This document shows, in pieces, positions 1-64,000 of a stretch of DNA of 64,000 bases. The DNA comes from Sphaerolaimus hirsutus. Taxonomy: Eukaryota; Nematoda; Chromadorea; Monhysterida; Sphaerolaimidae. Within the stretch, counting starts at the first letter, position 1, and every line of letters begins with the position of its first letter. Under the pieces are notes generated by a model that saw only the letters and a program-made list of their open reading frames with translations, did no database searches and was not told the origin of the DNA. The DNA is taken from assembly GCA_964036195.1 (NCBI GenBank), contig OZ038452.1, positions 13,634,704 through 13,698,703 of the forward strand, given 5' to 3'. Both the position numbers and the translations under genes were made by a program.

Positions 1-539
1 ATTACTCGCGTGTCGGGCGTCTGACGTGCGTTCAAATTTGCGCCCTGGGATCAGATCCAATGAGAACGAAGGATGTACACACGCATAAGGCGCCCGACAC
101 GCGATTAAGCGCACGAAATGTGGCTAGATTATGCGCTAAACGCACCACTTTGGTGAATGGGCGACCAGGCGTCGTCCGGAACAGCGATGCCATGGTGTCC
201 AAGCAGAAACAGAAGCACCACAGCCAAATCAGATCATTTGATGGGACGACTCCAAAGTGAGCCAATAATTTTATTTCTTTTTTGCGTGCAGATTGCTAGC
301 GGGAAATATACACATCTCTTCTCTTTTTTCCCAAGTCAGTCGTGTAAAACGATATGCGTTTTCCGGAAAACTGACATAAAAGGCGGAGCTAAGTGCGACA
401 AGTGACTGCCGAACGTTCTGCGTGCATTATTTAACACAGACGTTGTGAAACTGTGTGAAAAGCGCTATTTACAATAACACAGTTTCTCTCATGCCACTAC
501 CTCTATCGAATGATTAGAAATGGGAAAAAAACGTTATTT
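1..539. other. No recognisable gene
   Basis: Only short open frames are present and none resembles a known protein. I see no convincing splice-bounded exon, RNA gene or transposon end here. Confidence 0.4.
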
Positions 540-1040
540 AGAGCTCACAAATATGATTTTGAGGTATTAGATATTTATCTGACAAGTACTTTGTGATGTA
601 AATATAGCCATAGCTGTGGGGCCATGGGATAGCATTGTGAGTGATGACTTTACATAGCTGCCGAAAATATACATTTTTATGTAGACTCGTTACATAATTA
701 TATCACCTTTTGTCGAAGGTTTGTGACTTCAAGTAAAGTTCGGCCTGGAATAGTGCTTTAATAAGGTATAAGAGAAGCATAGTTGTTCAAACGTATTTAC
801 TTTTATACGATAAATACGTAAACATATTTACTTGAGTACAGAGTAAATACGTTTACCTACATTTCCTCCGAAAAAAAGTTCTTGTACTCGCATTTATGTA
901 TACTTTTTGAGAGTACTCGTGTACAGAAAACGCATTTCTGATAGGTGTTGAAGTAGGTTTTTTCAAGGTATGGAAGGGATAAATGGGGACAAATAGAGAA
1001 AAATAGCCAAAAAATGGGTGTATGAGCTTCATAGATCATT
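540..1040 (+). repeat. Dispersed repeat copy (RepB family)
   Basis: It shares the phrases 'gccatgggatagcatt', 'ccttttgtcgaaggtttgtg' and 'acttcaagtaaagtt' with copies at 32600-32960, 34800-36263 and 41047-41826, and in reverse at 28916-29590. The ends of this copy are not clear. No coding capacity is seen. The best-preserved copy, at 34800-36263, has hAT-like ends, so this is probably a decayed non-autonomous hAT element. Confidence 0.6.
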
Positions 1041-1103
1041 TATAGCCCAAAAAAACTGAAAATAGTCGAAATTGAGAGTGAAAATGGTGACACGTGAAGC
1101 CTG

Positions 1104-1163
1104 ACAACGAAATCTGAGTTGACACAGACCACTTGACGCACGTGTGTCAACTAGTGTGTGGGC
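1104..1163. repeat. Partial MITE of the ACTAGTTGACATC family
   Basis: It carries 'gtgtcaactagtgtgtggg', the right end seen in complete copies at 23594-23806 and 41095-41255. The left half is degenerate or missing. Confidence 0.4.
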
Positions 1164-1168
1164 CGCCA

Positions 1169-1287
1169 CTAGTGATGGAAAAGCGTCAGAAAAAGGGCGC
1201 CATGGCGCCATTCGGAAGGTGGGTTCCAAGCGCCAAGGGCGCCACAGAAAAAGGGCGCCAAGCGCCATGGCGCCATTCCATCACTAG
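1169..1287. mobile_element. MITE with GGCGCC-rich interior
   Basis: The ends form a 12-bp perfect inverted repeat, CTAGTGATGGAA and TTCCATCACTAG. The interior is built from overlapping palindromes (GGCGCC, ATGGCGCCAT, GGCGCTTGGCGCC). It is non-coding. Related blocks lie at 14425-14640 and around 36655-36720. Confidence 0.65.
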
Positions 1288-1756
1288 CCGTCACTTACGT
1301 TCAACGTTCGGTAAAGAACGTTATACCGCGAACATTTATACTGCGACGTTTTGAACCGATGCTTATAACCACTTTCGTCGTCAACTGACCTCCAGTTCTG
1401 GGTTCTTTGCAATGAAACAAAATCTTCAATCCACTCGTTTGATTTGTTCAGTGCGTGCATCCTCCTAATGGAATCGCCCACGCTCCAATCCAGTAATCGA
1501 GATATAAAGCGGCAGACCAGTTAATAGGGTTGGAAAGCGATTTTTGATTTTTTTTCGAATTGTAGCTTTTAATATGATTTTCAAATCACTGACACATTTT
1601 TGGCAATGCAAATTTTGTTGGCATGCGTACATTTTGTCGCTCAAGCACGCAGTTTCACATCTAGTTTCACATCCATTCATCATCTTTGGTTATGCATCAT
1701 TCTTTTCTGCATGCTTTTTGAAAAAAAAGTTTTTCGGTGATCACAGTTTAGACATG
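1288..1756. other. No recognisable gene
   Basis: AT-rich sequence without a supported ORF. 'AGGGTTGG' at about 1528 resembles a hAT-type terminus, but I found no matching partner. Confidence 0.35.
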
Positions 1757-1875
1757 TACCGTATTACCTCGAAATACCCCCATGGGAGTTAATTATTTCG
1801 CCAGCAAAATTTAAGGGGAGAGGGGTTAATTCGACGGGGGGTTAATTCAGTGGGGTAATTCGAGGTAATACGGTA
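1757..1875. mobile_element. CCGTAT-family MITE, short copy
   Basis: It starts TACCGTATTACCTCGAAATA and ends with the inverse, TTCGAGGTAATACGGTA. The interior is G-rich or C-rich runs ('gccagcaaaatttaagggg'). This is the most abundant small transposon in the window and it is non-coding. Confidence 0.8.
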
Positions 1876-1893
1876 TACAGACTTTCCTACTTA

Positions 1894-2139
1894 ATGCGCG
1901 CACATCTGAACGTCCGTCGGTCATTTCATTGGAGTTTTCGATCCGCAGCGATGCAACTGCAGCGACTAAAGATATTTACCGTTCGAACGGACAGCAATTC
2001 CAGAGTAGATGAATGGCGATGCTTGCCATTGCCTTTATTTATTCTAGGCACTTCGATTAAGTTGTCTTCTTCAACCAACCCTGAAAGAAAGATCACTTTG
2101 GATTCAGCACCAGAAAGAACCTACATCAAGATGGCATGA
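1894..2139 (+). other. Unassigned region with an 81-codon open frame
   Basis: An open frame exists but has no recognisable domain, signal peptide or splice context. I regard it as chance. Confidence 0.2.
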
Positions 2140-2202
2140 CGTGAAATTTCAGTTACCCGATACGTTTCTTCGGGGAACCCGATTCATGGCAGATATCTAC
2201 CT

Positions 2203-2557
2203 ACAGTATATCCTCGAAATACCCCCTCGAAATCCCCCCCCCCGAAATCCCCCCTAAAAATGGACACTATGAATTTATAACCCCCTCGAAATACCCCCCC
2301 AAATTGAGAACATGGTTTATACCAATTACATTTTCTTATAAAGCTATAGACTCTTATATTTACGTGGTGCTTATTGTTGAATTTTTCTACGTCTGCGTGC
2401 GTTACAAACAACAAATTAGTACTGCGAGTTTCTGGAAAAATTTCTGGCGAAATAATACACCCCCCTCGAAATACCCCCCTCGTTTAACCCCCCCCCCCCT
2501 CAAAATTCTCACTCTGAAAAAGTAGACTCCCTGGGGGTATTTCGAGGAAATACGGTA
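2203..2557. mobile_element. CCGTAT-family MITE
   Basis: The left end is 'cagtatatcctcgaaatac' and the right end 'gtatttcgaggaaatacggta'. Internal CCCCCC tracts, 'gacactatgaattt' and 'ttttctacgtctgcgt' recur in the other long copies. Confidence 0.75.
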
Positions 2558-2776
2558 GATATTGCGGCCATGCACACTAGTATACCATCGAAAGTTGGGA
2601 ACTCATAAATCTGTTTTGAGCGAACTTGATTTTACCGCAATGAATCATTTTTGATCGCCATCAATTGTAGTTGACAAACTCCTCTTTGTGGTAAACTCAA
2701 ATGTATTTAAAACCGATTTATGAATTTCCCAAATTTCGGTGGTGTACTAGAGTGCACGGCGCCAGTATTTAAGAAT

Positions 2777-3215
2777 TACCGTATTACCTCGAAATACCCC
2801 CATGGGGGTTTATTATTTCGCCAGCAAAATTTGAGGGGGGGTTAATTCGAGGGGGGGTTTATTCGAGGGGGGGTCTTATTATTTCGTCAGAAATTTTCGT
2901 AAGGATCGTAGTAAATAGTAGGCATTTGCATGCCCAAAACAGGTAATAAATGTGTCCAAACAAGATATATTTGGACATAAAAACGTAGATTAGCTACACA
3001 AACATGTCCATGTGTAGCTGCAATACAGATAAACAGTAATATACATCATGTACATTGCATACATGATGTATTTATTATGTACATGACGTACATCATTCCG
3101 AAGGGGGGGGGTATTTCGAGGGGGGGTTTATTATTTCCCCAGCCGATTTTGAGGGGGGGTTAATTCGAGGGGGGGGTCAATTCAAGGGGGGGGGATAATT
3201 CGAGGTAATACGGTA
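2777..3215. mobile_element. CCGTAT-family MITE
   Basis: Both inverted ends are present, TACCGTATTACCTCG and CGAGGTAATACGGTA. The interior holds poly-G tracts and a palindromic 'catgatgtatttattatgtacatgacgtacatc' type region that can fold on itself. Non-coding. Confidence 0.8.
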
Positions 3216-3288
3216 GTTTACGTCAAATTTCGCGCTGCCTGATATTACAAAGTTTGATAACAGCAGCATATATTTATGTAGTCGTCAG

Positions 3289-4481
3289 TAACAATGGCAA
3301 ACAAAGATTCGAAAATTCGAAAACATTTTCGAATTTTCGAATTTTTTCGGAATTTTCGAATTTTTATTTCGCCCCTAGAAAAAACACTTAAAAATCGATT
3401 TATTTTTTAAAAAATTCGAAAATTCGAAAATTCAAAAATTCGAAAATAGTTTTCGAATTTTTCAGGTTATTCAAGGCAACAAAACGCTATCTTAAGTTCA
3501 ACGTGCTATATCAATCGACAATTGATACGCGGCGCTTATGAAAAAGCGAAATGTAACAAAAAAAACGTTGAAATGTCATCCGCGGTGGAAGAGGTGGACT
3601 TTGACACATCCCCGAAATGTCCCCCCTCGAAATATTTACCCCCCTCAAAATTTACACTATGAATTTTTAAACCCCCTTGAAATACCCCCCCCCAATTTGG
3701 TTTATAGAGAATGGAATGCGGTTTGTGATCTTGGAAACACAGAACACATGCCAAAAACAATGACTGTGTTGTGTTACAACAGGTGTGTGTGTGTGTGTGT
3801 GTTAGTCTATAGAGTCTTATAAATGGCAGTTTTTGTTGAATTTTTTGACATCTGTGTTACTTACAAAAAACAATTTAGTACTGGGATTTTGAAAAATTTC
3901 TGGCAAAATAATAACCCCCCTTGAAATACCCACCCTCGTTTAAACCCCCAAGTTTCCACTCTGAAAAAATAAACCTGGGGGGGGGGGGCAGCCAGCAGGG
4001 CGGTTAATTCCAGGAAATATGGTATTTGATACCAATTTTTGTATGCCGATATTTTATTTGATGCCAATTTTTCAATTGTTCATTTTATTGCCTTCGCTGT
4101 GTTGGTGAATAAAATGTGCCGATGTGTGAATTAAATGAGGAAGCAGCACACTGGTTTGCATAAATCCTTCCACCATTTTTAATGCTAAATTATGGTAAAA
4201 ATAAGTTTATAACACTGAGCAGAACATGAAGACAGTCCAAATTCTGTGTTTCAAGCTTAAAATCCAATATTTTGCCAAAAAGATTCGAAAATTATTTCAA
4301 AAAATTCAAAAACTAGCCAAAAAAATTCGAAAATTGCCAAAAAAGATTCGAAAATTCGAAATTCGAAAATTAAATTCGAAATTCGAAAATTATTTTGACG
4401 AAAAATTCGAAAATTCGAAAATTCATTTCAGCAAAAACACTTAAAAATTTAAATACTTTTTTTTCGACTGTTTGCCATCGT
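3289..4481. mobile_element. hAT-like element with ATTCGAAA minisatellite
   Basis: The 10-bp direct repeat TAGTCGTCAG flanks it at 3279-3288 and 4482-4491. The ends form an inverted repeat around ATGGCAAAC and GTTTGCCAT. Both ends are filled with tandem 'attcgaaa' units at about 3307-3460 and 4284-4425. A second MITE is nested at about 3606-4024. No transposase is visible, so it is non-autonomous. The hAT assignment rests on the length of the target duplication and is an inference. Confidence 0.6.
3606..4024. mobile_element. CCGTAT-family MITE, degenerate and nested
   Basis: It carries the family's C-rich arms ('cccctcgaaatatttacccc', 'cccttgaaatacccccccc') and a decayed right end 'ccaggaaatatggta'. 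The left CCGTAT end is lost. It sits inside the ATTCGAAA element, so it arrived later. A short (GT)n tract is at about 3783-3800. Confidence 0.6.
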
Positions 4482-4491
4482 TAGTCGTCAG

Positions 4492-4940
4492 GCACCGTCT
4501 AATTTCAGCGAGACACCGCTGCAAATAGAAAACGTGGTGGCTAAATAAGTTGGTACTTGGGCTAAATAAGTAGTTGATCCAGTTAACTTGATTTGCGTCA
4601 TTCGTGCATGCTCAGATGAGAGTGCGCAGATGCGTTCCAAATCCTAGTTCTCGCCGGCGCGCCGCAATTCCGCGCTCGGCTTTGATTGATTTTGCGATCA
4701 GCTTGAGCTTCTGTGTTTTGTTTGACACACATTTTAAACACAGAATCTCGCTGAGCTTCTCTGCTTTGTTTGACTAAGTGACACTGGAAATTTTGATCAA
4801 CTCGAAACTCAAATAGGTAGGGTTGAAATAGCACCCGGAATTTTTTTGGATAGTGCAGTTCCGATCCCGGTCCTGAAGTCGATCCTGCTTGAACTCTAAA
4901 CTCCAATGAGTTTTATATTGGAGAACACAGAAAACACATA
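4492..4940. other. No recognisable gene
   Basis: There is a 102-codon minus-strand open frame without known features. 'tctgtgttttgtttgacacac' and 'tctctgctttgtttgac' are a small internal repeat. No RNA gene or transposon ends were found. Confidence 0.3.
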
Positions 4941-5270
4941 CTATAAATCCTCGACGTACTCCCCCCCCCCCCCCCCGAGGGGTGATCGTTTCATGGTGCA
5001 AATTTTGAGGGGGAGTTAAACGAGGGGGTATTTCGAGGGGGGTCAGAAATTTTCGTGAAATTCATAGTAAAGAATATGCTTTTAAGTACTCAAAAACGGT
5101 TAATAAATGTATGTGTAGCTGAAATGCAGGCAGCAATAAATAAATCTGGCAGCAATAAATACATCATGTATAATAATTACATTGCACACATGATGTAAAT
5201 ACATCATTCCAGATGGGCGTATTAATTTTTAGTGTCTATTTTGAGGGGGAGTATTTCGAGGAAATACGGT
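4941..5270. mobile_element. CCGTAT-family MITE
   Basis: The left end is degenerate ('ataaatcctcgacgtac') and is followed by a 16-C run. The right end is 'atttcgaggaaatacggt'. The interior matches other family members (repeated 'catgatgta'). Confidence 0.65.
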
Positions 5271-5477
5271 GAACAAAACTCTGTTTTATTTGCAGAGTTG
5301 ATATTGGGTATTTACTTTACTCTAAAATACGCGTAAAACAGCGTACTGAGTAAATACCCATGGCTACAATACTTCAATTGTACTAGTACCCATTGTGCCC
5401 AGTATTTTTTCACAAGTACTGGATACTTAGAGTATTTCAGAAAATTCAATTGAAGCACACAAAATGCAAAAAGTGAC

Positions 5478-5877
5478 TACCGTATTACCTCGAAATACCC
5501 CCATGGGGGTTTATTATTTCGCCAGCAAATTTTGAGGGGGGTTAATTCGAGGGGGGGGGTTATTCGAGGGGGGTCTATTATTTCGCCAGAAATTTTACAA
5601 AATTCCCCATACTCAGACGTAGAAAAATACAACGTTGTCAGAGAAGTAGGAGTGTTTATAGGCATATACAGCCTCATATGTGTATAAATATTACACATAA
5701 ACCATTCCCTGAGGTCACTCAGTCATCGGTTTTAGCGTGTGTTCTGCATAATACAGTTCACACACTGTGTTATTTGTAGTGTACATGCTGTTTACACTGT
5801 ATTTGGGGGGTATTTCGAGGGGGGGTTATTATTTCCCCAGCCCATTTTGACGGGGGTTAATTCGAGGTAATACGGTA
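5478..5877. mobile_element. CCGTAT-family MITE
   Basis: Complete inverted ends, TACCGTATTACCTCG and CGAGGTAATACGGTA. The interior holds 'gccagaaattt', 'cagacgtagaaaaatac' and 'tgtgttctgcataatac', as in the copies at 9488-9913 and 12160-12579. Confidence 0.8.
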
Positions 5878-6240
5878 TATCTATGCTTGCATTCATATTT
5901 ATGTATTTACTTCGTATGTACTTCTTTCTTTTAATGCGAGCCAAAGATGTGAGCCATGTAACACATGCACACAACTTATTTTGTTCAGTCAAAGCTTGAA
6001 AACAATGAAAAAACTCAAGAAACTTTTCTGTGTTTCCGTGTTTCTGTGTTTCTGTGTTCTCCAATAAAAACTCATTTGAGTTTAGAGTTTTTCAAAAATT
6101 TTGAGTTTCCGTGTTTCTGTGTAAAACAAAAATGAGTTTCTGTGTTCAATTTCTGTTTTTTTTCCATCGTTGATTGGAGGCGGTATTCCAGGGTAATTAA
6201 TCGGACAAATACGGTATTCATTTATGTAATTAATGCAGAT
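5878..6240. repeat. Fragmentary CCGTAT-family remnant and simple TGTGTTTC repeats
   Basis: 'ttccgtgtttctgtgtttc' repeats occur at 6029-6150. A family remnant ends in 'acaaatacggtat' at about 6205-6216. No gene. Confidence 0.4.
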
Positions 6241-7030
6241 GCCAGCAAGAAGTGTCCGGCCGAAACCTGGCATTTATTTATGTAATTAATGCACCTTTGT
6301 TCGCACCGTGCAAGTTTCGTCATTCTCCATTTGGGCCGAGCCGCGTCTGCACGCGCTGGTTTGCATCCGCAAACGTGCTCCGCTTATTGGGCGAACTGGT
6401 GGGCGTGCGCAGCCAAGGTGCAGCCGCTGGGGGGCCGCGGCGCCGCGCCGTTGCGCAATTTGTCGCTTTGGTCGATTGGATTCCCCCATCACTCCCTTTA
6501 CAGTATTGTCGTGAATTCGGGCTTATTTTTGTGTTGAATTTCCGCGTGAATACCGCATGTAGTGTGCTGCTTTTGGACAATATGTGCAGCATGCATACTT
6601 TATTTCGTTTTGCTTAACTGAACACGGACAGGTTTTGGAGGCGTTTTTCAGAGGGTAGTTGTTTTCCAGTTAACTGGGCATGGGGATTATTCAAGAAAAC
6701 GCGTCAGTGTAACGCAAAAAAGCTGGGATGTGCAGTCCGTTGCGCTGGTAAATCTAGAGTACATATATTGAGTGCTTCGCAGCGCACAGCTTGTCTGGCC
6801 ATCTGATAAATGAGCATCCCTCCGAGTGAAACCTGAGAACTGAGATAAACATTGCCTGCCGTGCGCTCGTGGCAACATGCATTCGTTTTTGCGAAGCACA
6901 CGGCCGCGGTTGCGTAATCAAATCTGCAGCCACGTGGTCCACTTGAATGCCCGGTACGGCGAGTGCTCATTTCCACGCACTTGAGCAACGTCACCATGCA
7001 TTTGCGCGCACATATATTACCCATCATTCG
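6241..7030. other. GC-rich gene-free region
   Basis: It is markedly more GC-rich than its surroundings and holds overlapping open frames of 62-121 codons on both strands. None looks like a known protein, and the frames overlap each other as expected by chance in GC-rich DNA. 'catttatttatgtaattaatgca' sequences at about 6218-6295 form a direct repeat. It could be a promoter or CpG-type region, but nothing proves it. Confidence 0.3.
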
Positions 7031-7499
7031 TCATCGAATTCAAGTGCACCGAGGAGCATGTAAACAATAAATAAATAGGACTATCCTACACCCACGCAAG
7101 TTAGCTGAATACAAAAGTCGGTTTCTAGCTGGCACTCAGTCGATGTGCCAGTTTTGTATCATGGCTTGGAATATAAGAATCTCATTTGAATAAATGGCAA
7201 GAAATTAGGTAGGCTCTGTGAGTTTTTATCAAGCTCACTTTCACAAGCTAAGCCCATTACTTGATTCCGTAACGTCGTAGCTGTGAAGAATCAATTTCGA
7301 ATAGCACCAAAACTCCCTTTTCATCTACAACAATTCAAAACACTTGGTGTATGTGAACCAAACGACCAACTAAATTACCGAGGTACCCGTTCGCAATGAT
7401 CCCATAACTACGCGCTGCTGCCTTTTAACAGTTGAGCACTCTTTGGCGTAACGTTGGCCATTTTGTATATAACTACTCCCCGGACCGCCTGCTAAGCAT
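7031..7499. other. No recognisable gene
   Basis: Unique-looking AT-rich sequence without supported features. Confidence 0.3.
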
Positions 7500-8030
7500 T
7501 TTTATGAAGTTAACACTTCATCATGGCGTCATGTATAATTAAAGATGTTAACCAAAAAAGAAAAAATGATTTTAGGCACGGAACGACGTATCGGTGTGAT
7601 CTTTTCTTTAAAAAATAGAAAAAATGTATCTTTTTCTTTTAAAAATTTTTTTCTTGTGAACGTGCTTACATAAGTCTCTTGCTGGTGCGTTATCGGCTAA
7701 AACATAAGTTATTTTGGGCGCATACTTTGCGTCTGCCGAATGTATAATATGGTGTTGCTGGAAGGTCCTGCTCATTGTTGTCTTGGGCAGAACGCCCTAT
7801 ATTTTCTTCAAATCGTTTTTGAAGTATACTCGGCGGACATCACACTTAGTATGGAAACCTACCATAACTCATCTGAATATAAACCAAAAATTATACAGTT
7901 TTTCACCATAATATTTCATTTGTAAATACTATGGAATTATTTATTATGAAATTTATCACAAGATTTTATTCATCAAATTATGGTAGGATTCTGCGCATAC
8001 TTTGTTGTCCGCTGAGTATACACGTATTTA
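7500..8030 (+). repeat. Dispersed repeat, copy A
   Basis: The order 'catggcgtcatg ... aaaaaatgatttta ... gggcgcatactttgcg' recurs in inverted orientation at about 10450-10640. 'GTATACTCGGCGGAC' and its inverse occur at about 7820 and 8010. It is probably a decayed DNA transposon. No ORF is supported. Confidence 0.45.
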
Positions 8031-8191
8031 AATATTAGGATTCAAAATAAAACATAGGTAATTATTTTAGGTATATTCATCACAAGCGCTTTGATGGGTT
8101 TGATTGCAAAGTAAAATCATGTTAAAATAACCACATCACCCAGTTTCCAATTACTTCAAAAATTAACTGCTATTCACACGGTGGAAGCGAC

Positions 8192-9351
8192 ATGCCATTT
8201 TGTGGAATGCAGCTACCAGCGTTAAGCTTTGGTGCGACATTGCTCATCATAACAATTATTGCGCTGTGCTCACCATTTGCACACGCTAACTATGACTTTG
8301 ACTACCCCTACGCTGTCAGGAGGGCCTCCGCAGTGGTAAGTTCCGCATCTTTGGGCCCACACGCACGAGTACAGTTGACATCGAGTATACATGTCAACTG
8401 AATGTCAACTAAAAACACCAAAAAAATTTTTTTAAGAATCACACTTAACAGAAACAATGAAAGTAAAAGAGTCACAATTTTAAATTACCTAGCTAAGCTC
8501 TAGCACATAGGATCGTTGAAAAAACCTAATTTACCAAAATTCAGTTGACACGAATTTTGATGTGAACTATGTCAGCACACAGCAGCATGTGTTTTACATA
8601 ATTGCAATTTGATTGTGTTGCAGCGCGGCGGCTACAGACACCACAGCCATCCGCCTCCATTTGCCCCGCTGCCTTTGCCAGTCTGGTGAGTCAACCTTCA
8701 ATGTTAATTTATACCGTATTTCCTCGAAATACCCCCCCCCTTGAAATACCCCCCCCCTCGTTTGACCCCCCCCCTCTCGAGACCACTATGAAACAATCAC
8801 CCCCCCCCCTCGAAATACCCCCCCCCCCCAAATTGAGTGTAAAGGGAACGTACATGACAATAACTGTAGTTTGTGTTCAGTGTACTGCAGAACACACGTT
8901 AAAACAATGTCGGTGTCACGTTAGAACAGTGTACATACCATCTACATACTAATATTAGTCTACAGAACCTTATAAATGGCGGTTTTTGTTGCATTTTTCG
9001 ACGTCTGCGTACGTTTCAGACGACAATTTCGTACTTGGTTTTCAAAATTTTTCTTGTGAAACAATCACCCCCCCCCTCGAAATACCCCCCCCCTCGTTTA
9101 ACCCCCCCCCTCTCGGGACCACTATGAAACAATCACCCCCCGGGGGGTATTTCGAGGAAATACGGTATCCCTATCCATGTTTTTTCAACGGTGAACTTAG
9201 ACCTAACAGCTTTTCAAAATGACGCAGGTTCAAGAAACGCTCAGCGAACAGGTTCACTGGGCCGGCGCTGGTTGGATCTGTGGACAATAACTATCCATCG
9301 CGATTTGGCCCCCCACCAATAAGGCATCATGGGTATCTACTGCTGTTTTAG
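8192..9351 (+). CDS. Small secreted (neuropeptide-like) precursor, three exons
   Basis: Three exons join in frame to 109 codons plus TAG: 8192-8335, 8624-8685 and 9228-9351. Splice sites are canonical: donors GTAAGT at 8336 and GTGAGT at 8686, acceptors TTGTGTTGCAG and AATGACGCAG. Phases agree (0, then 2). Residues 1-31 form a typical signal peptide with the hydrophobic core ATLLIITIIALC and a likely cut after AHA. The rest is rich in Pro, His and aromatic residues. It has dibasic RR (about residue 43) and KKR (71-73) sites that would suit prohormone cleavage. I do not recognise a family, so 'neuropeptide-like' rests only on signal peptide, small size and basic sites. Intron 2 is almost filled by a MITE at 8712-9167. 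Confidence 0.6.
8712..9167. mobile_element. CCGTAT-family MITE in intron 2 of the peptide gene
   Basis: Complete inverted ends, TACCGTATTTCCTCGAAATA and TTTCGAGGAAATACGGTA. The interior has repeated C-tracts and 'gaccactatgaaacaatcac' twice. Confidence 0.8.
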
Positions 9352-9487
9352 AGGAAGTGATGTCTGCAAATCATTTACTTGTTTTTTTTGTTGCGTAACA
9401 CGGCTTTGTACTGGTGATACTTTGTGCTTGAAAAATGCATTTTGTGATATTTGCCCGATACGCTAGCTTGTGCAGGTGGTATGGAAC

Positions 9488-9913
9488 TACCGTATTACCT
9501 CGAAATACCCCCAGGGGGTTTATTATTTCGCCAGCAAAATTTGAGGGGGGATAATTCGAGGGGTTTTTTTTCGAGGGGGGCTCTTTTCGCCAGAAATTTT
9601 CGGAAATTCCCCATACACAGACGTAGAAAAATCGAACAATTACGTAGATGTATATGTGTATATAGGCATATATAACTGTGTATACGCATAAACCCTTCAC
9701 TAACGTCACTTAGCCATCACTTTTAACGTGTGTTCTGCATTGTACAGATCACAAACTACGGTATTTGTCATGTGCGTTCTCTTTACACTCAATTTTAGGG
9801 GGGGTATTTCGAGGGGGGGTTTATTATTTCCTCAGCCGAATTTTAGGGGGGGGTATTTCGAGGGGGGGGGGGGTTAATTCAAGGGGGGGGGGATAATATG
9901 AGGTAATACGGTA
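9488..9913. mobile_element. CCGTAT-family MITE
   Basis: It starts TACCGTATTACCTCGAAATA and ends 'tatgaggtaatacggta'. Shared internal phrases include 'cacagacgtagaaaaatcg' and 'gtgtgttctgcattgtac'. Confidence 0.8.
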
Positions 9914-10119
9914 TCTATGTATGTAATGCCAATGCCAATTAATGTTAAATAACTTCTTTACAATGTTTTTACTCAAACTTAAGTTTCCGACACGTTCCGT
10001 GCTTGGAGGTGCATCCATATGCAGTGCTGTGTTTAAGTCACATAAATCTTCCAAAACACTACGATCTTCTTAGGTACCTTATTATTTACACCCACGGAAC
10101 TCTGCAATAGTACTCTACA

Positions 10120-10700
10120 TCTGGGTACATTTAGCTGAATGTCTCCTCAAAAAGCTCCCATTTTTTCGCTTATCACAACTCTAAATATTGATTTAATCGA
10201 CCGCTTAAAAGCCATTGCACTATCTTTTGTATTGTTTAGAAAGGGCATAGGTATTTTAGTTGATGCGCGGCGAAATAATGTTTTTGGTAATATTCTTTTA
10301 GTACCTAGGTATACTAATTTGCAAGCTATTATTTTGCGATTCGTCTTCATTCAAATATTCTGATATAACAATGTAAATATGTAAATATGAATGGTCACAA
10401 TCTAATCACCACCACAACATTCTGCATGATCACATTTATCACTATAAACTCTGTGGACCGCAAAGTATGCGCCCAAAATTATTTATGCGTTAAGAATAAG
10501 CCGGATACTGTAGGTATACACTTTCACAAAAATTATTTTCAAAAGAAAATGGCGGAGTCAAGTACAACCGACATATAATTCCTGCTTGAAATCATTTTTT
10601 ACTTTTCTTTGAAGAATTCTTTATTATTAACGATGACGTCATGATGGAGTGGCTCGTTAAGAAAATTGCATAGTATGCGATCCGCAGTGTATACCTATTC
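10120..10700 (-). repeat. Dispersed repeat, copy B (inverted relative to 7500-8030)
   Basis: On the minus strand it reads 'catgacgtcatcg ... aaaaaatgatttcaagc ... gggcgcatactttgcgg', the same order as copy A. A further fragment is at about 15040-15260 ('tatactcggcagacacg', 'tgatgacgtcatgaag'). Confidence 0.45.
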
Positions 10701-10736
10701 ATACTGTTTATGACATCCGACTGGGTCGATCATAAA

Positions 10737-10880
10737 TACCGTATTTCCTCGAAATACCCCCAGGGGGTTTATTTTTCCAGAGTGGAAATTATGACTGGGG
10801 GCATTTCGAGAAGGGGCTTATTAGAGAGGGGTTTTATCATTTCCCCAGAAATTTTCGAGAAGGGCCGCAGTAACGATGGG
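10737..10880. mobile_element. CCGTAT-family MITE, truncated
   Basis: Left end TACCGTATTTCCTCGAAATA is followed by 'cagggggtttattttt' and 'ccccagaaattttcgagaa'. The right CGGTA end is missing. Confidence 0.6.
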
Positions 10881-10904
10881 CTATTAGGTACCCACAACCA
10901 GGGT

Positions 10905-11926
10905 TGGCAAAATCTCAGAAAAGAATAAAAATAAAATAAAAATAAAATGGAAACTTGAAGAATAAAATAAAATAAAATAAAATGGAAAATTTCAAAATAA
11001 AAATAAAAATTGTATAAAAATTCGAATTTTTGTAAAAGATTTGTAAAATTGTATACAAATTCATATTTTTCTAAAAATTGTATAAAAATTCATATTTTTT
11101 GTAAAAATTTTTTTCTGTTGTTTATAGTTCAACCTGTTCATTCGCGGAGCTGGGGCAGTCCCAAGCCATGTAAAGTGTCAAAATGTCATGAAATGGAATG
11201 GAAAGTATCAATTTTCATGAAAATGTTAAGTAAAGTGTCAATTGTCATGACAAATATAAATGAAAGTGGAAACTGTTAAGCAAATTGTATCCAAATCTTA
11301 TTTTTTTATCCAAATCTTGTTGTTTTTGTAATGAAATCTTATGTGAACATTTGGATACCAAAACCTAAGATTTGGATGCCAAAAATATAAGGTTTGGATA
11401 CCAAAACATAAGATTCAGGTACACAATTTACACTCTGCACGACATTTGTCATGACAATTATGCTTTGCTTGACATTTGAAAAGCCAATTGACTCTTTACT
11501 ACATTTGTCATGACAATTGACACTTTGTATGATGTTTTACAAATGTGCCCAGCACACTCCAGTAATCCTTCTACTGAAAATGCAAACCATTCTTATCGAT
11601 AATTGTAACTTAACACTTGCAACTAGCTAACAATACCTACTGCATGCAACTTTTGCAAAGTAATGGAAAAATTTGTCACACGTTTTTCATGTTTAGGTCT
11701 AATTATCACATTTTTCTGACCTTGCATGCAAGATTCTGATCTTTTGTAAAATTTCTGTAAAATTTTTGTAAATTTTTTGTAAAATGGTCCATTTTATTAT
11801 TTTATTATTATTTTGGAATAAAATAAAATAAAATAAAATGAAACAAGAATAAAATTAAAATAAAATACATTTTTATACAATTTTTATACAATTTGTATAC
11901 AAATGATTTTTATAAAACCAACCCTG
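10905..11926. mobile_element. MITE with CAGGGTTGG ends and AAAAT/AATAAA-type repeats
   Basis: The ends are CAGGGTTGGCAAAATC and AAACCAACCCTG, an inverted repeat. Next to each end lie tandem 'aaaataaaat' and 'ttgtataaaaattc' units. The middle (about 11150-11535) holds TGTCATGACA-type inverted repeats and a left end 'tggggcagtcccaagcc' like the palindromic MITE at 60762-60927. The right flank is lost because an LTR begins directly at 11927. Confidence 0.55.
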
Positions 11927-11959
11927 TGTCATGAATTTTCACCAGCTACTTTTTACTCA
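11927..11959 (-). mobile_element. Start of a second copy of the 2.6-kb LTR, cut by the gap
   Basis: The 33 bases match the plus-strand left edge of the LTRs at 42180 and 57408 with one mismatch (CACCAGC against CACCGGC). The sequence then runs into N. A solo LTR or a whole element therefore probably lies in the gap. Confidence 0.85.
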
Positions 11960-12159
11960 NNNNNNNNNNNNNNNNNNNNNNNNNNNNNNNNNNNNNNNNN
12001 NNNNNNNNNNNNNNNNNNNNNNNNNNNNNNNNNNNNNNNNNNNNNNNNNNNNNNNNNNNNNNNNNNNNNNNNNNNNNNNNNNNNNNNNNNNNNNNNNNNN
12101 NNNNNNNNNNNNNNNNNNNNNNNNNNNNNNNNNNNNNNNNNNNNNNNNNNNNNNNNNNN
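11960..12159. other. Assembly gap of exactly 200 N
   Basis: The length is a round number, so it is likely a placeholder rather than a true size. An LTR edge on the left and a MITE on the right suggest that repeats broke the assembly here. Confidence 0.95.
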
Positions 12160-12579
12160 CCCTTGAATTAACCCCCCCCCCCTCGAAATACCCCCCCCCC
12201 CCCCCTAAATTTCGGCTGAGGAAATAATAAACCCCCCCCCCCCCCTCGATATACCCCCCCTACGATTGAGTGTAACGTGAACGTACATGACAAATACCGC
12301 AGTTTGTGATCTGTACAATGCAGAACACACGTTAAAACCTGATGATTAAGTGACGTTAGGGAAGGGTTTTTGTGTATATACAGTTATATATGCGTATAAA
12401 CGCATATACATCAATGTAATTGTTCGATTTTTCTACGTCCGCGTACGGGGAATTTCCGAAAATTTCTGGCGAAATAATAGACCCCCCCTCGAATAACCCC
12501 CCCCCCCTCGAATGATCCCCCCTCAAATTTTGCTGGCGAAATAATAAACCCCCTGGGGGTATTTCGAGGTAATACGGTA
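12160..12579. mobile_element. CCGTAT-family MITE, left end in the gap
   Basis: Long C-tracts, 'tctgcgtacgggg' type and 'aacacacgttaaaacc' interior phrases, and a complete right end 'atttcgaggtaatacggta'. Confidence 0.75.
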
Positions 12580-13190
12580 AACCAAAAAAGTGTGATATAT
12601 CAACGTCAGTTGATTAGCCACGTCGTTACTAGTTTCTAGTGGATTATACTGGCCATATCGTGTTAGATTACAGTTTTTTACGACACGAGACGCAAGCTGT
12701 GGTAGACAAAAGCTTTGTGTCCCTGGAAGCAGCGAAACCACGTTGAACCTCATTGAGGCTACGCAAAGTAGGTAGAATAGTTGACTGTTAGTCAACTGAA
12801 AAATATGTTTTGAACTGGTTTTAGTTCACAGTAACGCGTCATCCAAGTCCAAGTCCATGCAAACAAACCCAGTATTCCTGTTAACCGTAATGAGTTGAAA
12901 ACAGTTGATCGCTGGCTTGGCCGATCAGCGGTCGAGTAATATGCAACGCACCAATGAGCTTTTAGCTTCGGGGTGGGAAATGGCGTATTTAGCACCCCTG
13001 GAACGGAACCAGGCGTTTTTATGCTGTTCACAGATTGCCTTTCTCTGTAAACATGGCCGCCCTGTTTTCCCCCGCTTTTGCTGAAAGTAATCGGCTAAAT
13101 TGATCATGGCACAGTAGGCAACGGCTATTTTGTTCCAGGGAAAAAACGATGGGTGGAGATGGGCGCTGACAGGTAAAATAATGCAACAAC
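12580..13190. other. No recognisable gene
   Basis: Open frames of 79-105 codons on the minus strand lack any known motif. No transposon ends found. Confidence 0.3.
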
Positions 13191-13192
13191 TA

Positions 13193-13752
13193 CAGGGTGC
13201 GGCAATTTGACGGACCCCATAAAGTTTTGAAAAACTTGTCACTGGGTAGTCGGATTAACGTCAAATTTTAGGTCAACATTAACAACTAAATAGGTAAGGA
13301 GCCCTGAAAACATAGCTGCGATAGCTTCACTCGTTCACATGTTATTCATGTGAATGCGTAATTGTCACTTTTCCACCACCTTGTGATATCGTTCAAACGG
13401 GATTGACTTCTCGGGACTGGGATCGGGATCGGATTTTTTTTTCCGTTTTTTTTTCTCTGATTTTCTTTTCGCAGCCGCATGCTCAAATGCGTGCACGCCC
13501 CCCACCAATTCGCCATGCCCATAAGGAAATCGGCGGGCGCTTGCGTAATTGGTCGTAAAGCTAGGTGATGGAAAAGTGACAATTACACGTTTCCATGAAT
13601 AACTTCAGAACGAGTGGAGCTATCGCAGCCATGTTTTCAGGGCTCCTTTCCTATTTAGTTGTTAATGTTGACCTAAAATTTGACGTTAATCCGACTACCC
13701 AGTGACAAGTTATTCAAAACTTTATGGGGTCCGTCTAAATTGCCGCACCCTG
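13193..13752. mobile_element. Long-TIR MITE, Tc1/mariner-like ends, TA duplication
   Basis: It begins CAGGGTGCGGCAATTTGACG, ends with the inverse, and is flanked by TA on both sides. The inverted arms extend about 145 bp with few mismatches ('aagttttgaaaaacttgtc' against 'gacaagttattcaaaactt'). A further inner pair, 'aattgtcacttttccacc' and 'ggtgatggaaaagtgacaatt', extends them. The interior has no transposase. Confidence 0.8.
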
Positions 13753-13755
13753 TAC

Positions 13756-14420
13756 AACCGACCGCATTGAACCTTACATTTAAATAATACAGCATTAAGG
13801 TTCATTGTAGTGAGGGCGGAATGCAGGTACAGGTGCAGCTAAATACATTGTGAGGCAAATCTCAACGATCACTGGCAAATAAGCGCCAACTATGCCGCTG
13901 CTGCACTTCGACGGAAGACACCAGTGATTGATGCACCATACTTTCATAATTTTGACGGATGACGTTTTTTATCTGTGATAGTATTGTCTTAAATATACGC
14001 GTGGCTTTTTATGCGAGGAATCAATTTCCAACTTTCCGTAGAATGCATGGGTGTTAGCGCACAAATGCACATGTATTCCTGCATTGCACATACTCCCGGA
14101 AGATAAATACCAATCTATTGTATTTATGTAAATACCTATGTATACGTTCATGCCATCTTTAGCTATATTGTTACCTATGTATGCAAACTACCTACCTAGT
14201 AGAATCCGTAGCAGTTTACATGTGACCCCAGAGAATTGAACATAAAATGTTATGGACTTGCTTTCATGCGACTGACATCGCGCAGCCTTGTGAAGGCGTT
14301 CAATTCTAGCCAAAATATTCAACACAGGCCATATCCGTACGCAAGAAGTCTAGTAGGGGATGGGATGCTACGCTCAATGATGGGTTAGTATAGAATAGAA
14401 ACATTTTGTGTTTTGAGTAG
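13756..14420. other. No recognisable gene
   Basis: AT-rich sequence with short open frames only. 'tatttatgtaaatacctatgtata' is simple AT-rich repetition. Confidence 0.3.
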
Positions 14421-14424
14421 TGAT

Positions 14425-14640
14425 GTAAAAAGCGCCAGGACTTTGGCGCCAAAAGCGCTTTTTCAACACCTAGCGCCAGGCGCCAATGGCGCCAGAGTAA
14501 AATGTCGCGCCATGGCGCTTTTTGCCTTGGCGCTAGCGCCAGCGCCAGACATTTTTGTTCCTGGCGCTGGGTAAAAATAGCGCCGTGGCGTTTTTCGCGG
14601 AAATGGCGCCACAGCAAGTTAGCGCCAAGCACCAAAAGTG
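14425..14640. repeat. GGCGCC/GGCGCT palindrome cluster
   Basis: Dense overlapping palindromes built from AGCGCC, GGCGCC and ATGGCGC, like the MITE at 1169-1287. Clean terminal repeats are not visible. 'gtagtgatgtaaaaagcgcc' on the left resembles the ATGGAAAAGCG start of that MITE. Confidence 0.5.
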
Positions 14641-15272
14641 CAACAAAAGGTTGTTTTCAAACGGAAAATTGGTTGCGTGTTCGTTCAATTAAAACGAAAA
14701 TGTATCGATCAGAACCAAAAATACTGAACTTTTTACACAGCCGCTGGGGTACAACAGTTTTGCAAAGTTCTCATCTTGTTGATCATTAAAAAACATCAAT
14801 TTATTCGTTTCGAAAAACATCAGTTTCGATGCATTTATCAAAAATGTCCAATAACGATCTCAAAGTTTATGTCACCAAAATAATTTACTACCTGAATAGA
14901 ACAGCAATTAATGACAAACTCACGTTATGAACATTTTCAGGTATGCATATTCAGGTATGTTTGGCTCAGTAGACTTCAGAATTGACATTCTAATGAACCT
15001 TTGTCAGACGTTTTTTTCCAGTTCTTTGGGGAATTTGTTGGATGAAATTCTATATACTCGGCAGACACGATACCCTACAAACAGATAGGAGTTATGTCTT
15101 GGGCTGGCAGACGGCCAGCCGAGAACTTATGGAAGACGTGATGATGACGTCATGAAGACGACGTGATGGCGAGAGATGATGATGATGATGAAAGTGATGA
15201 TGTCACGATGGAGTGTTTCCTCCGGAACAATGTACGGTGTAATGTCATCCGAGTATATCATTAACGACGTTT
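14641..15272. other. Gene-free flank of the satellite block
   Basis: It includes 'ttgacgatgatgatgatgaaagtgatgatg'-like GATGAT simple repeat around 15175-15205 and a fragment of the dispersed repeat with TATACTCGGC at about 15050. No gene. Confidence 0.35.
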
Positions 15273-15313
15273 ATATGAGTCAGTCTACGAGTCAGTAGCC
15301 AAAAGTTGGACAC
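15273..15313 (+). repeat. Left inverted flank of the satellite block
   Basis: GAGTCAGTCTACGAGTCA and its neighbours match the reverse complement of 22146-22173 at 27 of 28 positions. A further 'aaaagttggacac' matches 'gtgtccagctttt' on the right side after an 11-bp indel. Confidence 0.75.
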
Positions 15314-15429
15314 ATCAAAAATTTTTTTATTTTCTTAAAGTCTTGCTTGTATAACACTGATAAAAAAATGATATTTCATTTTTTCTGTTTCCTCTTATAT
15401 ATAGCAAAATTGAGCATTTTAGCATGGAA

Positions 15430-18070
15430 TGGTGACATGAGGTGATCACATCAAGACTGAGGCCAAAACTAAGGAGACGTAATGGCTATATTTTATACCG
15501 TTGCGTAGCTGAGAACATCCTCTTTCAGAATCCACAGCCTCCCCAGAAGCTCGCGTTAGCATATTTATACCTAAGATTTCAAAACATGCTGCGTGCACTA
15601 CTCTTGGGTGATCACATCTCATGTGAGGCCGGAACTAAGAAGACGTAACGGCTATATTTTATACCGTTGCGTAGCTGAGAACATCCTCTTTCAGAATCCA
15701 CAGCCTCCCCAGAAGCTCGCGTTAGCATATTAATACCTAAGATTTCAAAACATGCTGCGCGCACTACTCTTGGGTGATCACATCTCATGTGAGGCCGGAA
15801 CTAAGGAGACGTAACGGCTATATTTTATACTGTTGCGAAGCTAAGAACATCCCCTTTCAGAATCCACAGCCTCCCCAGAGCCTTGTGTTAGCATTTTTAT
15901 ACCTAAGATTTCAAAACGTGTTGTGCGCACTACTCTTGGGTGATCGCATCGCATGTGAGGTCAGAACCAGGAAAACTAAATGCTGTGGTCTATACCATTG
16001 GAAAGCTGAGAAAATTCTCTTTCAGAATCTACCACTCTCAAGAAGGTTCACTGTCACGATTTTATACCTAAAATTTCAAAACGTGCTGCATGCACTACTC
16101 TTGGGTGATTGCATCTCATGTGAGGCCGGAACTAAGGAGACGTAACGGCAATATTTTATACCGTTGCGATGCTGAGAACATCCCCTTTCAGAATCCACAG
16201 CCTCCCCAGAGGCTCGCGTTAGCATTTTTATACCTAAGATTTCAAAACGTGCTGCATGCACTACTCTTGGGTGATTGCATCTCATGTGAGGCCGGAACTA
16301 AGGAGACGTAACGGCTATATTTTATACCGTTGCGTAGCTGAGAACATCCTCTTTCAGAATCCACAGCCTCCTCAGAAGCTCGCGTTAGCATATTTATACC
16401 TAAGATTTCAAAACATGCTGCGCGCACTACTCTTGGGTGATCACATCTCATGTGGGGCCGGAACTAAGGAGACGTAACAGCAATATTGTATACCGTTGCA
16501 ATGCTGAGAACATCCCCTTTCAGAATCCACAGCCTCCCCAGAGGCTCGCGTTAGCATTTTTATACCTAAGATTTCAAAACGTGCTGCATGCACTACTCTT
16601 GGGTGATTGCATCTCATGTGAGGCCGGAACTAAGGAGACGTAACGGCTATATTTTATACTGTTGTGTAGCTGAGAACATCCCTTTTCAGAATCCACAGCC
16701 TCCCCAGAGGCTCGCGTTAGCATTTTTATACCTAAGATTTCAAAATGTGTTGTGCGCACTACTCTTGGGTGATCACATCTCATGTGGGGCCGGAACTAAG
16801 GAGACCTAACGGCAATATTTTATACCGTTGCAATGCTGAGAACATCCCCTTTCAGAATCCACAGCCTCCCCAGAGGCTCGCGTTAGCATTTTTATACCTA
16901 AGATTTTAAAACGTGCTGTGTGGCCTCATCGAGGGTCGATAGCATCACATGTGAGGTCGGAACCAGGAAAAACTAAATGCTGTGGTCTATACCATTGGAA
17001 AGCTGAGAAAATTCTCTTTCAGAATCTACCACTCTCAAGAAGGTTCACGGTCACGATTTTATACCTGAGATTTCAAAACGTGCTGCATGCACTACTCTTG
17101 GGTGATCGCATCTAATGTGAGGCCAGAACTAAGGAGATGTAACGGCTATATTTTATACCGTTGCGAAGCTGAGAACATTCCCTTTCAGAATCCGCAGCCT
17201 CCCCAGGGGCTTGCATTAGCATTTTTATACCTAAGTATTCAAAACGTGCTGTGTGGCCTAATTGAGGGTCGATAGCATCACATGTGAGGTCAGAACCAGG
17301 AAAAACTAAATGCTGTGGTCTATACCATTGGAAAGCTGAAAAAATTCTCTTTCAGAATCTACCACTCTCAAGAATGTTCACGGTCACGATTTTATACCTA
17401 AGATTTCAAAACGTGCTGCATGCACTACTCTTGGGTGATCGCATCTCATGTGAGGCCAGAACTAAGGAGATGTAAAGGCTATATTTTATACCGTTGCAAA
17501 GCTGAGAACATACCCTTTCAGAATCCACAGCCTCCCCAGAGGCTCGTGTTAGCATTTTTATACCTAAGATTTCAAAACGTGCTGTGTGGCCTAATCGAGG
17601 GTCGATAGCATCAAATGTGAGGTCGGAATCAGGAAAAACTAAATGCTGTGGTCTATACCATTGGAAAGCTGAGAAAATTCTCTTTCAGAATCTACCACTC
17701 TCAAGAAGGTTCACTGTCACGATTTTATACCTAAGATTTCAAAACGTGCTGCATGCACTACTCTTGGGTGATTGCAGCTCATGTGAGGCCGGAACTAAGG
17801 AGACGTAACGGCTATATTTTATACCATTGCGAAGCTGAGAACATCCTCTTTCAGAATCCACAGCCTCCCCAGAGGCTCGCGTTAGCATTTTTATACCTAA
17901 GATTTCAAAACGTGCTGTGTGGCCTAATCGAGGGTCGATAGCATCAAATGTGAGGTCAGAACCAGGAAAAACTAAATGCTGTGGTCTATACCATTGGAAA
18001 GCTGAGAAAATTCTCTTTCAGAATCTACCATCTACCACTCTCAGAATCTACCACCTAAGATTTCAAAACA
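15430..18070 (+). repeat. 166-bp satellite array, forward half
   Basis: About 16 head-to-tail monomers of 166 bp; the phrase GGCTATATTTTATACC starts at 15484, 15650 and 15816. Two monomer types are mixed. Type A carries 'cagcctccccagaggctcgcg'. Type B carries 'aaatgctgtggtctatacc' and 'ccactctcaagaaggttc'. From about 16,920 the two alternate B-A-B-A. The repeated 60-73-codon open frames in this block are copies of the monomer, not genes. Confidence 0.95.
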
Positions 18071-21000
18071 TTTCAAAAAGCTTTCCAATGGTATGAATCA
18101 CAGCATTTAGTTTTTCCTGGTTCCGGCCCCACATGCGATACAGTCAACCCTAGATTAGGGCGCACATCACGTTTTGAAATCTTAGGTATAAAAAAGCTAA
18201 CGCGAGCCTCCGGGGAGGCTGTGGATTCTGAAAGAGGAGGTTCTCAGCTTCGCAACAGTATCAAATATAGCCATTACGTCTCCTTAGTTCAGGCCTCACA
18301 TGTGATATGATCGACCCTGGATTTCTGCAAACCGTATGTTTTGAAATCTTAGGTATAAAATCGTGACGGTGAACCTTCTGGAGAGTGGTACTATCTGAAA
18401 GAGAATTATCTCAGCTTTCCAATGGTATGAATCACAGCATTTAGTTTTTTCTGGTTCCGGCCTCACATGCAATACAATCAACCCTTGATTGGGGCGCATT
18501 CCACGTTTTCAAATCTTATGTATAAAATCGTGACGGTGAACCTTCTGGAGAGTGGCAGTTTCTGAAAGAGAATTTTCTAAGCTTTCCAATGGTGTGAATC
18601 ACAGCATTTAGTTTTTCCTGGTTCCGGCCTCACATGCGATATGATCGACCCTAGATTGGGGCGCATTCCATGTTTTCAAATCTTATGTATAAAATCGTGA
18701 CGGTGAACCTTCTGGAGAGTGGCAGTTTCTGAAAGAGAATTTTCTAAGCTTTCCAATGGTATAGACCACAGCATTTAGTTTTTCCTGGTTCCAGCCCCAC
18801 ATGCGATACAATTAACCCTAGATTAGAGCGCACATCACATTTTGAAATCTTAGGTATAAAAATGCTAACGCGAGCCTCTGGGGAGGCTATGGATTCTGAA
18901 AGAGGAGGTTCTCAGCTTTGCAACGGTATAAAATATAGCCGTTACGTCTCATTAGTTTTGGCCTCACATGTGATACAATCGACCCTTGATTTCTGCAAAA
19001 AGCACGTTTTGAAATCTTAGGTATAAAAATCCTAACGCGAGCCTCTGGGGAGGCTGTGAATTCTGAAAGAGGATGTTCTCAGCTTCGCAACGGTATCAAA
19101 TATAGCCGTTACGTCTCCTTAGTTCTGGCCTCACATGCGATACGACTGACCCTGGATTTCTGCAAACAGCACATTTTCAAATCTTAGGTATAAAATCGTG
19201 ACGGTGAACCTTCTGGAAAGTGGCAGTTTCTGAAAGAGAATTTTCTAAGCTTTCCAATGGTGTGAATCACAGCATTTAGTTTTTCCTGGTTCCGGCCTCA
19301 CATGCGATATGATCGACCCTAGATTGGGGCGCATTCCATGTTTTCAAATCTTATGTATAAAATCGTGACGGTGAACCTTCTGGAGAGTGGCAGTTTCTGA
19401 AAGAGAATTTTCTAAGCTTTCCAATGGTATAGACCACAGCATTTAGTTTTTCCTGGTTCCAGCCCCACATGCGATACAATTAACCCTAGATTAGAGCGCA
19501 CATCACATTTTGAAATCTTAGGTATAAAAATGCTAACGCGAGCCTCTGGGGAGGCTATGGATTCTGAAAGAGGAGGTTCTCAGCTTTGCAACGGTATAAA
19601 ATATAGCCGTTACGTCTCATTAGTTTTGGCCTCACATGTGATACAATCGACCCTCGATTTCTGCAAAAAGCACGTTTTGAAATCTTAGGTATAAAAATCC
19701 TAACGCGAGCCTCTGGGGAGGCTGTGAATTCTGAAAGAGGATGTTCTCAGCTTCGCAACGGTATCAAATATAGCCGTTACGTCTCCTTAGTTCCGGCCTC
19801 ACATGCGATACGATTGACCCTGAATTTCTGCAAAGAGCACATTTTCAAATCTTATGTATAAAATCGTGACGGTGAACCTTCTGGAAAGTGGCAGTTTCTG
19901 AAAGACAATTTTCTAAGCTTTCCAATGGTGTGAATCACAGCATTTAGTTTTTCCTGGTTCCGGCCTCACATGCGATACGATCGACCCTAGATTGGGGCGC
20001 ATTCCATGTTTTCAAATCTTATGTATAAAATCGTGACGGTGAACCTTCTGGAGAGTGGTAGATACTGAAAGAGAATTTTCTAAGCTTTCCAATGGTATAG
20101 ACCACAGCATTTAGTTTTTCCTGGTTCCGGCCCCACATGTGATACAATCAAACCTAGATTAGGGCGCACAGCACGTTTTGAAATCTTAGGTATAAAAATC
20201 CTAACGCTGGCCTCTGGGGAGGCTGTGGATTCTGAAAGAGGATTTTCTCAGCTTCGCAACGGTATCAAATATAGTCGTTACGTCTCCTTAGTTCCGGCCT
20301 CACATGCAATACGATCGACCCTGGATTTCTGCAAACCGCATGTTTTGAAATCTTAGGTATAAAATCGTGACGGTGAACCTTCTGGAAAGTGGCAGTTTCT
20401 GAAAGAGAATTTTCTAAGCTTTCCAATGGTGTGAATCACAGCATTTAGTTTTTCCTGGTTCCGGCCACACATGTGATACAATCGACCATAGGTTGGGGTG
20501 CATTCCATGCTTTCAAATCTTATGTATCAAATCGTGATGGTGAACCTTCTGGAGAGTGGTAGATTCTGAAAGAGGATTTTCTCAGCTTCGCAACGGTATC
20601 AAATATAGCCGTTACGTCTCCTTAGTTCCGGCCTCACATGCGATACGATCAACCCTGGATTTCTGCAAACCGCATGTTTTGAAATCTTGGGTATCAAATC
20701 GTGACGGTGAACCTTCTGGAGAGTGGCAGATTCTGAAAGAGAATTTTCTAAGCTTTCCAATGGTATAGACCACAGCATTCAGTTTTTCCTGGTTCCGGCC
20801 CCACATGCGATACAATCAAACCTAGATTAGGGCGCACAGCACGTTTTGAAATCTTAGGTATAAAAATCCTAACGCGAGCCTCTGGGGAGGTTGTGGATTC
20901 TGATAGAGGATGTTCTCAGCTTCGCAACGGTATCAAATATAGCCGTTACGTCTCCTTAGTTCCGGCCTGACATGCGATACGATCAACTTTGGATTTCTGC

Positions 21001-21990
21001 AAACCGCATGTTTTGAAATCTTAGGTATAAAATCGTGACGGTGAACCTTCTGAAGAGTGGTACTATCTGAAAGAGCATTATCTCAGCTTTCCAATGGTAT
21101 GAATCACAGCATTTAGTTTTTCCTGGTTCCGGCCTCACATGCAATACGATCAACCCTTGATTGAGGCGCATTCCACATTTTCAAATCTTATGTATAAAAT
21201 CGTGACAGTGAACCTTCTGGAGAGTGGCAGTTTCTGAAAGAGAATTTTCTAAGCTTTCCAATGGTATAGACCACAGCATTGAGTTTTTCCTGGTTCTGGC
21301 CCCACATGCAATACAATCAACCCTAGATTAGGGCTCACATCACGTTTTGAAATCTTAGGTATAAAAAAGCAAACGCGAGCCTCCGGGGAGGCTGTGGATT
21401 CTGAAAGAGGAGGTTCTCAGCTTCGCAACGGTATCAAATATAGCCGTTACGTCTCATTAGTTCCGGCCTCACATGCGATGCAATCACCCAAGAGTAGTGT
21501 GCGCAGCACGTTTTGAAATCTTAGGTATAAAAAAGCTAACGCGAGCCTCTGGGGAGGCTGTGGATTCTGAAAGAGGAGGTTCTCAGCTTCGCAACGGTAT
21601 AAAATATAGCCGTTACGTCTCCTTAGTTCCGGCCTCACATTCGATGCGATCACCCAAGAGTAGTGTGTGCAGCACGTTTTGAAATCTTAGGTATAAAAAT
21701 GCTAACGCGAGCCTCTGGGGAGGCTGTGGATTCTGAAAGAGGAGGTTCTCAGCTTCGCAACGGTACAAAATATAGCCGTTACGTCTCCTTAGTTTTGGCC
21801 TCACATGTGATTTGATTGACCCAGATTAGTTCATGCAGTACATTTTGAAACCTTATGTATAAACTTATGACATTGAACCTACTGGTCAGCAGTGGATAAT
21901 GAAAGTTCACAATTTCAGCTTTCCAATGGTATAAAATATAGCTATTATGTATTGATAGTTGGGCACCAAATAGCAAATTATGTCAGAAAT
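18071..21990 (-). repeat. 166-bp satellite array, reversed half
   Basis: The same A and B monomers, now reverse complemented ('ccgttacgtctccttagttc' for A, 'ctttccaatggtat' for B), in about 23 copies. A longer duplicated module is visible: the block from about 18600 to 19130 is repeated nearly exactly at about 19260-19800. Monomers after about 21,815 are strongly diverged, as expected at an array edge. Confidence 0.93.
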
Positions 21991-22145
21991 GCCCCATTTT
22001 GGAAATATTCACTTTCAAGTATATGCGATATATACGAATGAAAATTTTACATGTATTGCATAACTTACTGGACCCATTGGAGTACCTTAGGACCATTTTC
22101 ACAATTTTCATTTTTTTTTTGGTGTCCAGCTTTTGTTCCTGGAGT

Positions 22146-22173
22146 GGCTATTGACTCGTAGACTGACTCATAT
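22146..22173 (-). repeat. Right inverted flank of the satellite block
   Basis: Reverse complement of 15273-15300 with one mismatch. It lies about 150 bp outside the last diverged satellite monomer. Confidence 0.75.
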
Positions 22174-22189
22174 GTGTGTGCTTGATATT

Positions 22190-22640
22190 TATCTTTACTT
22201 GGAAAAAACAACCACATCAATTGTTTTATGCTTTTTCAAAAGCAAAAAAACTATTTTCACTACAGATGCCATGGCTGGACCTTTTACTGGCAGATGCGTA
22301 TTCACTCAATTGTTTTTTTAAGGTTTTTATGCTTCCTTTGTACCCAGGAATTTTAACCAGGAAAGTGTTACAAGCATATCGGTATTTTAGGAAAGCATAC
22401 GGTAAGCGTAAACATAAGTATAAATACGGAAAAAGCCGGTATTTCAGGGTAAATGTGAATACGCTTTTGGAACTTTGAAATAACGGCGTTTATATTACCT
22501 AGGTGGGTTGATCTCTATATTTGGAAAAATGAACAACCATATCAAACAGGTATATTTGATTCTTTTAATGCTTTTTGTAGGTTTTTATGCTTCCTTTGAA
22601 CCCAGGTATTTTAGCCAGGAAACTTTTACTAAGCGTGAAA
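22190..22640 (+). repeat. Diverged direct repeat pair
   Basis: 'tttatgcttcctttgtaccc ... aattttaaccaggaaa' at about 22325-22365 recurs as 'tttatgcttcctttgaaccc ... tattttagccaggaaa' at about 22583-22625. Each is preceded by 'ggaaaaa..aacaaccat/cat'. No gene recognised. Confidence 0.5.
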
Positions 22641-23593
22641 AGAGACTTTGCAATGTGGTATCCATCAGGTAAAACAATATAAAAAACCAACACCGAAAAG
22701 TGGGTTATTTTGAGAGAATATAATCTCAGAAAATCTTTCAAAAAGAAAATATAATTCAATCTCTATGGAAAAACCCTAAAATGTCAAAATAAAAATAAAT
22801 TTTATATGTTCTAATAGGTATCTTGAAAACTCTCAAAAAGAAAATATGATTTAGATAATCTCTCTGGAGAATCATGGCGAAAAAAAATAAATTTTTATCT
22901 AAAAAAAATCAAATTTTTTTCTTCATATTTTCTCATATATTTTAACATAATTCTACATTTTTCAGGTGTTTTATGGACTGAAAACATGAGCACAAGCTCA
23001 GTCAACGATGGGGCATTTTTGCATCACTTGCCCGACACTGAGGAACTAACATACCAGAAAAAGGGTGTGTGATGCGTCGTGAAGTGTCTCCATGGTGACA
23101 CTCTCCAACGTTGGCGCTTCCCGGCGCTTCACGAAATTCGAAATGAAGTCGCCTCACGTGACAGACACACTTCACCGAAAATCTCATGAAGCGTGTGGAG
23201 TCCTCAGTGAGGCCACTTCACGCGTATCCAGCCCGCATCACACACCTCAAGAAATTTTAGCTGTGTAATGAATGGACTCAATGGTCACTTATTCGAGGTG
23301 GCACGGCACATTTAAATACTAATACCTACACGAATTAGCCGATTTACTCGTTGATCAATTGGCAAAGTTTGTTTAGCAACGAAATGTGTCTTGAAATTTT
23401 CCTATTTTTCATTGGAGCTTTGCGTGTACGAGTGACTTTTAAATTGTTGATAGTGATGATTATGCACAAACAGTAGGCCACGTTGACTGCGATTAAATGC
23501 AACTTGCTTGCTGCGTTGATCACTGCAGCGTATTATTGGTTCAGGTTTATGGAAGCACAATGTCAACCTGTGGTGTGTAAAAGTGTCCAAAAT
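22641..23593. other. No recognisable gene
   Basis: AT-rich to 22960, then a moderately GC-rich stretch at 23000-23240 with TCACG/CGTGA inverted motifs. No supported ORF or RNA gene. Confidence 0.3.
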
Positions 23594-23806
23594 GGGCCCC
23601 ACACACTAGTTGACATCAAAATTAGTGTCAACTAAATTTTAGTTAAATAATTATGTTATTTCAACTTTCCTATGTGATAGAGAATAGTTAATTTTACACC
23701 GTGACACGTAATTCTCATTATTTTTGTCAACAGTGATGCTTAAAAAAATTTTGTTTTGTCATTTGGTTGACATTCATTTGCGATGTCAACTAGTGTGTGG
23801 GAGCCC
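23594..23806. mobile_element. MITE of the ACTAGTTGACATC family
   Basis: Ends GGGCCCCACACACTAGTTGA and the inverse 'caactagtgtgtgggagccc'. It is 213 bp and non-coding. The complete relative at 41095-41255 has a 5-bp target duplication. Confidence 0.7.
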
Positions 23807-24040
23807 AATGCAGCAGTTAACCCGACCAAAACCTAACACACTAGACCCACGTCCACATCAACAAATCAGAAATCACAGTAACAACAGGTCGACCCTCCTT
23901 CCAGACCTCATTGTGCGTTCGAATCCGACTGGTACGTAGTCGGAATTGCTCCTGTCGGAATGAGCCAAGGCGCGCCGTTCACGGAAGCGCATCGGCGGCA
24001 GGTGCAGCTGTGCAATGCAAGTGTTGCTAGTTTTACTTAA

Positions 24041-24298
24041 TACCGTATTTGCTTGAATAACCCCCTGTAAGATGAGTGAGGAAAATAATTCCCCCCCCTT
24101 ATAAGGCATATGATCAATTCGTTATTTCTAATTTGAACAAAAATGCCATGTTAATAAATCATATTTTGTGGAATGAGTTGATAGAAACATACGTGAAAAT
24201 TTTGACGAATTAATAATTCATCCACTGGGATAATTCCCCCTCAAACAAGTCTGACGTAATGATAATTCCCCAGGGGAATTATTCGAGCAAATACGGTA
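24041..24298. mobile_element. CCGTAT-family MITE, TTGAATAA subtype
   Basis: Ends TACCGTATTTGCTTGAATAA and TTATTCGAGCAAATACGGTA. The interior repeats 'ataattcccc'. The inner terminal sequence differs from the CTCGAAATA subtype while CCGTAT is kept. Confidence 0.8.
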
Positions 24299-24467
24299 GT
24301 TGCCAAAAACAATAGCAGAGAATCTGACGAGTTGAATTTAGCCTGTCATTTATGAGTCCGCTCGATTCGTGTCGCTGAACTTTTACGTGTGCAGCCAGAG
24401 CCAGATTCAACTCGGTAAATACAGGGGAATTTATGCTCATTTTATCGAGCAGCCAACTTCATATAAA

Positions 24468-25102
24468 TGAGGCGTCTACTTCTAAAAGTCGACAAGTCCA
24501 AAATATGGAAATTTCGAGTTAGGCCCGGAAACGTCATCTGGGGCTACTTCCGCACATTTTTTTTCATTTTCCATAAAAATTTTTGACCTCACATGCCCAT
24601 ATGGCAAAGTGCCAAATTTGACATTTTTGGGGAAAAATGCAAAAATTTCGGGCAAGCAGTCGACAAGTCCACCTAGTTTAGTGCAAGAAGTCGACAAGTC
24701 CATCCCTCCGCTTCCTTTTTTATGGGAAAAAAGCAAGAAATGTGATATGTCCACTATGGACAGCTACTTCTAAAAGTCGACAAGTGCATAAATTGCCCAT
24801 TAGGCAGCCTCGGCTTCTCCGGGAACAAAAATGTTTGTTACTGCAAGAAGTCGACAAGTCCAATTCCCTCCCAAAAACAGTTTTGCTCTGACCGAATGGA
24901 AATTTATGGACACCCAATTTTTCACATATAGGTTGAGAGCAGGGGCTGAAAATTTGACACTTTATTGTCAACATATGGAACTTAATGGAAAGCATGAGAG
25001 AGCCAAATTGGACACGCACCACGGGCCTGGAATTGAGTCAGAAACTTAAAATGCGATTTACTCCAAATCACATTTTGTGGACTTTTAGAATTAGACGCCT
25101 CA
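24468..25102. mobile_element. MITE with repeated GTCGACAAGTCC motifs
   Basis: The ends are TGAGGCGTCTACTTCTAAAA and the inverse 'ttttagaattagacgcctca'. The motif 'aagtcgacaagtcca' occurs at least five times inside. A fragment of the same family lies in enolase intron 1 at about 39215-39395. No transposase found. Confidence 0.7.
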
Positions 25103-25267
25103 AATACAAGTAGGATAACTCCCCGAACAAAAACGAGTTTGCTCGATAAAACTTCTGGCGAGAACTCACATAGTAATTTTCTGGGTACGCCATAACTGCA
25201 TTGCTCGACTGATGGCAGGACATGATGAACGTGATTGCAACGCATAAGCACGCGCAGGTGCCCATCT

Positions 25268-25431
25268 GGGGACAGTCACAGGCCCTATAAAATGTTATGT
25301 CAAATGTCATGTAGTGTCAAAAGTCATGTAAAATGCCCTTGAAAATGGCATCATTTTCCAGGCCATTTTACATGATTTTTGACACTTTGCATGATATTTT
25401 ACATTTTGCATGGTCTAGGACTGGCACCAGG
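25268..25431. mobile_element. Palindromic MITE of the TGTCATGTAAAATG family
   Basis: Near-perfect palindrome of 'tgtcaaaagtcatgtaaaatgcc' type arms. Ends are 'ggggacagtcacaggcc' and 'ggtctaggactggcacc', matching the copy inside the transporter exon (60762-60927). Confidence 0.65.
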
Positions 25432-26618
25432 GCGCTGGTCGTTGAGGGCATGATCGCACGATGGGCAGTCTCTGTAAAAATCATGTGTCCTCTGCCAGGT
25501 AGTTTCTTCCAGCTGGCTTTCGATTAAAGTGAGGCACAAAGGCGTGCTATAATAACCATTTATAGCATGCTGCGTGAATCATTTGAAATGATAAATTTGC
25601 ATAAAAAGCGAACGGTGCGGCCGCATCGAAAACAGAACAGCGTCCGACTTCATCACTGCCCAGATACTAAGACCATTTTCACACGCTAACACACAAAAAG
25701 GCACTAAAGCGGGCATTAAAGCAGCGAGCAATTTTCCGCATTATTTATGTACACCAGCTTACTTATCAAACTAGCAGCAGATTTACACTCTAGTACAGTG
25801 CATCCACAAAATACAGTTGGAAGCTTTATTTCAGAACAGCATATAGCAAGCAGGAATGCAGCATAGAACCGGCTAAAAACCGTTCCCAGAACCGAATCGG
25901 CAACCGGCTTACATCAGGTTTATAGGACCGGACAGTGAGCCATCCCGAACCTCTGCACTTTGGTATATATTTACATAGACGGACATTTGAATCGGACCAG
26001 GTCAATCAACATTCGAAACCGGAATGGTCAAGTAACTGGATGCCGTACAGAGACAAGACAATGCGCATCCGCACTTTGACCCTACTACGGGTCACGGGTC
26101 GGGTCACGATGGGGGCCCTAGGTGGCGGTGAAACAATGCGCTCGGAGCCGTAGTGAAACCGGGACACGGGATGCGCGTGAACCGCCGCAAATGCATTATA
26201 TTACCGCCTATCAACGCCGCCGAGACAATATCAGCGCGCCATCGGGCGAGAAAGCATAAAAAGTCTCCAGGGTCCGGCCGCCGATGCCAAATAAGCGGGG
26301 ATTATGACGCGGTATTGAGAAGAAAATCGCGCGAAAATGTAAAACTTTCACACGCCATGCTGCAAAACAAAATGACGTAAATGCTTCGCGCCACTGAAGA
26401 CACAACAGAATGCATTAAGGTGGGAACAAAGGCCATTTTCCCAAAGTTCCCAAATCAACCAGTGATTGTGCATGCTAAATGAACAAGTATTTAGCAACGG
26501 GCACAGGTGTGGGACTTTCTTGCTCCCCACCAAGCAGCGGGAGATTGCCACTGAGCAGCATAGGAACCATGCCATCATAGTTGTTAAAACGTATTTAAAT
26601 TTACTCGATAAATACGTA
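25432..26618. other. No recognisable gene
   Basis: The stretch 25850-26350 is GC-richer, with overlapping open frames on both strands and no known motif. No transposon ends or RNA gene seen. Confidence 0.3.
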
Positions 26619-26863
26619 TACCGTATGTCCTCAAAATACCCCCCTCAAAATGGGCACTATGAATTTCTAGTCCGGGAAATGCATAACAGACGTTAAAAAC
26701 ACTTACTGTGTTACGTTAGAAAATCGTTTATACCATCTACATCCTTATATAAGGCTGTAAAAACTTATAAATGGTGGTTATTGTTTTATTTTTCACGTTT
26801 TTCTCTCAAAATTTCCACTCTGAAAAAATAAACCCCCCGGGGGTAATTCGAGGAAATACGGTA
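26619..26863. mobile_element. CCGTAT-family MITE
   Basis: Ends TACCGTATGTCCTCAAAATA and 'aattcgaggaaatacggta'. The interior matches the long copies in shortened form. Confidence 0.75.
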
Positions 26864-27061
26864 CTCGAGTACTGCTAAATACGGTTACGTTTCCTCTGAA
26901 AGCAAGTAACCGTAGTCACCTTCACGCGTACTTTTCTATAAAGAACTCGAGTACAGAAAACGTGTTTTGTATGGGCTTTTACATCATCTTTTTCAAGACA
27001 TCAAAGGGAAAAAGGGAGAAAAAAAAGCTAAAAATAAGTCAAATGGTCAAAATTTGGTATA

Positions 27062-27190
27062 TACCGTACCCCCCTCGAAATAAACCCCCATAAAATTTTG
27101 CTGAGAAAATATTAACACCCCCTCAACCCAAATAGAGTAAAGGGCATGTAAATACTGCAGTGTGAGATCTGTGTAATGCAGAACACACGT
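27062..27190. mobile_element. CCGTAT-family MITE, partial
   Basis: It begins TACCGTACCCCCCTCGAAAT and keeps 'tgtgtaatgcagaacacac', then loses identity. No right end. Confidence 0.5.
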
Positions 27191-27961
27191 TAAAACTAAT
27201 GACTGACTGCAGGTGTAAAGTAAGTAAAAATAAATACTTAATGTTTTATTTGAAAAAGTTCAGTACTTTTTTAACAACTCTGTATGCCACCCACGCGGGT
27301 GGTGGGTCAAAATTAGTGACATAGTGAATTTATGTAAAAAAATTGGGTGCAATAGAGGTAAAAACAAGCAAAAATAACGCATCTTTCCAAAAGCGCTCTC
27401 AACTTGGAACAATACAAGTATGAAAAATGCAATTCCGATCATTCATCGTGTCGTGCCATTTATGAAATTTATCATGTGTAGGCTTTTCGCAGACTAATAT
27501 TGTCAATTATGGTACGGTCAATTTTTTCTGGGTTCTGATTAGAATGAACTTTTTATGAACACAATGAACAATTAAGTTTTTTCTACCAAACAATGACCCA
27601 TTTCTTCAAAAAAACTTCTTTGTGTTCGTCTACCACGACATCAGCGCCATTCGAAGCGGACTAAATAAGTAAATGGTGACAGCTCAGCAAGTGAACATTA
27701 GCTTATTATTTTGACCGCCCCAGCAATTCCGGGACGCATTCGTGCAGCGCCCACGAAAGTGGCCGCTTTGGGCGGACGGAATAGATTAAAACATCTCGCC
27801 GTTTACCGATTCATAGGAGATTAACATTAATGAAGCGCCAACCACAAGGTTTTATTTTATGGGGCGTTTCCAGCAACCCCCCCCCCCCCACCCAACATCA
27901 GATAGATTCCAATAAGCCAGGCTGCACGACTGAAATATATGAACAGGCAATACAGCATTTT
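27191..27961. other. No recognisable gene
   Basis: Short open frames only. No structured repeat identified. Confidence 0.3.
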
Positions 27962-28166
27962 GGCTCTACACACATTGGTTCCAACGATAACCAATGTCAA
28001 CTGGTCCCGATCCCAATTCAAAAATTGTCGATGAGTAGTAATACGCATTTTTGCTTGCATTTGCATATTTGTGCATTTGACCGCTGTTATCGTTCATAGT
28101 CTTGTCAGCACGCTTTGAATTTGGATCGGAACAAGTTGACATTTGCTGTCAATTGTCTGTAGAGCC
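27962..28166. mobile_element. MITE of the GTTGACATTTG family, diverged ends
   Basis: Ends GGCTCTACACAC and 'ctgtagagcc'. Interior arms 'aatgtcaactggtcccgatcc' and 'ggatcggaacaagttgacatt' are inverted repeats matching the element at 41095-41255. Confidence 0.6.
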
Positions 28167-28915
28167 CGTTTAGATACAGAAATGATACGTGATATGCAAA
28201 GTTGAACGTAATGCGGACACGACAGGTTTGGTATTATTCTTGTCACCTCGCATGAAAGCCAGTAAATGTACAAAACAGCCCATGATTGCAGGGCACCGTT
28301 CCAGCATAAAACAATGCAAATTACGCCGGAAACCGGCACCCAGCGGAAAAAGGAAGCGAAATATCGAGCTACATCAAAAATGCACTGCACCGAACAATGC
28401 AAACAAGTGAGCTTTCACGCGTACTCCCATCGGAAAGCGACACGGCCGATAAATTCAGAGCAAGGTGGGCATTTTCTCCACAAATGTAACCGCCAGCGCG
28501 TAGATTAATTTCATCCGGATTCATGAAGAACGGCCCACAAAATTGGCAGCGATCAATCACAAGAGCCATATGGGTTATAAAAACGACCCGTCAACTCGGA
28601 TAACGTCAGTGATCGGGCGCCAACATGTCATGGCGGTGAAAAAAATAGTGGGGCAACATTGCGGTGGAAAAGATACATGAGCGAGCACACAATAGACACA
28701 GAAACGCTGATCCAACGGCAGCGAGAAAGGATTTTGAGGGGAAATTTCGACTGTACACAATGGTTGAAAAGTCGATCCGACCAACGAGTCTCGAGGCAGC
28801 ATAAAATCGACAACCGTCATTGTGAAATTTGCAGCGTTCGTTTCAGCGGCAGATTGACAAATCAAGTGCAGAATATTGCAATCCTCATATTTTTTTAATT
28901 TTACGCTACTGACTA
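28167..28915. other. No recognisable gene
   Basis: Balanced base composition, with overlapping open frames of up to 116 codons on both strands without known motifs. An unrecognised or non-coding exon cannot be excluded. Confidence 0.25.
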
Positions 28916-29590
28916 AGGTTGGCACTCGATTTTTTTAAGCTGATTTTATTTTTAAAAAATCTGTTTTTTTTATACAAAAATCACAGGGTGGAAACTGATT
29001 TTAATTTTTAAAAATCAAAATGAAAAATTTCTGGTAGACTTGCACTAGCTATTTTGCAATTTTTTGCGAGCAAGCGCGCAATTTCCAATACACATTACCA
29101 TTGGTGGTGTTTTCATGGGTTTCGGGGCATTTTTGGTGTAAAAGATTGCATTTATTCATGCTACAGTGTAATGAATAATAAGCCGTGATATGCTAATTGC
29201 TAGTGTAGTATATAATATCCAGCCAATGTGCTCCCACATACTTCTACAGTGTGTAGCATCACTGGCAATGCATTAGCCTTCTCTTACAACTTCACTTAAG
29301 CACTATTCCATGCTGAACTTCACTTGAAGTCACGAACGTTGACAAAAGGCGATGTACGTAATAAGTCGACGTAAAATGGATATTTTTGAAAGAAATCACT
29401 GCTTATAATGCTATCCCATGACTCCAGTCATAATATGACCACAATAGACATAACAATACATTGTCTGACGCTTAACATACACAAATTTTATCTCTACACC
29501 CCCATTTTGGGCGATTTAAAAAAAAATCAATCAAAAAATCAATTTAAAAAAACCAAGGCGTTTAAAGAATTGATTTTTTTCCAACCCTAC
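28916..29590 (-). mobile_element. hAT-like MITE, RepB family, reversed
   Basis: Ends AAGGTTGGCA and CCAACCCT with flanking near-duplicates CTACTGAC and GTACTGAC (7 of 8). On the minus strand the interior carries the RepB signature 'gtgacttcaagtgaagttc'. AAAAATC-type runs lie next to both ends. Confidence 0.6.
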
Positions 29591-30186
29591 GTACTGACGA
29601 CGCATAATTTTAATTGTACCAGAATAATTTTACTTTAGCTCAAATTGTACTTGGAGTTACGAATTTGAGCACAATTCAATTAAACGAATTTCAAATTAAA
29701 GCACTACATTTATTGGTTTTGCATGAATAATGAATAGATAATTTTTGAGACTGTTGTACGCACTTTGACTATTTCTGAGTTATCTGGTGATGTTCTCTCC
29801 ACAAGTGCAACAAACCCGCACTATCACAACATTTTAAAACTAAACTCCTGTAAAAATGAATACGGATTAGGCGATTCTGTTTGAGTAACCAATTGCACAA
29901 TTGCTTCAAAAATCTAGCACTCACCTAACAAAAGCCCGATGTAATATCCAAAAAAAACAAAGTGAAAAGTGGGTGAATTTCAAAACTCCCCAGACAAAAT
30001 CAAAAACTATTCAAGACGTGCCTAGTTTCATTAAAGTACCTAACCACACAAAAACCAAAGATCTCAGCCAAGTGCCACGAAAGGGCGACCGTCCACAAGC
30101 CGTAAAAACCACCAAATTCATTGCAAAGTCCATCCGCTCAAACTACACTCAAATCTAGCACATTTGAGAGTTTCCCAGATCAACAC
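29591..30186. other. Region downstream of enolase
   Basis: It contains the enolase 3' UTR. No canonical AATAAA is obvious on the minus strand close to the stop; 'aatgaa' variants occur around 30020-30040 and 30115. No other gene. Confidence 0.4.
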
Positions 30187-39557
<9,371 letters not shown>

Positions 39558-39577
39558 GATTGCCGACGTAGAGATAA

Positions 39578-39590
39578 ACTGCGAACGAAA
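39578..39590 (-). promoter_or_regulatory. Splice acceptor before the enolase start codon
   Basis: On the minus strand, TTTTCGTTCGCAG ends 21 bases before ATG. It implies a 5' UTR intron or trans-splicing of a leader. The sequence cannot say which. Confidence 0.55.
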
Positions 39591-39599
39591 AGATCAAGT

Positions 39600-40099
39600 T
39601 GGAAACGTCCCGAGATTGATTTTTAGGCGCTGGTCACACTGTTTTGTTGGATAGATTGCGGGATGTTTGATAGAACTCACGTTTGTGCGGATGCGGATGA
39701 GCGGCAGAATTGGGGAATCCTTGGCGAGGAACGTTAAAATGAAGTGCGATTCGAAACTGCAGGAAGCAAAGGCGCATCGAACTATCAGTGGACGTTTTCC
39801 TTGCACAGATACACAACAAGGGAGACTTAGGCGACAAAAACAGACCAAATTTATTGTAAAACTGCGAAGTAGGCGGAGTTACCAGACCTATATTCCTGTA
39901 AAGCTGATTGTCGGAAACGATTAAGTACGCAACACGAAAAACGCACGTCGACAGACACAAATACACGATAATAATACGCTTAAATGGAACACGCAAATCA
40001 GCGAACGATAATTAGCTGCAAGGCTAACGACCCAGACTAATCTGCAGTAATCTACTGAGCCCGCAACGTAACGTGCCAAATTTAGAAGCATATCATTAC
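39600..40099. other. Upstream region of enolase
   Basis: It probably holds the enolase promoter and a possible non-coding first exon. No TATA box or other motif could be placed with confidence. Confidence 0.35.
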
Positions 40100-40107
40100 G
40101 TCGCAAC

Positions 40108-40611
40108 TAGGGTGTCAACAAAAACTTTTTGGCGGAAAACGGAAACGGAAAAATTTTTGCACATGCCGGAAAACGGAAACGGAAAAATTTTTGCACGTGC
40201 CGGAAAACGGAAAACGGAAAAATGGAAGGCCAGAAAACGGAAACGGAAACGGAAAAATTTGCTGAAATTATGCCGGAAACGGAAAAAAATTTGCAGAAAT
40301 TTATCCTGAATTAAAAAAATTTGCAGAAATCTCACTAGAAATAGGAACAATTCACTTCATTGAGAACCTCTATGCATTTTTACAAGTTTGGCTGAAACAG
40401 AAAATTGAGCTGGAAAGTTGAAAAAAGTTGGAAAAACAGACAATTGAACCGGAAAACGGAAAAAGGCGGAAAAATTGAGAAAAAAATGCCGGAAAACGGA
40501 AAATGAGCCGGAAAAACGGAAACGGAAAAAAAATTTAGCAGCCGGAAAAGGGAAACGGAAAAAAATTTGCCTGCGGAAAGCGGAAATGGAAAACGGAAAG
40601 TTGACACCCTA
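40108..40611. mobile_element. hAT-like MITE with GGAAAACGGAAA minisatellite
   Basis: Perfect 8-bp target duplication GTCGCAAC (40100-40107 and 40612-40619). Perfect 12-bp inverted ends TAGGGTGTCAAC / GTTGACACCCTA. Nearly the whole interior is variants of 'ggaaaacggaaa'. Non-coding. The ends resemble those of the TACCG element at 35102-35883. Confidence 0.9.
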
Positions 40612-40619
40612 GTCGCAAC

Positions 40620-41046
40620 CTTAAGGCCCTCACAAAAACACTTTCACAATTATGAAAAATCGAAATACAAATTTCGGTCAAAAGTCCAAGTTACCGAAAG
40701 CCGTCTAAAAATCCAATCGAAATCCATCTAAAAGTTTACGCATTTGAACAGGAATGGAATCACTTGTAACATCGTCGTGTTAATCGGTAACTTAGCAGTT
40801 GACAGGGCTCGCAAAAAAACGCACGTTTGTTGCGGTAATCCTCCAGCGACAAGGCCGTCACCTCTCACTCAACCACAATAAAATCGGGCGGGCATATCAC
40901 CGCCGGCCCACCGAGTTCTGGTCTAAGCGATCCACCCACAGCGATTCCATTAGTTTTGGTGTTGATTTTATCCAGTTTATGCGGGAAAAGCTAAGCGCAA
41001 TTTTTGGCTCACTGCCAACAAAGTTCTGGCGCTTTTCACATCACTA
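40620..41046. other. No recognisable gene
   Basis: An 82-codon plus-strand open frame has no known features. No transposon ends. Confidence 0.3.
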
Positions 41047-41094
41047 GTTATGAGTCAACATATACAGGTATATCAGACAGGTGGCAGGACTTTG

Positions 41095-41255
41095 GCCCCA
41101 CACACACTAGTTGACATCGACACCAAATGTCAACAAGTTCCCACCCCAATTCAAACCTTGCGTGTGAACGTCGTTCGTTGACTTGTCAGCGAGCTTTGAA
41201 TCGAGATCGGAACCAGTTGACATTTGGTGTCGATGTCAACTAGTGTGTGTGGGGT
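41095..41255. mobile_element. MITE of the ACTAGTTGACATC family
   Basis: 161 bp between 5-bp target duplications CTTTG (41090-41094 and 41256-41260). Ends GCCCCACACACACTAGTTGA and inverse. Inner arms 'gacaccaaatgtcaac' and 'gttgacatttggtgtc' are perfect inverses. Confidence 0.85.
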
Positions 41256-41312
41256 CTTTGTGATCTTATTTATAGCCAATGAAAAGCTGTGGAGCAAAGG
41301 CATAGCAATATA

Positions 41313-41712
41313 CCGTATATCCTCGAATAAGACCCCCCCCCTTGAATAACTCCCCACCCTTGAATAACTCCCCCCTCAAAGACGCTGACGAAAAAATAAC
41401 TCCCCCCCTTGAATAACTCCCCACCCTTGAAAAACTCCCCCCTCTGTGATGAGTGTGGAAGATGGTGCAACAAGTGAAAAAACGTAATGCAAATGCAGTG
41501 CAGTGTGTGAGACAAAAATACAAAAGAATGTTAGCCTACAGCAGCGAAAGCACATACACAGTGTGTATTTTATGCAGTGTATACACACCTACCTACCTGC
41601 AAGTTTTCCTGAAAGTTATGAGGAAAAAATAACTCCCTCCCTTGAATAACTCCCCCCTCAAAAACACTGACGAAAAAATAACTCCCCGGGGGACTTATTC
41701 GAGGATATACGG
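41313..41712. mobile_element. CCGTAT-family MITE, CGAATAAG subtype
   Basis: Ends CCGTATATCCTCGAATAAG and inverse, flanked by TA on both sides. The related unoccupied sequence at 34995-35010 ('cattataagtggtg') shows the site before insertion and supports a TA duplication. The interior repeats 'ttgaataactcccc'. Confidence 0.85.
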
Positions 41713-41825
41713 TAAGTGGTGATTTCTGTCAAAAATATCCGTTTTTATGTCAACTCGTGATGTATATCACCTTTTGTCGAACATTTGTGACTTCGAGTGC
41801 AGTTGGGCATGGAATAGTGCTTAAA

Positions 41826-41860
41826 TACCGTATATCCTCGAATAAGTCCCCCGGGATTTT
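41826..41860. mobile_element. CCGTAT-family fragment
   Basis: TACCGTATATCCTCGAATAA followed by 'gtcccccggg', then unrelated sequence. Right half missing. Confidence 0.55.
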
Positions 41861-42175
41861 CAATTTTTGTCTGTTATCTATTGCTAACATAAGTCTTTTC
41901 AAAGAAATACAAAGATTGCGTAGTCTGGGGCCAAGTCTGCGAGTCTAGAAGAAAAAAAACGTTTGAAAAGCAATCAAAAATGTCAAAACTCAAATTTTAG
42001 GGGTTCTTTGAATTGTTTTTCCGTCGAGAGGAAATCGGTTATCTTTTTTACTATTATTTTTGTAGGAAATTTTAAGCGTTTTCTGTATTTTTGAGCAAAA
42101 GTGCAATACGCAATGACTTTGATTCATTATTCAAGTGGGATAAGGTAGATTCCAATACAATCAATAGACTATAAG
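41861..42175. other. Displaced original 3' flank of the transporter gene
   Basis: It lies directly left of the retrotransposon target site, so before the insertion it followed the transporter 3' UTR. 'AATAAT' on the minus strand near 42131 is the closest thing to a poly(A) signal. No gene. Confidence 0.4.
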
Positions 42176-42179
42176 AATG
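42176..42179. other. Target-site duplication AATG, left
   Basis: It matches AATG at 60048-60051. The two copies confirm the element's ends. Confidence 0.9.
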
Positions 42180-44815
42180 TGTCATGAATTTTCACCGGCT
42201 ACTTTTTACTCAACCAAATTCCACTATGGCAAACTGCCAAGTTTTACCGATCTCACACCTACTCGTTGGATGAGCGACAAAGTAAGGCAACGGAAAAGCG
42301 ACTACCGATTGAATTCGCAACGCACAATGGTGAATTCACCGAAGTGAATATCACAGGTGTACGCTACGTCAATTAAGTTAGCTTTTTAGCGAATGGCGTT
42401 TTTATCAACGCACCAGCAGTTAGTTGAATGTCTAATTTACACCAAGGGGTCCGAAGTTTTTAGAAGAGATTTTATTTTAGGCGATTTTTTAGACTCAGAA
42501 TTCACACATTTAGATAGAACACAGGGAACACACTGAGAGCGAGTTTCTAACCAGCGGCACAAAACCTTCGAAAAAACTCCAAGAAAATGAAACCGAAGCA
42601 ATTTCGACTGAATCGACCCCTACTCTAAATTACGGTACGCTTTTATACGCAACAACATAAGCCAAGTCCAGACAACACTTCCACATACCACGAGAAGCAT
42701 GCTTACAAACGACTTTACAGACACACGGAATTTTAAAACGGGCATACCTAAAATTATTCACGGCGTCAGTTTACAGGATACGTCGATCAACTACACAAAA
42801 ACACAAAGAATTCACGCGCCAAAAATCGGGTTGGGAACAAGAGCGAGGATAAAAATAGAAAAATAAGAAAATGAACGAATGCGACAAGAATAAAAAGAAC
42901 AGGAAAAACACACGGGATACTGTAAAAACTTGTTTTAGCGCGAAAAAATGGCGGGCGATTCAAATTTTACTCAACGAACTCTACCGAAATCCCAAAACCA
43001 CCTCCACGAACGGGGAAACACACAGCAATTAGCGAAACAAATAAACACGCGAACAGTAATCCCATCAGCAAAAAGAGCGTATAATAAACGAAAATGACGT
43101 TGATATCCAAAGCGTAAGAAGCACACGTATTATTAATGCACAACGAAAAAATGTCGTAAGCGGGATAATCCATGATAAGATTAGGATACCGGTAAGGCGA
43201 ACGAAATTAATTTTCACACTGACTGTCAAGGAAAAAATGAATTACGGTACCTTTTTAAAGACTCTTAGCGGAAATTCTATCAGAGTGATTAAATAAATAC
43301 GCACTCAAATCAGATCACCTTTACACTTATCAAAATATTCGGGGAAAAAACAGGAAAAACAAGCGGCTTATTATTTCATCTCTCTGTATAATAAAGATCA
43401 ACCACGAAATTTGCATAAATTCCTAAATATCCAAATATCAAGTTATCAGTTTTCTAGGGGAAAGGGAAATACAAAAAAAATCAATCTAGGATTAGGTAGA
43501 TAAAAAAATAGCGAAGTTGCAAACGTAAAATCAAATAAAAATTAACATACTCGAGTTTTACCTATTCCCTACCAAACCTAAAGTTAAAATGAATATGAAG
43601 TCGGTATAACGCTTAACAGAAATACGAACGCAAATGATTGGCAACTTGAAAGTTTATAAATTCCAATCTTTGTAGCTTAAATGCATGTTTGGATTGCATG
43701 ACTTTTTGAAGTTTAAAAAAAAACAACTCAAGTGAATCCACTGCCACATGCCGAAACGCAACAGCCATTAACTACCGAAGGCACTTATCACGAAAATGAC
43801 CACTCTCGCTGCTACACCACTCATTCTGCTACCAGAATATTAATTAGTCAGCCACGGCTTTTTGATCCCATACGCACTGTGCAAAAACCACACCCCGACA
43901 ACACCGAACTGCTCAACTCACTCAAAAATAGGTACACTTGTCACTGTATGGGTGCTTGTTTCGATGAGATCGGCGGACTGGGCTGTTCTCACAACAAGCC
44001 AAGGGAGTAGGCATTTAGACATGCGATCATGCCTGTCGAGTTAGACTCGATTCTTTTAATTACCTCTCATTTTCAACACCAATCATCATCGCACCTCTAT
44101 AATCAGTGTACCTTTGTAAAATCGCATGTAAATTAACTTTTGTTTCCCAATCCGGAAATGCAGGAATGCACAGTACATACTAGATCAATAGCCGCGACCC
44201 TCACATCAAAAAAATGCAACGAAAGTTAGTCAAAATTCAACCTATGTGCCCTCAGTTATCACTGACCATTCACGCACTACGACACGTAACTGCAGCGTCA
44301 CTCTTTTTACTTAGAGAAAATAACTGAAACTTTGTTATGCAATCCAAACCGCTAGTAAAAATTACTTTTAAATTAAACTGTCACAATTAAAATTGTTGCC
44401 AATTCACTTGTCTCACTTTCTTAAAAAAAAAAAAAAAAACTACCTAATTAAAAAAATCTAAACAAATAAAAACAACTATTTACATCACAGCGTCAACTTT
44501 GCGTCAGATCCTCAATACCTCCAATCCTTTCCTTGGCCAAAAAAAACACACATAACACAATGGGGCACCGGAAAAACGGAAATGCACGTTGCCACGTTGC
44601 CAACGTAGCGCAGCGACGTAGCCGAAAACGTCAACGCCACGTTCGCCCACCGAATCGCCCAAAACCATCGTCGAAGTAGAACTGAAATGTTTAAATTGTT
44701 GTAAGCTCGGAAGTGTAAACAACCCTCTACATAAATTCATTAAGTGAACTATATATACATTTATACTTAAAATTTTTGAGATTTTACAATTTTTGGACAC
44801 CCACTTTTGCTCACA
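42180..44815 (-). repeat. 3' LTR, 2636 bp
   Basis: Begins TGTGAGCAAAAG and ends TTCATGACA on the minus strand (TG...CA). It matches the other LTR with a constant offset of 15228, then 15232 after an A-run of 17 against 21. Small open frames inside, including a hydrophobic 68-codon one at 42967-43173, are the same in both copies, but nothing else supports them as genes. Confidence 0.97.
42471..42476 (-). terminator. Poly(A) signal in 3' LTR
   Basis: AATAAA on the minus strand, about 165 nt downstream of the LTR TATA box (42641-42647). It would give an R region of roughly 150 nt and a U5 of about 275 nt. The equivalent in the 5' LTR is 57699-57704. Confidence 0.5.
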
Positions 44816-44832
44816 AACTCCACCAGCCATAC
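44816..44832 (-). other. Candidate polypurine tract
   Basis: GGCTGGTGGAGTT directly precedes the 3' LTR. It is short and impure compared with typical tracts. Confidence 0.3.
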
Positions 44833-45133
44833 ATTTTACCTCCCGGCTAAAATCGAAGCACAGCAAAACCATTAAAGAAACGAATTGAACTAAATTCCCG
44901 TTTTTTGAGAACTATTTTAAACCAATTTTAAATTTGTTGACAACCATTACGTATTTTTCCACACTTTGTTGAGAACACACAAAAAAAAACTTTTGAACCG
45001 GTAAAACTCAATGAAAATTCAATTTTTAATTCAACAAAAGCTCAATTCTACTGGTAAAACGTTCGCTCTAACAAAAACGACTAAATACAAAAACAACCAA
45101 ACCAAAAAAAAATCCTGTACACCTAAATTACCA

Positions 45134-48100
45134 TTACTCCGTTTCCATCTCCTCCTCTGGCTCCAAACCTGCCAAAGTTGGAGTCACTGGCGGGGGCGGA
45201 CTCTGTTCCTCTTGCGGTGGCGGTGACGTGCCAACTACAACAACCTGAACAGGTTGCTGCAGCTGCTGTGCGGCCACTTCCTCAGGCTGCTCCTGCTCAT
45301 CTTCCTGCATGGGCTCAGCAGATTCATTGGCCTCCTCCTGGATGGCGTCCATTTGTCTTAGCATCTGCCGGTCTGGGCTCATGGACTGTTGCTGTCGCTC
45401 AGCGTCCAACTCGGTGTTCAACTCGCCCGCCATTTGAATTAACTCATCCAATTTTTCTCCAATAATTGCATTATTGGCCTCTTCAGTATCTGGCTCTGGT
45501 TCTTGCTCTTGCCGTTGACCTTCCATTGCCGGTTCCTGCTGTTGAGCACCTTGTTCACTTTGCTCCTGTTCCACCTCCATCACTTCCTCCTCCTGGTGCG
45601 TTTTCTGTTTGTGTGCCGGTACGGGCGGCGCGTGTTCAGACTCCGAGGCCGAATCGGTCTCACTCGATCCCGATTTTGACGAACCCGACGACGAACTAGA
45701 GGAAGAGGAAGAACTCGACGAGGGAGAGCGACGACGACCGCGATACCGACGCCGAGACCGAGAACAACTCGCTTTTTCATCCGCGCGCGGCTGAACTTTC
45801 CCTGACTCCTCCTCCTGCTCTTCGGGCGGCAACATTTGCACGTCTGGGGAATCGGGAGCGGGAACGACATCGGCGTCTGGCTGAGGGGACACTCGCTGTT
45901 CGCTCACATCCACCTCCTGAACTTCTTCCGGCGACGGCGGAACCTCATTTTCTTCTTCTTCTTGCACGGGCGGAGCGGGTTCTTGCAGATCGACCGGCGC
46001 ACTTCTCCAGTGGCCCAGAAACCTAGCCAACGGGTCACTCTCCCACAAATGTCGCTCGTGGTACGCAAAAACGCGTCCCTTTCCTAATTCCACCGCCACA
46101 AAGCGCCAGAAAAATTCAGAATGCAGCACGGTAGCGGCGTTCATGATCACGACTCTGGCCGTTTTGGCGCGAGACGTGGCCACGTTGCACCGCTCCGGCA
46201 TCGCCAAAAAGCCAATTCTGTCCATCACATCGCGCTCGCGCTGCGACGGGTGTCCAGTAGCGTCCACGCGCGGCGCGCTACCCCTCACACATGACACAAT
46301 CACCACGTGCGCTTCACGAGCTTGCGCTCGATCAGCAGTGATGACTTTTTTCCGCCAAAACGCTGGGGTCACCAAATAATCGGGGAACCCCTCACCCCCT
46401 AACAACTGCGCCCAGCTCAATCGCACCAATTCGTCAATCACTCTTCTCTCCTGCGCTGAATAGAAACACACAATCAGCAGCGAATCGGCGCTTTCTAAAT
46501 CACTCCACGGAACGACATTCTCGCCCTCGCTGTTCAGCGCCAAAATGACAAATTGCTGCACAACGCGCACCACAATGTCTACCTCCGTCAAATTTTTAAC
46601 AGACACGCCCTCGCTCGTTTCAAAACCCATGTGCACGATTACAGAAGACAAAGGCACCTGATCGGCACCGCAAGCCATAAGCGGCAAAGTATCTCGCCAC
46701 TGACTGTATTCGTGGAACGCGCGCAATTGGCCATCGTACGCAGCGACTGAATTCGCTTGAATCAGCGCGTCGTGGCCGCGGAAGACAGTCTCGAGCTTCA
46801 GAATTGGGCACAACACACCTTCCACCAACCTATTGATCAGCGATGGATCAGGTTTCAGGATCGGAGCGATCCATGAATGCGGCCTGACCATTCGGGTCAA
46901 CTGCTTGCTATCGCCAAACAAAAGCACCAAGCCATTGTGGGGGAGTCGAGCGTTTGAAACAGCGCCAAAAATCGCAGTTTCATCCGCCAAAGACGCCTCG
47001 TCCACAAATACCGCGGCATATTTCAAAACTTGCAGTCGCTTATCGCGCGATGAATCCAAGGTCACATGGACTTGGCCTGGCTGCAGCACATTCAACACCA
47101 CCTTATGCAACCTAGTAGCCACCCTAACGAGGCGTCGCATTTCGCGCTTGTAAATTTTGCCCCACACCTGGTTGTCATCGACAAAGCCAGCCGCGGCCCC
47201 CCACGCCTGCACGCCCTCCTCTTGACCATCGTCCAGTGGCACCAAATCATCCTCGTCGTCTTCGTCGATGGACAAACGAACTAAAGGCAACTGCGACCGA
47301 ATGGCTTCGAAAATGTCGGCGGGGTGCTGATTGTTCGCGATGATCTCGTTCAAAGTGTCACAAATATGGCGTTGAGCGGTAAAGCGTTCATAAGCAGTTA
47401 GCCAGTGGTCATTCAATCGGATCACATGCATGGGCATGTTTTGCGCGATCAAATTCAGCAGCGGCAATTGCTGGAGCGTCATATCGACGTAGCGATCGTC
47501 AACTTCCAACAATGGACTCAGCACGCGAATCGCGAAAGCGGCGCGCACCTGACAAAAACGCGCATAGCCAGGTGTTTGAAAATTTGGCTTATCATCCATC
47601 GCAGTCCACCTCTCCCTACTGCGCAGCAAAACTTCCACGACCGTTTCCAAATTAGGCAGACCAATGTTTGCCAAACTTTGCAACGATCGTCTGGCAGACT
47701 CATCAGCGGCCGAATTCACACTGCAAGTAATCATTGTGGAGTGGTAAAGCGCATTTTTGTTTGCATCAGAGGGCAATTCCCTCTTCAGCGGGTTCGGCGG
47801 GTCATTTTTCTCAGTAAATTTGAACGCAACCGCGTACGCACACTGACTTTGCACAGTCGTTTTACCGGAACCGAACGGTGAATCACACATCAACAATAGC
47901 GGCGCAGTTTTTCGCACAGACTTGATAACTGACGCAATCACACGCCCCTGCCCCTCCTGCGGCCGAAAATCACCCTGCTGCGCTTGCAATAAATCTTCGC
48001 ATGTGCCTCTGCGCACCTCTGCATACAACCCGTCAGACTCAATTTTTTCGAGCGTGCGCTGCCAATCAGTCTCAACTTGGTTCAACTGCTTGTGCAGCAC

Positions 48101-49684
48101 TACCGCCATTTTGACCTGGTCTTCCACAGCGAGCATTCCGGTGTTGCTCTCGGTTGGCCGGTAACCACTAGGCCCCATTATGCACAACCGCTCCAAAATT
48201 TCCATGCGGCCATTGTAGCTAGGCGACAAAGCGGAACCGCGCACCATGTAATCGCAATTAGGCAGCAAATGCGGCGACAGCGCCTGCGGCACCAACACAT
48301 CCGGTTTGGCGACCAGCTGCACCGCCTCGGCAGTGATGTCGGCGCTGACCGTACGTAAATTTATTTGCGGGCGGCCAGTCAGAGCGCGCTCTTCCCCCCC
48401 GGGATCAGCTTCGACGATTTGTAGCGACGACATGGGCGAAGTAAAATTCAACATGTAGCCCTGCGCCTTATTCCTGTGCCACTCGGCCGTGTCGCGCATC
48501 GCAGCAGCTGGATTCAAATGCACGCGCTCCCATCTAATTATCGCAATTAATCCCCGCGGCCCATTTTGCCAAGTCACCTGCGCGCGCACCGCTTTCGCCC
48601 TAGTCGCAGTGTATCGCAAATGCGCTTCGTGACACACGTTAGCAGCGGCCAAAAAGATGGAACGAAGCTGCAGCTGAGAGGTGAGGTAATTTCTATTCAT
48701 TTCGCCCTTCCACTCCATACCAGCCTCAATTTGCCGCGCCGAAAAAATACGCACGCCATACGCATGACCCCAATAAAAGTTGTTGACTTTGCCGGCGTCA
48801 TCAAAAGCGTGATATTCTACATGCGCCACACCTAATTGTCCGGCGTGCGGGTGTATGTCACTTTCCATGACATTTTCGCTGTGCGCAAAAATTAACTTTT
48901 CAGGGCCCGGATCCCGCTCGTCGGCGCCTTTGAAGGGGGGTGCACTAATGTACCGCGAAGGGGTGAACGCTGCCCTCAAACGCAAGTATCTCCACTTGGC
49001 CGGATAAGGATGATATCCTTCGCGATTTTCCTGTCCTCTCTGTGAAATTTCCGATGCGGGCTCATCGACGGAGAGGTCAACCTGTCCTTGCGAAACAATA
49101 ACAACAGGGCGGCCCAAAAACAATGGCATTTGAGCGTCATTTTTCATAATTGTGACGCCTCGCAATTCCCAATATTTCGGATTGGCGCTAACCCTACTGA
49201 TACCAGTCGCGACAAAATGCATGCCGTGGCGGACAAGCGGCAAAAACATGTCGTAAGCTTCGTTAGCCTCGCGATATTCCTTCAAAATTTTCTGCACCGA
49301 CCGCTCACGAGCGCGCTCCGCTTTGTTGACCGAATAGGTGAAAAAGGGATAAGCCGTTTCCGCTTCCGACCACTCCGGATAACTTTCCAAAAGCGCCTGC
49401 GCATCGCCGTCGAAACGAATGTGGCATTGATAACTGGTAGGACGCTGCTCGTTACCGACGTGAACTCGATCCACTATTCCCGACAACTTCTGGTTGATGA
49501 CAAATTCAGGACAAGTCGATCGGGCGTTTCGAGGAGGATTGTAGGGCAGCGGCGGAATAGTGTCACCGCCCTGTTTTCCATGAGAAGTCCACGACTTGAG
49601 CGGCGCTTTGGCTATGCGCCCGCCACGATACGAACTGGAACTCGCTCCATACCCACCCATGGGTACGCCACCCGAACTAGTCAT
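45134..49684 (-). CDS. UPF1-like superfamily-1 helicase encoded by the retrotransposon
   Basis: Intact 1516-codon ORF in the env position. SF1 motifs: I (Walker A) DSPFGSGKTT at 601-610; II VFVDEAS at 892-898; III LLFGDSKQL at 921-929; motif IV-like LETVFRGHD with following AYDGQL at 964-986; V around 1113-1135 (ITADRAQAREAHVVIVSC); VI around 1158-1174 (GFLAMPERCNVATSRAK). Spacing and wording match the UPF1/DNA2/NAM7 (SF1B) group. These unwind RNA or DNA 5' to 3' with ATP. The gap between motifs I and II (about 290 residues) is long and has an acidic loop at 807-820. Residues 1-590 match nothing I recognise. Residues 1231-1516 are an acidic, Gln-rich tail with an Arg/Ser patch and a 12-Ser run. 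It looks more GC-rich than pol, which may mean capture from a host gene. Confidence 0.93.
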   Translation of the reverse strand: MTSSGGVPMGGYGASSSSYRGGRIAKAPLKSWTSHGKQGGDTIPPLPYNPPRNARSTCPEFVINQKLSGIVDRVHVGNEQRPTSYQCHIRFDGDAQALLESYPEWSEAETAYPFFTYSVNKAERARERSVQKILKEYREANEAYDMFLPLVRHGMHFVATGISRVSANPKYWELRGVTIMKNDAQMPLFLGRPVVIVSQGQVDLSVDEPASEISQRGQENREGYHPYPAKWRYLRLRAAFTPSRYISAPPFKGADERDPGPEKLIFAHSENVMESDIHPHAGQLGVAHVEYHAFDDAGKVNNFYWGHAYGVRIFSARQIEAGMEWKGEMNRNYLTSQLQLRSIFLAAANVCHEAHLRYTATRAKAVRAQVTWQNGPRGLIAIIRWERVHLNPAAAMRDTAEWHRNKAQGYMLNFTSPMSSLQIVEADPGGEERALTGRPQINLRTVSADITAEAVQLVAKPDVLVPQALSPHLLPNCDYMVRGSALSPSYNGRMEILERLCIMGPSGYRPTESNTGMLAVEDQVKMAVVLHKQLNQVETDWQRTLEKIESDGLYAEVRRGTCEDLLQAQQGDFRPQEGQGRVIASVIKSVRKTAPLLLMCDSPFGSGKTTVQSQCAYAVAFKFTEKNDPPNPLKRELPSDANKNALYHSTMITCSVNSAADESARRSLQSLANIGLPNLETVVEVLLRSRERWTAMDDKPNFQTPGYARFCQVRAAFAIRVLSPLLEVDDRYVDMTLQQLPLLNLIAQNMPMHVIRLNDHWLTAYERFTAQRHICDTLNEIIANNQHPADIFEAIRSQLPLVRLSIDEDDEDDLVPLDDGQEEGVQAWGAAAGFVDDNQVWGKIYKREMRRLVRVATRLHKVVLNVLQPGQVHVTLDSSRDKRLQVLKYAAVFVDEASLADETAIFGAVSNARLPHNGLVLLFGDSKQLTRMVRPHSWIAPILKPDPSLINRLVEGVLCPILKLETVFRGHDALIQANSVAAYDGQLRAFHEYSQWRDTLPLMACGADQVPLSSVIVHMGFETSEGVSVKNLTEVDIVVRVVQQFVILALNSEGENVVPWSDLESADSLLIVCFYSAQERRVIDELVRLSWAQLLGGEGFPDYLVTPAFWRKKVITADRAQAREAHVVIVSCVRGSAPRVDATGHPSQRERDVMDRIGFLAMPERCNVATSRAKTARVVIMNAATVLHSEFFWRFVAVELGKGRVFAYHERHLWESDPLARFLGHWRSAPVDLQEPAPPVQEEEENEVPPSPEEVQEVDVSEQRVSPQPDADVVPAPDSPDVQMLPPEEQEEESGKVQPRADEKASCSRSRRRYRGRRRSPSSSSSSSSSSSSGSSKSGSSETDSASESEHAPPVPAHKQKTHQEEEVMEVEQEQSEQGAQQQEPAMEGQRQEQEPEPDTEEANNAIIGEKLDELIQMAGELNTELDAERQQQSMSPDRQMLRQMDAIQEEANESAEPMQEDEQEQPEEVAAQQLQQPVQVVVVGTSPPPQEEQSPPPPVTPTLAGLEPEEEMETE

Positions 49685-50206
49685 ATTTCACACTTCAAAG
49701 TAGAGCACCGGAAAACACAACTTATTGCTACTTAAAATGCGCCACCCAGAATGTCGGCACCGAAATGCACGAAGGTCTGAGCGACACCCTAATCGAAAAA
49801 TTGCGAATTATTTTCAACGCACTACGTTGAACGTATTGCGCCAAAAATAATTTTTATTTTGTTGCGAAACGGGCGAAAATGAGAATGAGATTAAAGAACA
49901 AATTTAGAACGAAATAAATGCGATGGTATGAACAACTAACGAATTAAACTTGCGGCGATAATTAGAAATGAACAATTAATAACACCGATAAAATTTTCGC
50001 GCTTTACCTTTTACATAAAAAATAACTTTTTACCTCAAAATTACCTTGCGCACAATCAAAAATACCAAATTTGCAACCCCGAACTCACCACGAATTGACG
50101 GTCAGAATTAAACGCGAATAATCCAAAAATAAATTTTAATTGAATTTTCGAACGGAATAATTGACTTGGGACACTTTAGGTTGAAGAGCGGAAAATCTCA
50201 GGGTTT
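49685..50206 (-). other. Spacer between pol and the helicase ORF
   Basis: About 520 bases, AT-rich and without ORF. It would hold whatever signal (splice acceptor, internal promoter or re-initiation) lets the third ORF be expressed. A 26-base motif shared with the region before Gag Met156 lies at 49694-49718. Confidence 0.5.
49694..49718 (-). promoter_or_regulatory. Motif repeated before the helicase ORF and before Gag Met156
   Basis: Plus-strand TCAAAGTAGAGCACCGGAAA here and TCAAGGTAGAATACCGGAAA at 56885-56904 differ at 3 of 20 positions. The U3 of each LTR has GGGGCACCGGAAAAACGG (44563-44580). The role is unknown; it may be a shared initiation or processing signal. Confidence 0.4.
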
Positions 50207-52861
50207 TTAACCGAAAATCTGCGAATAGGTGGGATTAACTGGCTCATTTGTCAATTTAACGCGATCAGCATGAACGGTATAAGTTTTCTTAGACAACCTA
50301 TTAAACACGGTCACAATGGGATGCACATAATCTAAACATTCATACGGGCCAATATAATGATGCGTGAATTTCTTAACGCGGCCTAACTTTCGAAGAATTC
50401 GGGGCGAATAAACACGAACTGATTGACCGGGCTTCAAATTCAAGCGACGCGCACTGCGATTTGCATAAAAACACTCTTTTTCTTGCGCGCGCTGTAAAGC
50501 CGAATGCGCGGCCGCGCGGACGTCCGAAAGTCGCGCGTCTAAATTTGACACAAAAGGACTGTACGCCGTCGGCTTATCGGTCTTATCGGTGCCATTTCCC
50601 GTCGGCTCGATCATACACTCCCAAAGTGACGGAGAATTTGATCCAAATAGCAACGCATATGGTGTCACTTTCATAGAGGGGTGCATAGACGTATTATACG
50701 CATAGACAGCGGCGCCTAAGTGTTTGTCCCAATCCGAATGCGAGCCATTTACATAATGTGAAATTATTTCCATTAAGACTCCATTCCTACGCTCAACCAA
50801 ACGTAGCAATTCCGCAAAAATGCCGCCAATAAAGCTTGGTGCATTGTCGGATAAGATTACAGCGGGCACACCAAAAATCGGTAACACATGTTGCAAAAAC
50901 GCAATAGCCACAGTATCTTGCTTCAAATTAGGAACAGGCACTGCTAAACCAAAACGCGTACATTGATCCACAAATACCAATACATGCACATTCCTTTTTT
51001 CGGTAATTGGCAATGGCCCTACTGCATCAATCGCAATAAAATCACCAGGAAACTTAGCGATTTTCCGGCTCTGAATTTGAGTTTTCATTGAGCGGCGCAA
51101 TCCTTTCTTCGCGTTGCACGAAGGGCAAGTAGAAACCCATCTAGCGCATTCTGGACGCATATTTGTAAACCAAGCAAATTCGCGCAATCTTTCAAACGTT
51201 TTCATCACACCTAAATGTCCAGCAGTGGGATGGTTATGAGCCAATTCTAACACAGTGACAACTAGTGACTGGGGAATGCACGCAGGGTCGTATTTCCTTT
51301 CACCCACTAATATTGACGGTTCTGCATCACGCCTGACAACATCAAATTGATCAATGAAAAACGGTGGGGCCCTACGCAAAGTAGATTCCTCGCACATACG
51401 ACGAATTGTAATTATATACGGTTCTTCTTTTTGCAAACGCGACAACTCTTCAATTGGAGTAATGGGAGGAGGTAAAGCATCGAGTTTTTCCGGTTTCTTA
51501 ATTAATTGAACAGAACGGTGGCCACCAGCCATTAATTTAGGCGCATCGTCACTTTTGGGCGGCGATTTCAAAGCATTTTCAGAATTGGACTCCACCTTCT
51601 TTTTACTTCGCACGCGCATTGTCATTGGATGCGGCGCCCGCACAGTAGCAACGCTTGCCACTGGCAGTTCAGTAGCTACCGTAACTGACGGTTCCAAAGA
51701 CTTCATTTTCGCATGTTTCAGCCAATTTTGAGCAGAAGCCAATCGCGCCATGGCCTTAGCTACCGCTTGACAAGCCAAATGTTCCTCAGATGTTAACAAC
51801 GCCATTTCCTCAGTCAAAATTCTCGCCAATTCATCAACAGGTATATCAAATGCATATTCTTCAAACGCTTCGTCCAAATTAACACGCTCATCAAATTCAA
51901 CGGGTGCATCACGCCGGCGCGACAAAGCATCAGCCAATTCGTTACTTTTCCCACGCAAATGCTTAAAAGTAACTTGATATGATTGAATAGCAAGCGCAAA
52001 TCGGTGTAAACCCGTATGGGGATGGGTTTCCAAATTTGGATTTTTCACCCATGAAATACTTTTCGCATCAGTCCAAACTTCAAACGGCCGGCCCGCTAAA
52101 TAACAATGCCAATTGCGTATGCTCTCAAAAATAGCACATGCTTCTTGCGTAATTGCAGGCCATCGGGATTGCGCTTCAGAAAGTTTTCGACTATAAAATG
52201 AACACGCATGCAAAGCGGCGGCAGGTTCAGCGCGTTGTACTAAAATGCCAGCTAATGCAACTTTAGAAGCATCGGTAATAATTATGAACGGTTTACTGGG
52301 ATCAGGATACTGTATGCAGGGACTTTCAGCCACCATCACTTTCAACTTATTAAAAGCTTCCAAAGCGGCGGGGTTCGCATTTAAATCTACGGGAGTACTT
52401 CCGCTATACTTTTCAGTTCCTAATTCAGTTTTTGTTCGAGTTAAATTAGACAAAGGAGCGGCATATTCAGCACATTTATGAATTAATCTCCGGAAAAACC
52501 CAACGGCACCCAAAAACGCTTTAACTTCACGCACACACACAGGTAGCGGCCAGTCACTCAAATACTTTCGCTTATCATCTGGTATACAAATCCCTTCACG
52601 CCCTACCATATAACCCAGGAATTTAACAGCAGTTGTGCGCGCGAAAAAACACTTTTTTGGGTGTATTTTAAAACTGCTACTTATCAAACGCGACAAAACC
52701 TGACTTATATCACTCAAATGATCTTCCCATGACCTACTGTAAATGAGCAAATCGTCTATATATACCAACACATTTCGATGCAATAATCCAGCCATTGTAA
52801 CTTCAAAACAGCGCTGCGCTAAAGCCGGGGAACACTTTAATCCCATCGGCAAGCGTTTCAT
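50207..52861 (-). CDS. RT (C-terminal part), RNase H and integrase of the retrotransposon
   Basis: 884 codons counted from the first Met. The reading frame is open from just past the break at 52958, so the Met is not a real start. RT catalytic YIDD is at 34-37. RNase H has TDAS (D197), E240, TDAK (D265) and D311. The integrase zinc-binding region is at 541-582 (HNH and CPSC). The DDE core has D612, D672 and E690, but the last two are separated by 17 residues instead of the usual 35, so about 18 residues around the expected YHPQ-NG segment are missing in frame. A GPY/F-like segment (IGPYECLDY) is at about 837-845. It would normally be part of one Gag-Pol protein with the preceding ORF. Confidence 0.93.
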   Translation of the reverse strand: MKRLPMGLKCSPALAQRCFEVTMAGLLHRNVLVYIDDLLIYSRSWEDHLSDISQVLSRLISSSFKIHPKKCFFARTTAVKFLGYMVGREGICIPDDKRKYLSDWPLPVCVREVKAFLGAVGFFRRLIHKCAEYAAPLSNLTRTKTELGTEKYSGSTPVDLNANPAALEAFNKLKVMVAESPCIQYPDPSKPFIIITDASKVALAGILVQRAEPAAALHACSFYSRKLSEAQSRWPAITQEACAIFESIRNWHCYLAGRPFEVWTDAKSISWVKNPNLETHPHTGLHRFALAIQSYQVTFKHLRGKSNELADALSRRRDAPVEFDERVNLDEAFEEYAFDIPVDELARILTEEMALLTSEEHLACQAVAKAMARLASAQNWLKHAKMKSLEPSVTVATELPVASVATVRAPHPMTMRVRSKKKVESNSENALKSPPKSDDAPKLMAGGHRSVQLIKKPEKLDALPPPITPIEELSRLQKEEPYIITIRRMCEESTLRRAPPFFIDQFDVVRRDAEPSILVGERKYDPACIPQSLVVTVLELAHNHPTAGHLGVMKTFERLREFAWFTNMRPECARWVSTCPSCNAKKGLRRSMKTQIQSRKIAKFPGDFIAIDAVGPLPITEKRNVHVLVFVDQCTRFGLAVPVPNLKQDTVAIAFLQHVLPIFGVPAVILSDNAPSFIGGIFAELLRLVERRNGVLMEIISHYVNGSHSDWDKHLGAAVYAYNTSMHPSMKVTPYALLFGSNSPSLWECMIEPTGNGTDKTDKPTAYSPFVSNLDARLSDVRAAAHSALQRAQEKECFYANRSARRLNLKPGQSVRVYSPRILRKLGRVKKFTHHYIGPYECLDYVHPIVTVFNRLSKKTYTVHADRVKLTNEPVNPTYSQIFG

Positions 52862-52955
52862 CTGAAATTGACCAAAACAATTACGAAACGACGTAATATG
52901 TCTATCATCCGGATGCAGCGCAATGTTGTAAAACGCTTGGTTGATATCGACACTG

Positions 52956-55900
52956 CTAAAAGTATTTGCAACTGTGCAATGACTCTATTGTATCGTCTAA
53001 TCTGGGCAGCGGAAATTGGGGAGCGTGAACTACTGCATTTAATCGTCGATAATCTATCACCATGCGCTTGGCACCATCCGGCTTAGTAACAACTAATGTC
53101 GGCGCGCAGTACGGACTCGTACTGTGTTCAATGACGTCATGCTCAAGCAGGCAACTTAAATGCTTTTCTAAATACTGCTGGTCATCCAAACTCAACCTAT
53201 ACATTCGACACGCGACCGGAATTTTACTAGTCAACTGAAGTCGATAATCAACCAATTCACTGTATCCCAAATCATACTTATCCCTGGCGAAAGCATCCTG
53301 ATGAGTCAAAATTAACTCTTTTAATTGCTGGCGCTTAATTTCGTCCAATTCAACCGGTACTTCAAAATCCATTTCTCTCCCATCGGCACAAACCACTTTC
53401 ATAGTCGTATTCGCCGCTTTTGAAGGTACAGTGCCCTTCGTTGGTACTTTTTCCTCACTAGCTTCAAGTATAGTATCGGTAAAACTCATATCACGCTCGC
53501 GGCACTCTCGCACCCACTCAGCAGGCGGATCACCTCGACGCACTTGTAAAACACACTCCACTGGCTCTACGATGGCAATTTTCTGGCCCACCTGCAACTT
53601 TACTGGCACCTCAGTCACATTAACACACCTCACCGGAAATAATTCATTCGCGCTTTCATAAACAGCATTAGCTGCAAACACACCCGTTTTCACATGAAAT
53701 TCGTTCAAAGGCTCAATCGCAAACGTCAATTCATCAATTGGTTCAGATAATTTCGCACTAATTATCGTTTCATGCCGCGGCTTAATTTCAGTCGGTTCAG
53801 TCACAACTGCATAAACATGCCGTTCTTGCACTACAGGCGACGGGTTGTCAAAAGGCACAGTCAACTTTTTACGCGCATCGCCACTCTCAATTCGCAACTC
53901 ACGCGCAGGCATATCAATAACCATATGCCTCAATACATCAGCGCCTAATAAAATGTCGTCCGACAAACCGCTAATCACCTGAAATACAATAGAAAACGCT
54001 TTCCCGGTAATCATCACTTGAAGTTCCAACTGACCCTCAATTTGCAATTTGCATTGAGACGCGCTTTGCAATCCCCCCACAGGCGTGACCTCATCAAACG
54101 CTATGCAATTATTTCGATGCCTAGCCAACACCAGCGGGCTGCACAATGACCTCATCGCGCCTGTGTCCAACAGACACCTTTTGTATTCATTCCCCTCAAT
54201 TTCTACCGTAATCGACGGACTATAGTAAATTGGCACGAGTTCTTTACGCTTAGCCGTAATACTTTTGATGTTCGCAATTTCTTCACTGGTCAGCGTGACT
54301 ACATTCACCTTTTCCATGATGGCAGAACCTTTAGGAACGCGCAGCGGCGGCAAACGCTTAAATCTACTCACTGGCGTTTCTTCAATATCGGCACCATACC
54401 CTGAACTGTCAGCGCTAACTGGATTTAACTTTTGCGGCGGTGTCACGGGGGTCGCACCCCTTGCAGGATTGCGCCTATTTTCTATCGCTAACATGCGATT
54501 TAATTGTACCCGCAACACTCTCATTTTTATCCAATCACACACTGTGAACACTAAATACAACACCAGTTCACACAAAGCGGGCAGAATATATCTCAAAAAC
54601 ACGGAAGTGCACATTCCAGCGATAAATCCCTCAAGAAAATTTCGCACGGTCAAAATCCACTCATCTGACACTCCTTTTTTCTTAACAACGCCACCACTTG
54701 GAACACCCAGGGCGTCAACGCTTGCAAAAAACGTAAATAGACAGCACAGGAAAAACACACGGTTCAACACACTGGGCAACATACTCGGTTCCGACCACGT
54801 TCGGTACAAAGTCGGCACGCTCGCTTCACAATAATCGGACAACACATACAATTCAGAGTCAGATGACGTTCGCGACAAACTAATGTCCGGCGGTTCACAC
54901 ATAAATGTATGCATGGTCAATTCTAGCAGCGCTTCTAACTTAACGTACGTCAACGTGTCCTCAGGATCATCATGCGGATGCTCATCAGCATGCTCACAGA
55001 ACCCGCTTATATTCAACCCCTGCAAACCCATGTGTTGCAATTGAGCCCACCACTTTGTTCGAAAAATCATGCTATCTAACGAACGCGCATAAACCCAAGG
55101 CATAATCCAAGCCTCTCTTTCGAGCATGAATTGATGTTCTTGCGGCGTTATTTCAGGCGGATTGCATGGATCCTCTGCTTCCTCATCTGAACTTTCAAGA
55201 CCCGGTACAACCCTAATCATGCGCACATATTCCTTACTTTCTTGCACGCTGCGTGCATGATTCACTAAGTTCGCAGACACGCGCGTCGGATTTAACGCAG
55301 TCAATTCAGTTGACGGAGGGGCCGCAATGGCCATTTGCGATGATTGAACTTGTTGCACTGGAGACCAACTAGTAGTTGACACTTGCGCGGGAGGGGGATA
55401 ATACAGGTAAGGCGGCGCTTGCATGGAATATACAGGTTGCTGTGCAGAACGCATCATATTCGCTGGACCTCTGAAATTATTCATCGGTCGCTGCGGCGGC
55501 CCGCGCCGAAAATTTCTAAAGCGCGCTCTTTCCTCTTCTGTCAATTTAGGACAATCAGAACGAAAGTGATCATCTGCCCCACATTCATAACAGCCCTCAT
55601 CAAATTTACGCGGCCTAAATTTGGAAACTGGTTTCGCAGCATTGTTACCTATCAATTGCTTTTCCAAGTCAACTAAACGCTTATCCTTATCCTCTAACTG
55701 CCTAGAAAGTTCTTCCAATTTCACTCGCTGTTCCTCAAACTTTGGATTTTCCGCCGCCGCCGGAACGGGCGGGGAATTTCCGAAAGCTCCCGCACCCCCT
55801 AAAGCAAAAATTCGCTCGATTACCGAATTGGTGGCTTCTGAAACTAATTCAGCGTTGGATTTTGACTTTTTCTTACCACCCACTTTGTCCTTATCAATTT

Positions 55901-57347
55901 CCAGAAAACTTTCTTGCGTGCGCGCATTATTGACTACGTCTTGAAACTTAGCCCCAGCAGTAATAGATACATTCCTACGGATGTCAGGATACAATCCACT
56001 GACAAATTTCGCCACTGCCATCTTTTCGCGTTCAATTTTTGAAAGTTTCGGAAAAGCGCGTTTTATAATCTTTTCCAGCCGCACTGACCAATTTAACACA
56101 TCTTCATCTTCGCCCTGCTCACTACTAATCACTTCCCTTTGCGCATGATGCTCCGAAATGGGGTTAGTATAATAACGTTCCAAGGTGTCCATAAACTCCT
56201 CATAATCTAAATTAATCAATTCACTCTTATGCGACATGTAAATCGAACGCGCGCTGTCACGCAAATAAACCGGAAGCAGCGATTTTCGCTCATCCGTCGG
56301 AATTTGCAACGCCTCACAAACTGCGTCCCAATTTTTACGCCAATCAGCAAATTTATCATCAGCGCGCCCCTTAAATGGTATCACCTGTCCAGTAAGCGCG
56401 GTCATGGCAGCAGCATAACCCTCCCTACTAGTAGCAATCATACTCACAGCAGGTATAGGTGGTGTGGTAGCGGTAGAGCACCCTCCCGAATTAGAAACAG
56501 CGCTAATTACAGAATTAATCGCTTGCATATCAGGCTTTTCTAAATGAATATACTCAGCAAATGCATTAATCGCGTCCGCAATTTGACTCACATCATTTCG
56601 CAAATTATAGCAGTCAACACCTAACTTTACTAATGACACTAATTTTTCGTCATTATCACTCATGTTCCCATTTTCCAAAGAACTCATGGGTCGCTGATTA
56701 TACAAATAAGCGGCAATACTCACCGTTTGAGTCACAACCTGACTAAGGTTCCATTCTGACCCCTGAACCGAATTCCCCACTATCGACGAATTAATTTGAT
56801 TCAAAGTCAAATTTTTCGCTTGAATCAACAATTGCACCACATCGGGACCCGTGTTCACACCACTACCGCTCGCATGCGCCATACTCAAGGTAGAATACCG
56901 GAAAAACACACACTCACTCGACGACTGGGTACTCGCGCTTCGGTACCCGGCACTCGCGCTTCGGTGCCCTAACTTACTTTGCCCTACGGTCGGGAATGGC
57001 ACCTCCGCACCCGCACTTGGCTTGCCTTGCTCACAGGTCGGGAATGACTCCTCCGCACCTCTTTCAGGGACCGGTCCTTCCGCGTCCACCCAGCAGTTGA
57101 CGTCAAAGTCGTTAGGTTCGTCACTCAACTCAGCGGTTCCCGGTTCAGAACAGTGCGCGTCCGTACTGAACTGAACCGATTTCGATTTTTTCTTACTTTT
57201 CCGCTTTTCCCTTTTTTGCCCACTAATAATTTCGTCAGTTTCGCGTCCCAAAACAAAAATATCCATGCTTATCGGTTGCGTCGATCGGGTAGCCTTCCGT
57301 TCCTCCAGCCGGGCGGTGGTTCGTTTGTTCTCACCAGCGATTGTCAA
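52956..57347 (-). CDS. Gag-protease-RT (N-terminal part) polyprotein of the retrotransposon
   Basis: 1463 codons. Residues 1-155 are basic and low-complexity. A second plausible Gag start is Met156 (56882). A helical Gag core is around 325-490, then a coiled coil around 535-565. A CCHC zinc knuckle is at 586-599 (C-x2-C-x4-H-x4-C). Residues 600-860 are a Pro- and acid-rich spacer. Residues 862-940 are hydrophobic, with two or more possible membrane spans, which is odd between nucleocapsid and protease. The aspartic protease has DTGA at 1061-1064 and ILLGADV at 1132-1138. RT begins near 1320 and the frame stops at TAG 52956-52958, at the usual RT motif A. The break is one extra base in the AAAA run (plus strand) at 52958-52961. 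Confidence 0.93.
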   Translation of the reverse strand: MTIAGENKRTTARLEERKATRSTQPISMDIFVLGRETDEIISGQKREKRKSKKKSKSVQFSTDAHCSEPGTAELSDEPNDFDVNCWVDAEGPVPERGAEESFPTCEQGKPSAGAEVPFPTVGQSKLGHRSASAGYRSASTQSSSECVFFRYSTLSMAHASGSGVNTGPDVVQLLIQAKNLTLNQINSSIVGNSVQGSEWNLSQVVTQTVSIAAYLYNQRPMSSLENGNMSDNDEKLVSLVKLGVDCYNLRNDVSQIADAINAFAEYIHLEKPDMQAINSVISAVSNSGGCSTATTPPIPAVSMIATSREGYAAAMTALTGQVIPFKGRADDKFADWRKNWDAVCEALQIPTDERKSLLPVYLRDSARSIYMSHKSELINLDYEEFMDTLERYYTNPISEHHAQREVISSEQGEDEDVLNWSVRLEKIIKRAFPKLSKIEREKMAVAKFVSGLYPDIRRNVSITAGAKFQDVVNNARTQESFLEIDKDKVGGKKKSKSNAELVSEATNSVIERIFALGGAGAFGNSPPVPAAAENPKFEEQRVKLEELSRQLEDKDKRLVDLEKQLIGNNAAKPVSKFRPRKFDEGCYECGADDHFRSDCPKLTEEERARFRNFRRGPPQRPMNNFRGPANMMRSAQQPVYSMQAPPYLYYPPPAQVSTTSWSPVQQVQSSQMAIAAPPSTELTALNPTRVSANLVNHARSVQESKEYVRMIRVVPGLESSDEEAEDPCNPPEITPQEHQFMLEREAWIMPWVYARSLDSMIFRTKWWAQLQHMGLQGLNISGFCEHADEHPHDDPEDTLTYVKLEALLELTMHTFMCEPPDISLSRTSSDSELYVLSDYCEASVPTLYRTWSEPSMLPSVLNRVFFLCCLFTFFASVDALGVPSGGVVKKKGVSDEWILTVRNFLEGFIAGMCTSVFLRYILPALCELVLYLVFTVCDWIKMRVLRVQLNRMLAIENRRNPARGATPVTPPQKLNPVSADSSGYGADIEETPVSRFKRLPPLRVPKGSAIMEKVNVVTLTSEEIANIKSITAKRKELVPIYYSPSITVEIEGNEYKRCLLDTGAMRSLCSPLVLARHRNNCIAFDEVTPVGGLQSASQCKLQIEGQLELQVMITGKAFSIVFQVISGLSDDILLGADVLRHMVIDMPARELRIESGDARKKLTVPFDNPSPVVQERHVYAVVTEPTEIKPRHETIISAKLSEPIDELTFAIEPLNEFHVKTGVFAANAVYESANELFPVRCVNVTEVPVKLQVGQKIAIVEPVECVLQVRRGDPPAEWVRECRERDMSFTDTILEASEEKVPTKGTVPSKAANTTMKVVCADGREMDFEVPVELDEIKRQQLKELILTHQDAFARDKYDLGYSELVDYRLQLTSKIPVACRMYRLSLDDQQYLEKHLSCLLEHDVIEHSTSPYCAPTLVVTKPDGAKRMVIDYRRLNAVVHAPQFPLPRLDDTIESLHSCKYF

Positions 57348-57389
57348 ACGGTGATCAGTCGCCTGAACTCACTGGAAATATTAAACAAA

Positions 57390-57405
57390 CCACTCGCTGC
57401 TACCA
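57390..57405 (-). other. Primer-binding site
   Basis: TGGTAGCAGCGAGTGG starts two bases inside the 5' LTR edge. Its complement ends in CCA and looks like the acceptor end of a leucine tRNA. The tRNA identity is from memory of family sequences and is not verified. Confidence 0.65.
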
Positions 57406-57407
57406 GT

Positions 57408-60047
57408 TGTCATGAATTTTCACCGGCTACTTTTTACTCAACCAAATTCCACTATGGCAAACTGCCAAGTTTTACCGATCTCACACCTACTCGTTGGATG
57501 AGCGACAAAGTAAGGCAACGGAAAAGCGACTACCGATTGAATTCGCAACGCACAATGGTGAATTCACCGAAGTGAATATCACAGGTGTACGCTACGTCAA
57601 TTAAGTTAGCTTTTTAGCGAATGGCGTTTTTATCAACGCACCAGCAGTTAGTTGAATGTCTAATTTACACCAAGGGGTCCGAAGTTTTTAGAAGAGATTT
57701 TATTTTAGGCGATTTTTTAGACTCAGAATTCACACATTTAGATAGAACACAGGGAACACACTGAGAGCGAGTTTCTAACCAGCGGCACAAAACCTTCGAA
57801 AAAACTCCAAGAAAATGAAACCGAAGCAATTTCGACTGAATCGACCCCTACTCTAAATTACGGTACGCTTTTATACGCAACAACATAAGCCAAGTCCAGA
57901 CAACACTTCCACATACCACGAGAAGCATGCTTACAAACGACTTTACAGACACACGGAATTTTAAAACGGGCATACCTAAAATTATTCACGGCGTCAGTTT
58001 ACAGGATACGTCGATCAACTACACAAAAACACAAAGAATTCACGCGCCAAAAATCGGGTTGGGAACAAGAGCGAGGATAAAAATAGAAAAATAAGAAAAT
58101 GAACGAATGCGACAAGAATAAAAAGAACAGGAAAAACACACGGGATACTGTAAAAACTTGTTTTAGCGCGAAAAAATGGCGGGCGATTCAAATTTTACTC
58201 AACGAACTCTACCGAAATCCCAAAACCACCTCCACGAACGGGGAAACACACAGCAATTAGCGAAACAAATAAACACGCGAACAGTAATCCCATCAGCAAA
58301 AAGAGCGTATAATAAACGAAAATGACGTTGATATCCAAAGCGTAAGAAGCACACGTATTATTAATGCACAACGAAAAAATGTCGTAAGCGGGATAATCCA
58401 TGATAAGATTAGGATACCGGTAAGGCGAACGAAATTAATTTTCACACTGACTGTCAAGGAAAAAATGAATTACGGTACCTTTTTAAAGACTCTTAGCGGA
58501 AATTCTATCAGAGTGATTAAATAAATACGCACTCAAATCAGATCACCTTTACACTTATCAAAATATTCGGGGAAAAAACAGGAAAAACAAGCGGCTTATT
58601 ATTTCATCTCTCTGTATAATAAAGATCAACCACGAAATTTGCATAAATTCCTAAATATCCAAATATCAAGTTATCAGTTTTCTAGGGGAAAGGGAAATAC
58701 AAAAAAAATCAATCTAGGATTAGGTAGATAAAAAAATAGCGAAGTTGCAAACGTAAAATCAAATAAAAATTAACATACTCGAGTTTTACCTATTCCCTAC
58801 CAAACCTAAAGTTAAAATGAATATGAAGTCGGTATAACGCTTAACAGAAATACGAACGCAAATGATTGGCAACTTGAAAGTTTATAAATTCCAATCTTTG
58901 TAGCTTAAATGCATGTTTGGATTGCATGACTTTTTGAAGTTTAAAAAAAAACAACTCAAGTGAATCCACTGCCACATGCCGAAACGCAACAGCCATTAAC
59001 TACCGAAGGCACTTATCACGAAAATGACCACTCTCGCTGCTACACCACTCATTCTGCTACCAGAATATTAATTAGTCAGCCACGGCTTTTTGATCCCATA
59101 CGCACTGTGCAAAAACCACACCCCGACAACACCGAACTGCTCAACTCACTCAAAAATAGGTACACTTGTCACTGTATGGGTGCTTGTTTCGATGAGATCG
59201 GCGGACTGGGCTGTTCTCACAACAAGCCAAGGGAGTAGGCATTTAGACATGCGATCATGCCTGTCGAGTTAGACTCGATTCTTTTAATTACCTCTCATTT
59301 TCAACACCAATCATCATCGCACCTCTATAATCAGTGTACCTTTGTAAAATCGCATGTAAATTAACTTTTGTTTCCCAATCCGGAAATGCAGGAATGCACA
59401 GTACATACTAGATCAATAGCCGCGACCCTCACATCAAAAAAATGCAACGAAAGTTAGTCAAAATTCAACCTATGTGCCCTCAGTTATCACTGACCATTCA
59501 CGCACTACGACACGTAACTGCAGCGTCACTCTTTTTACTTAGAGAAAATAACTGAAACTTTGTTATGCAATCCAAACCGCTAGTAAAAATTACTTTTAAA
59601 TTAAACTGTCACAATTAAAATTGTTGCCAATTCACTTGTCTCACTTTCTTAAAAAAAAAAAAAAAAAAAAACTACCTAATTAAAAAAATCTAAACAAATA
59701 AAAACAACTATTTACATCACAGCGTCAACTTTGCGTCAGATCCTCAATACCTCCAATCCTTTCCTTGGCCAAAAAAAACACACATAACACAATGGGGCAC
59801 CGGAAAAACGGAAATGCACGTTGCCACGTTGCCAACGTAGCGCAGCGACGTAGCCGAAAACGTCAACGCCACGTTCGCCCACCGAATCGCCCAAAACCAT
59901 CGTCGAAGTAGAACTGAAATGTTTAAATTGTTGTAAGCTCGGAAGTGTAAACAACCCTCTACATAAATTCATTAAGTGAACTATATATACATTTATACTT
60001 AAAATTTTTGAGATTTTACAATTTTTGGACACCCACTTTTGCTCACA
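57408..60047 (-). repeat. 5' LTR, 2640 bp
   Basis: Same sequence as the 3' LTR apart from the longer poly(A) run at about 59651-59671. It is the promoter copy for the element's RNA. Confidence 0.97.
57869..57875 (-). promoter_or_regulatory. TATA box in 5' LTR
   Basis: GCGTATAAAAGCG on the minus strand, repeated at 42641-42647 in the 3' LTR. Transcription would start near 57840. This makes U3 about 2.2 kb. Confidence 0.6.
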
Positions 60048-60051
60048 AATG
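60048..60051. other. Target-site duplication AATG, right
   Basis: Partner of 42176-42179. It lies 30 bases past the transporter stop codon. Confidence 0.9.
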
Positions 60052-60080
60052 CTCAAACGCAGCGCGAAAACTTCACATTA

Positions 60081-63000
60081 TCAATCGAACAAATCGTGTC
60101 CCTGCAATGGTATCTTGGCAGTAATGACGTCACCTAAAGCTTCCGACGGCTTATCACCCAAGAGCGGTTCGATTTCCTCCAGTGCGGCGGCGGTGGCGGC
60201 CGGCCGCACCCACTGCGCCACGATGTCGGCCACGGAACGGTGGTGCGTCTCGGGCAGCCTGCACGCTGTCAGATTTGTGTGCGCCTTCGGCGATATTTGG
60301 GTCACTGGAAAACCTAGCCACGTGGTCCAGAATTCGGAGGGTGTAATTAAGTGCAACTTGTATGAAATTTGATCAAACTGTAATTCAATTTTTTGTGCAT
60401 ACATAGAGCATACATTGCGCATTTATCTAATTACATATAGACATGGTATCCATTTCGTCGAACGATTGCATACTCCTGTCTTCCATATTCAACCTCATGG
60501 AATATTCAAAACATGCAATCCCACATCCAAAAAATTAGTGATCGACTGCTATTCAGCACGACCCAAAGAACCAACCACAAAAATAGACACACAAAACAGG
60601 CCATCTCCGGCAGTATTATAAACAGGAAGGAGTAGGCGCCGATGGCGTTGTACAGCGGCGGCCAGAGCAGCACGAGCGCCAGCGAAGCCAAGTTGTTGCC
60701 AAGGTAAGCCACGGTGGCGGTGCGCGCGCGCGACGCCTGCGGGCACAGCTCACCCACCAGGGGGCAGTCCCAGACCCTGCAAAATGCCCTGTAAAATGTC
60801 TAATGTCACGCAAAGTGTCAAAAGTCATGTAAAATGCCCTGCAAAATTGCAGGGCATTTTACATGACTTTTAACACTTTGCGTGACATTTTACATTTTAC
60901 AGGGCATTTTGCAGGGTCTGGGATTGGCACCAGGATCTTGGGCACGGTGGCCAGACCGAGACCGCTGCTCAGCGAGATGAACAGCCAGCCGAGAACGCCC
61001 AGGATCGACGCCGGCCCGATCACTGAGTCGGAATATTGCGATTGGGTAAATCGAGTCGCCATCCACGGAAAGCAGTGGACATAACACACCAGTCTGCTGC
61101 GTGCCGACCCCGCCAGTGGGATTGAACAGGAAAGCGATGAAAATGCACGTGCAGCCGGTCATCGCCAGCGCCATGTTGAATAAGTGCAGGCGGCGCCGAC
61201 CTGCGGCCGTTTTCATCAATCATTGCACAATTTTCTTGTAAATTTTGAAAGTTTCATTGACACTGAACCGACCAACTTTCTCTATCAGGATGAGCGAATT
61301 AAAGGCACTAAGTGAAGACGTCGCCAGCAGTATGACCATCACGACAACGAGCGAATATCGCCGCGGAATACCCAGCATCGTCAGGATCACCGTAGAGTAT
61401 TGTTGGCTCAACTGGGGGGTTACACTGTGTAAACCAAAGTTTCATCACCACGCACCACGTTTTTGTCACGTTTTTCTTTCGCAACGTATATACTTGAATA
61501 CCATATTATCTCGACGTACCCCCACCCTTGAAGTATACCTCCCCTTTAAGTACACCCAAGTTTGAGCGAGCTGGAAAAAAGATAATGCACCCCCGAAATA
61601 CACCCTCTATGGAATGAGCATAACGACACATAAATAGAAAACATGTATTTTGGCTGCGAATTTGCATAGCAGATATGTAGGTATACGTTGAACGGCTTGT
61701 GTAACAATTCATACATTTCACCCTTGATTACCTCTTTTGTGTAAAAATTAATGATGGACATTATGAAAATTCTGACGGAATAATAATTCCCGTGCTTGAA
61801 TTAGCACACATCTCGAAATACCCCCAGGTTTGAGTGAGCTAGCTCAAAAAACTGCGGTACATCTAAATTAGTCGCACCTGGGAGCCATTGAAGGCGCTGC
61901 TCAGAAAAGCAACGATGCATATGAGGAAGGGGGCGCGCAGATGCGGCGTGGACAGAATGAGACGGAAGGAGATCCGGTTGTCGGTGGCCGTGTGCGTGAA
62001 GTGCGCCGACTCGCGGTCGTACTCGGCCAGCACTTCGCCTGGGCGATGGTAGGTAATCAAAACAGGTATGTACCTTTGTATTGCAAAAACCTCACACAAC
62101 TTATCCAGAAATTACTAGCGAACGAGCGTTCTGTATCGGGTCGTTTCCACATATTTACAACAGCGTTGCTTTCTGGGCACGGTATTTACATTGGTAAATT
62201 CGATTTCGCACGCACACAGAGTAGAAAATGCAGAAACGGACGCGACCAGACGCGGGAAATTTTTTTCGGTGTACCGTAGAGCAAAGTGTCGGTGTGAACG
62301 CACCAACATCAGCATTGTCGCCGTGGTAGTACTGGATGGCATGCTCAGCCGACGGCTTGTTCTGCTTGTAAATGTACAGGTACTTGGGCGAGCGCGGGAA
62401 CACCGCCGTCAGACCCACGTGCACCAAGTTCGGAATGATCGGCACTAGCCTTGGCGGGTATTGTCGTTATTCAGTTTTGGCAGAGCGCCAAGGGTCGAGT
62501 AATAGCACCCAAGCTCACATGAAAATTGGCCAAAGCGAAGCTGTGCCCAGGAAATATGGCAGTGCGAACACGATCGCCAGCAATTCCCAGAAGCCGGCGC
62601 CGAAACCGAGCAGCATCGGCATGGCGCCTGCGCAGCACAAAACATATTCGCCGATCGTCACGCATAGAAATTCAAGCCGGAACAACGACCGACCTCTGAG
62701 AGTGTGTGGCGCGCACTCGGTCAAAAACAGATACATGGCATTCGACTGGCTGGCGCAGATGCCGGTGAGCAGGCGGCCGGCGTAGACGAACTCGAACGAG
62801 TTGAGCGGCTGGGCGAGCGCGAGGGCGGCGCACGCGACGCACGACAGCAGGTTGCGGATCACCATGACCGTGTCGCGCCGGCCGAAGCGCTCCAGCAGGT
62901 ACCACAGCACCAGCGTGCCCATCAGATTGCCTGCGTGCGCAATAATGACTGCCAGTGACAACAACGCACACTGCATGCACCCGTTGTCGATGTCAAGTGA

Positions 63001-63714
63001 CACGCTTCATCAGACGTGGTCAAATTGAAACCTCACCTGTTACTCGACAAGGCATTCGTGCCATCCGTGCAGTGTCTACTACTCATCTAAACCTGCAACT
63101 CAATTTTACCGGCCACACTTCTGATTCTACCCACTCCCACTACTCATCTATACCCGGCACCCGCCACTCATCTGTGGGGGTGTAGATGAGTAGTGGGCGG
63201 ATAGGTCGTGTGTTGAGGCAGTGCAGTGTAGAGGTTTAGTGGCAGTGGGTTTAGCTGAATGAAGGGATTAACGGAGATTACAGTGGGTGGCAAACACAGA
63301 AGCGGATATGCACAATGTATGCCTCTTTACAACACATCACCTACCCACCCACTACTCTCTATACCCCGCATAGATGAGTACCGGCACAGGCTCACATTCT
63401 ACCTGACATTTTGCAAAATTGTAAATAGTTTACAGGTCGCTGAACACAGGATCGCAAATAATGTCTGGTTCGACAGCCACAAAAGCACACATACCAATTG
63501 CATCGCAGCTGGCCGTGGTGGACCAGACCCAGCTGTAGCCGGTGGCGTCCAACTGCGTGCCGTAGTGCGCCGCGAAGCTGGCGTTGGCCAACGGCTGCAG
63601 GAACGGCTGGAAGTAGTTGATGGTGGACGCGAGGAAAGGGCCCGCTTCGCCGAAGATCACGTGCGCCAACGTCACCAGCACCAGGCGCCGGTGCCAGCTC
63701 GACGTCACCGACAT
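60081..63714 (-). CDS. SLC2-like (sugar transporter family) MFS membrane protein, eight coding exons
   Basis: Exons on the minus strand: 63495-63714, 62519-62930, 62304-62449, 61878-62038, 61273-61411, 61090-61200, 60576-61022 (containing a MITE) and 60081-60258. All junctions are GT-AG with matching phases. Without the MITE the frame is 546 codons plus TGA. Family landmarks: FGRRD after the second membrane span, GRLLTGI, PRSPKYLYI (the PESPRYL position), EKVGRRRL between spans 8 and 9, GELCPQ and LPETHHRSV (the PETKG position). About twelve hydrophobic spans fit a plasma-membrane facilitator, but the substrate is unknown. Exon 7 is interrupted after KILV by a 166-bp MITE plus 7-bp duplication (173 bp), which shifts the frame unless spliced out. 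The retrotransposon sits 30 bases past the stop. The last donor (GTTGGT) is weak and less sure. Confidence 0.9.
60259..60575 (-). other. Last intron of the transporter gene
   Basis: 317 bp, acceptor GCGTGCAG, donor GTTGGTTC. No embedded element seen. Confidence 0.6.
60762..60927. mobile_element. Palindromic MITE inside a coding exon
   Basis: 166 bp between 7-bp duplications CACCAGG (60755-60761 and 60928-60934). Nearly the whole element is one palindrome ('ccctgcaaaatgccctgtaaaatg' type arms), centred at about 60845. Ends resemble those of the copy at 25268-25431. The sequence just outside joins KILV directly to GELCPQ of the transporter. Confidence 0.85.
61498..61860. mobile_element. Degenerate CCGTAT-family MITE in transporter intron 4
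   Basis: Left end 'taccatattatctcgacgt' and right end 'aaactgcggta' are decayed family ends. The interior has 'tgaaatacccccag' and 'cttgaagtatacc'. Confidence 0.55.
62931..63494 (-). other. First intron of the transporter gene with inverted TACTCATCTA motifs
   Basis: 'cactactcatctatacccgg' at about 63138 and 'ggtgtagatgagtagtgggc' at about 63179 form a short hairpin. Further copies lie at 63072 and 63370. No known element assigned. Confidence 0.5.
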
Positions 63715-64000
63715 GGCTCTGAGATCGTCTCACTCGACTTTAGTTGGAACACTTTCGAGCTGCTGGCACAAAGCCAACTTCAAAGCGGTCAGGCTGGACG
63801 AAAGTTTACACAACTAGCGGAAAAAAGCGCTTATCAGTATCTCAAATTCTACCAAGGTTCCAGTGCAAGCGCGGATGTTGGCAGTTCCTTATCACTAACA
63901 TAAATTTACTGAACAAGAATTTCTTTTTGTAAGAACAATAAAACGGTGAAACTATTATTGCACAAGAAAAAATTGAAATAATAAAGGCTTACCAATTCGG
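63715..64000 (-). promoter_or_regulatory. Upstream region of the transporter gene
   Basis: Expected promoter and 5' UTR. No TATA box, initiator or upstream exon could be placed with confidence. Confidence 0.3.

What the first reader, a model, noticed from the sequence alone, without database searches (positions are those of the whole stretch)
45134..49684. LTR retrotransposon with a UPF1-like helicase gene in the env slot
An intact 1516-codon ORF lies between integrase and 3' LTR, on the same strand as pol. It has SF1 helicase motifs I, II, III, IV-like, V and VI in UPF1-type wording. I know of no described Ty3/gypsy element with a UPF1-like helicase; helicases are known in Helitrons and in RNA viruses such as nidoviruses. 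Possible jobs are unwinding the element's long RNA during reverse transcription, shielding it from nonsense-mediated decay, or interfering with small-RNA silencing, where host UPF1/MOV10-type helicases act. The jobs are inference; the gene and its position are direct observations.
Basis: partly seen in the sequence, partly recalled or inferred. Interest (0 to 1): 0.93.

Follow-up and report, generated by a model that had tools for sequence, protein, structure and literature searches.

The report
Retrotransposon family carrying UPF1-like helicase gene
A young, multi-copy Ty3/gypsy-type jumping element in a eukaryotic genome carries its own large UPF1-like helicase gene where a virus envelope gene would normally sit, which suggests that the element brings its own machine for handling its RNA instead of borrowing the host's.

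Summary
On the minus strand, 45134-49684 is an intact 1516-codon ORF between integrase and 3' LTR of a 17.9-kb Ty3/gypsy-type element whose LTRs differ by one 4-nt indel. It has SF1 motifs I-VI, matches Pfam AAA_12 at 1.4e-19, and its core's nearest solved relative is NAM7/UPF1, weakly. It is neither a lone capture nor a misassembly: 31 of 31 scored copies are open, and 30 of 30 fetched loci have pol upstream and LTR downstream. Copies show purifying selection (core pN/pS 0.08, biased low by ranking), and a leader before the ATG is conserved and strongly folded. A second group in this genome carries a very divergent UPF1-like helicase between gag and pol; Ty3/gypsy-type pol was seen at one locus. 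Viral-type SF1 helicases in LINEs and fused to Ty1/copia pieces are in print (PMC5563155), so this is a new variant of a known kind. Best guess: a UPF2-independent UPF1-like remodeller that exports or protects the element's RNA; untested.

The parts
57408..60047 (-). 5' LTR
   Evidence: BLAST of window against itself, 99.85% to the other LTR, 0 mismatches, one 4-nt indel; ends TGT..ACA
42180..44815 (-). 3' LTR
42176..42179 (.). target-site duplication AATG, left copy
   Evidence: read directly
60048..60051 (.). target-site duplication AATG, right copy
   Evidence: read directly
57390..57405 (-). primer-binding-site-like stretch starting TGG, 2 nt inside the 5' LTR; tRNA not identified
   Evidence: read directly; inference
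52956..57347 (-). gag-PR-5'RT open frame (1463 codons); PNMA-like capsid and CCHC knuckle, both below the Pfam cut-off
54528..54761 (-). hydrophobic (membrane-like) stretch, residues 863-940, between CCHC and protease
   Evidence: hydropathy scan
53925..54212 (-). aspartic-protease-like stretch (weak, below cut-off)
   Evidence: gag-asp_proteas E 0.045
50207..52861 (-). 3' part of pol: RT (YIDD), RNase H, H2C2, integrase core
   Evidence: Pfam RVT_1 9e-18, RT_RNaseH 4e-25, H2C2 1e-15, rve 5e-8
52920..52970 (-). place where pol passes from one frame to the next (+1) inside RT; same in 5 of 5 copies looked at
50800..50803 (-). place where this copy lacks 54 nt (in frame) of the integrase core present in the 29 other fetched copies
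   Evidence: worked out from the BLAST pieces
49685..49880 (-). folded leader just upstream of the helicase ATG; the 160 nt next to the ATG are the conserved part by 60-nt bins
   Evidence: diversity 0.004-0.0095 in bins 49846-49667 against 0.035-0.092 further upstream in the spacer; fold z -4.12, 0 of 200 shuffles
45134..49684 (-). UPF1-like SF1 helicase gene, 1516 codons (N-terminal region 1-570, core about 570-1215, acidic and RS-rich tail 1216-1516)
   Evidence: AAA_12 1.4e-19; core against NAM7 7.9e-4; TIGR00376 4.5e-9, below its cut-off
47855..47872 (-). motif I (Walker A, GSGKTT)
46991..47005 (-). motif II (VDEAS)
46898..46915 (-). motif III (GDSKQL)
46772..46786 (-). motif IV-like (VFRGH)
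46301..46333 (-). motif V (DRAQAREAHVV)
46163..46192 (-). motif VI (RCNVATSRAK)

Best explanation
What it is (shown; about 0.97): a recently active Ty3/gypsy-type LTR retrotransposon family whose third gene, in the env position, encodes an intact UPF1-like superfamily-1 helicase under purifying selection. How it most likely works (inferred; about 0.4): the gene is expressed as its own cistron behind a conserved structured leader. Its product binds the element's long genomic RNA and uses ATP-driven translocation to strip or remodel bound proteins and structure, so that the full-length RNA is exported, spared from decay and handed to Gag. In effect it is a UPF1 core without the N-terminal zinc (CH) module through which host UPF1 meets UPF2 (recalled), so it can do the pro-viral work for which HIV-1 and HTLV-1 borrow host UPF1 without triggering decay.
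For: Identity. Selection: pN/pS 0.079 in the core, 0.099 N-terminal, 0.317 tail over 30 copies; codon-position diversity 0.0033/0.0050/0.0201 against 0.035-0.092 in the upstream part of the adjoining spacer. Own cistron: the 160 nt next to the ATG are about ninefold less diverse than the spacer upstream, and the 197-nt stretch folds with z -4.12, while control stretches give +0.87 (spacer) and -2.02 (coding start). UPF1-like: best solved relatives of the core are NAM7 (7.9e-4), SMUBP-2 (0.015) and UPF1 (0.025); no viral helicase is among the 12 matches up to E 10. No CH zinc domain in Pfam, and six scattered cysteines in the first 570 residues. The tail has an SR/RS block and a sub-threshold SR-25 match in 10 of 10 copies scanned, which fits a nuclear RNA-handling protein. 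A second retroelement group also carries a UPF1-like helicase. From papers: HIV-1 uses UPF1 but excludes UPF2 to export genomic RNA (PMC4693258, abstract); HTLV-1 Rex loads UPF1 on its RNA independently of NMD (PMC12093142, abstract); the LTR retrotransposon Cer1 of C. elegans has a 3' ORF encoding an RNA-export protein, CERV (PMC10309623, passages).
Against: No RNA, protein or activity data. Copies were ranked by protein score to this ORF (31 scored of 877 first-look candidates), so pN is biased downward and the share of broken copies is unknown; the integrase end, on which the search did not rank, gives a similar ratio (0.060). The match to UPF1 in solved structures is weak: the full-length ORF finds nothing at E<=0.001, and the core's 7.9e-4 rests on two stretches that are not significant alone (i-Evalues 1.7 and 6.9). 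Motif V has A where the aligned NAM7 has G (QARE against QGRE), so activity is not assured. No export or localisation signal was tested. In the leader, substitutions at five pairs keep the pair and at three break it, one of these in 28 of 30 copies; a small deletion touches two pairs in 3 copies. The excess of changes at unpaired sites is p 0.005, but 0.07 without the four end columns. The leader could be a promoter or splice acceptor instead of an RNA element. Single-sequence AlphaFold failed (pLDDT 34).
Confidence: 0.45

Rival explanations
1. The helicase works inside the particle during reverse transcription: it unwinds structure in the long RNA template or displaces strands so that RT can copy an element of about 18 kb.
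For: Large element with 2.6-kb LTRs; SF1 motifs I-VI present; possible benefits of a helicase to the element are discussed for LINE-borne SF1 helicases (PMC5563155, passages).
Against: The ORF is separate from gag-pol, with 522 non-coding nt between, so it is not packaged as part of the polyprotein by default. In the second group it is again a separate ORF. The giant gypsy elements Ogre and Burro are described without a helicase being named in the passages read (PMC6431247).
Confidence: 0.2
2. The helicase counters host defence: it disarms small-RNA silencing or NMD by unwinding duplexes or as a dominant-negative UPF1/MOV10-like decoy.
For: UPF1-like core without the CH module. PMC6338049 (passages) reports weak silencing suppression by transposon-borne viral-type SF1 helicases. 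NMD is called antiviral in PMC12093142 (abstract).
Against: No host interaction data. Those helicases are virga-like, and no match of this ORF to viral SF1 helicases was found.
Confidence: 0.2
3. Passenger: a captured cellular helicase hitch-hikes in a successful family with no role for the element.
For: Host-gene capture by retroelements is known (recalled); the insertion is young; copies were chosen by protein score.
Against: Purifying selection and constraint on the leader. In the second group L040, L041 and L043 are 39-51% identical to L039, and all four are open over more than 1000 codons. No relative of the helicase core among 7986 scored candidates of a word-limited search of 5.8 billion proteins, whereas pol finds 59.
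Confidence: 0.08
4. Assembly or annotation artefact: pol and helicase from two loci joined.
For: None found.
Against: 30 of 30 loci on many contigs show the same pol-helicase-LTR junctions.
Confidence: 0.01

Closest known systems
TRAS and Jockey LINEs of insects with virga-like SF1 helicase domains, and Ty1/copia fusions in Aedes aegypti and Leptopilina boulardi (PMC5563155, passages)
   Same: Retrotransposons carrying an SF1 helicase with its conserved motifs, retained over time
   Different: Those helicases come from positive-strand RNA viruses and are part of LINE proteins or, in two cases, fused to Ty1/copia fragments. Here it is UPF1-like and a separate gene of a Ty3/gypsy-type element; no viral helicase match was found
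Cer1 of C. elegans with CERV (PMC10309623, passages)
   Same: LTR retrotransposon with a non-envelope protein encoded 3' of pol
   Different: CERV is 517 aa, made from a spliced 5-exon mRNA, and 'helicase' does not occur in that paper's main text
Bdelloid rotifer LTR elements with GDSL or DEDDy ORF3 (PMC5408684, passages)
   Same: Enzymatic ORF3s captured by LTR elements and shared between unlike retroelements
   Different: The only hit for 'helicase' in that paper is a reference title
Planarian Burro giant gypsy elements (PMC6431247, passages)
   Same: Env of mononegavirus-like origin in frame between gag and pol, as the second group here seems to have
   Different: No helicase named in the Burro passages read
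Cellular UPF1/NAM7 and SMUBP-2
   Same: Core motif wording and best, though weak, sequence match
   Different: No CH domain found by Pfam; 287 residues from motif I lysine to motif II aspartate; acidic/RS tail; core match only at E about 1e-3

Membership tests
Ty3/gypsy-type LTR retrotransposon (Metaviridae) | LTRs, short target duplication, gag, PR, RT-RNaseH-H2C2-integrase in that order | tested here: met
   PR and gag matches are below the Pfam cut-offs; in this copy pol is in two frames and integrase lacks 54 nt
Ty3/gypsy-type LTR retrotransposon (Metaviridae) | RT phylogeny inside Ty3/gypsy | tested here: inconclusive
   Tree of the downstream pol part with 39 of 59 database hits: no named Ty3/gypsy reference clade was included, the branch is long and SH-aLRT support is 85
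UPF1-like SF1 helicases | Motifs I-VI and AAA_12 profile | tested here: met
   motifs at named residues; AAA_12 1.4e-19
UPF1-like SF1 helicases | AAA_11 profile | tested here: not met
   no AAA_11 match at E<=1, although Walker A and B are present
UPF1-like SF1 helicases | Closest sequence relatives are UPF1/SMUBP2-type | tested here: met
   core: NAM7 7.9e-4, SMUBP-2 0.015, weak; full-length ORF none at 1e-3; TIGR00376 IGHMBP2 family 4.5e-9, far below its cut-off
UPF1 itself (NMD factor) | N-terminal CH zinc domain binding UPF2 | tested here: not met
   no Pfam UPF1 zinc domain; six scattered cysteines in residues 1-570
Viral SF1 helicases (PF01443; nidovirus or virga-like) | Viral_helicase1 profile or match to solved viral helicases | tested here: not met
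   no PF01443 match at E<=1; no viral helicase among 12 PDB matches up to E 10
Active ATPase/helicase | RNA-stimulated ATP hydrolysis and unwinding | not testable with these tools
   Walker A and B residues are present; activity needs a bench assay

The most novel reading that the evidence does not exclude
Ty3/gypsy-type elements have taken a UPF1-like helicase as a core gene in two gene orders. This gives a class of retroelements with an endogenous, UPF2-independent 'private UPF1' that replaces the Rev/Rex-type hijacking of host UPF1 for genomic-RNA export and escape from NMD, expressed from a structured leader and alongside a +1 frame passage inside RT.
Probability: 0.3. Interest if true: 0.87.

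Novelty: new variant of a known kind. Interest (0 to 1): 0.72.

Why it matters
HIV-1 and HTLV-1 meet host UPF1 both as a foe (NMD) and as a helper (export and loading on viral RNA), by the abstracts of PMC4693258 and PMC12093142. An element that encodes its own UPF1-like core may separate the two roles in nature and makes the question testable: does a UPF1 motor without its UPF2-binding module promote genomic RNA? It also adds a helicase to the enzymes reported in the third ORF of LTR elements, in two unlike groups of one genome.

Tried and rejected
Rejected: misassembly (30 of 30 loci agree); lone captured gene (31 copies); viral SF1 origin by sequence (no PF01443 match, no viral PDB match); Helitron origin (LTRs, target duplication and pol are present).

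Led nowhere: a word-limited search of 5.8 billion proteins with the helicase core (7986 candidates scored) and with the second group's helicase (7993 scored) gave no match at E<=0.001, while the pol control gave 59 of 7994. The full-length ORF found no solved structure at 1e-3, nor did the N-terminal region at E<=1. IMG/VR scans with both helicases gave nothing. AlphaFold without an alignment failed (mean pLDDT 34), so no fold search was run. PHROGs found nothing for this ORF at E<=1. Rfam on the leader found nothing credible. The two helicases could not be shown to be close kin: blastp 0.14 and 0.49, hhalign E 0.079 and 0.035 with probability about 1%. The pol tree does not settle whether the two groups are sisters: the free search kept them apart on long branches, but the tree holding them together scored 16.5 log units higher and p-AU was 0.76. 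So one acquisition with relocation is as open as two. The leader's longest exact match to the LTR was 12 nt, on the opposite strand. The organism was not identified.

Full report
OBSERVATION. The window is part of a 348.5-Mb assembly of 762 contigs; the organism was not identified. The ORF at 45134-49684 is real, on the minus strand, 1516 aa. Two further long ORFs on the same strand hold the rest: 50207-52861 has RT, RNase H, H2C2 and integrase core; 52956-57347 has a PNMA-like capsid, a CCHC knuckle and a protease-like stretch, all three below the Pfam cut-offs. Direct repeats of about 2.64 kb bound the whole (42180-44817 and 57408-60049 in BLAST, 0 mismatches, one 4-nt indel in an A run). 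Taking TGT...ACA as ends leaves a 4-bp duplication AATG on both sides. The insertion is therefore recent.

THE GENE. Motifs I to VI lie at residues 605, 894, 924, 967, 1118 and 1165 (motif names recalled). AAA_12 matches at 1.4e-19; AAA_11 does not match at E<=1. Against solved structures the full-length ORF finds nothing at E<=0.001. The core alone (residues 564-1217) finds NAM7 first (7.9e-4, 0.0017, 0.0031), then SMUBP-2 (0.015) and UPF1 (0.025); the NAM7 score is the sum of two stretches with i-Evalues of 1.7 and 6.9. No viral helicase is among the 12 matches up to E 10. The alignment shows UPF1-type wording at motifs II to VI. The N-terminal region has no solved relative at E<=1 and no CH zinc domain by Pfam. 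The tail is rich in E, S, P and Q with an SR/RS block; SR-25 matches below its cut-off in 10 of 10 copies scanned, of the 30 fetched.

NOT A LONE COPY. A whole-genome search scored 31 copies, all at 99-100% identity without stops, 30 over the full length and one short by a residue; 877 first-look candidates existed and only the best were scored, so the share of broken copies is unknown. Thirty of these were fetched (L009-L038; L009 is the window's own). All 30 have the end of pol upstream and LTR downstream. The 29 others carry 54 nt in the integrase core that this copy lacks (worked out from the BLAST pieces).

SELECTION. Among the 30 copies pN/pS is 0.128 for the gene, 0.079 for the core, 0.099 for the N-terminal region and 0.317 for the tail. 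These copies were ranked by similarity to this protein, which lowers pN. The integrase end, on which the search did not rank, gives 0.060 (codons with several changes were split evenly there, so the two methods differ slightly). Diversity by codon position is 0.0033, 0.0050 and 0.0201, against 0.035-0.092 in the upstream part of the adjoining non-coding spacer.

A CONSERVED LEADER. In the 522-nt spacer between pol and helicase, diversity per 60-nt bin is 0.035-0.092 from 50206 to 49847 but 0.004-0.0095 from 49846 to 49667, just past the ATG. The 197 nt up to the ATG fold at -59.9 kcal/mol, z -4.12, 0 of 200 shuffles as good. The neighbouring spacer gives z +0.87 and the coding start z -2.02. 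Variable columns are 14 of 63 unpaired and 10 of 134 paired, Fisher p 0.005, or 0.07 without the four end columns. Substitutions at five pairs keep the pair and at three break it, one of these in 28 of 30 copies; a small deletion touches two pairs in 3 copies. Rfam gives one hit at E<=1, sub-threshold, on the other strand and elsewhere in the spacer. A promoter, a splice acceptor or a structured 5' leader would all fit; which one is open.

POL FRAME. The gag-pol frame stops inside RT and the downstream frame (+1) takes over at the same point. Four other copies, chosen from the 30, show the same two-frame arrangement (4 of 4), and the integrase downstream is under strong purifying selection. 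So the frame change is shared and probably bridged, most simply by programmed frameshifting. Neither was measured.

A SECOND HELICASE-BEARING GROUP. The AAA_11 search of the genome gave 28 matches; rows with long open frames (604-1183 aa) fall into 14 loci. Five of these 14 were fetched (L039-L043). Flanks were seen for two. In L039 and L040 the order is gag (Retrotrans_gag 8e-7 and 6e-7), helicase ORF (1113 and 1177 aa), then an ORF with, in L039, a Monjiviricetes fusion glycoprotein match (7e-9) and, in L040, aspartic protease (3e-17). The L040 ORF has no Monjiviricetes match at E<=1. By coordinates it runs on in frame into L044, which holds RT, RNase H, H2C2 and integrase; pol was looked at in this one locus only, and LTRs of this group were not looked at. 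The helicases L040, L041 and L043 are 39-51% identical to L039; L042 is nearly the same as L041. A profile of the four (L042 left out) finds NAM7 at 3.9e-8 over 604-1066, then UPF1, with weaker matches to Aquarius and SEN1. This group and the window's helicase share only distant, non-significant similarity. The pol trees neither join nor separate the two elements with confidence.

HOW FAR FROM KNOWN. The helicase core has no match in 5.8 billion proteins by a word-limited search (7986 candidates scored), nor does the second group's, while pol finds 59. Ten paper searches were made (one search was about the organism and about retroviruses and UPF1). No title or abstract start listed showed a Ty3/gypsy element with a UPF1-like helicase; of the longer results only a part was listed (20 of 45, 20 of 1,257), and the library holds open-licence papers only. 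Precedents: viral SF1 helicases in LINEs and fused to Ty1/copia pieces (PMC5563155, passages; PMC6338049, passages), enzymatic ORF3s of bdelloid LTR elements (PMC5408684, passages), env in frame before pol in Burro (PMC6431247, passages) and CERV of Cer1 (PMC10309623, passages).

MECHANISM. Shown: gene, position, copies, constraint, structured leader. Inferred: expression, RNA binding, function. I favour an RNA-handling role because the nearest relatives act on RNA (recalled), the tail resembles RS-type nuclear proteins, and retroviruses recruit UPF1 for export of genomic RNA: HIV-1 excludes UPF2 (PMC4693258, abstract) and HTLV-1 Rex loads UPF1 on viral RNA independently of NMD (PMC12093142, abstract). 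A UPF1-like core lacking the UPF2-binding module would give that help without decay. Template unwinding and defence suppression remain open.

Noticed in passing
L039:2316-9998 and L040:1-9154 with L044: Second retroelement group: gag, UPF1-like helicase, then an ORF with a glycoprotein match (L039) or protease running on into Ty3/gypsy-type pol (L040/L044).
   Followed up: partly
window 52920-52970: pol passes into the +1 frame inside RT at the same place in 5 of 5 copies looked at; candidate programmed frameshift at a stop codon.
   Followed up: partly
window 54528-54761: Membrane-like hydrophobic stretch inside the gag-pol frame between the CCHC knuckle and protease, where L039 of the second group has its glycoprotein match.
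   Followed up: no
window 50800-50803: This copy lacks 54 nt of integrase core found in the 29 other fetched copies although its LTRs are nearly identical, so it may have been mobilised in trans or damaged while inserting.
   Followed up: no
window 15441-21942: Two satellite arrays of a 166-167-bp unit (333-334-bp higher period) in opposite orientation, meeting at about 18040-18078.
   Followed up: no
window 32965-37403: Exon-like minus-strand stretches that read like host enolase (recalled resemblance; ORFs).
   Followed up: no
window 60757-60934 and 41096-41254: Inverted repeats (88 nt, 92%, 2-nt gap; 66 nt, 88%, 27-nt gap) on either side of the element.
   Followed up: no
L002, L003, L005, L006: Exon-like stretches that read like host UPF1, on contigs C14 and C65, nearly the same in both, perhaps alternative haplotypes (recalled resemblance).
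   Followed up: no
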